A stretch of 64,000 bases of DNA, taken from assembly GCA_032622095.1 (NCBI GenBank), contig CP136068.1, forward strand, positions 158,481,465-158,545,464, written 5' to 3'. Below are positions 1 to 64,000 of the stretch, one piece after another. Under the pieces are notes generated by a model. That model had not been told where the DNA came from. It did no database searches and saw only the letters and a program-made list of their open reading frames with translations. The translations under genes and the position numbers were made by a program. Within the stretch, counting starts at the first letter, position 1, and the number at the start of each line of letters is the position of its first letter. The stretch comes from Siphonodentalium dalli. Taxonomy: Eukaryota > Mollusca > Scaphopoda > Gadilida > Siphonodentaliidae.

Positions 1-178
1 TTTTAATGGCGTTTTTGGTTGCGTCTGTCGACCCTTTTCTATAGATAACATATGATAGCTAACACGTAGTCTGGTGAACATCTCTCTTGCCGCTGGCGAT
101 CGAACGTGTCTGATGTAAGTGTCATAAGTGTCTTTGAACGTTCCGCAGTTTATTCGCACCATCTGGTCTGTCGTCTTC
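1..178. other. No recognisable feature
   Basis: No coding exon or repeat is recognised here. A 113-bp repeat array begins at about 179. Confidence 0.5.
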
Positions 179-595
179 GAGCCCCACAGCGCGGTGACCA
201 GACGACAATCAGCAGTACATTATTATGTTTGTTTGGGGATCCCTATGGGGTATATACAGCCCTGGCTAAGTAGTCCTGGTTGACCCATAGTGAGCCCCAC
301 AGCGCGGTGACCAGACGACAATCAGCAGTACATTATTATGTTTGTTTGGGGATCCCTATGGGGTATATACAGCCCTGGCTAAGTAGTCCTGGTTGACCCA
401 TAGCGAGCCCCACAGCGCGGTGACCAGACGACAATCAGCAGTACCTTATTATGTTTGTTTGGGGATCCCTGTGGGATATACTAGTATACCACCCCCGGTC
501 AAGTGGTCCTGCTAGCTAGTCTGTTGAGATATTGGTGGTCCTGCTGAATTGCTATGATGCTGGTAGGACAAACTGATGCTGTTACGAAGAAGTAC
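179..595 (+). repeat. 113-bp tandem repeat, three copies
   Basis: Three head-to-tail copies begin with GAGCCCCACAGCGCGGTGA at 179, 292 and 405, an exact 113-bp period. The third copy runs on into a unique tail to about 595. A fourth copy with the same tail lies at 2687-2870. The unit has no convincing ORF. It is probably a fragment of a dispersed DNA element. Confidence 0.85.
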
Positions 596-653
596 CCTTA
601 TTGTTTCTAAAGCTCACAATGTCGCGGTGTTTGACAAATCGAGCGATTTTAGA

Positions 654-2172
654 AAAAAGACAGTGTCAATGTGAAACATTGGAACTGGTTCATTGACCAC
701 ATTGTGATGGTTACAGTTATGCCCTGTGCCAATGCATTCTCTTATATATGCGAGTCGACCATAGGTCGCCTCGCATATATAAGAGAATGCATTGGCCAAA
801 AACATTTCTTTTTTTAACACTTTTTACCATTTTTTCTTACATTCTTTAACAATTTTAGAATTTTGTCTTACATTTTAAAACAATTTTTATAATATTTTTC
901 TACATTCTTTGACAATTTTATAATTTTGTCTTACATTTTTTAACAATTTTTATAATATTTTTCTACATTCTTTGACAATTTTATCATTTTTAATATGTGT
1001 TAAGCCAATGCATTCTCTTATATATGCGAGGCGACCTATGGTCGACTCGCATATACAAGAGAATGCATTGGCACAGGGCCGTTCTGTTGGGTAAAGGGTT
1101 AAGAAAAATACATTGTTTGAAACATTCAAGAACATATACATTTTTTTGGAGAAAAAAAAAATAATGGTTGCGCTGGGTAAATAACCAGGCAAGATATTAC
1201 ATAATAAAACGAATAGCTGGCTCATACTAACCTTTAAACCTGTAAACCTTTCAATCTGATGTGGTTCGCCTTTATGTGACAAACTATTATCCACCACACG
1301 AGATCGTCGAATGGAACTATACTTTGCTGCGGATTATTTTAGCAGTGATGAGGTGAACACGCCACATCTGTCGCGGTGTTAGAAAAATATAACCACTAAT
1401 ATGCACGACATATCATCACGAAATGGCAGGACGAAACAGATAATATTATATGTTACCAAATGGTTATATCCAAATTGGCCGAGTTATGAGGCCGGGGACT
1501 GTCGTATTTGCCTCGGGTCGCAGACCGAAGGCCAATATATACGACAGACCGATGCCTCGATCATAAGTCGGTCAATGTGGAAACAACAAATTAATTTATG
1601 TAGTATTTTAAGTATTGATGAAGTATTTTAATATTAGCAATAACAAATGGTGTTGTTCGACCATAAGAAAATATTAAAATAACTATATCTTTGTGTGTTT
1701 TATTAAATTAACAATTATTCACAATGTCCAGTTCTTGTGTGTTTTGTGAAGCTTGAAGCGATTTCACATGCAGTAAGCCTACTCTCTCTTTCTTATGGGA
1801 ATGTAAGTTCTTCCATGTATAGTTGTCGTGTTTCTGTGTGTTGTTAATTGGGTAAAGTGGTAAAAAATTGGGTCGAGGAGTCCCAAAAATTACCAAAGGT
1901 AACATACATGCACTGTCTGAAAACAATCCCCTGGACCAACAAGGACATTCTCAAATTACTTATGGGTGGCTGTCTTTCTAAATGAAGATAATTATGAAAT
2001 TTCTGGAATCAATTAAGTTTCCTCTCATGATCTTCGGATATATGGACTTCTTCCTACATATCTGATATACATATATGATCTTCAGATATGTGGATTTGTC
2101 CCTACATCATTCCGGTTGTAACTAGCAATCTGATTGGCTACGACGCCAAGTTTAAATCACCATGTCCCCCGC
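654..2172 (+). repeat. Segmental duplication, copy 1
   Basis: This block is nearly identical to 3604-5052, running from GACAGTGTCAATGTGAAAC to the CACCATGTCCCCCGCCACC edge. The same small ORFs recur in both blocks, but they lack protein-like composition and are shadows of the duplicated DNA. Both blocks carry a truncated TTAA-type element with two 69-bp palindromes. Few differences are visible, so the duplication is recent. Confidence 0.85.
676..1102 (-). mobile_element. Truncated piggyBac-like short element with two 69-bp palindromes
   Basis: Palindromes at 728-796 and 1004-1072 flank an AT-rich spacer. The element ends with TGTTGGGTAAAGGGTTAA at 1085-1102, the terminal inverted repeat of the 400-bp family. 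The opposite terminus is missing, and the left part fades into the duplicated block near 676. Confidence 0.7.
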
Positions 2173-2686
2173 CACCGCCACAAGGGTGCAAATATATATT
2201 TCAAGTATATTTTCCAAAGGGTCGGTGTAACTTTTTGTTTAAGGAATAACTCAGATTTAACAACCAAAATTACACTCTATATATGAAAACATCATATTAG
2301 TGGTATAAATTATAATTTGCAGTTACATTAGCTGGAAAAATAGCCATTGTAATGAGTACAACCTATTATTCAGTCTTAATTGTCAAATTCAGTGCCATTT
2401 TCTACCATGGAATCGCGGGTAACATTCACGTATAAGGTCTCCGCTGACCCAGTGCACCTCCATCCCTGAACCATATATTATTTCCGAGTCCGGAAAACTA
2501 TATTTGCACCCCATTCGGTTGAAATTCTGAAATGATTACCCAAGATTTCCACCCATTGAACGTCCCTGCATGACATTCCCAATTGTTGAGTATTTTGATG
2601 AGAATCGCCCCCGTCACAACATAATTTATATGCAAACCCTTATTTATCAAAGCCAATTTGTCTATGTTTATGAGCGAGCCCCACAG
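2173..2686. other. Unannotated spacer
   Basis: This AT-rich stretch lies between the first duplicated block and a further copy of the 113-bp unit. No coding exon, RNA gene or clear repeat is seen. Confidence 0.5.
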
Positions 2687-2870
2687 TGAGCCCCACAGCG
2701 CGGTGAGCAGACGACAATCAGCAGTACATTATTATGTTTGTTTGGGGAACCCTGTGGGATATATACACCCTGGCCAAGTGGTCCTGCTAGCTAGTCTGTT
2801 GTGATATTGGTGGTCCTGCTAAATTGCTATGATGCTGGTAGGGCAAACTGATGCTGTTACGAAGAAGTAC
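2687..2870 (+). repeat. Fourth dispersed copy of the 113-bp unit with its tail
   Basis: It begins GAGCCCCACAGCGCGGTGA and continues through the tail seen at 480-595, ending GCTGTTACGAAGAAGTAC. It sits directly before the 32-bp minisatellite, as copy three sits before duplicated block 1. The original duplication may therefore have been larger than the block now recognisable. Confidence 0.8.
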
Positions 2871-2873
2871 ATT

Positions 2874-3620
2874 AAAGACAGTGTCAATGTGAAACATTAA
2901 AGACAGTGTCAATATGAATCATTCAAGAACAAAGACAGTGTCAATATGAATCATTCAAGAACAAAGACAGTGTCAATATGAATCATTCAAGAACAAAGAC
3001 AGTGTCAATATGAATCATTCAAGAACAAAGACAGTGTCAATATGAATCATTCAAGAACAAAGACAGTGTCAATATGAATCATTCAAGAACAAAGACAGTG
3101 TCAATATGAATCATTCAAGCACAAAGACAGTGTCAATATGAATCATTCAAGAACAAAGACAGTGTCAATATGAATCATTCAAGAACAAAGACAGTGTCAA
3201 TATGAATCATTCAAGAACAAAGACAGTGTCAATATGAATCATTCAAGAACAAAGACAGTGTCAATATGAATCATTCAAGAACAAAGACAGTGTCAATATG
3301 AATCATTCAAGAACAAAGACAGTGTCAATATGAATCATTCAAGAACAAAGACAGTGTCAATATGAATCATTCAAGAACAAAGACAGTGTCAATATGAATC
3401 ATTCAAGAACAAAGACAGTGTCAATATGAATCATTCAAGAACAAAGACAGTGTCAATATGAATCATTCAAGAACAAAGACAGTGTCAATATGAATCATTC
3501 AAGAACAAAGACAGTGCCAATATGAATCATTCAAGAACAAAGACAGTGTCAATATGAATCATTCAAGAACAAAGACAGTGTCAATATGAATCATTCAAGA
3601 ACAAAGACAGTGTCAATATG
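2874..3620 (+). repeat. 32-bp minisatellite, about 22 units
   Basis: The unit starts AAAGACAGTGTCAATATGAA and continues TCATTCAAGAAC, 32 bp in all. Starts at 2899 and 3603 are 704 bp apart, exactly 22 units, with only a couple of substitutions. A shorter variant precedes it at 2874. The last unit merges into duplicated block 2, so the array seems to have grown from sequence at the duplication edge. There are no unique spacers, so it is not CRISPR-like. Confidence 0.95.
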
Positions 3621-5052
3621 AAACATTGGAACTGGTTCATTGACCACATTGTGATGGTTAGTTATGCCCTGTGCCAATGCATTCTCTTATATATGCGAGT
3701 CAACCATAGGTCGCCTCGCATATATAAGAGAATGCATTGGCCTAAAAAACACTTAACTTTTTACCATTTTTTCTTACATTCTTTAACAATTTTAGAATTT
3801 TGTCTTACATTTTTTAACAATTTTTATAATATTTTTCTACATTCTTTGACAATTTTATCATTTTTAATATGTGTTAAGCCAATGCATTCTCTTATATATG
3901 CGAGGCGACCTATGGTCGACTCGCATATACAAGAGAATGCATTGGCACAGGGCCGTTCTGTTGGGTAAAGGGTTAAGAAAAATACATTGTTTGAAACATT
4001 CAAGAACATATACATTTTTTTGGAAGAAATAAATTAATGGTTGCGCTGGGTAAATAACCAGGCAAGATAATACATAAGAAAACAAATAGCTGGCTCATAC
4101 TAACCTTTAAACCTGTAAACCTTTCAATCTGATGGTTGGTTCGCCTTTATGTGACAAACTATTATCCACCACACGAGATCGTCGAATGGAACTATACTTT
4201 GCTGCGGATTATTTTAGCAGTGATGAGGTGAACATGCCACATCTGTCGCGGTGTTATGAATAATATACCACTAATATGCACGACATATCATCACGAAATG
4301 GCAGGACGAAACAGATAATATTATATGTTATCAAATGGTTATATCCAAATTGGCCGAGTTATGAGGCCGGGGACTGTCGTATTTGCCTCGGGTCGCAGAC
4401 CGAAGGCCAATATATACGACAGACCGATGCCTCGATCATAAGTCGGTCAATGTGGAAACAACAAATTAATTTATGTAGTATTTTAAGTATTGATGAAGTA
4501 TTTTAATATTAGCAATGACAAATGGTGTTGTTCGACCATAAGAAAATATTAAAATAACTATATCTTTGTGTGTTTTATTAAATTAACAATTATTCACAAT
4601 GTCCAGTTCTTGTGTGTTTTGTGAAGCTTGAAGCGATTTCACATGCAGTAAGCCTACTCTCTCTTTCTTATGGGAATGTAAGTTCTTCCATGTATAGTTG
4701 TCGTGTTTCTGTGTGTTGTTAATTGGGTAAAGTGGTAAAAAATTGGGTCGAGGAGTCCCAAAAATTACCAAAGGTAACATACATGCACTGTCTGAAAACA
4801 ATCCCCTGGACCAACAAGGACATTCTCAAATTACTTATGGGTGGCTGTCTTTCTAAATGAAGATAATTATGAAATTTCTGGAATCAATTAAGTTTCCTCT
4901 CATGATCTTCGGATATATGGACTTCTTCCTACATATCTGATATACATATATGATCTTCAGATATGTGGATTTGTCCCTACATCCATCCGGTTGTAACTAG
5001 CAATCTGATTGGCTACGACGCCAAGTTTAAATCACCATGTCCCCCGCCACCT
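3604..5052 (+). repeat. Segmental duplication, copy 2
   Basis: This is the partner of 654-2172 and is collinear with it. It differs by an AT-spacer deletion in the truncated element and scattered substitutions. It diverges abruptly after CCCCCGCCACC at about 5052. Confidence 0.85.
3673..3976 (-). mobile_element. Truncated piggyBac-like short element in duplicated block 2
   Basis: 69-bp palindromes lie at 3673-3741 and 3878-3946, and the terminus TGTTGGGTAAAGGGTTAA ends at 3976. The opposite terminus is missing, as in the copy near 1 kb, so truncation predates the segmental duplication. Confidence 0.75.
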
Positions 5053-5294
5053 TTGACAGCGGGGAACAAGAGAACGTGCGCGATACATCGAGGTATATGA
5101 GCACGTGAAACATCGGGGTATATGTATGACCCTTGAACTAGCAGTTTCCACCAATCGTGACGTTGCTCTTGCAATCGAAGAAAACAATTGGCTGCATGAA
5201 ATATTCAAGAATAGATACAGTTTAAACTATTTTTAAAATGGCTGCGATGGTGACTGATAGAAATATCCATCTTGCAACAACCAACACTCCGGTA
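5053..5294. other. Spacer between duplicated block and short element
   Basis: AT-rich sequence with no recognised feature. Confidence 0.4.
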
Positions 5295-5741
5295 TTAAAG
5301 GTGCTCAGTCCGATCATATACACTCCTAAATTACTATTTCTTTGGCTTCGGGGTCGAGGAACCCACCAATCAAAGCTCAGAGTGATCAGATATCGATTTT
5401 GAACTTTGTTATTTCTCGAGATGTGTAATAATATGTGGCCCAGAAACACGTGGTCAAACGGAGTGTATCGGACAAAATTGCGGATGCAGCTGGATAACTC
5501 TAAAATCAAGTAGTAATACGGTCAAATTTCGTGATACTTTAGTGATAATACGGCCATATTTTGTTGAACAAAATGTTAATAAATAATACGTTTTGGGAAA
5601 TTTGATACCATAGTTGACAGTGGTTAGCAATATTTTGTTGTAATAAATCGATTCTGATAACTGAAGAGTATTTTGAAGAAATGTTGTTGTTGTTGTATCT
5701 TGATGGTATGGGGACCGTCTGATCGGATTAAGTACCTTTAA
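5295..5741 (-). mobile_element. Non-autonomous TTAA element, TTAAAG family 1, copy A
   Basis: The element is about 447 bp and is bounded by TTAAAGGTGCTC and GAGTACCTTTAA-like ends (TTAAAG..CTTTAA). It shares its interior with copies at 12063, 17487, 22487 and 57347, including TCAAAGCTCAGAGTGATC and a TTGTTGTTG run. No ORF of transposase size is present. The TTAA at both ends suggests a TTAA-targeting transposase; piggyBac or Kolobok are the known candidates. Confidence 0.75.
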
Positions 5742-5865
5742 CATATTTTGTAACATATATGCTTTTAAATGTTTTATACACATAATGACTTTTCCTCGAT
5801 TCGTTCTTATTAGCAAAACATCGCAAAAATGACAACTTTAGATAAAATAACGTTACTTGTTCTTA

Positions 5866-5950
5866 ACGGCATCAGTTTGCTCTACCATCATCATAGCAAT
5901 TGACCCGCCAACATTATAGAAAATTAGCAGGACCACTTGGCCAGCAGGGG
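5866..5950 (-). repeat. Inverted partial copy of the 113-bp unit tail
   Basis: This is the reverse complement of the tail at 500-590, including the segment reading CATCAGTTTGCTCTACCATC followed by CAGGACCACTTGGCCA. It is partial and diverged. Confidence 0.6.
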
Positions 5951-6059
5951 TGATAACTCTTTCATGCAAATGAGACAATGACTATTTATTGAAATGATCT
6001 GTATTGAAATGGTCCGCTTTGTCCTCCAAAGTGATACCATCATGATAATAGGCGACCAT

Positions 6060-6245
6060 AACAGATGGTACGTTATAATCACCCATGGATTGATATCATC
6101 ACGAAGCTCTACGTGTACCTTTTGTTTGACAGGAATAGTAGTTCACTGGGTGATGACATACTTCAGCAACTGTCCGCCAACGGGATAACGCTGTTTTCAC
6201 CTACAGTCACAGTGCAAAAGGGTACAATTAAAGTGATGTATTTTG
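6060..6245 (+). pseudogene. Coding-like dispersed fragment, unknown protein
   Basis: A reading frame at 6065-6295 contains RNSSSLGDDILQQLSANG followed by LFSPTVTV, which looks like real protein rather than random DNA. A diverged copy lies at 11285-11400. Two dispersed short copies suggest debris of a mobile-element protein or a shared pseudogene. The family is not recognised. The frame continues into a palindrome and stops there. Confidence 0.4.
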
Positions 6246-6258
6246 CGAAAAACTCTGC

Positions 6259-6327
6259 GCCAATGCATTCTCTTATATATGCGAGTCGACCATAGGTCGC
6301 CTCGCATATATAAGAGAATGCATTGGC
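6259..6327. repeat. Solitary 69-bp palindrome
   Basis: The sequence starts GCCAATGCATTCTCTTATAT and returns as its reverse complement around a short asymmetric centre (GAGTCGACCATAGGTCGCCTC). Unlike most copies it has no partner within 300 bp. Confidence 0.9.
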
Positions 6328-7126
6328 TTAACAAATTGTATATTACTTTTTATTATTGTTAAAGTGATGTGAAACGTAAATTGAACCTCACAATTGAGTT
6401 CCCTGTGTCATTCTGTGGGAAGAGTGAATAAAATAACTCAGATACACGAAATCCCCCATCCTGAAGTCAGTTTGTACACATTATACGGCCATTCGGCTAA
6501 CTATTTATATTCATCAATCGTCCCGATTAATCTCACCATAATAACACGAAAATACAAACCGATGCGTTGTCTTGTGCAGTCACGGAAATGCCCGAGCACT
6601 TCCGACTCGATTGGGATTGAATCGGGTTTCGTTCTCAGAAATGGCTTCTAGGGAGGATGACCGTTCGCTGGAATAGCGTCATGCACATCAGAATATTAAA
6701 GCGAAAAACAAATTGACATCGCAATCGGTAGTCAATTCGACAGGGAAGGAATAGAAAGGGAATTGTTGCGTGAAATCACAAACGGAAGAACATTGGCCGA
6801 GTTAGTGGCAAAGATTATAATCGAACAGTGATCGAGAGGTAATAATTCCAAAATGTTACTATTTATAGAAAATTGTAAGCTTATTGACCGAATTTTTACA
6901 TCAATCTGGCCGCAAGCACAGTACCGTGCAGAAAGAGTTGTCTTACTTTTGTAACTCAAAACTGTTTAATTACATTATACCTGTACAATAGTACAAATAA
7001 TTGGTATTCAATATGCCAGTACAGAACATTTGTTAGCTCATTGGCCATGAAATGTTTTTAATGGCAAATTCTGTTGTCAAGCTTTAGTAAGCACTATTCA
7101 TTCTGATGGATGATAACTATAATGGA
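6328..7126. other. Unannotated spacer
   Basis: No exon or clear element is seen. TTAAAGTGATGTGAAAC at about 6358 resembles the end of the element family at 28968 and 33425, so a solo end may be present. Confidence 0.4.
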
Positions 7127-9290
7127 AAGCCTTTTTCACATGTATTAGCTAATTGCACATTAGCGTAAGTGAATTACAATTAAGCGTAATGTATTACACT
7201 CAGGTGTAATGAACACATATAAAGCGTACTTCACTTACGCTTAACCGTATGATGTAGATAAAGCATTACTCCTATGAGTAATAGAATTATGACTAGTGTG
7301 CTTAAGCGTAATTGATTAAAGTGTGCTTAAGCGTAATTGATTTACGCTTAAGCTCACTGGTCATTTATTTTCATTGATAGATTAATTACACTTAATCATA
7401 AATGAATTATGCTTAAGCGATTATACGAGAAGCCGTTTACACATTTATTCTGATTCTGCTTAATCGCAAATCATTTACGCTTAAGTGTAAATCATTTGCA
7501 CTTAAGAGCAAATCATTTATACTTAAATACAAATCATATGCGCTTTAGCGGAAATAGTATGGGAGGCCCTTTTCACATTTATTATTTATTTGCGCTTTAA
7601 ATAAGCGCAAATATTTGTGCTTAAGCATAAATCATTAAGCGCAAATATTTGTGCTTAAGCGTAAATCATTTGCGCTTAAGCACAAATATGTGTCTATCAA
7701 TTTATTTGCGCTTAAGCGCAAATACCTAACACTCCATTACATCCCTCTGATGTGAATGATTGAGTCCATCTCATATTATATTAGCATGGGCCCATAGTAA
7801 TAGCCCCATACAGACTCGAAGTTGAAGAAAAAACATATTTCCATATGCATATCAGCATCTCTGTCCCTGGTGTCCCAAGATTTGGTGCCTCACTCCCAGA
7901 GCTCATGTATATTTTATTATCTCCTGCACAGATATATACCATTTCCATGGCCATAAATAGGGAATTAGGGGTTACTGGGGTTTGCTTCCCTCATATGGTG
8001 TACTCATTGACTTGAAGTTGGGGAAAAACCCCTATTTTCATAATATCAGCATCCCTGTCCCCAAGAATTTGTGTCGCCATCCCAGAGATATAGTATATTT
8101 TATAAAAGAGACATATCCTACACAGATCTATATCATTTCCATGGTCATAAAACAGATCTTGGGGTTTCTGGGGGATTGTTTCCCTCATATGGTGGGGCTA
8201 TATCAACTTTAGTGATGTGTTTAGGCCTGTGCCATGTAAAATTAATTCAGGGGGGATCATTGCATATTGATTTTTATTTGCGCTTAAGTGCAAATGATTT
8301 GCGCTTAAGCGCAAATATGATCTATTTGCTTAATTGCAAATGATAGAGGTTATTTGCGCTTAAGCGTAAATAAATAATAAATGTGAAAAGGGCCTCCCAT
8401 ATAATAGATCACATTTATGGCAATTTTATGCTAAAGCGCAAATATATTATTAGACACATATTTTTTGCGCTTGAGCGCAATTGATTTACACTAATAAATA
8501 ATATATTTGAAAAGGCTGTCTCCCATGCGATTTCCTCTAAACTCAAATTTACTCTGGCAATAAGACATCAATCAAACATCGGTTTAGACTCCCCCATATA
8601 CTATGAGATGGACTCAATTATTCAGACAGAGGAAATCAGTTGGAGTTAGGTATTTGCTTAAGCATTATTCATATTAATTATGCTTAAGTGTAAATGAGTT
8701 CCGCGCTTAAGCGTAAATGAAGTACGCTTAAACGTAATTCATATACACTCTCATTGAACTCCCCTCAAGCTGAAATGGATGCAACCGCATTACTAATGCC
8801 AGTAACCTACATCAGGTTATACCAATATACATGAGGTATATGGGGAGCCAAATTAACATTTAATAAATAATAGAGCTTAAGCGATATAATTGAGCTTAAG
8901 CGATATAATAAGGGAAGATATAATTGCGATTAAGTTCAATAAGGAAATATCTAATTGCGCTTAGCACAATAAGGAATATCTTATTGCACTTAAGCACAAA
9001 AAGGAATATCGTATTGCACTTAAGCGCAATAAGGAATCTCTAAGCGCAATAAGGAATCTTCTTAGAAATATTCTTATTGCACTTAAGTGTAATTAGAGAT
9101 TCCTTGATTGGGGGGGGGGGGGGGGGCTTTAGCTCAATTATTTATTAAATGTTAATTTGGCTTCCTCCCATAGAGGTGAGATAGCTGATGAACCCAATTA
9201 CACTCAAGCGTAATTCAAATGTATTACGCTGATCGTAAGTTAATTATGCTTAAGCATAAATAATTTATGCTTAAGTGTAATTAGCTACTA
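7127..9290. repeat. Fold-back cluster of CTTAAG-centred palindromes
   Basis: About 2.2 kb is packed with variants of TTTGCGCTTAAGCGCAAAT. Larger inverted arms are visible: sequence at 7558-7600 (GGGAGGCCCTTTTCACATTT) recurs inverted at 8347-8403, and GGAGCCAAATTAACATTTAA at about 8835 recurs inverted at 9130-9175. This looks like nested fold-back or MITE elements whose termini are made of the palindromic motif. A 17-G run lies at 9110-9126. No coding sequence is supported. Confidence 0.8.
7790..8215 (+). repeat. Diverged 196-bp tandem pair inside the CTTAAG cluster
   Basis: Two related copies are offset by 196 bp (GAAGTTG at 7818 and 8014). They share CAGCATC..CTGTCCC, CACAGAT..ATATCATTTCCATGG and TTCCCTCATATGG. 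They form the low-palindrome core between the inverted arms. Small ORFs here have no recognisable protein. Confidence 0.7.
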
Positions 9291-10299
9291 TAAAGTGAAT
9301 CTGGGATAAGGGGAGTACTCTAAATTGTTCTTTCGACCAGCTGTTTCTACCAATTAAAAAAAATTCTCATTTATTTTGAAACTAATGAAAGACAATGGTA
9401 TATTTTTTTACTAGTAATATTCATTATAAACTTGTACAAATCTGAAAACAAACAAAATTTTAATATTTAAGAAATTTAGAGTTCCCTCTCTTACAGCAGC
9501 AACCACTATGCCAGGAAGACCAATCGATCTAGTTCAGCCCGATTGGGCTATTATAATTTATAGATCGATCGGTGGTTCATGCACTCTCTGCGTTTGAAAT
9601 ATTGCTAATAATTTCCATTTACATAAGTCAATAATGCCATTGCAGATAACTTCATCTTAAATTCGACCAAATGTGTTGACGTTTGATAAGAAGGGCAGGA
9701 ATTCCCCGATTTGTTTATTTTCAATCGACGAGAAGCATGACGACCTGGATCAGCTGATCGGTTCGGAGGTGTGCCAATCGTATTTTGCATGCTGTGCACG
9801 AATACCCATTCACGCCTAAATTTGCAAACAATCCATATATAACATATACACAGGGTGTACACTTTGTTAGTTGCCAATTAATTCTCGACATTTCAATTAG
9901 AAAACATGAGATATCGATGCAAAAATCAAGACATAATCACATTATCTAGTTTGTGTTTTGTTGAATCTACTTTCGGTTATCGACATGTCGGCTATTGTTT
10001 TGGCTGTTCTCTTAACCGTGCGTGCCAGCCGATCGTCGTTTTTCGGGCGGTTCCGATTTCTTCCGAATATAATTCCATGACCTCCACGCGATGATTCGCG
10101 CCGAAAATGTGGTTGTATCTGAGAAGATTTCTTACTCTGACCGCAGTTTTCAACAATTTAATACGGGGCGAATACCGCATCAATAATATGCAACCTTGGG
10201 GTTTTATTTCTAGTTTTTTATGACCTTTCTTATGGTATATCGGATACAGTTCTGTCTGACATGAAATATATACCCACCGGGAGTGAAGCTAATGACTTT
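9291..10299. other. Unannotated spacer
   Basis: No exon structure or recognised repeat is seen. Confidence 0.4.
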
Positions 10300-10455
10300 A
10301 AAGTATGTAAGAAAAATGAAAAAAAAATGACAAAATATTGTTTAAAAATGTAAGAAATAATGTTTAAAATGATAAAATTGTTAAAGAATGTAAGAAAAAA
10401 TAATAAACATTGTTAAAGAATATAAGAAAAATGATAAAAAAAAATGATAAAATTG
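10300..10455 (-). repeat. AT-rich spacer sequence of the palindrome element family
   Basis: Repeated TGTTAAAGAATGTAAGAAAA motifs match the spacer that separates paired 69-bp palindromes elsewhere, but no palindrome is present here. It is a probable decayed fragment. Confidence 0.55.
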
Positions 10456-10588
10456 TACTACCAAGCCGAAAGGCAGAGTTCAGTCCCCCTCTGACCGCTG
10501 CCATAAAACAGATGGTACGTTATAATCACCTTCGGGGTGGAGATGGACACGTTGCCACCTTGGACACCGGAATACCATCACATAAGAA

Positions 10589-10730
10589 ATGAACGGCGGT
10601 TTCAATTTGGTCATGGGATTTTGAACGCGAGAAAAATTCAGCAAACTGCATGAACCCCGAAGGGGTTCATGCGGAGTTTGCTGATTTTTTATCGCGGTCA
10701 AAACCCATGACCACGTTGAATCCGCCGTTT
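10589..10730. repeat. 142-bp imperfect hairpin
   Basis: Arms run from AAACGGCGG/GAACGGCGG to CCGCCGTTT and close on CATGAACCCCGAAGGGGTTC. They contain matching GCAAACT/AGTTTGC and CATGGGATTTTGA/TCAAAACCCATG segments. It may be a fold-back transposon or a transcribed hairpin. Confidence 0.8.
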
Positions 10731-11150
10731 ATTATTTATATTTATATACTTACGCTCATTAAAACACTTCTCCAAATATGTCCGTTATTTCGTCAAAAAC
10801 ACTTTTTCAAATATCTCCGTTATTTCGTTTATAAAAATAATTTCCTATTTCTATATTTCGCTCTATATTTCGCCCTATTTCGCTGTATTTTCATATTTCG
10901 CTTTTTCGTTGTATTTCATATTTCGATAATTCGCTATATTTGACATATTATGGGATATGGGATTATATGATAACCAACATTCTGATAGTCAATCGAACAT
11001 CTCGTGCCACCCGTGCTCGCGATTAGATGCCACTAGCCATCCAATCGTGAACCTCGATTACATATTGTTTGCTATAAAATTCTTGGCGTATTGGCTGACT
11101 AGATACTCAAGCAGTCGGTAATGTCCGACAATCCCCGGTGATTTCCGGGA

Positions 11151-11222
11151 CCAATGTGTTCATAAACCTATGAACGACATTGAAAGTGACGTCACGTTAC
11201 GTTCATAGGTTTATGAACGCAT
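11151..11222. repeat. Inverted repeat flanking a perfect CRE-like palindrome
   Basis: GTTCATAAACCTATGAACG and its inverted copy flank a centre that holds TGACGTCA at 11188-11195, the consensus cAMP-response element. No gene start is recognised nearby, so a regulatory role is speculative. Confidence 0.7.
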
Positions 11223-11284
11223 TGAATAAGGGGGCGTGTCTACCGTAACGCTATGGGGAAATCGGAAGAGATATCAGGTGTATG

Positions 11285-11400
11285 TAAATATATCATCATG
11301 AAGCTCTATGTTTGCCAGGAATAGTAGTTCACTGGATGATGACATACTTCCCGTCAACGGGATGACGCTGTCCTCACCGACAGTCACAGCTCGTGCTGAA
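11285..11400 (+). pseudogene. Second copy of the unknown coding-like fragment
   Basis: It matches 6090-6215 (ATCATCA.GAAGCTCTA, GGAATAGTAGTTCACTGG, GATGACATACTTC, ACGGGAT.ACGCTGT) with small deletions. The frame is broken. See the entry at 6060. Confidence 0.4.
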
Positions 11401-11963
11401 GGGTAGTCGAAGTACAACATAGCTGAAAGACAGAGTACAGGTTACACTGGTGTAACTGTTTTCCAGTGGCATCAGTGCTAACGTTTTTGCGTATACTGTT
11501 GGCAATATAAATATTGGGTCCAAAATTTACTTTAAATCTGAAAAATTGACATTTGGGGAAACTTTTTACGCAAAAAAAATCATGTCCGTCTAGCAGGGAA
11601 TTCGCCTTTAAATATTGTGTTTTTATAACTAGTGTGAGAACCGCATAAAAAAAATACTGTCATATTTTAGACCACACCAACAAATTTAAACTTCACTACA
11701 AAGGGTTAATTCCCGTGCCAATGGCTATTTGACCTATGGGAAATCATAGGGAGGATGTGTGATGAATTTTTGTATGCAAAAAGCACACAAGGCTATTGAC
11801 CAATCAGGGCCCATTGTCTATTTTATTCTCTCCTATATATCCGCTAGATGTCACTCCGAACCCTATTTACACCAGTATAACCTTCAGACCCTCTCTGACC
11901 GCTGCCATCGTGTACATTTTCGTAAATTAATCTAATATTTGCTTTCATTTTTTTGGTTTGATA
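11401..11963. other. Unannotated spacer
   Basis: No supported feature. Confidence 0.4.
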
Positions 11964-12051
11964 GTTACAATTCATTCTGGCTATATCTAGACAATTTTCA
12001 ATTGAATATGGACATTTCGGTTTCTCAGAATAATGCAGAATGAATTGTAAC
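11964..12051. mobile_element. 88-bp miniature inverted-repeat element
   Basis: Ends GTTACAATTCATTCTGG and CAGAATGAATTGTAAC are inverted repeats. A second copy of nearly the same length is at 26389-26477. It is too short to code. Confidence 0.7.
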
Positions 12052-12062
12052 CGACATAAGTC

Positions 12063-12425
12063 TTAAAGATGCATGCATAATCCAAATTAACGCTCCCAAA
12101 TTAATATTTCTTTGGCCTCGGGCATATAACATATTTGATTCGAGTCGAGGAACCCACCCATCAAAGCTCAGAGTGATCGGATATCGATTTTGAAATTATG
12201 GATGAAGATGGATAACTCTAAAATCAAGTGTAATACGGCCAAATTTCGAGATACCCAAATGATAATACGGTCATATTTCGTTGAACAACACGTCGATAAA
12301 TAACACGTTTTTGGGAATTTTAATACCATAATTGACAGCGGTTAGAATTATTTTGTTGTAATTAATCGATTCTGATAACTAAAGCGAATCTTGAAAAAAT
12401 ATTGTTGTTGTTGTTATTGTTGTTG
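12063..12425 (-). mobile_element. TTAAAG family 1, copy B, truncated at the satellite
   Basis: It starts TTAAAGATGCATGCATAATC and follows copy A until the TTGTTGTTG run. The expected terminal portion is then replaced by the satellite at 12427. The satellite therefore inserted into, or expanded at, the end of this element. Confidence 0.75.
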
Positions 12426-12426
12426 C

Positions 12427-15400
12427 GAAATCACTCTTAAAAACACTTCTCAGTCAATATTAAAACTCGATTAATCCTACATCAATCTTAAAAACACTTC
12501 TTCTCAGTCAATTTTAAAACTCGATTAAAACTAAAATCAATCTTAAAAACACTTCTCAGTCAATATTAAAGCTCGATTAATCCTCAATCAATCTTAAAAA
12601 CACTTCTCAGTCAATATTAAAACTCGATTAATCCTAAAATCAATCTTAAAAACTCTTCTTCTCAGTCAATTTTAAAACTCGATTAAACCTAAAATCAATC
12701 TTAAAAACACTTCTTCTCAGTCAATTTTAAAACTCGATTAAACCTAAAATCAATCTTAAAAACACTTCTCAGTTAATTTTAAAACTCGATTAAACCTAAA
12801 ATCAATCTTAAAAACACTTCTTCTCAGTCAATATTAAAACTCGATTAATCCTACATGAATCTTAAAAACACTTCTCAGTCAATATTAAAACTCGATTAAT
12901 CCTAAAATCAATCTTAAAAACTCTTCTTCTCAGTCAATTTTAAAACTCGATTAAACCTAAAATCAATCTTAAAAACACTTCTTCTCAGTCAATATTAAAA
13001 CTCGATTAAACCTAAAATCAATCTTAAAAACACTTCTCAGTTAATTTTAAAACTCGATTAAACCTAAAATCAATCTTAAAAACACTTCTTCTCAGTCAAT
13101 ATTAAAACTCGATTAATCCTACATGAATCTTAAAAACACTTCTCAGTTAATTTTAAAACTCGATTAAACCTAAAATCAATCTTAAAAACACTTCTTCTCA
13201 GTCAATATTAAAACTCGATTAATCCTACATGAATCTTAAAAACACTTCTCAGTCAATATTAAAACTCGATTAAACCTAAAATCAATATTAAAAACACTTC
13301 TTCTCAGTCAATATTAAAACTCGATTAAACCTAAAATCAATCTTTAAAACACTTCTTCTCAGTCAATATTAAAACTCGATTAAACCTAAAATCAATCTTA
13401 AAAACACTTCTCAGTCAATTTTAAAACTCGATTAAACCTAAAATCAATCTTAAAAACACTTCTCAGTCAATATTAAAACTCGATTAATCATAAATCAATC
13501 TTAAAACACTTCTTCTCAGTCAATATTAAAGCTCGATTAATCCTCAATCAATCTTAAAAACACTTCTCAGTCAATATTAAACCTAAAATCAATCTTAAAA
13601 ACACTTCTTCTCAGTCAATATTAAAACTCGATTAAACCTAAAATCAATCTTAAAAACACTTCTCAGTTAATTTTAAAACTCGATTAAACCTAAAATCAAT
13701 CTTAAAAACACTTCTTCTCAGTCAATATTAAAACTCGATTAATCCTACATGAATCTTAAAAACACTTCTCAGTTAATTTTAAAACTCGATTAAACCTAAA
13801 ATCAATCTTAAAAACACTTCTTCTCAGTCAATATTAAAACTCGATTAATCCTACATGAATCTTAAAAACACTTCTCAGTCAATATTAAAACTCGATTAAA
13901 CCTAAAATCAATATTAAAAACACTTCTTCTCAGTCAATATTAAAACTCGATTAAACCTAAAATCAATCTTTAAAACACTTCTTATCAGTCAATATTAAAA
14001 CTCGATTAAACCTAAAATCAATCTTAAAAACACTTCTCAGTCAATTTTAAAACTCGATTAAACCTAAAATCAATCTTAAAAACACTTCTCAGTCAATATT
14101 AAAACTCGATTAATCCTAAATCAATCTTAAAACACTTCTTCTCAGTCAATATTAAAGCTCGATTAATCCTCAATCAATCTTAAAAACACTTCTCAGTCAA
14201 TATTAAACCTAAAATCAATCTTAAAAACACTTCTTCTCAGTCAATATTAAAACTCGATTAATCCTAAAATCAATCTTAAAAACTCTTCTTCTCAGTCAAT
14301 TTTAAAACTCGATTAAACCTAAAATCAATCTTAAAAACACTTCTTCTCAGTCAATATTAAAACTCGATTAATCCTACATGAATCTTAAAAACACTTCTCA
14401 GTCAATTTTAAAACTCGATTAAACCTAAAATCAATCTTTAAAACTCTTCTTCTCAGTCAATTTTAAAACTCGATTAAACCTAAAATCAATATTAAAAACA
14501 CTTCTTCTCAGTCAATATTAAAACTCGATTAATCCTACATGAATCTTAAAAACACTTCTCAGTTAATTTTAAAACTCGATTAAACCTAAAATCAATCTTA
14601 AAAACACTTCTTCTCAGTCAATTTTAAAACTCGATTAAACCTAAAATCAATCTTTAAAACTCTTCTTCTCAGTCAATTTTAAAACTCGATTAAACCTAAA
14701 ATCAATATTAAAAACACTTCTTCTCAGTCAATATTAAAACTCGATTAAACCTAAAATCAATCTTTAAAACACTTCTTCTCAGTCAATATTAAAACTCGAT
14801 TAAACCTAAAATCAATCTTAAAAACACTTCTCAGTCAATTTTAAAACTCGATTAAACCTAAAATCAATCTTAAAAACACTTCTTCTCAGTCAATATTAAA
14901 ACTCGATTAATCCTAAATCAATCTTAAAAACACTTCTTCTCAGTCAATATTAAAACTCGATTAATCCTACATGAATCTTAAAAACACTTCTCAGTCAATA
15001 TTAAAACTCGATTAATCCTAAAATCAATCTTAAAAACTCTTCTTCTCAGTCAATTTTAAAACTCGATTAAACCTAAAATCAATCTTAAAAACACTTCTTC
15101 TCAGTCAATATTAAAACTCGATTAAACCTAAAATCAATCTTAAAAACACTTCTCAGTTAATTTTAAAACTCGATTAAACCTAAAATCAATCTTAAAAACA
15201 CTTCTTCTCAGTCAATATTAAAACTCGATTAATCCTACATGAATCTTAAAAACACTTCTCAGTCAATATTAAAACTCGATTAAACCTAAAATCAATATTA
15301 AAAACACTTCTTCTCAGTCAATATTAAAACTCGATTAAACCTAAAATCAATCTTTAAAACACTTCTTCTCAGTCAATATTAAAACTTGATTAATCCTAAA

Positions 15401-16690
15401 TCAATCTTAAAACACTTCTTCTCAGTCAATATTAAAACTCGATTAATCCTACATGAATCTTAAAAACACTTCTCAGTCAATATTAAAACTCGATTAAACC
15501 TAAAATCAATCTTAAAAACACTTCTCAGTCAATTTTAAAACTCGATTAAACCTAAAATCAATCTTAAAAACACTTCTTCTCAGTCAATATTAAAACTCGA
15601 TTAATCCTAAATCAATCTTAAAACACTTCTTCTCAGTCAATATTAAAGCTCGATTAATCCTCAATCAATCTTAAAAACACTTCTCAGTCAATATTAAAAC
15701 TCGATTAAACCTAAAATCAATCTTAAAAACACTTCTTCTCAGTCAATATTAAAACTCGATTAAACCTAAAATCAATCTTAAAAACACTTCTTCTCAGTCA
15801 ATATTAAAACTCGATTAATCCTACATGAATCTTAAAAACACTTCTCAGTCAATTTTAAAACTCGATTAAACCTAAAATCAATCTTTAAAACTCTTCTTCT
15901 CAGTCAATTTTAAAACTCGATTAAACCTAAAATCAATATTAAAAACACTTCTTCTCAGTCAATATTAAAACTCGAGTAATCCTACATGAATCTTAAAAAC
16001 ACTTCTCAGTTAATTTTAAAACTCGATTAAACCTAAAATCAATCTTAAAAACACTTCTTCTCAGTCAATTTTAAAACTCGATTAATCCTAAAATCAATCT
16101 TTAAAACTCTTCTTCTCAGTCAATATTAAAACTCGATTAAACCTAAAATCAATATTAAAAACACTTCTTCTCAGTCAATATTAAAACTCGATTAAACCTA
16201 AAATCAATCTTTAAAACACTTCTTCTCAGTCAATATTAAAACTCGATTAAACCTAAAATCAATCTTAAAAACACTTCTCAGTCAATTTTAAAACTCGATT
16301 AAACCTAAAATCAATCTTAAAAACACTTCTCAGTCAATTTTAAAACTCGATTAAACCTAAAATCAATCTTAAAAACACTTCTTCTCAGTCAATATTAAAA
16401 CTCGATTAATCCTAAATCGATCTTAAAAACACTTCTTCTCAGTCAATATTAAAACTCGATTAATCCTAAAATCAATCTTAAAAACACTTCTCAGTCAATA
16501 TTAAAAATCAATTAATCCTAAAATCAATCTTAAGAACACTTCTTCTCAGTCAATATTAAAACTCGATTAATCCTAAAATCAATCTTAAAAACACTTCTCA
16601 GTCAATATTAAAAATCAATTAATCCTAAAATCAATCTTAAAAACACTTCTTCTCAGTCAATATTAAAACTCGATTAATCCTAAAATCAAT
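12427..16690 (+). repeat. AT-rich satellite, 49-55 bp unit, about 80 copies
   Basis: The unit reads roughly ATCTTAAAAACACTTCTCAG then TCAATATTAAAACTCGATTAA and CCTAAAATCA. Two length variants (TTCTCAG and TTCTTCTCAG) and base variants (TCC, ACC, ACATGA) alternate. Blocks 13020-13645 and 13646-14271 match almost perfectly, a 626-bp higher-order repeat with only two substitutions noticed. There are no ORFs and no unique spacers. A structural, recombination or heterochromatin role cannot be told from sequence. Confidence 0.95.
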
Positions 16691-16858
16691 CTTAATATCT
16701 TGATTTAATATAGAGATCATGCACGTGTATTCCCCGTGAATGGGATTAGCTATCAAACAATAGCTATAATCATCCCTCAGATTAAGTATTTGTTTATATG
16801 TAATCCTATAAGAATGACCTGTTAAAGATGGATTATCTCTTTAAAGATGGATTATCTC

Positions 16859-17385
16859 TTTAAAGGTGGATTATCTCTTTAAATAACAAATTTGAAATAG
16901 TTGCGTGGGTATATAATAATAAATATGAACTGAAGACCCCTGTCCGGAAAGGCTTTTATCGATTAATATTGATTTTATTTCAAATATTTTATTGGGGCCT
17001 TTATTTGTCTATTTTTAGAACAGACCATTCGGGTGATACCATATACCGATATAGAGCATTAGGCTGTTCCTATGGCTATGTACCGAACGTCAAATGTCCT
17101 AGATTGATTGGTTGTATTGTTTTATTCCATAGTTATAAGCGATAATGAATATAATTAACGTTTACTTGTGACAAAATTACACAATAAAATTTCTGGTCTA
17201 TGTTAACAGTAACCACTATTATTCGTTAGCTAAACAACCACACATTTTTAGACCAGAAAATATTCGAAATAAAATTAATATTTATCGATAGAAGCATTTC
17301 CGGACAGGAGTCTTCGATTAATATCAAATATTTTATGACCGGTAACTATATAATATATGTCTACAAAGAGATAATCCACCTTTAA
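16859..17385 (+). mobile_element. TTAAAG family 2 element, copy 1
   Basis: The element is about 526 bp with ends TTAAAGGTGGATTATCTCTTT and AAAGAGATAATCCACCTTTAA. Its left end is tandemly triplicated at 16822-16880. An inner inverted repeat (TCCGGAAAGGC..ATTGATTTTATTTC against GAAATAAAATTAAT..GCATTTCCGGA) makes it a fold-back. Copy 2 is at 26748-27274. No transposase is encoded. Confidence 0.85.
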
Positions 17386-17486
17386 CTGGTATTCATGAAT
17401 TCATTATTTGGGGGGTAGGGGTGACTCCCACTACTGTGGACACCGCGTTGATACAATTTAAAGATGCGAATATTATCAAATTCACT

Positions 17487-17935
17487 TTAAAGGTACTCAA
17501 TCCGATTCGATGGTCCCCATATAATCAGATTTCAACACCAACAACAACATTTTAGAAATGCCGCTTCAGTTATCAGAATCGATTAATTTCCCAAAATTAT
17601 GCTAACCTTTGTCAACTATAGTATACAATTGCCCGAAGCGTGTTATTTATCAACATGTTGCTCAACGAAATTTGGCCTTATATATCAACATAAAGCCTCT
17701 TGATTTTGGAGTTATCCACCTTTAACCGCAATTTGTCCGCGGCCGTCGCCTCGTCGACTAGCCACTGGGCCATTATAAGTCTCGTTGGTGAAAAATAATA
17801 GATTTCAAAAATAGATATCTGATCACTCTGAGCTTTGATAGGTGGGTTCCTCGACTCGAATCAAATACTTTTTATCACCGAATCCAAATAAATAGTAATT
17901 GAGGGGCGCTTAATCAGATTATGCACCATCAAGTC
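17487..17935 (+). mobile_element. TTAAAG family 1, copy C
   Basis: It starts TTAAAGGTACTCAATCCGAT in the orientation opposite to copy A and ends near ATTATGCACCATCAAG, where the terminal TTAA has decayed. Confidence 0.75.
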
Positions 17936-18699
17936 CCGACTGGAGCCTTGGTGATCTGGACAACGCATGATGAAATATGGACAGCAGATGTCACGACAAT
18001 TTTTCCACTTGTACTGTTCTCATGAATATTTAAATAAAGTATGTATCAATCCGCACGAATAATTAACACGTGTGTCACTGCCCGTGTACATGTTGTATCC
18101 ATTCGTTGGTTTTCTCTTGTCTCATTCAGCTGGCGAACAAGGACACCAGGTACGTCTATCAACAGTAACTTTTATTAGAGAGGTTTCGCAACTCGCGGAT
18201 ATAGTTACGACTATATTTAGCTATTCGTATCTGTAACATTCAAGTGGGGCCAAAACAAATCGTTTCGCAATGATAACGACGACGATTGGGATCACTGAAT
18301 ACGGTATCGATCGCAATCAGATAATCCCATTCGTTCAATAATCTTCTATTCAATCAGCCAATAGAGGATAGATGTTCGAGGCTAAAGTTCTTCAGTTTTT
18401 ACCAAAAACTGAATGGAAAGATACATATACTCGACCACTTATCAAGTCGTCGACAACTATAGCTAAAGTTGCAATTCGCCGACTGGAGATAAGATTATTG
18501 TACACGTTGCGACTATTCTGAAATATGATCTTACGAAGCGGAAAGCTCATTGTGCACGATTCAGTCATGCGTTGTCAAGATTAATAATCCTTCCCGTCGC
18601 CATTTTTGTAAAACGAACTGTTTGCTCCTGCACGATTTTACGACGACGAATATAGCTAGCGGAGACGTCACTCTATTCGTGTGATGCGAAATCTGTCTA
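17936..18699. other. Unannotated spacer
   Basis: No exon or repeat is recognised. Confidence 0.4.
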
Positions 18700-18838
18700 C
18701 AGAACGTACACGGGTATATTATGTTTCTGAATGCCAGTAACACTCTCATAACTAATATGATGCGAAACCTCTCTCCAGTACGTACACAGGTATATTATGT
18801 TTCTGAATGCGCAGTAACACTCTCATAACTAATATGTA
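18700..18838 (+). repeat. Tandem duplication of about 78 bp
   Basis: GTACACGGGTATATTATG..ACTCTCATAACTAATATG is repeated once with small changes. The second copy overlaps the left end of the next element. Confidence 0.75.
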
Positions 18839-19437
18839 TGAACTATTACACATAAAATATGTAAACCTGGTTTATACATACACCAATTGTGTCGTTTAGA
18901 ATTCCTACTTGTGGGTATATAATTATTGATTATATATGAAGAATTATTTGTTAAAACTTTCATGGTGATTACTGTCCGTAGAATATTGTTATTGTCGTTG
19001 TAATAATGCTAATATTATCCAACCACGCCGCGACCCTGGTTTTTGCAGTGGTTCGGTTAAAAAAAACTCACACATTAAATACTACGTACCATGGTATGCC
19101 ATCAAAGTTTAAACAAATTAATCATTAATAAGATAGCCACAAGTCGGAATTCAGAACTCACGTTTCTTGGTTACGATCTCTATAGATTGTATTATTGTGT
19201 AAGAATCTACACAAAATGTATAAGGGATATGTGTTGATTTTATACACACCGAAGTGTTTACATTTGTAGAAATTTACCCATTTAATGTGTAAAAAAAAGT
19301 TACAATTATTTTTGTACGTATATGAACCTATACATAAACTACACAAATATGTTTAAGATAAAAAATTAAATATGATTGTGTAGCAGCTAGGTCTACACAT
19401 TTTGTGTAGAAACCCTACACATTAGTTTTAAGAGTGT
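18820..19437. mobile_element. Short element with ACACTCTTA.AACTAATGTG ends, copy 1
   Basis: The left end ACACTCTCATAACTAATATG and right end CTACACATTAGTTTTAAGAG are inverted relatives. The interior is rich in alternating TACACA/TGTGTA words. A related copy runs 32597-33290. No ORF is supported. Confidence 0.65.
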
Positions 19438-20748
19438 ATATTGTTAAAATAATGTGTATAGTTCTTGGCTTAAAGAATACAGTTTCGTTCCACTCTGGAC
19501 AATTGCACTAAGTTGGGACTATATTGCAAAATATAGCTCTCTTAAAGGGATACTGTACCCAAATGTTGTTGTTGGTTTCTTTAGTCTCTGAGTTGTAGAA
19601 TAAGGTAACCAGAGTTCCATTATTTGAAAGTCTGTTGAGTACGAAGTAATGTTACGGATGGCAGATTAGCCGGGATGCAAAAATACCAATTGTCGTTGTC
19701 GAGTAAACTGTGGACAGTTTTCAAGCAAATGTATTAAATAAATGTTCTATTATATGCATACTAGTCCCATATACACATTAAATCATTGTGTAGTCACTAG
19801 TCAGTGAGTGACTTGAGTTTACGCCCCTTATCAACACAATTGTGTACACGATAATGTGTGCCACGCTTTGCCCAATCCACTATCCGTGAATTATTTTGAT
19901 TACGGCTTGTAGACGACAATTGGTAATTTAATTTATGACTCCAGCCATAAATTAAATTTATATCAAATTATTAACTTTGATTTTAAGATAAGCTACTAAC
20001 CTGAACGTTTACAGAATACATATTCGACTCAAATTACTTAGTTTTCTATTTATTATCGATATTAGATCGTTGTTATCACCGGGAATTTATTGAAAATGGC
20101 GTACAGTAACCCTTTAAATCATATTTGTTCAAATCGCCATCAACAGAAGGAATATTAAAAAATATATAGTTTTGTTCATAATGCCAAACATAATCAGCGC
20201 GTAAATAGCATATTGTCAAGACATACGATGGCGTACGTAAAGAGCCTGCTCGTGTTACAGAGGTTGTGCTTCTGTTTACGCACTTCTATTGGCTATATAA
20301 TCACACACAAATGATATAAACGCTCTTTATTATTTCCATATCAGGAAAACAGTAACAAATAACGCTCTTTATTTTTACCATATCCGGATCTAAACAAAGC
20401 CAGGTAACGTAACGTTTTTTGCTTTTGTTTACATAACAAAGAGGGGGGGGGGTGAAAATAACATATTGTTTATGCATATTTCTGATTGGTATAAGAACAA
20501 GGTTTGTCTATATTTTACTATTCTTGCTGTTTATGGCGGTTTTTGACGGAGGTGAATGTTTTAACAGCTTACACACCGCCAACGCCGCCCGTATCTTTAA
20601 TTAACACAAGGAGTTGACTAGGAATATTTGTTAGAAGAATTTTGGATTATATCCGGAATCAGCGACCGAATCAAAATGGAAATATCGGGAAATTTATTAA
20701 TTCCGGAAATAGTATCCGATAATGGTCTGTTGGCAGATATTAAATTAT
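19438..20748. other. Unannotated spacer
   Basis: AT-rich sequence without a recognisable gene. CACATTAAATCATTGTGTAG words near 19780-19860 resemble the preceding element, so decayed copies may be present. Confidence 0.4.
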
Positions 20749-20850
20749 TCTGTGATATAATGTGATTATACTATGGTTCATATGTGATATAATGTGATTA
20801 TACTATGGTTCATATGTGATATATGTGATTATACTATGGTTCATATGTCT
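20749..20850 (+). repeat. Three tandem copies of a ~33-bp unit
   Basis: ATGTGATATAATGTGATTAT followed by ACTATGGTTCAT is repeated three times; the last copy has a 2-bp deletion. Confidence 0.9.
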
Positions 20851-21224
20851 GGATTGTTTGTGGTGTCCATGGAATTAGAGTCTCGACTTCAAAATGTTAC
20901 TCTTTAATGGGGTGACCAACTTATGAAGTTCCGACATACCTATCTCCTCCTATCTCAATGTTGCATTTATAGTCCCACAAATATTGTTGAAACGTAGATT
21001 AAACATCTCGAAATGACTACCATTATATATGCAGTGATTTAAATTGAGTTATTGTTGCTATAGAACTTTTAATCAATTGCTTAAAACACAAATATATCAT
21101 TGTAGATATGGTGATTTGTTATTGTTGAGTACTCGTTACTCAACCGGTGAATACAAACCGCTCAACAAATTATCACATTTTAGTCAACGATATTTTCAGT
21201 GTACGCCGAACAAATAATATGAAT

Positions 21225-22116
21225 GCGGATCAATGTTCTGGTATATGATATTCGTCTCTGGTTCTGACCATTCCATTGGGCGCGGTTTTACACTCAGTTC
21301 AGATGTGTGCTCTTCCATATTTTTCAGGTTCCTGGTTGTGGACCTTCTATTGGGCGCAAATATAAATTCAGTTCCGTTTTGGGCTCCTTACATCATGTCC
21401 ATGCCCGTTGTTCGTGTCCGTATATTGGGCGCGGTTTTACATTCAGCTCACTCTTGCCTCTTCCAAAAACGCCATGTCGTTGCTTCTGGGATTCAGTAGT
21501 GGTTCTCCCCTTGCTTATCCGTAGAAATGTGACACTTTGTTTCGAATGAAATTCGCATTATTATTTTGTATCAAAAAAGCCTATAGTCTGCGTGTACTAT
21601 AATGCGAACATTTTGTGGTTTCAGATTTTAGCTATTTTTCAATGAATTGCTGCCCTTAATTATGTCTCCATCCATCTCTGCAGAGACTGTGGAGTTTCAC
21701 CCATGGTTCTTCTATTTGGGCACGGTTGTACATTCAGCTACATTTCATTGGGGTTTTTGTACAGGACTTACGTGTGCCTCGCCCTTATATTGGGTTCTAC
21801 ATTCAGCCCCTTCAAGTCCTTTTGTTTGGTTAATGTCTGTGTGCCTCGCCCTTATAATGGGTTCTACATTCAGCCCCTTCAAGTCCTTTTGTTTGGTTAA
21901 TGTCTGTTCCTCGCCCTTATATTGGGCGCGGTTTTGTATTCAGCTATATTTTTTATTTCTTACAGGATGTTTTTGCCTGTGGTTATCGCCCTTATATTGG
22001 GCGCGGTTTTGCATTCAGCTATATTTTTTATTTCTTACAGGATGTTTTTGCCTGTGGTTATCGCCCTTATATTGGGCGCGGTTTTGCATTCAGCTATATT
22101 TTTTATTTCTTACAGG
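21225..22116 (+). repeat. Array of decayed copies of the signal-peptide exon and its acceptor
   Basis: The last three units have an exact 75-bp period (ATG at 21967, 22042, 22117). Each holds an acceptor-like TTTTTTATTTCTTACAG, then ATGTTTTTGCC and TTATATTGGGCGCGG. Older diverged units are recognisable by (A/T)TTGGGCGCGGTTTTACA and ACATTCAG at about 21275, 21345, 21420, 21715, 21785 and 21850. 75 bp is 25 codons, so the frame stays open through the last copies (21922-22269). Each unit supplies an alternative acceptor and start codon for the downstream gene. Confidence 0.85.
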
Positions 22117-22265
22117 ATGTTTTTGCCTGTGGTTATCGCCCTTATATTGGGCGCGGTTTACGCTCAAGACGAGACGACCCAGAGGATTGAGCAACTGGAG
22201 AATACTGTCAACACTTTAGCTCGACAAGTTATGTTACAGCAACTATTCGTCGAAGAGAGAATACG
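22117..22265 (+). CDS. Coding exon 1: signal peptide and coiled coil
   Basis: It encodes residues 1-49 plus two bases of codon 50. MFLPVVIALILGAVYAQ is a typical signal peptide with cleavage expected after Ala16 or so. ETTQRIEQLENTVNTLARQV follows with heptad spacing of I, L, V, L. The ATG is two bases after an acceptor (TTTCTTACAG, ending 22115). The donor is ACG|GTAAGA at 22266. Two in-frame upstream ATGs at 21967 and 22042 belong to the 75-bp array, so the true start may vary with acceptor choice. Confidence 0.85.
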
Positions 22266-25200
22266 GTAAGAGCTATACGGGAACCACACACATAAATACA
22301 ATGCGCATCCCAACATTGGTAGTGTTTTGTCAATATTTGGATTTGATTGGCGGTCGATAACTATTTTATTCACGGTGTTCACGGTGGGCCGAAAAATCTT
22401 TTGACCAATTTTTTGGCCAATTCTGATTGTTTTGGCCAAATTAAAAAAACTTTGGCCAAGTTAAACCTCATGTTCTGGTCTCAAAATTAAAGGCACTCAA
22501 TCCGATTCGATGGTCCCCATATCATCAGATTCCAATAACAACAATTTATTTTTGAAATGCCGCTTCAGTTATCAGAATCGAGTAATTGCCCAAAAATAAT
22601 GCTAACCACTGTCAACTTTAGTATAAAATTGCCAAAAACCTGTTATTCATCAACATTTTGTTCAACGACATTTTACCGGTTTGTGAGATATCTGACACAA
22701 AAAAGACACTTAATTTTAGAGTTATCCATCTTCATCCGCAATTTAGTCAGAGAAAGTCTTCCCGTCGACTGTTTACTGGGCCATTTAAAATACACGTGGT
22801 GAAAAATAATAGATTTCAAATATCGATATCTGATCACTCAGAGCTTTGGTGGGCGGTTTCCTCGACTCGAATCAAATATGTTTTCCCCCGAAGCCAAGGA
22901 AATAGTAATTTGCAAGCGTTAATTCGGATTGTGCATCTTTAATGAATCCCTTTGTTTTATTTAAAATCTAACATTCTATATAATTATGTCCACACCTTCA
23001 ACTACCGTGTCTAGACTTCTTTAATCCCAACCTTGTAACTGACAATATACCACGACTACACACCATTTACCATTCAGCCTTATGACAAAGGAATCATTTG
23101 TGTTAATCCTCATTACTGTTTTATTACGTTCTTTGATAATGCATTACAATGAGTGTTATTTCTTGCAAATTAAGCTGTATCACCTAATCAATTATCAGAT
23201 GACCATTCTATAAATTAGATGCTCATGTCGCTCCTGCTACAAAATAATTTGGGTTTTGAAATAGATTTCCAATTTTGGGGTAAAAAAAAAACATTGGCTA
23301 AAGGCCAAATTTTATTTTTCCATTTTCGAAACAAATTTGCCGTTGGCCAACGACAGCGTGAACCCTAATTATTACGTTCGGTGCCGTGTCAGCATGGCCT
23401 CGTTTTTGTTTATATAGCACACGAGGAAATATCCGCTGTCTAAAACAATAAGCACAAAGGTGCCAACATGGATACCTTTAACTATAGCTTACAGACAACA
23501 GGCATATAAAATTTCTTGTTGACTATATTAAAAGCCTACTTAATTTTCGAGTCACCGATTATTTGTTTTATAGTGCCTTGATATACGGTTTTAATAGTAA
23601 TCTATGCCATAAGATATGATTAAAATACTATAATTCATCACCATTTGGAACGGCTGTGTCTCAGAATGTGCCCATAGAGTAATAGAAAATAGCTAAAATC
23701 ATAACATTATTTCCCCCTTTATGGCCCCCAGAATGCAACATAATTCAAACTATAGTTTATTTTCAATGGAAAGGGAATAACTCTATATTACATATGTCGA
23801 GTTATTCCCCTTACATTGAAAATAATCGACTTTTTGCAGAAACTTTAGCACAGAATAGACGTTGATCGATATCTCAACAAAAACAACATGTTCACAGTTT
23901 ATTATACCGAATAAGTTGATAATACAATGTTTTGGAGCTTCCTCTTTCAAATGGTATATCATGTAATATGGCATATATTTTATAGAAAATTATCTGGCGG
24001 TTCGAATATTAAGTGGGCCTTTAATGTTCACGATCGAAAGCTGTCAGCACATAAACATGTCCGACAAACTTGGATCCATACTCCATTTACACTCAACTGG
24101 CAGAAGAAAAGAGTATTTAGCACCCATGTCCTACTCAACAGGCAGATTAAAAGATAATTTAGCACCCATGTCCTATGTTATTCTCGTTGCAACTTGCATC
24201 TACACACAATGAAAGTAAGTATAGTAGTTTTCGTGCGACGTCACGTGACATAACTACCCAACCAGCGTCCTGCATTCTAATTGTTCCATAACGCGAATGC
24301 ACGTGTGAGTGTAAATACCACTATATATTATCCCCACCTCAACTGGTTTCGCAATGTAAGTATCTGTCATGTATGCTATAAACTATCATCGAGTCCAACA
24401 ACAAGTGTATTTAAGATCATAAAAGCATCAACATAATTATCACAGCGCTGCGGTCAATATAATAAACCACATACAAAATAGTCCTTACAAATGAAATCTG
24501 CATTTTATTTTGATAATTATATAAGGATTAACTGTCATGTGGACTGTTTTTATGGAGATGTAACCGTGAGGTAAGTGTTCATAACTTGTGTAAAACCCGA
24601 AGGGTTTTACATACAAGTTATGACCACTTACCTCACGGTTACATCTCCATAAAAACAGTCCACATGACAGTTAATCCTTATATTTATATACATTTAGCGA
24701 AAAAGCCACTTTTGTAAATGTATTTAAATCGAAAAGTGTATCGTGACAAAACAAGCCCAAAATATCCCATAGCACCCTTGGCAAAAGTTAACAGGAACAA
24801 TTGAAACCCGATGATTTATTAAGTCAATCCTGCGCGAATCCAAATGCGCCCAAAACACTACGCGTTCGTCTTTCCAAACCTAAAATGACGTATCGATGTT
24901 GTTATGAGCTTGCAGTTATACGCTGTTGCGCATTAACCGAGAAATAACAGCAACTAGCCACGTGGGCGCCGACCAATCAGAATGCTGGATTTAGTGATAA
25001 TAACACTTAGTGTGTAAATATATTAACTTATTACTCAACCCTAATAATATTATATTTCAGTTAATTTGATTTACAGTAAATAGTATCAGGATTCCAAACT
25101 ATGAGAATACAATAATAGAAGAGAATTCGAATAGTATAACATATACATGTATACCGTTAAAATGATAAATTAATTTTTGGCTGAAACGCCCATATACTAT

Positions 25201-28200
25201 ATATGTGGTAGGAAAAATAACTGGAATAAAATCCTGAATTATACGGGAAATTTGGGGTGGGCGGGAAAAAATTATATTATATTGGTCGAAATCTAATAAC
25301 GGGAAATCTAAGTTTCGATCCGCTCAGTGTAAAATACAAACCAAACGTGTCTATATTCAGATCGGACGGTCGGTCTGGATTGAAGCAGATTCGACATAAT
25401 AAAGGAGGGACTCGGCCTTACTACTACGAGTCCCACACTCTGGATTCCGTCTGCCAGATACACGACCACAGTAACAACATAAGGACGGTCGGACTCGGAG
25501 AATTCATCGCTGTTCTCAACGGAGTGGAGTTCCGAACGCGTCACAACGACTACGCTCTTAAACAACCGTCGACAACGAGTACCAACTATCACGAGGTATA
25601 AACGGCAAACTCCATGCATGATTTATTAACACCACCAGGTGTATACTGTGGGCCAAATTATAAAATTCCGTGGTCGCATGTAGGTTTTATGGTTTTTCCG
25701 GTTTATTAGTTTAAAAGTCGAACTGCACGATCAGGAGGCTGGTCACCGGTTTATTAGTTTAAAAGTCGAACTGCGCGATCAGGAGGTCGGTCACCAGTAA
25801 ATGGTGTAGTTGGGAATTTCAATTTCGTATAATGTCCTTTACATTATTATGTCAATAATGTTGATTTTTGGTTTGTGACAAGCTATGTCAATTACCAATA
25901 AAAGAAATTTAAAAGATAATTTGTAAGTCTTATATTTCAACTTTTATAGATATATTTCGTTCTGCAGCCCACTGATGGTTGTGTTGTGATGGTATTATAG
26001 TTGCAGTATGCAATAATTATGACCTCGTTAATTGCTTTCGATCTTTAGGTATGAACAATGGCTGAACCATGCACTCTTGGCGGGAACACAATAATTAGTT
26101 GTTTTAACGGAATTCTGATGGGGTGAATTCATGTAACCAATATATTTCATATTATAATTTATATTTATGGCTAATAATATGATCTTGAGGGCGTTACCAT
26201 TTCTGACTATGGTTTTCTTGTACTTCCTTAACAGCGTTTGGCGTGACAACATAGTTGTTCGTAACAAACAATCGATATTGTTTGACCCGAAACATCGAGT
26301 CACCAATTGAGGTAAACCCTGCATGGAGTTTAGCCGGCATGTGTATTTTCTTAATTAAATCTAACATTTTTTATTGAAGTGTTTTGTCAGTTACAATTCA
26401 TTCCGGCTTGATCTGGACAATTTCAAAATGAATATGGACAGTTCAGTTTCTCAGAATAATGCAGAATTAATTGTAACCTACTAAAATCTCAAATAAATAA
26501 ATGTGATATTCCTTCACATTGCACGTAGGTGCGGGCAGCGGAAGTCCTGCGTATGGGACTGAAATCTGCATGGAGCTTGGGAAACTCCGTGCAAGGTTTA
26601 TCTCCCTTGCTGACCCGATAAGACCGCTGCCACTGGCGACATTTTACCAACATGTTTCTGACTTGCGCGATATAGATATAAATATACTAAGTGAACCGAG
26701 CCACATGTTGCCCTGATGAAGCACACAATATATCTAACAAAGGTTGCTTAAAGATGGATTATCTCTTTAAATAACAAATTTTAAATAGTTGCGTGGGTAT
26801 AAAATAATAGATATGAACTGAAGACCCCTGTCCGTAAAAGCTTCTATCAGTTAATATTGATTTTATTTCGAATATTAAATCGGGACCGTTTATGTGTCTA
26901 TTTTTAGAATAGACCATTCGGATGATACCATATTGCGACATAGAGCACTGGGCTCTTCATATGGCTACGCACCGAAAGTCAAATGTTCCAGATTGATTGT
27001 TTGTATTGTTTTGTTCCACAGATATAAGCGATAATGAGTATAATTAACGTTTATTTGTTACAAAATTGTACAATAAAATTTCGGGTATCTGTTAACAGTA
27101 ACCACTATTGTTCGTTAGCTGAACAAACACACCTTTTTAGACCAGAAAATATTCGAAATAAAATTAATATTAATCGATAGAAGCATTTCCGGACATGAGT
27201 CTTCGATTCAAATCTAATAGTTTATACCCCGGTAACTATATAATACATGTTACAAAGAGATAATCCACCTTTAAATTAGTTTACTACGTTTGGAAAGTCC
27301 CAATACAACTATTTCGCGAAATGCAGTGCTTTATCTCTCCGGTTCTTTTAATCTCATTAAAATGCGTTTGTAATAGACAAACTTAAAAATAATTTAAACT
27401 TAATTTATACATATATATTTATTTATTGTTAAGTTCCGAGTTCACAGTACAATGTGTAGACTCGGCGGTTAAAATAGATTCTGCATGGTTAGCGGAAACA
27501 AAGGACCGGGTCAGCGGAAACAAAGGGCCGGGTCAGCTGAAATAAAGGTCTCTTTTAGGTCTAATCACAATGTTAAAGTTATAATGGTGACACCATGTCA
27601 CACGCGTACGGCCAGGTTATGATATTTACAAGTTTAATACTTTTGGTATGCATGTTTTTTATCCAGTTCGATGGAGAATATGATCGACATAGAATGTAAC
27701 AACACACAGATTGGACATGACTTAGATATTTGTTTCTTTGTCATCTTTACAACTTATATATGAGATCGACCAATTGTTATTAAACCATATATATACGCCA
27801 CACCAATTAGAAATATTAGTGTTCATATTCTGAACCATATTCGAGATGGCTGCCAATATGGCCTTCAGAGTTGACAAAACTACATAAATTGGAAATTGGT
27901 GTAAACTGTATTAAGTTTTAATACATATAATTACATTACACAAAAATAATAGTAATTTTAATTATTATAATAATAGCATGGATTAGATTCGACATGAGAA
28001 GTTGAGCGGTAGTTTGTAACAAGACCTATCCACGGTGGGGAATCACGTGGTTTCGAGTTGATGAGTATCACACATTCAACAAGGCCGAATCCATGGCAAA
28101 CGCCACCAGAAACGAGGGAAAAGTTAATAATTTATGATAATGATATAGTACATAGTATTTTGACAGCTACGTTTGAGCATATGTTATTCTATTTTTCAAA

Positions 28201-31200
28201 CAAGCTGATACACTGGGAATTTGTGTCTAAACTCACAGTTGTTTGCTCTAACATTCTGGCCAAAGTCGAAGTATTTTCCTATGTTGTATTCCAAGAACAT
28301 CCAACTGGCAACTTTGCTCATAATGTTATAGAAAACTGCTGAGTATTTCCGAACAAATAATATATCATATGTTCGTAATAATCAACATGCTATATTTTGT
28401 GTCAGTTCCTCATATAGTATGATTTTGAGCGTTTGCACTCGCCTACGACATTTTTAATGCGTGATACTCCAACCTTGAAACCATGTGATTCCCCACCGTG
28501 CTATTCTTCTTTCTAGGTGGAGAACATTCCATTTCCCGAAGTACCACAGAGCGTCCTCGACATGCCGACACTGGACGAACAGATAGCGGAAATGCGCGAA
28601 TATTTCCGAGCGTATAAACTCCAGGACCCGACAATCCGGGACTACAAACCTTACTTCCGACCTGTTCTCTGTTACCTAGAGGGCGCTTGGCAATCGAAAA
28701 CAGACAGCATAGACGAACCATTCGACAGCGATCGGCACCACATCGACGCCAGTAGCTGGTTTGATTTGCAAGAGAAACTCATGTACACATCGAAAACAGG
28801 TTAATATAGAAAATAGAAAATCACTTGTACCCAGCCGGTGACAGAGTCTGTAATGAATTGAGTATGACTGGTGCGCTCCGGTAGAGATTGGCAGACGCCT
28901 TATCCGCCAGCTCCTCTCGTGCATTAATGAGTGTGTGCGAAACGCTCCATTATCGGCACAACCAATTAAAGTGATGTGAAACACCCCAGTATGGTGATCA
29001 AATAGAAATGGAGAATAATTTTGTTCAATGTAGTAATTTTTACAAATAGTATATCCAAATTGACAACACACACCGTCATTTTTATATATGAATTAAATGC
29101 AGTGACTCTCGATGGCTAAATCGTTTTCGATAGTTTATCGCCGATAGACGCGTCCCGAATCCAGTAGTAAATATTTACAATTGAGCCTAGTTCTGATGAT
29201 GTTTTCTATGGAATGGTAAGATGGATTTGCTTTAATTTTTTGGTAATGTTAGAAGAATGTTACATTCCTCCAGTTGTCATAGCGCCTGAATACTATCTTA
29301 ACAGTTTCACGCACCAGAACAAGTACATAATATGTCTTTAATTGTATACACCGGCTCTATCCGAATTACAACTAAGTTCAAGTAGGTTGGAACCATGAAT
29401 ATATCTTGTATAACCATGAATCTCTAAGCTGGAAACATTCCAAAGTGATGACGGGCGACATGTTTTTGAACCATTTGACTTCCTACTAGTAACACTCGTT
29501 GCGAGTTATCCTCTCTACGTTATTGTTTATGATATTTCGTTATTCCGAAGGTTCTTTGTTCCGAGGGTTTTTATACCGAAGATTCATGTTGACATAATAA
29601 AGAACATTCGGAATAAGAACCTTCGGAACAAAGATCCTTTGGAATAACCCTTTACCCAACAGAAGGGCCCTGTGCCAATGCATTCTCTTATATATGCGAG
29701 TCGACCATAGGTCGCCTCGTATATATAAGAGAATGCATTGGCTTAACACATTAAAAATTATAAAATTGTTAAAGAATGTAAGAATTTTTTTTTTAGGCCA
29801 ATGCATTCTCTTATATATGCGAGGCGACCTATGGTCGACTCGCATATATAAGAGAATGCATTGGCACAGGGCATAACTGTAACTATCACAATGTGGTCAA
29901 GGAGCCGGTTCCAATGATATCCATATTTGTATGGTTCTATTGAGACAGACCGAAGATATTTTAGGCTGTTGAAGCTTTATTTGGCCGGTTTTGGCCGTTT
30001 TGTTGGGTAAAGGGATAAACAAACTTCGAAATATAGATATGACCCCACACCTTGAATGTCAGAGTCCCACGTTTTTATGTTGATATGGATTCATTCAGTG
30101 ACCGCTTTGAACGCATCGGGAATTATCGGTTGGTGTTATCGTACATAAATGCATGACATTCCCAATGTGCATGTATTATCTCGTTGTCTCTCTGTCTGTC
30201 TGGTTATATTTCCTGAATATCCCTCCAGAATAACCGAATGGAAGAAATGGTTAATAAGTTCAAATCCGCCCATTCGCTACAATCATTCTGAAAGTCCGCG
30301 TCATGTACGTTTTCTGATTCGAATGGGATGGTCCCCTTCATTAGGAAATGCATTTGGGATTTAACCCTTTACCCAACAAAGCGGCCAAAAACGCCCAAAT
30401 AAAGCTTCAACAGCCTAAAATATCTTCGGTCTGTCTCAATAACACCATACAAATATGGATATCATTGGAATCGGTTCATTGACCACATTGTGATGGTTAC
30501 AGTTATGGCTTATGCCATGTGCCAATGCATTATCTTGTATATGCGAGTCGACCATAGGTCGCCTCGGATATATAAGAGAATGCATTGGCCTAAAAAAAAT
30601 CTTTTTTAACACTTTTTACCATTTTTTCTAACATTCTTTAACAATTTTATAATTTGTTCTTACATTTTTTTGACAATTTTATCATTTTTAATATGTGTTA
30701 AGCCAATGCATTCTCTTATATATGCGAGGCGACCTATGGTCGACTCGCATATATAAGAGAATGCATTGGCACCGGGCCGTTCTGTTGGGTAAAGGGTTAA
30801 TGCATGGCGTCATCGTTATATTAACTAAATGGCGGTCTTTTATTCAGGGCTCAAAGATACCAACGAGAACTACGCCTACCTCCCAACAACACTGGCAGAC
30901 GTTCTCGATGGAGGTCCAACTTACGCCCAATGGAACTACCGAATACTGTGTCACCAAATCCAGAAAGATATTAACCTCGATCGAATCCGCCCAGTTGACG
31001 ACGTATCAGCGAGAATGGCAAGGGACATAACTCTGGAGGAATATACCAACTCCAGGGCTGCGAGGTTTAACTTCAACGGGAAGGATAACTCTTTTCTGGT
31101 AAGTTAATAAAAAGTCTTGTTTCGCCGATATACGGAACTGTGTATTAGTACGCGGGTATGGGTCTCTGTTGGTGGTATCCAACTTGGGATTTCCAAATGA

Positions 31201-34200
31201 ATCCCCAAGTCATAATTTTCAAGTCCTCGAAATTCCGTTTGCACTGCCCCTCCCCCGTATTAGTCATCAATTCGTTCGTCGATTTGGTTCAAGTTTCGTG
31301 GTTCTGCATGTCCACAGGCCCCTGGGGAAAATTACTAAAATACCAATATAGACTATACCGCATAGTCTATATTGGTATTTTAGTAATTTTCCCCAGGGGC
31401 CTGTGCTTCTGTCAGTTTAGGAAACAAATGCAATGAAAGATTGGAATTTGGTGCATGGCAACTTTTTGTCAAGAGATCAGGTTTTGCAAGAAGGAATTAT
31501 CACGAAATACGGAGCACAACAAACATAAAATACCTCTTCTTCTTCAGAAAGACGATAAGTACCAATTTGGAATTATCGATGACATCATGGAAGAAATCCC
31601 AGGAAAAGATAACTATCCGGGGGTTTTAAGGGAGAACTCGTTCGGACAGACGGCATACAGATTCCGAGACGGCAACGAAGAGCTCAACGCGGGTCGCTAC
31701 CACAGAATGTACAGGTCCAAGGTCGCAGGCGCGCTCGGTCTGACTGTCCGGAACAGAGGATTCTCAGATGACAACTTGTTTGTCTCCGTGACGTCACACC
31801 AGAACATCGTCGAAGCATCAATCAACGACTGTAACACAGTGAATAAGGTTAGCCGTAATGCCCCTTTAAGTACATTGTACATTGATTTCTATAATTGCAA
31901 ATGTTTGGGTCTTTTCATTACATTCAGAATTTATACAGTCTAATAAATAGATATTGAATGAGCATTGCGTGTGTTGGTATTCTTAATCCGACATGCAACA
32001 CTCAAATTCGTTATATTAGTTTAAAACACGATACTTAACGAGACTTAATTAATTAGACGGGTTTTATCTGTTCTACATTTCAAGTGTTGTGTTGTCAGTC
32101 GCCGTGTCAATTGTCCGTGGCGATTGTTAAACCTTAAGTAGAGGGCACATGTAACTCCCTACTCGCTCGCAGAATCGTGAATATCAGTTAACAGAGAGGG
32201 GTGAATTATCCAAAACTTCAACATATCAAGAGGTAATATTTAGACTAAATTACATCAAAATTTGTCATTTGGGCTGGAACATAATCAAAATTGGTGTGAT
32301 AGCGCGTACCAGCCTTTTTGTTGAATCCCGAATACCGGTTAAATTGGGCATATTAAACCCGAGTACTAGATAACAGCGCCTGAAATGCTTGAATCCCGAG
32401 GGGGTGTCACCCTCTAAGTATATATAATGTTTGTTTTTCCCACGTTCTGTATATAGGATATATAGGTCAATAAACCCGGGATGTTCTTCCATATATAGGT
32501 ACTTTATATGCCCCGAAATAATACCACTAATCGATCCATTTTCATGCATATAGCGCATTATATATAGTTAAAGATGCACAATCCGAACTAACGCTCCTAC
32601 ACTCTTATAACTAATGTGTAGAAACGATTACACATCAAATGTGTAAACCCGGTTAATACACATAGCAATGTGTAGTTTTACATACAAATACATGGACCAA
32701 GGGCCGTTCTACACATAATGTGTATATTTTGTTACACACAATTGTGTAAGAACTTAGAGCATGCGCATTGCGGTGCCTTCAGTTCCATAGTCTGCAATAC
32801 ATGCCGGCCATATTGTTTGAGTATATTTTTTGGAATACAATCTACAGCGATCGTAGACAAGGACTGTAAGTTCAGAATTCCGACTTGTGGGTATATAGTA
32901 TTAATGATATATGAGGATTTATTTGTTAAAACTATCATGGCGAATACTGCCCTTAGACTCGTTTATATGATTGTTTGTAATACGGTAATACTAATATTAT
33001 GCAACCACGCCATGACCCTGGTTTGTTCATTTAAAACGAAAACTCACACATCACAGAGCAAAATATTACGTACCATTGTACGCCATGAAAGTTTTAACAT
33101 ATAAATCTCCATATGTCATCAGTACTATATACCCACAGTTCGGAATACTGAACTTATATTCTTGTCTACGATCTGTATGTGTAAGAATCTACACAAAATG
33201 AGTAAGGGATATATGTTTATTTTATGCACACCGGTGTATATTAATGTGTAGAAATTGACCCATTTATTGTGTACCAGGTAAGGTCTCCGTTGGGGTATGC
33301 ACCTTGAAATTTACAACTGCATCCCCCTTAATTTTTTCGCAAAAAAATATCATTTGCACCCACCCCCCATTTGGGTTGGAACGTTCTAACTGGTACCTCA
33401 AACTACTTTCCAACTATTGGCAAGTTAAAGTGATGTGAAACACTCCGGTTGGGTGATCAAATAGAAATGGAGAATAATCTTGCTCAAATATGCATAGTTC
33501 AGAGGATGATATCTACGGAGTGGTATGGTCGATTTGTTTGAGATTTTACGAAATGTTAGTAGAATGCTACATTGCCACAGTTGGCATAGTGCCTGAGTAC
33601 TAACTTATCAGTTTCACGCACCCGAACAACTCCATAATATGTCTTTAACGAAATTATCACATTCAAACTATATATATATATAATTCAGGAAGAGACGTGC
33701 ACGCGTTACTCCCGTGCTATCCTACTGGAGTCTAACACTCTATAACCCATCTCTATAATTCATGTCATGAACATTGGTGGGCGTTATATACAATATATGA
33801 TACAGATCTCGAACAGTGTAGTATCATATAGTAAACTTGGGGAACTGTACCATATCATAGTATAATTAATCTGTATGAGAAACATGGGATACTGTGACTA
33901 ATCATTATATACATTTACACACAGCCGTGCATTTTACACGACCAGTATTATAGGTAATCTTATGACAAATATGTTTGAAGACGCTTTGCTTTTAACTAAA
34001 TCTAAAACATTCATTTCTAAAATGCCTTTGGTTAACCTGCCGCTGACATTGTCTCCGTCATTATAGTGTGCTAAGTGTGCTGTTCCCTTACCCTGTTAGT
34101 CGTGTTACCTGGTCAAACCACCACTTACCTATATATTGGTTACATATCAAAACAAACCCATTGAGAGCCCCTCATATAATGGAGCAGACGACAATCAATG

Positions 34201-37200
34201 GTGCATGCTTCCATATGTGTGGGACTGCCTGTGGGTTCACAATCATGCAGTGCATTACTCTGGTATGTCGTTCTAGTATGCTAGGTGTGGCGATCGCTTA
34301 CCATGACAGTCGCGTTACCTGGTCATACCAGCGATGTATATATATCTCATTTACGTCCATGGTCATACACACAACTATAATGGTTACATATATAAAATAA
34401 CACTATATTTCAGGTAGAGACATGTACGCCTTACTCCAGTCGAGTTTCCTATGCTATTCCACTGGAGCTTGTGATATTGACGCCCCTGTTGTCATGGAAC
34501 CCATACGATATAGCATTTAAAGGGTGGCCAGGCGGCATCGACGGAAAAACTGTAGAGGTCGGAGGTCGTAACGGAGGGCTCACGCCAGATAAAGCATGGG
34601 ACGGCAACCACAATCAGATATTTTACCGGACTCCTAAGGAGCTGTTTGATGGGTCGGAGATCGGGAAAGATCCCGCTGATACAGCCAAGCCACTAGTCGG
34701 AGTCCTCGATCAAACAGGTGAGTCTCTTGGTACGATCCCGGCGATACAGCCAAGGAGCAAGTCGGAGTCCTCGGTCAAACGGGTGAGTCTCCTGGTACGA
34801 TCCCGGCGATACAGTCAAGCAGCAAGTCGGACCTCGACCAAACAGGTGAGTCTCCTGGCACGATCCCGGCGATACAGTCAAGCAGCAAGTCGGAGTCCTC
34901 TATCAAACAGGTGAGTCTCCCGCAAACACAGCCAAGCAACTAGTCGGCGTCCTCGATCAAACAGGTGAGTCTCCTGGCACGATCCCGGCGATACAGTCAA
35001 ACAGCAAGTCGGAGTCCTCGATCAAACAGGTGAGTTTCTTGGTACGATCTCGGCGATACAGCCAAGCCACTAGTCGGATTCCCCGATCAAACAGGTGAGT
35101 TTCCCACAGGTACAGTCAAGCCTCTAGTGGGAGTCCTCGATCAAACAGGTGAGTCTCTTGGCGCGACCCCGGCGATACAACCAAGCCACTAGTCGGAGTC
35201 CCCGATCAAACAGGTGAGTCCCTTGGTACGATCCCGGCGATACAGCCAAGCCGCTAGTGGGATTCCTCGATCAAACATGTGAGTCTCTTGGCACGATCCC
35301 GGCGATACAGCCAAGCCGCTAGTGTGAGTCCTCGTTCAAACAGGTGAGTTTCTTGGTACGATCCCGGCGATACAGTCAAGCCACTAGTGGGAGTCCTCGT
35401 TCAAACAGGTGAGTCTTATGGCACGATGCTGGCGATACAGTCAAGCCACTAGTGGGAGTCCTCGTTCAAACAGGTGAGTCTCATGGCACGATGCTGGCGA
35501 TACAGTCAAGCCACTAGTGGGAGTCCTCGTTCAAACAGGTGAGTCTCATGGCACGATGCTGGCGATACAGTCAAGCTACTAGTGGGAGTCCTCGTTCAAA
35601 CAGGTGAGTCTCCTGGCACGATGCCGGCAATATAGCCAATTAAGCCGCTAGTCGGAATCCTCGATCGAACAGGTGAGTCTCTTGGTACGATCCCGGCGAT
35701 ACAGTCAAGTCGCTAGTCGGATTCCTCGTTCAAACAGGTGAGTCTCCTGGCACGATGCCGGCAATATAGCCAATTAAGCCGCTAGTCGGAATCCTCGATC
35801 GAACAGGTGAGTCTCTTGGTACGATCCCGGCGATACAGTCAAGCCGCTAGTCGGATTCCTCGTTCAAACAGGTGAGTCTCACGGCACGATCCCGGCGATA
35901 CAGTCAAGCCGCTAGTGGGAGTCATCTATCAAACAGGTGAGTCTCTTGCATACACAGCCAAGCCGCTAGTGGGAATCCTCGATCAAACAGGTGTGTCTCC
36001 TAGTACGATCCCGGGGATACAGCCAAGCCACTAGTCGGATTCCTCGATCAAACAGATGAGTCTCTTGATACGATACCGGCGATACAGCCAAGCCACTAGT
36101 GGGAGTCCTCGATCAAACAGGTGAGTCTCTTTGTACGATCCCGGCAATACAGCCAAGCTACTCTCGCACACACAGCCAAGCCGCTAGTCGGAGTCCTCGA
36201 CCAAACAGGTGAGTCTCGCGGCACGATGCGAATGTGGTGAGAGAAGTGGTGGCATCCGGAACGAGAATTATCATTCCTGAAATGGAAGGCATCGGACTGG
36301 TCCGCACCAGATATCACATAATGCCCATCCATGCAGAAAGCAGCGCCGCTTGATGGGAACTTGACGTAGTCAAATAAAACCCTGTGCCAATGCATCTCTT
36401 ATATATGCGAGTCGACCATAGGTCGCCTCGCTATAAGAGAATGCATTGGCCCCACAAATTTTAAACTATTTTTTATAATTGTTAAAAGATGTAGGAAAAA
36501 ATAAAAATAAAAAAATGTTAAAGAATGTAAGAAACAATTAATATTTTTTTTTTAAATTGTTAAATAATGTAAGAAAAAATGATGGAAATTGATAAAGAAT
36601 GTAAGAAAAAATGATTAAAAATATTATACAATTGTAACAGAATGTAAGAAAAAATTATGAAAATAATACAATTGTTAAAGAATGTAAGAAAAAATTATAA
36701 AAAATTATTTGCACAGGTGTGGTGAGAGAAGTGGTGGCATCCGGAACGAGAATTATCATTCCTGACATGGAAGGCGTCGGACTGGTCCGCACCAGATATC
36801 CCATAATGCCCAAACATGCAGAAGGCAGCGCCGCTTGGCGGGAACTTGACGCAGTCAAAGAAAACCCTGTGCGAATGCATTCTCTTATATATGCGAGTCG
36901 ACCATAGGTCGCCTCGCATATATAAGAGAATGCATTGGCCCCACAAATGTTATACTATTTTTTATAATTGTAAAAAAATGTAGGAAAAAATGATAAAAAA
37001 AATATAAAAAATTGTTAAAGAATGTAAGAACAAATTATGGAAATTGATAAAGAATGTAAGAAAAATGATAAAAAATTATACATTTGTAACAGAATGTAAC
37101 AAAAATTATGAAAATGATACAATTGTTAAAGAATGTAAGAAACAATTATAAAAAAATTTATTTGCACAGGTGTGGTGAGAGAAGTGGTGGCATCCGGAAC

Positions 37201-38110
37201 GAGAATTATCATTCCTGACATGGAAGGCGTCGGACTGGTCCGCACCAGATATCCCATAATGCCCAAACATGCAGAAGGCAGCGCCGATTGGCGGGAACTT
37301 GACGCAGTCAAAGAAAACCCTGTGCCAATGCATTCTCTTATATATGCGAGTCGACCATAGGTCGCCTCGCATATATAAGAGAATGCATTGGCCCCACAAA
37401 TGTTATACTATTTTTTATAATTGTAAAAAAATGTAGGAAAAAATGATAAAAAAAATATAAAAAATTGTTAAAGAATGTAAGAACAAATTATGGAAATTGA
37501 TAAATAATGTAAGAAAAATGATAAAAAATGATACAATTGTAACAGAATGTAAGAAAAATTATGAAAATGATACAATTGTTAAAGAATGTAAGAAACAATT
37601 ATAAAAAAAATTATTTGCACAGGTGTGGTGAGAGAAGTGGTGGCATCCGGAACGAGAATTATCATTCCTGACATGGAAGGCGTCGGACTGGTCCGCACCA
37701 GATATCCCATAATGCCCATACATGCAGAAGGCAGCGCCGCCTGGCGGGAACTTGACGCAGTCAAAGAAATGCTTCTCAATCTCAACACTAACAAATACCT
37801 TCTGCACGAGCAGCCGAATTTCGTGTTGGGCGAGGATCCTACAGCAGGGTTGGTGCACATGCGAATACAGGACACGGTACAGATGGAGCCCGGTAATCAC
37901 CATCACGATGTTTACGTGTCCGCAGACGACCTCGGGACGGTAACTGATGGTGTGACGCGTATCACGGCATGGACTACGTCATCATTACAGCACCAACATG
38001 AAGTAGAAATCGGATATGACTTGAACGTGTCCAAATACAAGATATATACATGCGACGGTGTCAGCGTATGCTGGGATAAACATCCTAAAGTTCTGCTGTT
38101 TGTTGAGTAA
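22117..38110 (+). CDS. Secreted protein of unknown function, seven coding exons, 669 aa
   Basis: The gene model joins 22117-22265, 25361-25595, 28517-28799, 30848-31098, 31548-31847, 34414-34717 and 37623-38110. All introns are GT..AG, phases agree (2,0,1,0,0,1) and the total is 2010 nt including TAA. The product has a 17-residue signal peptide, a coiled coil (about residues 18-50), then a cysteine-poor body (seven Cys) with no domain I can name. The sequence style resembles an uncharacterised secreted family I associate with molluscs and amphioxus, which is recollection only. No enzymatic motif is visible. Introns are rich in transposons, and three junctions are tandemly amplified. An extra 5' untranslated exon is implied by the acceptor directly before the ATG. 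Substantial confidence in structure, none in function. Confidence 0.85.
22487..22942 (+). mobile_element. TTAAAG family 1, copy D (intron 1)
   Basis: The element is complete at 456 bp, from TTAAAGGCACTCAATCCGAT to GGATTGTGCATCTTTAA, with TTAA at both ends. It is the best-preserved copy and defines the terminal repeat. It lies in intron 1 of the secreted-protein gene. Confidence 0.85.
22943..24520. other. Intron 1 sequence without recognised genes
   Basis: No exon fits the flanking phases. A short hairpin (TTATTTTCAATGGAAAGGGA with its inverted copy) lies at about 23759-23829. Confidence 0.5.
24521..24681. repeat. 161-bp near-perfect palindrome in intron 1
   Basis: Arms start ATAAGGATTAACTGTCATGT and meet at AAAACCCGAAGGGTTTT. 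Only a couple of mismatches are visible. It is a fold-back element, or an intronic hairpin if transcribed. Confidence 0.9.
25361..25595 (+). CDS. Coding exon 2 of the secreted-protein gene
   Basis: The acceptor TCTATATTCAG ends at 25360 and the donor GAG|GTATAA follows 25595. It completes codon 50 (CG+A) and ends in phase 0 at residue 128. It contains GGTRPYYYESHTLDSVCQ and VEFRTRHNDYALKQPSTT, a tidy globular-protein composition. Local GC is clearly higher than in flanking intron, as expected of coding sequence. Confidence 0.88.
26389..26477. mobile_element. 89-bp miniature inverted-repeat element, copy 2
   Basis: It matches 11964-12051 across its length, with ends GTTACAATTCATTC and GAATTAATTGTAAC. 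Confidence 0.7.
26748..27274 (+). mobile_element. TTAAAG family 2 element, copy 2 (intron 2)
   Basis: The element is 527 bp from TTAAAGATGGATTATCTC to GAGATAATCCACCTTTAA and aligns end to end with 16859-17385. Both copies have the inner fold-back, so it is a property of the family. Confidence 0.85.
28517..28799 (+). CDS. Coding exon 3 of the secreted-protein gene
   Basis: The acceptor TCTTCTTTCTAG ends at 28516 and the donor ACAG|GTTAAT follows 28799. It starts in phase 0 and ends in phase 1, residues 129-222. It contains MPTLDEQIAEMREYFRAYK, FRPVLCYLEGAW and HHIDASSWFDLQEKL. Acidic and aromatic residues alternate as in a folded domain. No catalytic signature is recognised. Confidence 0.9.
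28968..29345 (+). mobile_element. TTAAAG family 3 element, copy 1 (intron 3)
   Basis: It starts TTAAAGTGATGTGAAACACC and ends near AATATGTCTTTAA, so TTAAAG..CTTTAA termini are again present. A shorter copy is at 33425-33650. No ORF. Confidence 0.65.
29540..29643. repeat. Fold-back repeat at the left edge of the next element
   Basis: TTATTCCGAAGGTTCTTTG recurs inverted as CAAAGATCC(TT)GGAATAA and CTTCGGAACAAAG. The palindrome-bearing element at 29644 begins immediately at its right end. Confidence 0.65.
29644..30017 (+). mobile_element. piggyBac-like palindrome element with ATAA flanks (intron 3)
   Basis: Ends CCCTTTACCCAACA and TGTTGGGTAAAGGG match the 400-bp family, but both flanks read ATAA instead of TTAA. 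Palindromes lie at 29674-29742 and 29797-29865. The length is about 374 bp because the AT spacer is shorter. Confidence 0.85.
30361..30800 (-). mobile_element. piggyBac-like palindrome element, inverted copy (intron 3)
   Basis: TTAA flanks lie at 30361-30364 and 30797-30800, with termini TTAACCCTTTACCCAACA and its complement. Palindromes are at 30521-30589 and 30702-30770. Its end lies only 47 bp before the exon 4 start at 30848. Confidence 0.88.
30848..31098 (+). CDS. Coding exon 4 of the secreted-protein gene
   Basis: The acceptor TTTTATTCAG ends at 30847 and the donor CTG|GTAAGT follows 31098, a consensus site. Residues 223-306. It contains NENYAYLPTTLADVLDGG, WNYRILCHQIQKDINL and ARMARDITLEEYTNSRAA. 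Phase 1 in, phase 0 out, matching both neighbours. Confidence 0.9.
31315..31404. repeat. 90-bp near-perfect palindrome in intron 4
   Basis: CACAGGCCCCTGGGGAAAAT recurs inverted as ATTTTCCCCAGGGGCCTGTG around a short TATACCGCATA centre. It occupies about a fifth of this 449-bp intron and would fold in the pre-mRNA. Confidence 0.95.
31548..31847 (+). CDS. Coding exon 5 of the secreted-protein gene
   Basis: The acceptor CTTCTTCTTCAG ends at 31547 and the donor AAG|GTTAGC follows 31847. It is exactly 100 codons, phase 0 on both sides, residues 307-406. It contains DDIMEEIPGKDNYPGVL, YRFRDGNEELNAGRYHRMY and GLTVRNRGFSDDNLFVSVT. A symmetric exon can be skipped without a frame change. Confidence 0.9.
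32597..33290. mobile_element. Short element with ACACTCTTATAACTAATGTG end, copy 2
   Basis: It shares its left end, the GTGTAAGAATCTACACAAAATG words and ATGTGTAGAAAT..CCCATTTAT..TGTGTA with 18820-19437. The right terminus has decayed. A 128-codon open frame at 32718-33104 lies wholly inside the element and shows no protein family. Confidence 0.6.
33425..33650 (+). mobile_element. TTAAAG family 3 element, copy 2 (intron 5)
   Basis: It matches both ends of 28968-29345 with an internal deletion, from TTAAAGTGATGTGAAACACT to AATATGTCTTTAA. Confidence 0.65.
33684..33745 (+). pseudogene. Decayed copy of the exon 6 acceptor and start
   Basis: AATTCAGGAAGAGACGTGCA, then CGCGTTACTCC and GTGCTATCCTACTGGAGTCT, match the true exon 6 start (ATTTCAGGTAGAGACATGTA and onward) with deletions that break the frame. 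It lies about 730 bp upstream of the true acceptor. Confidence 0.75.
34414..34717 (+). CDS. Coding exon 6 of the secreted-protein gene
   Basis: The acceptor CACTATATTTCAG ends at 34413. The first donor ACAG|GTGAGT follows 34717 and is a perfect consensus. Residues 407-507 plus one base. It contains SRVSYAIPLELVILTPLLSW, WPGGIDGKTVEVGGRNGG and ADTAKPLVGVLDQTG. The last ~35 bases of this exon and its donor are the unit amplified in the following array. If a later donor is used the frame stays open to 34914, so a few extended isoforms are possible. Confidence 0.88.
34718..36231 (+). repeat. Minisatellite of about 24 exon 6 donor copies (intron 6)
   Basis: Units of about 53-75 bp each contain GATACAGCCAAGCCACTAGT, GGAGTCCTCGATCAAACAG and GTGAGTCTC. 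These are the last ~35 coding bases of exon 6, the 5' splice site and ~25 intronic bases. About 24 donor positions are visible counting the real one, and nearly all keep GTGAGT; exceptions are about 35989 (GTGTGT) and 36053 (ATGAGT). The first donor is the one in phase with exon 7. Confidence 0.92.
36232..36385 (+). pseudogene. False exon 7 copy a, no acceptor
   Basis: It matches the first ~150 bases of exon 7 (TGTGGTGAGAGAAGTGGTGG onward) and is fused directly to the last unit of the donor array, so no AG acceptor precedes it. It ends at ..GTCAAATAAAACCCTGTG, where a 69-bp palindrome (36386-36450, slightly shortened) takes over. Confidence 0.88.
36386..36716. repeat. Palindrome and AT-rich spacer between false exons a and b
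   Basis: The palindrome at 36386-36450 is followed by repeated GTTAAAGAATGTAAGAAAAA motifs typical of the palindrome element. The stretch ends TTATTTGCACAG, which serves as an acceptor-like site before copy b. Confidence 0.85.
36717..36870 (+). pseudogene. False exon 7 copy b, with acceptor
   Basis: The acceptor-like TTATTTGCACAG ends at 36716, and about 150 bases match exon 7 in phase. The copy ends AAAGAAAACCCTGTGCG and runs into the palindrome at 36871-36939, where a TAG stop falls at the palindrome centre. Splicing here would replace most of the exon 7 C-terminus with a short tail. Confidence 0.88.
37170..37323 (+). pseudogene. False exon 7 copy c, with acceptor
   Basis: This is the same structure as copy b, 453 bp downstream and nearly identical, with the palindrome at 37324-37392 and a following AT spacer to 37622. 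The true exon 7 starts exactly 453 bp further on, so b, c and the true exon start form a regular tandem array. Confidence 0.88.
37623..38110 (+). CDS. Coding exon 7 and stop of the secreted-protein gene
   Basis: The acceptor TTATTTGCACAG ends at 37622. Residues 508-669, then TAA at 38108-38110. It contains ASGTRIIIPDMEGVGLVRT, YPIMPIHAEGSAAWREL, EPGNHHHDVYVSADDLG and two Cys near the C-terminus (TCDGVSVCW). Upstream of the acceptor there is no polypyrimidine tract; the sequence is purine-rich and resembles the AT spacer of the palindrome element. This is the only copy that reads through AAAGAAATGCTTCTC into the C-terminal half. Confidence 0.9.
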
Positions 38111-38235
38111 AAAAAAAGCACCATGAATTTCGTTAGTTATTCCTTATTCAAGAAAGTTCTGGGCAAATTTTCAACAATTCCTCGTAAATTATAGGCAAAG
38201 TCTGAAACTAAACGGAAGTTGTACAAAACAAGTCC

Positions 38236-38860
38236 ATGGTCATAAATGGCCACGGCCTGCATGGGCCAAACTTTTTGGTCCGAAAATATTTTGCGTTGAG
38301 TCAGAAAAGTGGGTCGAAATTCAGTTTTCATTCTGCTCGGGAACATTTAAGAAAATGTGGCACATTGTCCCATATTAATAAATGGGTACACGGGCCGGAA
38401 AGTTGTGGCCGACAATGTTTTAGGACGAGTCCGAAAAATTGGGTCGAAATTAAGTTTTCGCTCTGCTCGGTCAGGAAAATGCGGCAAATGACCATGAGAA
38501 CGTTCTTAGTAAGCTGAGACGAAAATTTTAGTAAAACAAATTGGGGTCAAAAATTCCGAAAATAAATTAATTTGTTCGAAACAATTTCAGAGTAAATGTA
38601 TGCCCACCTGGGCCAAACTGTTTAGGCCGACACAATTTTGAGTCGAAATTAATTTTTTACTCTGATCGGTCAGGAAATTTTGTAAAATGCGGCAAATGAC
38701 CACATGTTAATAAATGGCCACCTGGCCTGAAATGTTTTGGACGACCAAAATTTGGCCGAGTCCGAAAAAGTTTGACAAATTACGTTTTTACTCTGATCCG
38801 TCGGGAAAAGTTTGGAAAAGTCCAAAAATAAACAGAAATTGTCCAAAACAACTTCATCGC
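38236..38860 (+). repeat. Four decayed tandem units of 115-215 bp
   Basis: Units share AAATGGCCAC..GGGCC, AAACTTTTTGG.CCGA, GTCCGAAAAA.TTGG.TCGAAAT and TTT.(A/C/G)CTCTG(A/C)TC(G/C)GTC. Anchors lie near 38243, 38381, 38597 and 38712. Overlap with the probable 3' UTR of the secreted-protein gene is possible. Confidence 0.65.
38377..38382 (+). promoter_or_regulatory. Candidate poly(A) signal
   Basis: AATAAA lies 267 bp after the stop codon. A second AATAAA is at 38561. The choice between them cannot be settled from sequence. Confidence 0.3.
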
Positions 38861-39479
38861 ACACCATCTCATCGCACCCTACCACCTTTCCATCCAACCT
38901 GCGCCAATATTTCAGCCATCCCTCATTCCATTCCATCCACCCCTGCCATCATTCCATTCAATCACTTCATAATGTTATACCACCCCGGACACCATTCCAT
39001 TTCGTTGAAGTGACCGATAAATCATATGTATATATGTTTAATGATCTGTGTACCCTTAAAGATCGTTAACAACAGACTTGTATATTATCAATTATCAATA
39101 AGTATTTCACTCACTCGGTTTTCCGATATGTTGCTTTCGCCGTGGCAGGCCTTAGGGTTGCGGCCATTTTGAAAGCCATTTGATGGCCGCGATTGTATTA
39201 GTTTCTGTCCTGTCACTCTATTCGCTCCCATACTCTAATTCCACATAAACTGGTTTAACGGAGTAACACATATACCACAAGATATCGCATAATGACTTAT
39301 TTCGAAAGCTGTTGTAATTTACTATATAGACAACCATGTTGAATGCCATCTTGGATAACAAAGTTTTCCCAAAGCGGATTTTGGATATGTTATTCCTGAT
39401 ACTTTTTCAGACAAAACGAGACCAAAACTAGTACACTCCGCCGCTTTTCAAATAAGGGCCAGATCATGGTGTACGTGCA
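38861..39479. other. Unannotated spacer
   Basis: A CCATTCCATTC-rich low-complexity patch lies at 38880-39005. Nothing else is recognised. Confidence 0.4.
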
Positions 39480-40170
39480 TTCTTTTAAATATTTTGGAAC
39501 GTCTGTCTGTATGTATGTATGTATGTGTGTGTGTATGTATGTGTGTTATGAACTCGAAAGATGCCTACTTTGATCCGGGGAACAATATAGGCGGGTCCAA
39601 TTTCACGTGCGGCGGTGTCATTGACCTTGACCTCGCTCATATACGATCATATAGGTATATTTCTGGACCGATCGACCAATTCGACTCAAATTTGGTAGGC
39701 CTACTTTGATCCCGGGAACAATATCGGGGGGGGGGGTCAATTTCACGTGCGACCGTGTCCTTGACCTTGACCTCGCTCATATAGGCATGTGTCTGGCAAA
39801 GAAATCCCTAAATAGCCCAGACGAAGTCGGGCACATCAGCTAGTGTATGTATGTATGTGCTTATGTATGTGTGTGTTATAGACTCGAAAACTGCTCGAGC
39901 CGATCCGACTCAAATTGGTGTGTAGGCCTACTTTGATCCGGGGAACAATTTCACGTGCGACCGTGCCCTTGACCTTGACCTCGGTCATATACGCTCACAT
40001 AAATAGGCATGTTTCTGGACCTCAACCAATCCGACTCAAATTTGGTATGTAGGCCTACTTTGATCCCGGGAACAATATGGGTGAGTCCAATTTCACGTGC
40101 GACCGTGTCATTCGCCTTGCTCATATACGCTCATATAGGCATGTTTCCGGACCGATCGAACAATAATTTG
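39480..40170 (+). repeat. Repeats with GTATGTATG heads and nuclear-receptor half-sites
   Basis: Related units contain GCCTACTTTGATCC(C/G)GGGAAC, AATTTCACGTGCG.C.GTG, TTGACCTTGACCTCG and GACTCAAATTTGGTA. TGACCTTGACCT occurs at 39622, 39762 and 39970. The complement holds TCAAGGTCA, the consensus monomer site of ERR and NR5A nuclear receptors. CACGTG (E-box) is also repeated. Regulatory activity is only a possibility. Confidence 0.7.
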
Positions 40171-40340
40171 TCCAGACGCTGTATATTCTGCCCAGACCAG
40201 ACTAACTTCCGTACTTTTCAAGCGATGGTAAATCGGGCGAATTAAACCGTTCACCTATAAGTTGTTTTGTGTTAATAACAAGAAAATTTATCATATTTTG
40301 TCATTGCATAGATATATGTCGTCATTTCATACAATATGTT

Positions 40341-40460
40341 GGTCCCCTTGTGTCGAAATAGGACAGTCAGGTTTCTGAAATCCTTCTGACAAATCTCACA
40401 TGCATCTATACGACGTAGATTTAGGTTAATGTGGTATCTGAATTCGAAACGTTATATGAC
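40341..40460 (-). pseudogene. C2H2 zinc-finger remnant
   Basis: The complementary strand reads IDACEICQKDFRNLTVLFRH followed by K, a near-complete C2H2 finger (C-x2-C-x12-H with the last His degraded). Upstream, RYHINLNLR matches the tail of the remnant at 41041. There is no start and no array continuity, so it is a relic. Confidence 0.6.
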
Positions 40461-41030
40461 ATGCGCTTAGCATGGCATATAGTCAGCAATCTGCAGCTGA
40501 TGATGATCTTATCAAAACATTTTGGCATTGGGAGTAATTTTTTTTAATTTCTAATTTCTACTTTTGGCATTAAATGAAATCTTGTTTTTGTGGGGTACGT
40601 TCTTAAACTATTTTCAAAGTTCCAATAAACCGCTCCAGGATCCAGCTTCCACCTCAAAATTTATGTCATCAGAACGAGGAGCAATTTGTCTGCGAGAAAT
40701 TGGGACCTCGGTCATCATCATATTTAGCCTCGAATCTTCTTTAGTATGTCTAGCGCAGACAACCTCCCCTTTTTGACATCCATACATTTATGCACCACCT
40801 TCATTATGTGGGGAAATTATATGACGGATATGTTGTAAGCCATTATTTCTTTCACTCTACTTAATACGTTGACAAACGGAAAGGCCGCAAGGTCCGTCAG
40901 CCAGTGCTCCATTCTGACTTCTTATTGTCATTACGGAGGGATAGGTGTGATTTTCGTTACCCGGGCAAATGTTTTACCTTGTCAGGCACCCACTTACCTG
41001 TATATATATATTGGTTAACCTTTAAAAATA
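40461..41030. other. Spacer between zinc-finger remnants
   Basis: No exon is recognised. Confidence 0.4.
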
Positions 41031-41640
41031 CGACGTAGATTCAGGTTAATGTGGTATCTGAATTCCATTTCGGAACACAATTGTACGGCGTGTCTTCCGT
41101 GTGGATCCTCATATGGCAATCTAGGTCATTCCGTTTTCGGAATTCCTTCTGAAAAATATATTTATAATGGCTTTTCTCCCGTGTGGATCCTCGTATAAGA
41201 GTGCTTGTGTGACTAGTCTGTGTGTATAGTTTTCCCACATTCGGCGCACTCGTATATGGTCTAGAATTATCTTGTGACTCGCCAAGTGAGACTTCTGTTT
41301 GAATGATTTGTCGCATATACGTCACACACGTATGGTCAAAAATGGGTCCTCGTGTGAGACGTGAGAGCAGAAACATAGGAATGTTTTATCATCCTCTATA
41401 AACGGATGTGGTCTATCGTCCTCTCTATCTACACTGGTATGGTCTATCGTCCTCTCTACAAGCATGGATGCGGTCTTTCGTCATCTCTACGCGGATGCGG
41501 TCTCTTTCCCTCTGTACATGGATATGTGGTATCTCATCCTCGCGTATTCTTTCGTGGGTGATCAGCGCATCGTGATCTTGGTCGTCCCACATCGTCTCGT
41601 GTATAAATAATATTTCCCCGTAGTGCTGCATGAGGGATGG
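41031..41640 (-). pseudogene. Decayed C2H2 zinc-finger array
   Basis: On the minus strand, FQKEFRKRNDLDCHMRIHTE and DTPYNC (41041-41376) are a finger plus the HTGEKPY-type linker with several Cys lost. Repeats at 41394-41560 encode linker-like REDDRPYQC about every 42 bp without finger cores. The shared ATTCAGATACCACATTAACC segment links it to 40341-40460. Function as a DNA-binding protein is not credible. Confidence 0.6.
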
Positions 41641-41770
41641 CGCGACACGAATCAGTCGTTAACTTACGTTATGCTCATCACTTCACCCAATCGCGATAGA
41701 TGGTATAGAGTCGACAGTGTCCTGTATTTTTGTTTTATTAGGAGTTTGGGGAACGGACCCGGGAGGATTT

Positions 41771-41980
41771 GGAAGGGGCGAATTTCGCCCCTTCCCTACA
41801 ACCCACTTTGTATATTTTGGATGAGGGAATGGAATACATCACACATAACAGGGTGAACATGAAATGGAAATGATCTAATTTTTTTTTCTTTGGTTTCTTT
41901 TTCTTTCTTTCTGTTGATGTGTCCTGTATGGGCAGGGATAGTGATTTGGGGGGATCTTCGAAAGGGCCGAATGGCCCTTT
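41771..41980. repeat. Two short perfect hairpins in a duplicated module
   Basis: GGAAGGGGCGAATTTCGCCCCTTCC lies at 41771-41795 and AAAGGGCCGAATGGCCCTTT at 41961-41980. Each follows a TGTCCTGTAT word and a G-rich stretch, so the module seems duplicated. The role is unknown; it may be termini or a 3'-end hairpin of the neighbouring minus-strand ORF's element. Confidence 0.6.
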
Positions 41981-42042
41981 CCTTAACCCCTCATTTTCAG
42001 CTTTTAATTGATAAATACATATAAAAAAAAAAGAAGCAATTT

Positions 42043-42768
42043 TTATAGAGTTTTCATTTCTTCTTTTTTCTTGGGGTGTTGCTTTTCCCCGGAAGATGGA
42101 GGAGATGTCAATTGTTGTTGTCTCACAGGATGTTCTGTTGTCTTTTGATGTTCTTCCATGTCTCTTTTATATTTTTCTCTCGACTCCTCATTCAGCCTTC
42201 TAAGTTCTTCCAAGAAAATTTGATGTTCGGCTGCTTGTTCTTCTCTGTATTTGTTTTGTTCTTCGGTGAGCGACGCTGGCTCCTCGTGGTATCTCGGCGT
42301 CGCGGTGGTGGTGAAATCCGCTCCTAGTGAAAACTGGCAAGGTGGTGAATCCAGTGTCTCCGCCTGCCTCCGTGACGACAGCAGGGACCTCCGGCAGATC
42401 AACGGAGTCCCTGCTAGCTGGTGTGACGTCGTCGACGACCGGGTCAGCAACCAAGTGGGGGGGGGAGCTGGGCGTCTCTCAGCTCGCCCCTGTATCCATT
42501 TGGCTCTTCTCTCGGCGTCCCTTCTCTTCCTGGAGGGGGTCTTCTTTCTCTTCTGATCCCAGAGGTCCAGATCCCCGTACCGGATGGTAGGTCGCTGGTG
42601 GAATCCAGCTTCCGGTGTACCGCCAGCAGAGGGTACTACTGGAACAGTCCGGTACTCCATGGATAAACGCACATTGCCTCCCTTAGCCTGGGTAAGTGTC
42701 CAGCTAAGGATATCCACAATGCGCAGTTTATCCAAGGCAGCGACAGCGACAGATGGGATTAGCAACAT
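42043..42768 (-). CDS. Hypothetical basic, glutamate-rich protein, probably of mobile-element origin
   Basis: This 241-codon ORF is markedly more GC-rich than its surroundings. It contains KRKKTPSRKRRDAERRAKW, a basic motif type I associate with transposon-encoded proteins in invertebrate genomes, and a charged C-terminal half (EEQNKYREEQAAEHQIFLEE, RRLNEESREKYKRDMEEH) predicted to form a long helix. No catalytic domain, signal peptide or membrane segment is seen. The start at 42768 is the first ATG; an upstream exon is possible. It could equally be an exon of a decayed element. The opposite strand is also open in places, which lowers confidence. Confidence 0.4.
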   Translation of the reverse strand: MLLIPSVAVAALDKLRIVDILSWTLTQAKGGNVRLSMEYRTVPVVPSAGGTPEAGFHQRPTIRYGDLDLWDQKRKKTPSRKRRDAERRAKWIQGRAERRPAPPPTWLLTRSSTTSHQLAGTPLICRRSLLSSRRQAETLDSPPCQFSLGADFTTTATPRYHEEPASLTEEQNKYREEQAAEHQIFLEELRRLNEESREKYKRDMEEHQKTTEHPVRQQQLTSPPSSGEKQHPKKKEEMKTL

Positions 42769-43581
42769 AATCCCCTGCCAAGTCCAAATCAGCTCACGCC
42801 GGAATCGCTCGGGCGGCTAGGATCTTTTCAGATCGGCCACACAACTCACAAGCGATCCCGCTCAGCCGGCCGGAACAGCGACAAGTCATAGAGCGCAGAG
42901 CATGCACAACCTGCCCGCTCAACGGCTAGCCGAGGAATGATGTCCTGTATGATCTGGCTAAGAGCTTATATATACTAGTACATGTACAATTGGAAGTGAG
43001 ATATGTCAAGTTGAATTAAACAATGAGCGAAAGGTGTCAGGTAAGACGCGCTAATGCATTTAGAAAGTGTTAAATGGATTGAATATGGCAAATTGTGGTC
43101 AGGGAACTAATTAAGATGGTAGCTACCTAATAGCTACAGGTGACACCCATGCAATCTCGAGCTGGAACCCCCTAATGTGAAGTAGATTATTGAGGATCAA
43201 GTATTAACAAAGAGATATATGCCCCGTCGTTAGGCAGATTAGAGATACGTGGCACGATTAAGCCACGACCCACATGTCACAAACAACAAACATTTATCCC
43301 ACTCAAATAATACATGATCCTGTCAATTATTGGAGCGGTGTACTTTTTATTTGTTTTGGGGATATGAGGCAACTTCCCTGTAGTCATTCGTTATTTGTGG
43401 GGGGGGGGAAATCACATGTAAATTGACCCCAACCCAATTCATAATCCTAACTCATTGTTACGACTCTAGTCACTACATATACTCTCCATCTAGCTGAAAT
43501 TGGGACAACGTAATATTGAAGCTTCATCCCGAACAAACAGGTTTAAATAATACTTTGACGACAAAGCCAAGGGCAGCTATG
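42769..43581. other. GC-richer flank then AT-rich spacer
   Basis: 42769-42950 continues the high GC content of the ORF and may belong to the same element. The rest shows nothing recognisable apart from a G-run at about 43400. Confidence 0.4.
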
Positions 43582-43941
43582 TATCCCAGATAGCATGACA
43601 TGGTTGGGCCAACGTAATTTTGCTCATTTGGTCAACGTATTGGGCCTACGTTTGGCCAACGTTGGACGACATATACAGAGGGTTGGCCCAACGTTGGGCC
43701 AACGTTGATAACCAGACAACATGGTTGGCATAACGTTGGCCCAACGTTGGAAACTAAACCCATTGGTTGGCATAACGTTGACCCAATGGAGGGACAACGT
43801 TGGAACCTCAAACTAAATTGGTTGGCAATACGTTGGGCCAACCAAAGGCCAACAACGTCAACCCAACCAAACCGAATGCCAACCGTGCCGACATTATGCC
43901 AACGTTGCATGGTCCAACGTAGTCATGCGCTATCTGGGATA
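43582..43941. mobile_element. Short element with TATCCCAGATAGC ends and CCAACGTTGG interior
   Basis: The left end TATCCCAGATAGCATGAC and right end GCGCTATCTGGGATA are inverted repeats. The interior has many variants of the self-complementary TTGGGCCAACGTTGG, with period about 30-70 bp. The 92- and 115-codon frames inside are a by-product of this repetition. A non-autonomous DNA element is likely. Confidence 0.8.
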
Positions 43942-44140
43942 CATTGGAGAGGTTTAACATATTCTTATTCTCTTTTTTGTTGTCCCCGGCTTTCGGTACC
44001 AAGAACTGATAGAATAATTAATAATTTTATACAACACTCCAATACCAAATAGCTTATTTCTTGACTCTATGCGATGTGATTTCATTTGTATCATATTGTT
44101 GAGTTAATTTTCTAATTGCACAATATAACATCACATTGCT

Positions 44141-44230
44141 ACGGTGGCTGGTTTAGGACATGGTAAAAAAAGGGCTCACACGTTCGAACGTGCGAGCTGT
44201 TTTTTTACCATGTCATAAACCAGGCACCGT
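44141..44230. repeat. 90-bp hairpin left of the Ngaro element
   Basis: ACGGTGGCTGGTTTAGGACA pairs with TGTCATAAACCAGGCACCGT. GGTAAAAAAA..TTTTTTTACC and CACGTTCGAACGTG form the inner stem. Confidence 0.85.
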
Positions 44231-44259
44231 ACATTGCACCCCCCTCATATATTATAATG

Positions 44260-44696
44260 GTGTTATTTTATTTCGGTATCAAAGGGTACCGAATTAAAAT
44301 GGCTAATTACACGAGGAATAACAAATCTGTGGTCGAAATTTACCACGCTCGCTGCATATTTTCCCGGAAGTGGAGAGTGGGCGTGTCAATCGGAAGTACA
44401 TTAACGAATCATGTATTGTATATAAACTGAACGATTGGATGAAATAAAAAGTGATTAAATAAATTAGAAAAGAACTTTATTACTTTGATCACATTAATTC
44501 GTGACAAAACAACGACGAATGATTATAGTGAATTAACAAAAATAATTCAGAAATAGTGACAAATTGTAACTGATCTACAAATGGCAGCTTTTAATTGATT
44601 GGTCTAAGAAAATTCCCGCGAAATATTAATCGCTGTCATTGTTCTTTTGGACACAATACATGATTCGCCGATAGGTGCAGTCGCACTAAGTTTTAC
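44260..44696 (+). repeat. Ngaro split direct repeat A1
   Basis: It runs from TGTTATTTTATTTCGGTATC to GCAGTCGCACTAAGTTTTAC and matches A2 with few substitutions and small indels. A2 has an extra ~9 bases (GTGACTGCA) near its end. Confidence 0.93.
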
Positions 44697-44835
44697 ATTT
44701 GACAAATACATGGACAGTTTACAACGGGCGATCAAGAACAACCACAACCACGATAACAACCACAACTGGCGATCAACAACCACAACCACTGAGCAGCTAC
44801 CTGCACTAATTGCAAGCAAACCATACAAACAATAA

Positions 44836-46130
44836 ATGGCTGACGGAATACAGACGAGGGGTAAAAAACAAGATTACCAGAAAATGTTGAAAGGAAATTA
44901 CACTCAATCTGAATCTGAGATCGAAATAACACGGGATCCAGAAAGACTAAAATCTACAGTAGTAATTCCCAAGATGGAAACACAATTACCATGGGAAGAC
45001 AACCCAGAGGAGATAGTTCGAATGAAGAACGAAAAAACATTGAACAGAAAAGAGTTACCAAAACCAGTAAGGTACGGAAGACACGATAACACTAGATATC
45101 AGGACACCTGCAGTTCCGATGATGACGATGATGAAGCAGAGTTGTTACGAAAATACGAGGAGACAAGATACAGACGAGAAAAAATGGAAAAACGGGATAT
45201 GAAGAAAAGACTGAAAGAAAAGATAAGAGAAGAAGAAGATGAGATTGAAAGATTACAAAGAAAGAGAACAACGGAAGGTAAAAAAAATTAACTTGCCGCC
45301 AAAAAAGTTAATAGACATTGGGTTGAAAGAGTTAAGGAATGATCATGAGTCCAGAGTAAAAGCTGAAAAACAGCTCAAAAAATTAAAAATTATTGACAAA
45401 AGTTCATCGTGCCCTGAATCCTCATCATCTGAATCAAGCGAGAATGATTCAGACTCACATAGATATAAGAAAAGGTCTTCTTGTAAGAAAAAAGTTTCAG
45501 GCTTGGAGACAAATCCATCTATGAAAGTTAAATTTCCCCAAGCATGTCCACAGGCTTATTTACAAATGGAATATGTAAACCGCAAGGTGGATTTCAAAAG
45601 TTTGAGTTTGAATCAATTTTTTGCTGGGGAGATGGAAATTATTGTAGCTTGTGATGATGATGAGGAACAGAAAGGCAGGATGAACTTGTTAATGAAGATA
45701 GCATATTATCATGACAAATATGATTGGTCCTCATTACTAGATTTCTATGCGGCTTGGATTCGTCGCATAGAATATGGGCAGAGCTCATGGGATGATGATC
45801 CAACAAAAATAGAACCCCAATTTTGGCCGGGAATTTCAAGAGGAAATCAAATATTCTTCCGAAAAAGTCAGGCAATTTCCAAAGGGAAAATTTGTAAATA
45901 AACGATTTGGATCATTTGGTAATGTTAGTAACAGCACCAATGAATCAAAAGGTGAAGTTTGGTATTGTCCTGATTATCAGAGAGGACTCTGTTCAATCCC
46001 AAATGCTCATTACAAGTTTATCAGGGGTGAAATGAGGAATATGGCACACATTTGTTCAACTTGCTACCAGAGGGACAGGTCACAAAAAAATCACCCAGAA
46101 AATTCTGTTGAGTGCCCTCATAAGAAATGA
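44836..46130 (+). pseudogene. gag: Ngaro gag, two frameshifts
   Basis: It starts at ATG 44836 and continues in three frames: 44836-45291, 45239-45901, then to TGA at 46128-46130. The first shift is at the A8 run near 45282 and the second lies between about 45810 and 45870. The N-terminal third is highly charged (EEDEIERLQRKR, coiled-coil-like) with a Ser/Asp-rich linker. The C-terminus has Cys/His motifs CPDYQRGLC..H and ICSTCYQRD..ECPHKK, like the zinc-finger region of DIRS/Ngaro gag proteins that bind nucleic acid. The product would package element RNA. Confidence 0.8.
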
Positions 46131-46145
46131 CAATTAGAAACTACA

Positions 46146-47951
46146 ATGTTCCAAACTGTAAAACAGAAAACAGCATTAGTTTCTGACAACAACATTGAAT
46201 GTGAAAATCCATCTGGTAGCAATATTGACAACAATGATGGGCCAAATAATCACATTGATAAATTGGATATTAATGAAAGGGGGGGGGGCAGAAACACATA
46301 ATGCAGTGACTCAAACGATAATTGAAGTGCACAATGAAGTTTTACAGTCCGGACGTTGTAATGCGCTTGGATGTAAGATTCCAATTTACTCAAGGTTAAA
46401 TATAGAATACATTCAAGAATTCTTATATGGTTACAATGACAGGGAAATCCTTAAATTCTTGAATTATGGATTCCCTATTAATTTTGAAGGGAACGTAGAG
46501 GAAATTAAATTTAAACACACAATGAACCACAAAGGGGCGAGGGAACACACGTTAGAAATTGAAAACTATCTAAAAAATGAGATAGAAAACAAGGCAGTGA
46601 TAGGCCCCTTTGCTGACAATCCATTCAAATCAAAGGTGGTCTTATCCCCTCTCAACACGGTTTCAAAGAGAGACTCTGTTGAACGGAGGATAATTTTGGA
46701 TCTAAGTTTTCCTCCGAATAACTCGGTGAACTCATTTATTCCCAAAGATACATATATGGGGGAAAACATCACAATTAAGTATCCAACAGTTGATGATCTA
46801 GTAGATTTAATCAAATCTCAAGGAAATGGAACTGTATTAATGTGGAGAAGGGACTTACGAAGAGCGTACAGACAAATACCTTGTTGTCCAGGGGATATCC
46901 ATCTCCTGGGATATAAATTCCAAGAAAAATTATACTTTGATCATGTGTTGACAATGGGTTTGCGATCAAGTGCATATATTTTTCAAAGAGTTTCGAATGC
47001 ATTTGCATTCATAGCTCTTAAGCATGGAATCACAATTATAAACTATCTGGATGATATGGCATCGGCACAGATAGCTAATGAGGCAGAAAGCTCATTCAAT
47101 TGCTGGGTAACATAATGGAGAAATGTGGATTGGAGGAATCAAAATCAAAAGCTTGTGCACCGTCCACAAAAATGGTATTCCTTGGGGTACAATTCGATAC
47201 TGTTCAGAAATCATTAACAATAACAAAAGAGAGACTCCATGAAATATTATTGTTAGTAGATGAATGGTTAATCAAGCCGAAGGTTTCATTGCACGAATTA
47301 CAAAGTCTGTTGGGAAAGCTGAATTTTGTATCAAATTGTGTAAAACCAGGAAGGTTATTTGTTTCCCGATTGTTAAATTGGTTACGAACTTTGGATTCAT
47401 CTAAACCCAACAAGAAAATCAATATCCCAACTGAAATAAAATCAGATTTAAAGTGGTGGTCATTGTTTCTGCCAAACTTCAATGGAGTATCAATGATGTT
47501 TTATGATGAATGGAGTCAACCAGATGCCATATTAGCGACAGATTCGTGTCTAGTGGGCATTGGTGGGATTTATGGATGTCAATGTTTTCATGCACAGTTT
47601 CCGATTCATATTCTTGACCAGAAATTACATATCAATGCTCTCGAATTGCTTGCAATTGTTGTATCAGTGGGCTTATGGGGCAAATCCTTCACTGGCAAAA
47701 GAATATTAGTTTATTGTGATAATCAATCAACAGTTTCTGTGTTGAATTCAGGTGCTACAAAGGATATTTTTCATCAAAAATGCTTAAGAGAAATTTGCTA
47801 TGTAGCAGCAATTTATGAATTCCAGATTAGGGCTCAATATTATCCAGGTGAACAGAATAGATTGGCAGACTCATTGTCAAGGTGGTACTTAGATGCACAG
47901 TATAAGACAAGATCCATAAATGATACACATGGCTTGTATAAGGAAATTTAA
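46146..47951 (+). pseudogene. pol: Ngaro reverse transcriptase-RNase H, frameshifted
   Basis: The natural start is probably ATG 46146, in the frame read until a G10 run at 46279-46288. The frame then shifts to 46195-47115 and shifts again near 47100 to run until 47951. The RT palm is evident: LDLSFPPNNSVNSFIP, WRRDLRRAYRQIP, LTMGLRSSAYIFQR and the catalytic YLDD at 47044-47055. RNase H follows with ATDSCLVGIGG (Asp), HINALELLAIV (Glu), VYCDNQSTVSVLNSG (Asp) and NRLADSLSRW (Asp). All key acidic residues are present, so only the frameshifts disable it. It copies element RNA into DNA. Confidence 0.88.
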
Positions 47952-47999
47952 ATTCCACAAAGGTTATTCAATTTTTCTAATACATGGTAAATTTCAGAC

Positions 48000-48976
48000 G
48001 AACAACTAAGAAAATTGGCCAAAGAAACAAAGGTTTCATGATGTTCAGCCTTCGCGAAAGGAACTTACAGTAATTTAGAGACTCAGTTCAAAACATTCTT
48101 ACAATTTTGTTTTTATTTCAAATTTGATCCATTTCCGGTTGAAGAAAATGTGCTTAATTATTATGCACAGTTTCTTAGCAGGTCTTTCAAGTCTGTCACA
48201 TCGGTAAAAAAAACTATATTTCTGGAGTAAAAACACTGCATGCCATGTTAAATTTAGATTGCGAGGCTGTATAATCTTATTCATTGAAATTAGTACTGAA
48301 GGGTATTGCCAGACGGCAACCTTATTTGCCAAAGAGAGCAAGTCCAATCACAATTGAAATTTTGAGAAAAGTAGCACAAATTATCGATTTCAATAATCCA
48401 CTGCACACAACAATGTGGGGCATAATGTTGTTTGGGTTTTTTCTGATGGCTAGAAAATCAAATGTATTGGTAGATTCAATCAGTAAATTTGATTTGAATA
48501 AAGTGCTGAAACGAGAAGATATAACAGTTGAAAACAACTTTTTGCAAGTCAAATTTGGATGGTCAAAAACTATCCAATTTGGAGAGAACGAATTATTAAT
48601 ACCTTTAGTAGCCATTCCTGGACATATCCTTTGTCCAGTTTCAGCATATAACAGAATGGTGAATATTGTAAAAACGGTCGGTAAAAGCCCAGCATTTGTT
48701 AGAAAGACTGGAAAAGGTCTTGTACCAATTACCTACAACTACTTTACTCAGTTTTTACGTGACAGACTTGATAAGATCGGAGAAGAGTCCGAATTACATG
48801 TATTCTCATCACATTCACTGAGAAGGGGTGGGGCATTATATGCCTTTCAGTCTGGAGTTTCGGCTGAACTCATTCAGTTACATGGAAACTGGATTAGTGA
48901 TGCCTATAAAATCTATTTGGAATTCACTCTAAAGGACAGATTATCAGTTACCCAAAAAATGGTTGAGAACATGTAG
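48000..48976 (+). pseudogene. Ngaro tyrosine recombinase, broken N-terminal part
   Basis: The catalytic half is open from 48284 to 48976. It carries the first Arg in LMARKSNVL, the HxxR box in SHSLRRGGALYAF, and the nucleophile region HGNWISDAYKIYL with Tyr, the R-H-R-Y set of tyrosine recombinases. Upstream, a core-binding domain (about 48040-48270) is recognisable but interrupted by a TGA near 48040, a frameshift at an A8 run near 48206 and a TAA at 48270. The enzyme integrates the cDNA circle and replaces the usual retroviral integrase. Confidence 0.85.
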
Positions 48977-49106
48977 AATGTTAATATAGATCTCTTACTA
49001 GTATCCTTGATATGTCACTGAATGTGTTAAAAATAAACTCTTTGACTGAACCACAAAAATTCAAAGTTATGATGAATTTTAAATGTAGCCTTCTTTTACA
49101 GGTCAG

Positions 49107-49658
49107 ATGGGCATCAGGTCGGTTTTGATACTGGAGGACTCCATAGTTAAATACATAGAAGGTATCGATTACACAGAAGTATGCAGTATAAGGGGAGTCA
49201 CAATAGGAAAGCTAAATTGGCATCTGAATTCAAAAAAGGATTATCTGGCAAAATTTGATCTTATACTAATTCATGTGGGCACTAACAATGTTGCAGAACA
49301 TATGTCTGTAAAGGATTTTGAAGGAGCATATAGCAATATGTTGGCAGCGCTTTTCAAAATCAAGAAATTCAGAGTTGTTATATCTTCCATTTTGCCAAGA
49401 CCAAAAGACTTTGAAGAGTCAAATAGGCTGGTTATAGATTGTAATGCCAATTTGAGAAATATAGCATTAGAGGATGAAAGAGTGGTAGAATATGTTAGTT
49501 CATATAAACCATTTATGAAAGATGGAATGCCTAAACATAGGTTTTTTGCTAGAAGCGATGGTGGATTACATTTAAACTTTGAAGGTACAAGGCAATTGAA
49601 GAACTTTTTTATACAAGTGCTCAAACAATATAAATTGAGAGATAATAATACGTTATGA
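49107..49658 (+). CDS. Ngaro SGNH/GDSL-type hydrolase
   Basis: This 183-codon ORF has SGNH blocks: block I SVLILEDSIVKYI (Ser kept, the usual Gly before Asp-Ser replaced by Glu), block III LILIHVGTNN, and block V SDGGLHLNFEGT (His kept; the usual Asp three residues before it is Gly here, with an Asp one position further). SGNH hydrolases occur in some Ngaro elements and in CR1-type LINEs, where their role is unclear. It is the only Ngaro gene open from end to end. TTCTTTTACAG precedes the ATG, so a spliced message is possible. Confidence 0.8.
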   Translation: MGIRSVLILEDSIVKYIEGIDYTEVCSIRGVTIGKLNWHLNSKKDYLAKFDLILIHVGTNNVAEHMSVKDFEGAYSNMLAALFKIKKFRVVISSILPRPKDFEESNRLVIDCNANLRNIALEDERVVEYVSSYKPFMKDGMPKHRFFARSDGGLHLNFEGTRQLKNFFIQVLKQYKLRDNNTL

Positions 49659-49988
49659 AAATGATGGAGTAATGATTAGATAGAGTGATGTCATCAGGCT
49701 TAGAATGAGCTTTTTTTTTGTGAATGACTGAATTTTCAAGGGTTAGTTCAGCAATCACTCCCAACTACCCTGGGCCGGAAACCACTTGGTGAGTCACGCG
49801 GAGTTGTGGACTTTTTCCCTCATTCTGAGACGCTGACAACTTTTTCTAATCAAGACCTACATATAATATGTTCATTAAGGCTCTTTACGGTAAAGAACAT
49901 AAAGAGATATTCATGTAAGCTACTTCATTAGTGTGCGCTCTTTTTTGGCACCTACGGTTTGGTGGCCTTTTAGGCCAAGAATTGGTCA
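49659..49988 (+). other. Ngaro 3' untranslated region
   Basis: No ORF. This is internal sequence between the hydrolase stop and repeat B1. Confidence 0.6.
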
Positions 49989-50215
49989 ATATTCAACTAT
50001 GCAGGTTTATACAGTAGTACATGTATTCATTTAACGCATGATATGTATCTGTCCTATTTATTTTGTTTCGCTTACATGTGTTTGTCCATGTATTTGTCAA
50101 ATGTGATAATTGTGTTGTATGCATGATTGTGTTATTTTAGTTTTCAATATTTACATAAAATATATTTCGGCCAACAAAGGAGTGTTAGTTTTAAATTTGT
50201 GCCACTCGGGTAATT
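49989..50215 (+). repeat. Ngaro split direct repeat B1
   Basis: 227 bp from ATATTCAACTATGCAGG to CACTCGGGTAATT, adjacent to A2. It differs from B2 at very few positions (for example CTCGGG against CTAGGG). Confidence 0.92.
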
Positions 50216-50657
50216 GTGTTATTTTATTTCGGTATCAAAGGGTACCGAATTAAAATGGCTAATTACCCGAGGAATAACAAATCTGTGGTCGAAATTTACC
50301 ACGCTCGCTGCATATTTTCCCGGCAGTGGAGAGTGGGCGTGTCAATCGGAAGTACATTAACGAATCATGTATTGTATATAAACTGAACGATTGGATGAAA
50401 TAAAAAGTGATTAAATAAATTTGAAAAGAACTTTATTACTTTGATCACATTAATTCGTAATAAAACAACAACGAATGATTATAGTGAATTAACAAAAATA
50501 ATTCAGAAATAGTGACAAATTGTAACTGATCTACAAATGGCAGCTTTTGATTGGTCTAAGAAAATTCCCGCGAAATATGAATCGCTGTCATTGTTCTTTT
50601 GGACACAATACATGATTCGCCGATAGGTGCAGTGACTGCAGTCGCACTAAGTTTTAC
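50216..50657 (+). repeat. Ngaro split direct repeat A2
   Basis: It directly abuts B1, giving the B1-A2 junction GGGTAATTGTGTTATTTTA. This matches the expected circular junction of A and B in Ngaro replication. Confidence 0.92.
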
Positions 50658-50713
50658 CCACCCTATAAAATTGTCCCACCCAATTAGAAGAATAATTATT
50701 AAAAACCAAAAAT

Positions 50714-50940
50714 ATATTCAACTATGCAGGTTTATACAGTAGTACATGTATTCATTTAACGCATGATATGTATCTGTCCTATTTATTTTGTTTCGCTTAC
50801 ATGTGTTTGTCCATGTATTTGTCAAATGTGATAATTGTGTTGTATGCATGATTGTGTTATTTTAGTTTTCAATATTTACATAAAATATATTTCGGCCAAC
50901 AAAGGAGTGTTAGTTTTAAATTTGTGCCACTAGGGTAATT
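50714..50940 (+). repeat. Ngaro split direct repeat B2, right end of element
   Basis: 227 bp. It ends GGGTAATT at 50940, after which similarity to B1 stops. A 56-bp spacer (50658-50713) separates it from A2. Confidence 0.92.
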
Positions 50941-52145
50941 AAGAATAAAGCAGTCACAATTAAATATTCCACAAAAATTAAAACAAATGTTGATATGAAG
51001 TTTGCATGGTCCACATCAATAATCGCCGCTTGCACCAATTTCACAAAGAAATTCCTGACAGAATCCACTGACAGATTTTATGAAAATACATTTTGAAATA
51101 CCAGGAAATTTTGGCAAAACGTGAGTCTGATCATTGACGTTGCGAAGTCACATAATATATCTCCGCAGAACGTCTAAAGAAGGGTGACGATATTTGTGAC
51201 CCAAAAATAAAATTTTGTTTTCGTAGTCGCCTGGGTTACACATTCTAACAGGTGCGCGGAAATAACAAAGAATATTAGGTAAAATTACTTTAATTCGGTC
51301 GAATTTTATTTAATTGATGTAGGGGATAAATATATTTTACTTATATTTGGCTCTAATTCAGCGAAGTATCGAATTTCGTAAGGTAAATAAACCTAAACTT
51401 GTCACCAATTTTCGTGTCATTCACAATTTCACTCATTCAACAACAACATTCACTCATTCATGATTCAATTGACTGATTGACATTCACATTGAAATTTGGC
51501 AGTGGAACGTACAATAATCGGGATAGCACAGCAAACGCTCAAACTATTGAATTGATCATTGTCTCATGGAAAAATCTACACAAGATCTGAAGATCTCCCA
51601 AAAATGTAAAAAGTGACTAAACTAAACACCATATAACGTAATTGACCACACTCCACAGTTCACAGGCACCTTGTAGAAAACAAAATTAATAATATATTAT
51701 ATATAGTAAAGGCCCGAAAATCAGGATTGTCAACAATCAGAGTTCATTTATCTATGAATAACACAATTTAAGATTGGTGAATTATTTCTTTTGGTTAATA
51801 ATTTAATAAACGTACAGGACCAAATAACGATCGTACAGGTGAGAATTTTACCTCGATTTTAATAATCGTACATGTACGTTTATTAGGCACTCAAGAGTAG
51901 ATGTTAGAGTTATTGACTCATTAATGTAATTTGAAGATGAGCAACCTACTAGTATTTAAGTGAATATGCACGTTGTATTATATTGGTGTAATAAATTCCT
52001 CCTACAGTTTGTAGTATAGGGATCTGAAACCCACAAATCCTTCAAACCTGCCACCTTCATCGGGGGAAATTTTGGTCACCGATAGATACATGTATAGATA
52101 CTATATATAGATAAATTATCATGATATTATTGATTATGACCAGCT
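50941..52145. other. Unannotated spacer
   Basis: AT-rich sequence without exon or recognised repeat. Confidence 0.45.
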
Positions 52146-52395
52146 ACAGTAATGCCCTAATTAATCGACTGATTCGACTCCATAACCACAGCAGAATTAT
52201 GGGTAACTTTTCAGGATTTAGTCGGAAATATGGCTTGTTGTCATTCATCGGAAAGCTCTCTTGTTGTCATTCATCGGAAAGCTCTCTTGGAGAGCTTTCC
52301 AATGAATGGCAACAAGTCATATTTCCGACTAAATCCTGAAAAGTTACCCATAATTCTGCTGTGGTTATGGAGTCGATTAATTAGGGCATTACTGT
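52146..52395. repeat. 250-bp fold-back element, copy 1
   Basis: Arms of ~110 bp start ACAGTAATGCCCTAATTAAT and end with its complement. CATTCATCGGAAAGCTCTC is duplicated at the centre. Confidence 0.9.
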
Positions 52396-52685
52396 ATAGA
52401 TATATAAGTTCATTATCCTATACATTATCATTGAATTTATTTTTCAGTGCCGATTTTGGATTTCAACCAAACATGGAGGTTTTACGTGGCTACTCAGCGA
52501 TGGATTCTGTGTCATCCAATAGGACGCCTTCTCAAACACGCACGCCGACCATGTTCTTCCAGGGACAAGGTGTTGATAGATCAGGTATGCCATGGATTGT
52601 TCTACACTTCTTTGGATACTCTAGAGTGCCTTAGATAGTAGTACAGATCAGAATAATAGTACAAAGTAGCTGTACATACAGTAAC

Positions 52686-53207
52686 TGTAATGCCCTAAAT
52701 AATCGACTCCTTAACCCTTTTGAGTGCCAGGGGCCGATATCATCGGCCCTAAACCTACAAAATAAGTCTGTTAAAGAATATAAGAATAAATTATTAAAAT
52801 TGTAAAAAAAAAAAAAAAAATATTGTTAGGCCAATGCATTCTCTTATATATGCGAGGCGACCTATGGTCGACTCGCATGTATAAGAGAATGCATTGGCAC
52901 AGGGTATATGGGTTGACACAAAAATCGACCTGGCACTCAAAGGGTTAGACACAGCAGAATTATGGGTAATTTTTCAGGATTTAGTCAGAAATGTGGCTTG
53001 TTGCCATTCATTGGAAAGCTCACTGAGAATTATGGGTAACTTTTCAGGATTTAGTCGGAAATATGTCTTGTTGCCATTCATCTGAAAGCTCTCTCTAAGA
53101 GCTTTCCGATGAATGGCAACAAGTCATATTTCCGACAAAATCCTGAAAAATTACCCATACGGTAATTCTGCTGTGGTTAAGGAGTCGATTATTTAGGGCA
53201 TTACAGT
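52686..53207. repeat. Fold-back element, copy 2, interrupted by a TTAA insertion
   Basis: It is the same family as 52146-52395. The left arm stops at CGACTCC and resumes at ACACAGCAGAATTATGG after the insertion at 52711-52948. Confidence 0.88.
52711..52948 (+). mobile_element. piggyBac-like short element with TTAACCCTTTTGAGTGCC ends
   Basis: Left end TTAACCCTTTTGAGTGCCAGG, right end CTGGCACTCAAAGGGTTAG; the right TTAA has mutated to TTAG. It holds one 69-bp palindrome at 52830-52898. The uninterrupted fold-back at 52146 supplies the empty site (GACTCC.TAACCACAG), confirming TTAA duplication. Confidence 0.9.
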
Positions 53208-53484
53208 AGATTCTTGTAAATGTTAGTGATAGTCACTGGTGAATGTTAAGATAAATATGTTCCCATTAACTGCAGTATATACATATTTCTATGTTGAACT
53301 GTTCATACTGAAAATTGAATAGTCAAAGGATTGGTCAGGTTCACAGATTGGACATGGCAAAAATTAATAAAACTTACATGGCCAAATAAGAGTACAGGTA
53401 TGAATTACATCAGGAAAAACAGAAACATACATGTAAATGTATCATGTATGACTATTAGGCACTCGAGAGTAGGGTAATTGGCCC

Positions 53485-53884
53485 TTAACCCTTTACCCAA
53501 CAGAACGGCCCTGTGCCAATGCATTCTGTTATATATGCGAGTCGACCATAGGTCGCCTCGCATATATAAGAGAATGCATTGGCTTAACACATTAAAAATT
53601 ATAAAATTGTTAAAGAATGTAAGAAAAAATGGTAAAAAGTGTTAAAAAAAGATTTTTTTTAGGCCAATGCATTCTCTTATATATGCGAGGCGACCTATGG
53701 TCGACTCGCATATATAAGAGAATGCATTGGCACAGGGCATAACTGTAACTATCACACTGTGGTCAAGGAGCCGGTTCCAATGATATCCATATTTGTATGG
53801 TTCTATTGAGACAGACCGAAGATATTTTAGGCTGTTGAAGCTTTATTTGGCCGGTTTTGGCCGGTTTGTTGGGTAAAGGGTTAA
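53485..53884 (+). mobile_element. 400-bp piggyBac-like palindrome element, copy 1
   Basis: TTAA lies at both ends, with termini TTAACCCTTTACCCAACA and TGTTGGGTAAAGGGTTAA. Palindromes are at 53515-53583 and 53663-53731, with an AT spacer between and GGCCGGTTTTGGCCGGTTT near the right end. No ORF. It must be moved by a transposase encoded elsewhere. Confidence 0.92.
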
Positions 53885-54112
53885 CCCTTCCATGACTGGA
53901 GCTTCTTGAAATTTCACGAAAACCCTGTACCAATGCATTCTCTTACATATGCGAATCTCCCATAGGAAGCCTCGCATATATAAAGCTCTAGAATACATTG
54001 GCCTGACAATATTTTCCTTGATCTTGTAAGCCAGTGCATTCTCTTCTCTGCACTGGCATTACACATGATCTTTAATGCTGCACCAGCACAGCTCCCATCA
54101 TGAAAGGGTTAA
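53881..54112 (+). mobile_element. piggyBac-like short element with TTAACCCTTCCATGA ends
   Basis: It starts at the same TTAA that ends the previous element and finishes CATCATGAAAGGGTTAA. It contains a degraded relative of the 69-bp palindrome (about 53930-54002). Confidence 0.85.
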
Positions 54113-54144
54113 TTTCCATTCAGGAAAATTTGTGGCATAGATAG

Positions 54145-55026
54145 AGGGGGGGGGGGTCCAATCCCAGATTCCCAGGAAATAAATCAGCAAATCCCAGTTC
54201 CCAGGAGAAAAATATGCCATTTCACAGTTCCCAGGAATTAAAAGCAAATCCCAGTTCCCAGTAAATAAAAAAGCCAGTTCCCAGGAATTAAAATATTATA
54301 TAGAGTATCGACCAAACATACAATATTTACAAGTAATGTAGATCGATGTACATATATTGTATTTTTATGCTATCTTATGATTTACTGGCTACTGTCTGGT
54401 CAATTACATCATTTTACATGACATAAAATGCGAACGTATATGCAAATCCATTGAACAGAATCAACAGATCACTCTTTACACTGATCTACACCACCGCAAA
54501 TCAGGTATTTCCTAAATGTCCAGGTGATGTATGCAAATTCATGTGGTCTCAATATATCTAAGACGGTTTGTGATTTGAGATTGTGTCCCATAACTGGAAT
54601 GTTAGTATGAAAAACCAAGTCACAAACCAACTGAGAAATAGGAGACAACACGGATGTACACAAGTCACCGGATACAACAGCTTAGATTGACCAAGTGGTA
54701 AAACTCGTGTAAATAAATGACTTTAAAATTTACTGGAGACCAGCAGACTTTGTTGGTAGTTGTTACAGATGCACGGTATCGACAACAGCTGAATACTCCC
54801 TACAGAGATTTTTGGGGAAATCAGTTCATAATTAGGTGAATAAAAATGGAAATCCCGATTAATTGGGGATGATTTCCCGGGTCCCGGAAAATAATTTCAA
54901 CCTTTCCCGGGTCCCGGTGGAATTCTGTTCCCGATTCCCGGAAGATTAAATCTGACGATCCCAATTCCCGAAAAATAAAAAGTGTCGATCCCGGTGTCCC
55001 GAAAATACCCGTTCCCCCCTCTAGAG
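54145..55026. repeat. Region bounded by AGAGGGGGG/CCCCCCTCT with CCCAGTTCCCAGG repeats
   Basis: The left edge GATAGAGGGGGGGG and right edge CCCCCCTCTAGAG are inverted. Near the left, AATCCCAGTTCCCAGGAA is repeated about five times; near the right, GATCCC.TTCCCGGAAAATAA-like words recur. This could be a non-autonomous hAT-like element with subterminal repeats; the class is uncertain. 54300-54850 has no recognised feature. Confidence 0.45.
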
Positions 55027-55189
55027 ACTTTTAATTGGAAATTTGTATGAGTGACTGAGAATATACATGTAGCAACAATCATTGTCATTGTGAAAATCAG
55101 TGTAATTGGACAGTTCAATGCAATTTCTTAGGTATTTTAGTATGATATGTGAATATGGAGCATCCTGAAAACCATCATAAGGCCATGGT

Positions 55190-55690
55190 TATGGTCCCCC
55201 AAAAATTAATTTCGCGGACTATAGAAATCAGCACTGTCCGTCTGTCCATGTGTGCATCCGTCCGTCCAATCCGGTCGTAAGCGCAATAACATGAACAAAT
55301 ATTAACCGATTTCAATAATTTTTTGTTTATGAGTTGGTTGCCACACTATCTTGGACGAGTTCAAAAACAAGTTTCGTCCGATTTTTCTTACCTCAGTTAC
55401 ATGTATGCCCTTCAGTTTGACAAATTTCTTGCCATTTTTTTGTTTTAAGTGCAATAACTCGAACAGATATTAACCGATTTAAATAATTTGTTGTTTATGA
55501 ATTGGTTGCCACAATGTCTAGGACGAGTTCGAAAACCAGTTTCGTCTGATTTTTCTTAACTGAGTTATGCCCCTTAGTTTGACGATTTCTCACCATTTTT
55601 TGGTCGTAAGCGCAATAACTCGAACAAATATTAACCGATTTCAATAATTTTTTATGTGGATTACTTAATTTTATTCCTAACACTGCCAAT
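55190..55690 (+). repeat. Tandem ~165-bp units after a GTCCGTCTGTCC run
   Basis: Three units share GCGCAATAACTCGAACAAAT, ATTAACCGATTTCAATAATT, GAGTTGGTTGCCACA and TTTCGTC.GATTTTTCTTA. They are preceded by GTCCGTCTGTCCATG and ATCCGTCCGTCC. I associate this style of repeat with mollusc genomes, from general recollection. Confidence 0.7.
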
Positions 55691-56106
55691 CTCAAAGTTA
55701 GCCACCTTGGAGTTAGCCACCGTTTTTGGGGTACACTGTGGTCGGTGACCTTGTATTATTTAATTTGATGTTTCAGCATCAATTGCCGCAATTCCCAATC
55801 CGTTGTGAAAATAAAGATAAGTACATTTACTCTTAGTCCCTAGTCCAATGCTTCTTCACATAAAATTAATGTAAACAACATTGGGGTTAATATTTATGTA
55901 ACTTCGGAAACCTATTGTGAATAATTAATAATGAATTAACCACCGCATTTCGCATTTAATTCTCAGAATCCTGGATGATGCTAAACATAAACATAATTAC
56001 CATGACCTAATCGGCGTTCAATATAAATTGGGGAAAACCTAACTATTGGGAATGGGAGTGTTTGGGTAACCTAGGTTCTCTGAATCTTAAAGATGCATAA
56101 TCCGAA
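55691..56106. other. Spacer ending in a TTAAAG family 1 end
   Basis: Unrecognised sequence, then TTAAAGATGCATAATCCGAA at about 56087-56106, the terminal repeat of TTAAAG family 1, which holds the next insertion. Confidence 0.5.
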
Positions 56107-56506
56107 TTAACCCTTTACCCAACAGAACGGCCCTGTGCCAATGCATTCTCTTATATATGCGAGTCGACCATAGGTCGCCTCGCATATATAAGAGAATGCA
56201 TTGGCTTAACACATTAAAAATTATAAAATTGTTAAAGAATGTAAGAAAAAATAGTAAAAAGTGTTAAAAAAAGATGTTTTTTAGGCCAATGCATTCTCTT
56301 ATATATGCGAGGCGACCTATGGTCGACTCGCATATATAAGAGAATGCATTGGCACAGGGCATAACTGTAACCATCACAATGTGGTCAATGGGCCGGTTCC
56401 AATGATATCCATATTTGTATGGTTTTATTGAGACAGACCGAAGATATTTTAGGCTGTTGAAGCTTTATTTGGCCGGTTTTGGCCGGTTTGTTGGGTAAAG
56501 GGTTAA
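56107..56506 (+). mobile_element. 400-bp piggyBac-like palindrome element, copy 2
   Basis: Exactly 400 bp including both TTAA flanks, with palindromes at 56137-56205 and 56285-56353. It is inserted in the TTAA of the family 1 end (ATAATCCGAATTAACGCT); the final CGCT resumes after the right TTAA. Confidence 0.93.
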
Positions 56507-57346
56507 CGCTTTGGTACAGATTTATTGATCAATTTGGCATTGACTGTTTTGTTCACGTAGATAAATTAACACAAAATCAAAGACTTGAATTATTTCTTGG
56601 CAAATTTCCTACTTTTATTCATACAGACGTGGATGTTCGCGATTGGATAAGATTCTTCGTCAAATCAACTAGGTATTTGTGGGACTTATGGACAAGTCGA
56701 TCGCCCCAACCTGCTATTGGTGAAAACCATACATAGACGTTCATAGACACGACATATATATTCACTATTCAAAAACAACATTGATGACTCGACAATAATA
56801 ACAATGTTAATTAATATGTGTCTAGTACATATTACATTATAACATACATACGAATTACAGTATATAGATACAATTATAGACAGTAGCTAAGCTCCAGTTC
56901 CAGGAGCTTACTGATGCGCGCCACAATACACAGGCATTACTTTAATCCGGCGCCATTTATTTTCATCTCGCAAATCGATGATGACCTTGCGCATGTAAAT
57001 ATGTTGCTTTAGATTTGTATCTTGCCTCACCATGTATTGTTTCTCCTTTTTGTTTAAATTTTTTTTTTTTTTAACTAATTAAAACTATTTTTTGTATTTT
57101 GTATTTTTTTTCCTTTTCTTGATGTAGATTTTGTTTTTTTTTCATGTCAATTTTGTTTTATACCTTTATACCACATTTGTTTAATTACTTCATTGGTTTT
57201 TTTTCTTCTTTCGATTTAATATTTCCTTTTTTCTTGCACTTTCATGTTTGATTAGAGATTATTTTGTATATCTTTATGTAATTGTGTTAGTTTCCTGTGT
57301 TTGTATGAAACTCTCCATGTATGGAGGAAAGAAATAAATATATATA
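56507..57346 (+). mobile_element. 3' end of a LINE-type retrotransposon
   Basis: The reading frame 56507-56733 (YRFIDQFGIDCFVHVDKLTQ .. RFFVKSTRYLWDLW) looks like the extreme C-terminus of a LINE reverse-transcriptase polyprotein. It is followed by a T-rich untranslated region and a GGAAAGAAATAAATATATATA tail, as in LINE 3' ends. It is 5'-truncated, as expected of target-primed insertions. The subfamily is not determined. Confidence 0.55.
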
Positions 57347-57780
57347 TAATCCGAATTAACGCTCGCAAATTACTATTTCCTTGGTTTCTGGGGTAAAAAA
57401 TTATTGATTCAAGTCTAGGAACCCACCTATCAAAGTTCAGAGTGATCAGATATAAATTTTTGAAATCTATTATTTTTCACCACCGATAATTTTAAGTGGC
57501 CCAGTAAAAGATTGATGAGAAGACGGTATCAGTCCAAATTGCAGATGAAGATGGATAACTCTAAAATCAAATTTTTTTGTCAGATATTTGACAAACCAGC
57601 AAAATTTCGTTGAACAAAATGTTGATAAATAACATGTTTTGGGAAATTTTATACTATAATTGACTGTGGTTAGCATTATTTTTGGGCAATTAATCAATTG
57701 TGATAACTGGAGCGGCATTTAAAAAAATGTTGTTGTTGGAATCTGATGATATGGGGACCATCAAATCGAATTGAGTGCCT
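57347..57780 (-). mobile_element. TTAAAG family 1, copy E
   Basis: It begins ATAATCCGAATTAACGCTCG directly after the LINE tail, lacking its first ~12 bases, and ends ..AATTGAGTGCCTT. The interior aligns with copies A-D. Confidence 0.8.
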
Positions 57781-58014
57781 TCGCAATCTTACAAATCTAT
57801 AAGAGAAGCAGATAACATGATGGTGGCGATTTCGTAATCTGTAACATTTTCAATTAGCCTGGAAAATTTATTAAAATAAAACATTTAGATTGAGTCAAAA
57901 TGTGTATACTGGCTATTATATACATACAAATGGTTTAGAAATGTCAATTTATTGTTATTGAACCAAAGCAGATAACCTATAGAAGACTGTTGATCCTGGA
58001 TATCAGCAATGTCT
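57781..58014. other. Spacer
   Basis: No recognised feature. Confidence 0.4.
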
Positions 58015-58395
58015 GATTACCTGTTAACGATTTAGGGTTTCATGGAGATCTGATGATAATCAGAGCGGTAAATGCTGATCACCTGTTAACGAACTAAGGG
58101 TTTCATGGAGATCTGTTCATATTCAAAGCGGTGACTGCTGATCACCTGTTAACGAATTAAGGGTTTCATGGAGATCTGATGATATTCAAAGCGGTGAATT
58201 CTGATCACCTGTTAATGAAGTAAGGGTTTCATGGAGATCTGATGATATTCAAAGCGGTGAATTCTGATCACCTGTTAATGAAGTAAGGGTTTCATGGGGA
58301 TCTGCTGATATTCTAAGTGGTGAATGGTGATTACCTGTTTACAAATTTAGGATTTTATGGAGATCTGATGATAATTTGAGAGTTTATTGCTGATT
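58015..58395 (+). repeat. 63-bp minisatellite, six units
   Basis: Unit anchors (CCTGTTAAC and variants) fall at 58021, 58083, 58146, 58209, 58272 and 58335. Each has GGGTTTCATGGAGATCTG and ATTCAAAGCGGTGAAT. The outer units are the most diverged. Confidence 0.92.
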
Positions 58396-58725
58396 ATAAG
58401 CTTGAATCTTTTTTGTCTATATTTAAAGCCATGGATGGCCTTCGCTGTGGTTATTGCTGTTAAAATAGTCACATCAGTTAGAACTGCCGTAAACAGAAAG
58501 AATATCAAAATATATAGACAGGCCAATCATAAATATTGTGTAAATAGTATGTTAAGAACCTGACTTTTGTTTACATAATACAGCGTACACACTTGACAAT
58601 AATATACTTTTTGCACAAAATTTAATATTTGTATAAGAATAAAATATGTCTATATTTTAATATTCTTTCTGTTTATTGCAGTTTTAACAGGTCTGACTAT
58701 TTTAACAGCATACCCATCCATACCT

Positions 58726-59060
58726 TTAAACCAGACATTACTATATTTAAACCAGATGTTACTGTATTTAAACCAGGCATTACTATATTTAAACCAGACG
58801 TTACTATATTTAAACCAGACATTATTATATTTAAACCAGATGTTAATATATTTAAACCAGATATTACTATATTTAAACCAGACATTACTATATTTAAACC
58901 AGACATTATTATATTTAAACCAGATGTTACTGTATTTAAACCAGGCATTACTATATTTAAACCAGACATTACTATATTTAAACCAGACATTATTATATTT
59001 AAACCAGACATTACTATATTTAAACCAGATGTTAATATATTTAAACCAGACTTTATTATA
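58726..59060 (+). repeat. 21-bp minisatellite abutting the PP2D1 exon acceptor
   Basis: About 16 units of TTTAAACCAGACATTACTATA. Because 21 is a multiple of three and units lack stops, long frames are open on both strands, but these are not proteins. The last unit runs directly into TTATTATATTTCAG, the acceptor of the PP2D1 start exon. Confidence 0.95.
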
Positions 59061-59083
59061 TTTCAGGAACACCAGAAACCATA

Positions 59084-59323
59084 ATGACAGAATTGTCGAT
59101 AGAACCAGATATAACGATGCCATGCTGTTTATGTCAAATTTTCATCGATTTACGCGATTTAAATTTCCATCGCTCTTATCACAACGCTCTCAACACACTC
59201 AAATACAAGCCAGGAAGCAAGCCCAAAAATGTTGACTCGCTGCTCAAACGTCGTAACGTTATTCTGAAGAAACTACAAAATAGTTCCGACGGAAAGAGTC
59301 AACTTACCCCAAAGGAGATTCAG
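59084..59323 (+). CDS. PP2D1: PP2D1-like gene, first coding exon
   Basis: 80 codons. The acceptor TTATATTTCAG ends at 59066, 17 bases before the ATG, so a 5' untranslated exon lies upstream. The donor CAG|GTAATT is in phase 0. The N-terminus carries a C2H2-like finger, PCCLCQIFIDLRDLNFHRSYH (CxxC-x11-HxxxH), then a basic LLKRRNVILKKLQ helix. A short finger before a PP2C-like domain fits my recollection of vertebrate PP2D1. Identification rests on this layout and on exon 2, so the symbol is provisional. Confidence 0.75.
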
Positions 59324-59330
59324 GTAATTT

Positions 59331-59720
59331 TTTTACCCTGTGCCAATGCATTCTCTTATATATGCGAGTCGACCATAGGTCGCCTCGCATATATAAGAGA
59401 ATGCATTGGCCTAACAATTTTTTATCATTTGTTTTGAATAAATGTTTGTGACAATTTTTAGGACATAAAATAAAAAACATCCGTTACCCTGCAGGGAGCC
59501 CCACACATATATAGAAGCATATAGAAGAGTGTCGTCTGCTCATGTTTGTCTGGGGCTCTGTATGGGTGAAATTATAAAATTGTTAAAGAATACAAGAAAA
59601 AATTATTAAAATTGTAAAAAATTGTTAAAAAATTGTTAGGCCAATGTATTATCTTATATATGCGAGGCGACCTATGGTCGACTCGCATATATAAGAGAAT
59701 ACATTGCCACAGGGTAAAAT
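59331..59720 (+). mobile_element. Palindrome element next to the PP2D1 donor (intron 1)
   Basis: Bounded by TTTTACCCTGTGCCAATG and CATTGCCACAGGGTAAAA, with palindromes at 59342-59410 and 59640-59707. The interior contains a GAGCCCCACA..TGGGGCTC fold-back fragment and the usual AT spacer. The left palindrome starts 18 bp after the splice donor at 59324. Confidence 0.85.
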
Positions 59721-60132
59721 AATCCCGACTTAGCTCTTGTGTGTGATTTCTTGAGTGATTATAAAGGATAATATCACTAGAGCATTATGTCACTTTAACT
59801 AGAGCATTATGTATTAAAATTATGCTATCAAAGTTTATGCGTCATTTGTATAATGTTGGTATTATTCAGATTTCTGGTAATTCAGATGTTTATAGTGGAA
59901 TATAATAAACAGAATAAATACTTGATTGAACCGGTGATATGAAATAATACATGAGCGGTAGGGACTTTTTCGTAAAACAATTGAGCGTAAAGCGAATTAT
60001 TTCATGTCACTAGTTCAATCCTCTATATAATTTAGAGCTTCATATCCTCTCAATGGTGCTCATAGGCTTTACAATGATGTGCATTAATGGGAGACTGTAC
60101 CTAAATCCAGTAATTTGTGGGGCCATACATGT
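59721..60132. other. PP2D1 intron 1 sequence
   Basis: No recognised feature. Confidence 0.4.
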
Positions 60133-60482
60133 ATACCGCTATTCTCAAAGTAATTGACCAGAAAAACGGGGTGATACCCCGGTCATGACCGCGGTGATAC
60201 CGGTAATAAACGGTAGTGGTATCAAGACGGTCATGGCGGTGGAGTTACGGTATTGGGCGATAATGATACTGCGGTCTTTTAGCGGGCACCGCATTAATTT
60301 TGTTGAATACCGCGGTGATTTTCATGGAACTGTTTGAGGGGAGGTATTTACTCACACATACTTGTTCGCGTTAACAAGCGATATCAGTACCGCGGTATTG
60401 GAGGATACAGCGGTATAGTACCGCCATATTAACGGGGTGACACCACGTTATTGGTGGTCAATTACTTTAAGTATAGCGGTAT
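60133..60482. mobile_element. 350-bp short element with ATACCGCTAT ends
   Basis: ATACCGCTATTCTCAAAGTA..ATTGACCA and TGGTCAATTACTTTAAG..ATAGCGGTAT are inverted repeats of ~28 bp. Internal ACCGCGGT palindromes recur. No ORF. Confidence 0.85.
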
Positions 60483-60595
60483 GCTCAACATAAAATATCC
60501 AATAAAAGAATTAATATGAGTCAAGAATGAGAGTGAAATACAACCACGTGCACAAAGTACCAAGTATAAAAACCTAATAATTATAATGACAATGA

Positions 60596-60995
60596 TTAAC
60601 CCTTTACCCAACAGAAGGGCCCTGTGCCAATGCATTCTCTTATATATGCGAGTCGACCATAGGTCGCCTCGCATATATAAGAGAATGCATTGGCTTAACA
60701 CATTAAAAATAATAAAATTGTTAAAGAATGTAAGAAAAAATGGTAAAAAGTGTTAAAAAAAGTTTTTTTTTAGGCCAATGCATTCTCTTATATATGCGAG
60801 GCGACCTATGGTCGACTCGCATATATAAGAGAATGCATTGGCACAGGGCATAACTGTAACAATCACGATGTGGTCAAGGAGCCGGTTCCAATGATATCCA
60901 TATTTGTATGGTTTTATTGAGACAGACCCAAGATAATTTAGGCTGTTGAAGCTTTATTTGGCCGGTTTTGGCCGGTTTGTTGGGTAAAGGGTTAA
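60596..60995 (+). mobile_element. 400-bp piggyBac-like palindrome element, copy 3
   Basis: Again exactly 400 bp with TTAA at both ends and palindromes at 60626-60694 and 60774-60842. It is in the same orientation as copies 1 and 2, with very few differences visible. Confidence 0.93.
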
Positions 60996-61175
60996 AAGGT
61001 CTAAGCCATTTACTCATTTTCATTATAATTACCCTGTTGTTTTACTTCGTTCATAGATAACATTAGTATACTCTGCACTTATCTCTGAGACATATTCATT
61101 CATTTGTTGTATATTTTCTGTTGAAGAGAGTAGGAAATGACTTATAAAATAGATGGATTTAGCACATAGTCTCTC

Positions 61176-61385
61176 TTAACCCTTTCAGTGCCAAGTCCGA
61201 TTTTTGTATCATCCCATATTTCCTTGATCATTTTTCAAATTTATTGATTATAATAATGTGATACATTGATGGAAATTAAGAGCTCTTTCCATCAATGTAT
61301 CACATTATTATAATCAATAAATTTGAAAAATGATCAAGGAAATATGGGTTGATACAAAAATCGGACTTGGCACTGAAAGGGTTAA
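61176..61385. mobile_element. 210-bp near-perfect palindromic piggyBac-like element
   Basis: TTAA at both ends, termini TTAACCCTTTCAGTGCCAAG and its complement. The two ~100-bp arms are complementary almost throughout, meeting at TTAAGAGCTC. It lies in PP2D1 intron 1. Confidence 0.93.
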
Positions 61386-61746
61386 ACATGAATACAGAGA
61401 AATAAATAAATATTGTCCACGATATTTACATTTAAGTCTTGGAAAGATCTTTCGAAAAGATAACTCTTCAACCCAGATTTGAAATCTTTGAATGGTAAGA
61501 GGGAATCTTAATTTATCCGGGAGACAGTTCTATAAGATACGACTTACAACTGAAAAGCACAATTTCTATCTGTAACCAAACTGCATGTTTCGCCCCTATT
61601 GCAGTTTTCTTTGGACGATCTCAGACCCGATTTGCCAGCAACATATTGTAATAGTAAACTATAGATAGTTACATTGGGGATCGGCCATTCATACATTTAT
61701 AAGTCTGCATGAGAATTTTGAATTCAATGCGCTCTTCAATTGACAG

Positions 61747-62581
61747 GTGACAAACGATGCGTATGAATTACTGAAAGGGGATGTAGAGCAAACTGAACAC
61801 AGTCGTGTGATTCGTGAAGACATCAATACAGAAGTTTCCGGACTTGGGTTAAACTGTTCTTTGGACTGCGTCTATTCTGTTGGGATCTGTAGCCATGAGA
61901 ATCACAGATGGAAAAGTTCGATGGAGGACACGAAGGTATTCCAAGATAATTTCGGCGGTGATAAAAATAAATGTTTTTTCGCTGTATTTGATGGATACCA
62001 CGGTCGATTTGCTGCAGAGGTCGCTGCTAGTGAATTACATCGTCTTCTTTTACATGAGATTTCGAAGTTTGACACATATATCGAGTCAACGCATGCTGAA
62101 AATATGGCGGAAAAAACAGACATATCTCAGTATGAGTTTTCACAACCCGAGGATGAAAGTAATGAAATGCTACGAAACGAGAGCAGAACTATCGTTCAAC
62201 AGATCATGAAATTCTGTGAAGAAAAATATGAAAAACTCACTAAAAATGATGAGACATCAAGAAGCGCCAAAGGCAGTGAAAAAATTAGAAAAGAAGTGAC
62301 CAAGAGTCCTTATGCTAGAAATATGTCAGCAGCATTTCATAAAGTGTACAATCTTATCGATATTCTGTTGTCCTATGGGAAGGATGAATGCTCCCGTGTG
62401 AGGTGGAGTGGATGCTCTGCCGCCACGCTGGTAATACAGAACAATGACAAGATAGATAACTCTGATGTGGGGGCTGGTGGCAGAAGTGGGATTTTCACAG
62501 ATGGTAAAGCTGACACCGATGGAGAGTCTACTCATTCTGAGTCCTTGGCAGAACTAGGACAGATACATCTTGCCAATCTAG
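61747..62581 (+). CDS. PP2D1: PP2D1-like gene, second coding exon: PP2C-like catalytic region
   Basis: The acceptor CAATTGACAG ends at 61746 and the donor CTAG|GTAAAT follows 62581. It starts in phase 0 and ends in phase 1, residues 81-358 plus one base. PP2C motifs are present: HRWKSSMEDTKVF (MED at 139-141), CFFAVFDGYHGRFAAEV (161-171), a helical FHKVYNLIDILL, SGCSAATLVIQ, and IHLANLG at the end. In PP2C enzymes the acidic residues of MED and FDG bind Mn/Mg; both are kept, although DGHG reads DGYHG. A charged insert of ~100 residues separates the motifs. Whether the protein is an active Ser/Thr phosphatase is undecided. Confidence 0.82.
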
Positions 62582-63987
62582 GTAAATGTGAGACTGCAAA
62601 ATATTAATATTTTGAAATTCAGTAAGGTTTTAATCAAGCCTGCATGATCATATTGTGTCTGTCATTTGCAGAATGAGATCCCCAGAGGGTGAATTTAGTT
62701 ATGCTATCCCGCATGACAGGCTAGCATCACCAAATTCACCCTCTGGTGACCTCATTCTGCTTAGGCATCAACTGCTATGGGAGACCTAGGATCAGATTGA
62801 AGTTCCCCAGATTAAGATGGTGATGTTCACCCATTAGTCACCTCGATTATGCATTTTATCTTCTTCAAATTAGGGGATATAGAAACTTCCCAGAAGGGAA
62901 AAAGTAACTAACAACAATGCAGAATTATTTGGTGATGCTAGCCCACTGTGTTGGATAGCATCACTAAATTCACCCTCTGGTGACCTCATTCTGCAAATGA
63001 CAGATACACTAAATTCAGTAAGGTTTGAATATTAATTCTTTCTATACTAAATACTCATTGGCGAGGAGTCCCTTAGGAAATGTTCAGATGATAAGTTCAA
63101 CAAACGACCTTCGGTCATTTTTTTAACTTCTTATATGAACATTTCTCACCAATAAATATGAAATCTTCTGAACTTTTGTTATCTTTTTGTCTGTTTGTCA
63201 TCTGCTTTTATTACCTGAACATCTCTCCAAATGAATAATAGACCATTCCAATGTATACTTTTATAACTGAATGGGAGAATCCATTCACTATAGAAAGGGT
63301 TAAGGTAGAGCTATATTATTTTATTTTTTATTCTTGATGAAGAATATAGGCTGCTAATTAGCATCGGTTATCAGCTGAATTGAGGCAATTACCTAGACAA
63401 AAAGGAAATTTTGTCGGCTATAGTTTAGCCAAGGCAAATTTCAGAACCTGCCAATTTTTTGTCTGTAAAATTTAAATAAATTGCTGCAGATATTGTCTTT
63501 ATTGTAGAATGCCAAGGACTACTTGTATTTTGATAATCAGCAATTTTATGCCAGAGTCAGACCCAAACAAAGTCCCCATGATAATGGACCAAGTTCCCAT
63601 TATAAACAGAAGTTTAACAAGAAGACTGTGCATGGTAGATAAATTGATACTGGTCATGACAGGCACACACAAACATGCATGTCATTTGGGCTTTTTTTGT
63701 CTGACATTTTTGGTCAATCATTGATCATGACCGGACGCTTATTTCCAGACTTGAATATGTCTATTTATTAATTATATGCTCGCCTATAAAATAGTGGGAA
63801 ATTACCGAAAAGTAAATCGTTGTATTTATCTCTTAGAAGTCAAGGTCGATCGAGTGATTATTGTGTGCTACTGTCCACTAGCGGCATGATCAATCGATAA
63901 TTCTATATTTGAGATATTTCTTTCCAGACGCTCATGAGATATTTTGGTATTCTCTATATCTTTCATGAATTTCAATTTGTATTTCAG
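62582..63987 (+). other. PP2D1 intron 2
   Basis: It contains an inverted-repeat element at 62657-63008. No other exon fits; the small ORF at 63509-63724 has no protein-like feature. Confidence 0.6.
62657..63008. mobile_element. Inverted-repeat element in PP2D1 intron 2
   Basis: GTCTGTCATTTGCAGAATGAG and AGAGGGTGAATTTAGT.ATGC at the left return inverted at the right (CTCATTCTGCAAATGACAGA). The arm is present four times in two nested hairpins (62669-62760 and about 62920-62998). Confidence 0.8.
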
Positions 63988-64000
63988 GAAATACACATGC
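63988..64000 (+). CDS. PP2D1: PP2D1-like gene, start of third exon (cut by window end)
   Basis: The acceptor TTTGTATTTCAG ends at 63987. With the single base from exon 2 it reads G-N-T-H-A, so the junction spells ANLGNTHA. This matches the PP2C motif of the form AN(V/L)GDSRA, with Asn replacing the usual Asp. Confidence 0.7.

Follow-up and report, generated by a model that had tools for sequence, protein, structure and literature searches.

The window, i.e. the whole 64-kb stretch of DNA analysed here (C8:158481465-158545464, within a searched genome of 2.23 Gb in 9 contigs), hosts a gene modelled with seven coding exons, AG/GT borders, compatible phases and a single open frame of 669 codons (Table 1). 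A similarity search retrieved 489 relatives of the encoded protein at E <= 0.001, mostly 43-52% identical, the named ones belonging to cnidarians, molluscs, annelids and one brachiopod, and many residues are invariant among 34 of these relatives. The family is conserved over several animal phyla, yet it has neither a Pfam family nor a fold match in the PDB: no Pfam family matched the host protein, its search against solved structures returned no relative (best E 0.39), and the model of a scallop relative (P0009, mean pLDDT 78.6) found no fold match in the PDB at E <= 0.001. A search for relatives of the gene in viral contigs found none. Judged by eye, the N-terminus of the protein looks like a signal peptide.

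Table 1. Features of the host gene and its repeats (positions are those of the window), followed by two arrays located elsewhere in the genome
Feature	Position	Strand	Basis
Coding exons 1-5	22117-22265, 25361-25595, 28517-28799, 30848-31098, 31548-31847	+	Gene model
Exon 6, 304 nt; its last 49 nt (34669-34717) are repeat copy 1	34414..34717	+	Gene model, splice sites, phases
Exon 7, last coding exon including the stop codon, reached via the third acceptor copy	37623..38110	+	Gene model, frames
Minisatellite, 24 units, 65-bp consensus (49 exon-like + 16 intron-like), each exon-like part ending with a donor-like 9-mer	34669..36227	+	TRF, unit listing, genome search
Donor 1, GTGAGT, sole donor leading to the 669-aa protein	34718..34723	+	Frames; relatives' conserved junction; intron position in paralogues A and B
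Donors 2-4 (34783, 34846, 34911), reached by the open frame, exon 7 then out of frame	34783..34916	+	Frame analysis
Donors 5-24, all downstream of the in-frame stop 34912-34914	34965..36214	+	Frame analysis
5' fragment of exon 7 without acceptor, fused to the end of the minisatellite	36233..36379	+	Read from sequence and acceptor contexts
Tandem repeat of 453 bp, 2.7 copies with 96% matches, composed of the exon 7 start, a truncated foldback element and an acceptor; AG ends 36716, 37169, 37622	36554..37769	+	TRF, acceptor contexts
75-bp tandem repeat, 3.3 copies, 99% matches, over the start codon of coding exon 1 and the acceptor before it	21911..22159	+	TRF
L073 array, 70 bp x 16.1, starting at the donor of an exon ending in EGF_CA			Pfam E 2.3e-9
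L081 array, 64 bp x 5.1, starting at the donor of an exon ending in TSP_1			Pfam E 1.2e-6

The donor of exon 6 is the first of a long series. If up to two mismatches are allowed, CAGGTGAGT matches 24 sites between positions 34715 and 36206, and 20 of them are exact (CAG/GTGAGT, the slash marking the splice border); 23 of the sites have GT and the remaining one has ATGAGT. All 20 exact 9-mers of the 64-kb window lie on its plus strand inside the array, and the minus strand has none. A 20-base core allowing up to three mismatches recovered 24 places, where 100 shuffles gave a mean of 0.01. These counts bear out the first-pass annotation, which had described about 24 donor copies in a unit that spans the exon 6/intron 6 junction and mostly keeps a full consensus donor. 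Its figure of some 35 coding bases per unit has to be corrected, since the 65-bp period given by TRF comprises 49 bases from the end of exon 6 followed by 16 of the intron. Dividing the array at the exon copy gives 24 units, 17 of 65 bp, three of 54, two of 69, one of 63 and one of 88, the last being a fusion whose donor was lost through deletion. Wherever those bases exist, units 2-24 lack the CT that the exon copy has at unit positions 8-9, as expected from one founder. A genome search with the first 182 bases of the array placed all 11 matches, among the best-scoring candidates, in C8:158516133-158517691, which is the array itself (window 34669-36227).

Frame analysis singled out the pairing of donor 34718 with the last acceptor (AG ending at 37622) as the only one that yields the 669-aa protein. 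Donors 2, 3 and 4 lead to 531, 552 and 587 aa, and donors 5-24 to a 572-aa product whose stop sits 53 to 1297 nt upstream of the exon junction; donor 1 joined to either earlier acceptor gives 570 aa ending in a mobile-element part. An open frame had been thought to reach the first three or so donors; it reaches four, counting donor 1, although after donors 2-4 exon 7 is no longer read in its frame. Because these three break the frame and all later ones lie behind the stop, the donor copies can neither stand in for donor 1 nor give rise to full-length variants.

Two intron-bearing paralogues on the minus strand of C8 (A, ~158.340-158.383 Mb; B, ~158.445-158.465 Mb) have an intron at the same position, with donor ACCAAACAG/GTAGAA and acceptor GTTCACAG/GC, and one further intron that splits exon 6. 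The corresponding donor is single in both, with no TRF tandem array over it, so that the array of the host gene arose, or was lost elsewhere, after the host gene and A/B parted. Creation of the intron itself by tandem genomic duplication was also considered and rejected, since the intron predates the array, being found at that position in A and B without it. Intron gain via tandem duplication of AGGT is described in PMC3443670, and our locus resembles that process in its tandem copies of a segment bearing AG/GT, unlike it in that here the intron existed before. The genome holds in addition two intronless copies of the host gene, at C5:156718064-156720040 and C9:59464176-59465828, with open frames of 686 and 607 aa; these are possibly retrocopies.

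Arrays that straddle a donor have been reported in human genes. The 31-bp VNTR of CBS, c.1444_1467+7(16_21), is present in 16-21 copies at the exon 13/intron 13 boundary (PMC2630376); it is polymorphic and its length is associated with lower enzyme activity (PMC5188458). Its name denotes 24 coding and 7 intronic bases, and a donor copy is therefore expected in every unit. In ABCA7, the VNTR of intron 18 has a 25-bp unit starting with the exon 18 donor and 23.7 copies in the reference (PMC5954066). The array described here begins at an authentic donor, carries a consensus donor in most units and has a unit that is both coding and intronic. Like that of CBS, its unit holds an exon end together with the first intron bases; unlike the CBS repeat, which is 31 bp long, human, polymorphic and linked to activity, it consists of 24 units of 65 bp and is known from the sequence of one assembly. 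It shares with ABCA7 a start at the exon's own donor, a donor brought by each unit and about 24 copies, whereas the ABCA7 unit begins at GT and is intronic and 49 of the 65 bases are exonic in our case. The array belongs to this known kind; what is added here is that such arrays recur in a single genome and that the gene has copied acceptors too. It had been called unusual, and this holds, although it is not unique, CBS and ABCA7 being alike and further exon-end arrays being found in the same genome.

We regard it as probable that the array is a tandem duplication hidden from the mRNA: exon definition would let the first donor prevail, and some transcripts would escape into unproductive forms. 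What was computed here is the anatomy of the locus, the fact that one donor-acceptor pair alone is productive, the intron already present in the paralogues and the absence of codon-position constraint (see below); we infer that exon definition operates, that donor 1 is preferred and that some transcripts leak and decay. A 65-bp segment over the exon 6/intron 6 junction would have been tandemly duplicated and would have grown to about 24 copies via ordinary minisatellite turnover. Such a duplication would be silent provided that the spliceosome takes the first donor, which leaves all later copies in the intron. Exon 6 is flanked by introns of 2566 and 2905 bp and is likely recognised through exon definition, which would favour the donor nearest to the exon's own acceptor, that is donor 1; use of later donors would extend the exon from 304 up to 1795 nt. 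In minigenes built with 365-nt flanking introns and a pair of identical CAG/guaagu donors 52 nt apart, the upstream donor is reported to be used exclusively, and the same source has the upstream of two near-equal donors favoured under exon definition (PMC9225289). The older proximity rule, by which the donor nearest the acceptor is favoured (Reed and Maniatis, cited in PMC9225289), would predict use of the last copy, opposite to exon definition. Folding of the RNA that would hide donors found no support in region 34620-34930, which is no better folded than shuffles (z -0.59).

The array is probably not wholly silent. In ABCA7 the canonical donor is used and retention of one unit, by use of the second donor, amounts to 2 +/- 1% of transcripts (PMC5954066); by analogy, we expect minor leakage from later donors here. 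A small share of transcripts would probably take donor 2 or later, giving frameshifted or truncated products, the latter being likely targets of nonsense-mediated decay. Longer ABCA7 arrays also increase skipping of the next exon (PMC5954066), so the silence of an array is not assured.

The same observations can be read, with a much smaller though still appreciable probability, as functional donor competition, the copies binding U1 and the length of the array tuning the amount of productive mRNA by diverting transcripts to frameshifted or decaying forms. Nineteen further sites carry the exact 9-mer of donor 1, so they should have the same intrinsic strength, and each copied site leads to a non-productive product. 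The reported drop of CBS activity as the number of 31-bp repeats rises (PMC5188458) and the increase of ABCA7 exon 19 skipping with repeat length (PMC5954066) point in this direction, whereas retention of an ABCA7 unit is stated to be independent of array length (PMC5954066). The donor columns are, moreover, the quietest of the array, but this conservation is weak and not general. Off-consensus cells number 4 of 216 in the donor 9-mer and 142 of 1298 elsewhere in the unit, and the donor columns take 4 of 89 parsimony steps (column-permutation p 0.03), or 4 of 101 in an alternative alignment of 23 of the 24 units (p 0.0018). Over-dispersed gamma-Poisson models gave p values from 0.019 to 0.068 depending on the background, and when no position is specified in advance, the probability that the unit holds at least one stretch of 9 columns as quiet as this is 0.54. 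In the EGF-exon array donor changes were 0 of 135 against 48 of 908 elsewhere (p 0.14); a third array had 13 of 135 against 14 of 298 (p 0.92), its donor not being conserved. The expectation that donor bases would be better conserved than the rest of the unit is thus borne out in the host gene, weakly, and not in every array. Plain neutrality does not predict quieter donor bases, though the effect is a weak one that one other array lacks, and selection on the donor copies is unproven.

It is tempting to speculate, although we consider it improbable, that the array is a ladder of recursive splice sites, erasable stepwise whatever its length. Most units have an AG directly before the donor (CAAACAG/GTGAGT), and whichever unit supplied the AG for donor 1, splicing would take out an integral number of units and leave CAG/GTGAGT again in the same frame. 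Pyrimidines make up 7-10 of the 16 bases at -20 to -5 of the unit AGs, compared with 6-13 of 16 at the gene's seven own acceptors, and the bases beside the AG are CAAA. Donor-bearing minisatellites recur at exon ends of this genome, and one on C3 (L084, see below) has a pyrimidine-rich tract before the AG in most listed units; if the reading is true, ladders of this kind might repeatedly allow genes to tolerate repeats that expand at their splice junctions.

We find it very hard to credit that the array provides tandem in-frame microexons, with AG sites inside the units (GATACAG, ACACAG, TTTCCCACAG) paired with the next donor and adding, for instance, AKPLVGVLDQT. It is true that 22 of the 28 AG-to-donor pairs examined are open and a multiple of three, but open pairs are expected because the units derive from coding sequence; adjoining units would leave introns of ~32 nt, and such an insertion is seen in none of the 120 relatives aligned over the junction (out of the 489). 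The segment joining exons 6 and 7 has equal length in 116 of these and one extra residue in the other 4. Over the 46 columns of the exon-like part, parsimony steps distribute as 16:19:19 by codon position, and because changes fall evenly the repeats look untranslated. The exitron-like translated isoforms proposed in the first-pass annotation are not supported either, the unit lengths breaking the frame besides these codon-position and junction-length counts. Coding repeats or an exitron were accordingly rejected, in view of the 65-bp unit, the stop at 34912-34914, the even codon positions and the relatives without insertion.

An assembly error that multiplied one junction is an equally remote prospect. 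Minisatellites are difficult to assemble, and the 75-bp and 453-bp repeats of the gene, whose copies are 99% and 96% alike, could for that reason have wrong copy numbers; the 24 units of the donor array, however, differ by 15% on average and include distinct length variants that an assembler would not invent, and they lie on a chromosome-sized contig. We attach practically no weight to the idea, also put forward earlier, that the copies buffer against donor mutation, i.e. that they are selectively kept backup donors shielding exon 6 splicing if donor 1 is mutated: most are still consensus donors, but 3 of the 23 others shift the frame, 20 are behind the stop and none gives the full protein, which contradicts the idea unless the shorter products have a function.

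The hidden-duplication reading would apply as well to the copied acceptors of exons 1 and 7, where by the same logic the last copy must be used. The 453-bp repeat includes the acceptor of exon 7 and its first 147 bases. The 75-bp repeat has three copies of TTTCTTACAG/GATG and carries the exon 1 acceptor, the ATG and part of the putative signal peptide, each unit being 25 codons in frame. In the translations of paralogues A and B (L041, L042) two diverged copies of the exon 1 unit (window 21911-22265) can be recognised by eye, where TRF reported none. Paralogue B has a 115-bp tandem array of 3.2 copies over its exon 6 acceptor (L040, reverse complement 389-760), with TTTTATAG/GTAGAGG kept in 2 of 3 copies. 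A known counterpart of these acceptor-crossing duplications in host exons 1 and 7 and in paralogue B exon 6 is CBS c.844_845ins68, a human polymorphism with two copies of the intron 7/exon 8 junction, the distal one being used (PMC2630376). TRF arrays cover 19% of the window, and repeats are not enriched at the splice junctions of the gene: TRF arrays contain 3 of the 13, and shifting the whole set to other places in the window gives means of 2.1 to 2.6.

A foldback element whose ends form hairpins (-46.2 kcal/mol for the core hairpin) is frequent, its loop sequence occurring 21 times in the window; its places include 36380-37622, 748-1071, 3693-3945, 29694-29864, 53535-53730, 56157-56352 and 60646-60841, and its terminal heptamer GCACAGG is exact at 7 of the 9 right ends listed. 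All three exon 7 acceptors read GCACAG/G, the foldback heptamer, and are preceded by an element-like AT-rich core; the acceptor of exon 7 may for this reason have come from the element.

Similar arrays were sought in the whole genome as three CAGGTRAGT motifs spaced 40-70, which gave 1101 + 1210 matches compared with 335 + 271 for the reversed 9-mer; with CAGGTGAGT only, the figures were 278 + 181 and 138 + 17 for the control. The number of donor-bearing arrays is not clearly raised by this sequence criterion, because a few large arrays carry the excess of matches and, on C1 up to 232 Mb, the matches listed correspond to 9 donor and 8 control loci. Flanks were inspected at 12 array loci, of which 8 come from the 9 in the C1 list and the other 4 are all those that appeared newly in the list of the CAGGTGAGT-only search. 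Two arrays start at the donor of an exon with a recognisable domain (Table 1); L074, L077 and L084 are weaker cases that begin after an open frame with an upstream acceptor-like AG and without a Pfam match. At the other 7 of the 12 loci a position at an exon is not evident (L075 and its near copy L080, L076, L078, L079, L082, where the stretch inspected lies within the array, and L083). The donor-bearing array of L084, of 59 bp and at least ~75 units, occupies C3:2694083-2698571 and beyond, and most of its listed units contain a pyrimidine-rich TTTATCTTACTACAG/GTGAGT, like a recursive splice site. Another, L076 (C1:95774500-95780500), is a 57-bp array of 94.8 copies with a consensus unit of TCTTGTTTTATAG, 14 bases and CAG/GTAAGT, as if a very small exon stood between an acceptor and a donor.

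These loci suggest that many intron minisatellites may have begun as duplications of exon ends. A duplication across a splice site leaves no trace in the mRNA only where one particular copy prevails, namely the first of the donors or the last of the acceptors. About 24 near-identical donors with distinguishable products constitute a natural experiment on the choice made by the spliceosome, including the effects of distance and copy number. The human CBS and ABCA7 arrays have been linked to enzyme activity and disease risk, and a natural series of such arrays within a single genome would help to establish under which conditions they do no harm.

The remainder of the window includes retrotransposon-like open frames at 44836-48976, among them one that resembles a reverse transcriptase, as judged by eye, and one that resembles a tyrosine recombinase and has 46 relatives (best identity 51%), some of them annotated as integrase or PF00589. 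The open frame at 61744-62607 matched PP2C phosphatase (E 1.4e-6), and positions 12428-16695 are occupied by a 4.3-kb satellite-like array of 80 copies of a ~55-bp unit with strong GC skew.
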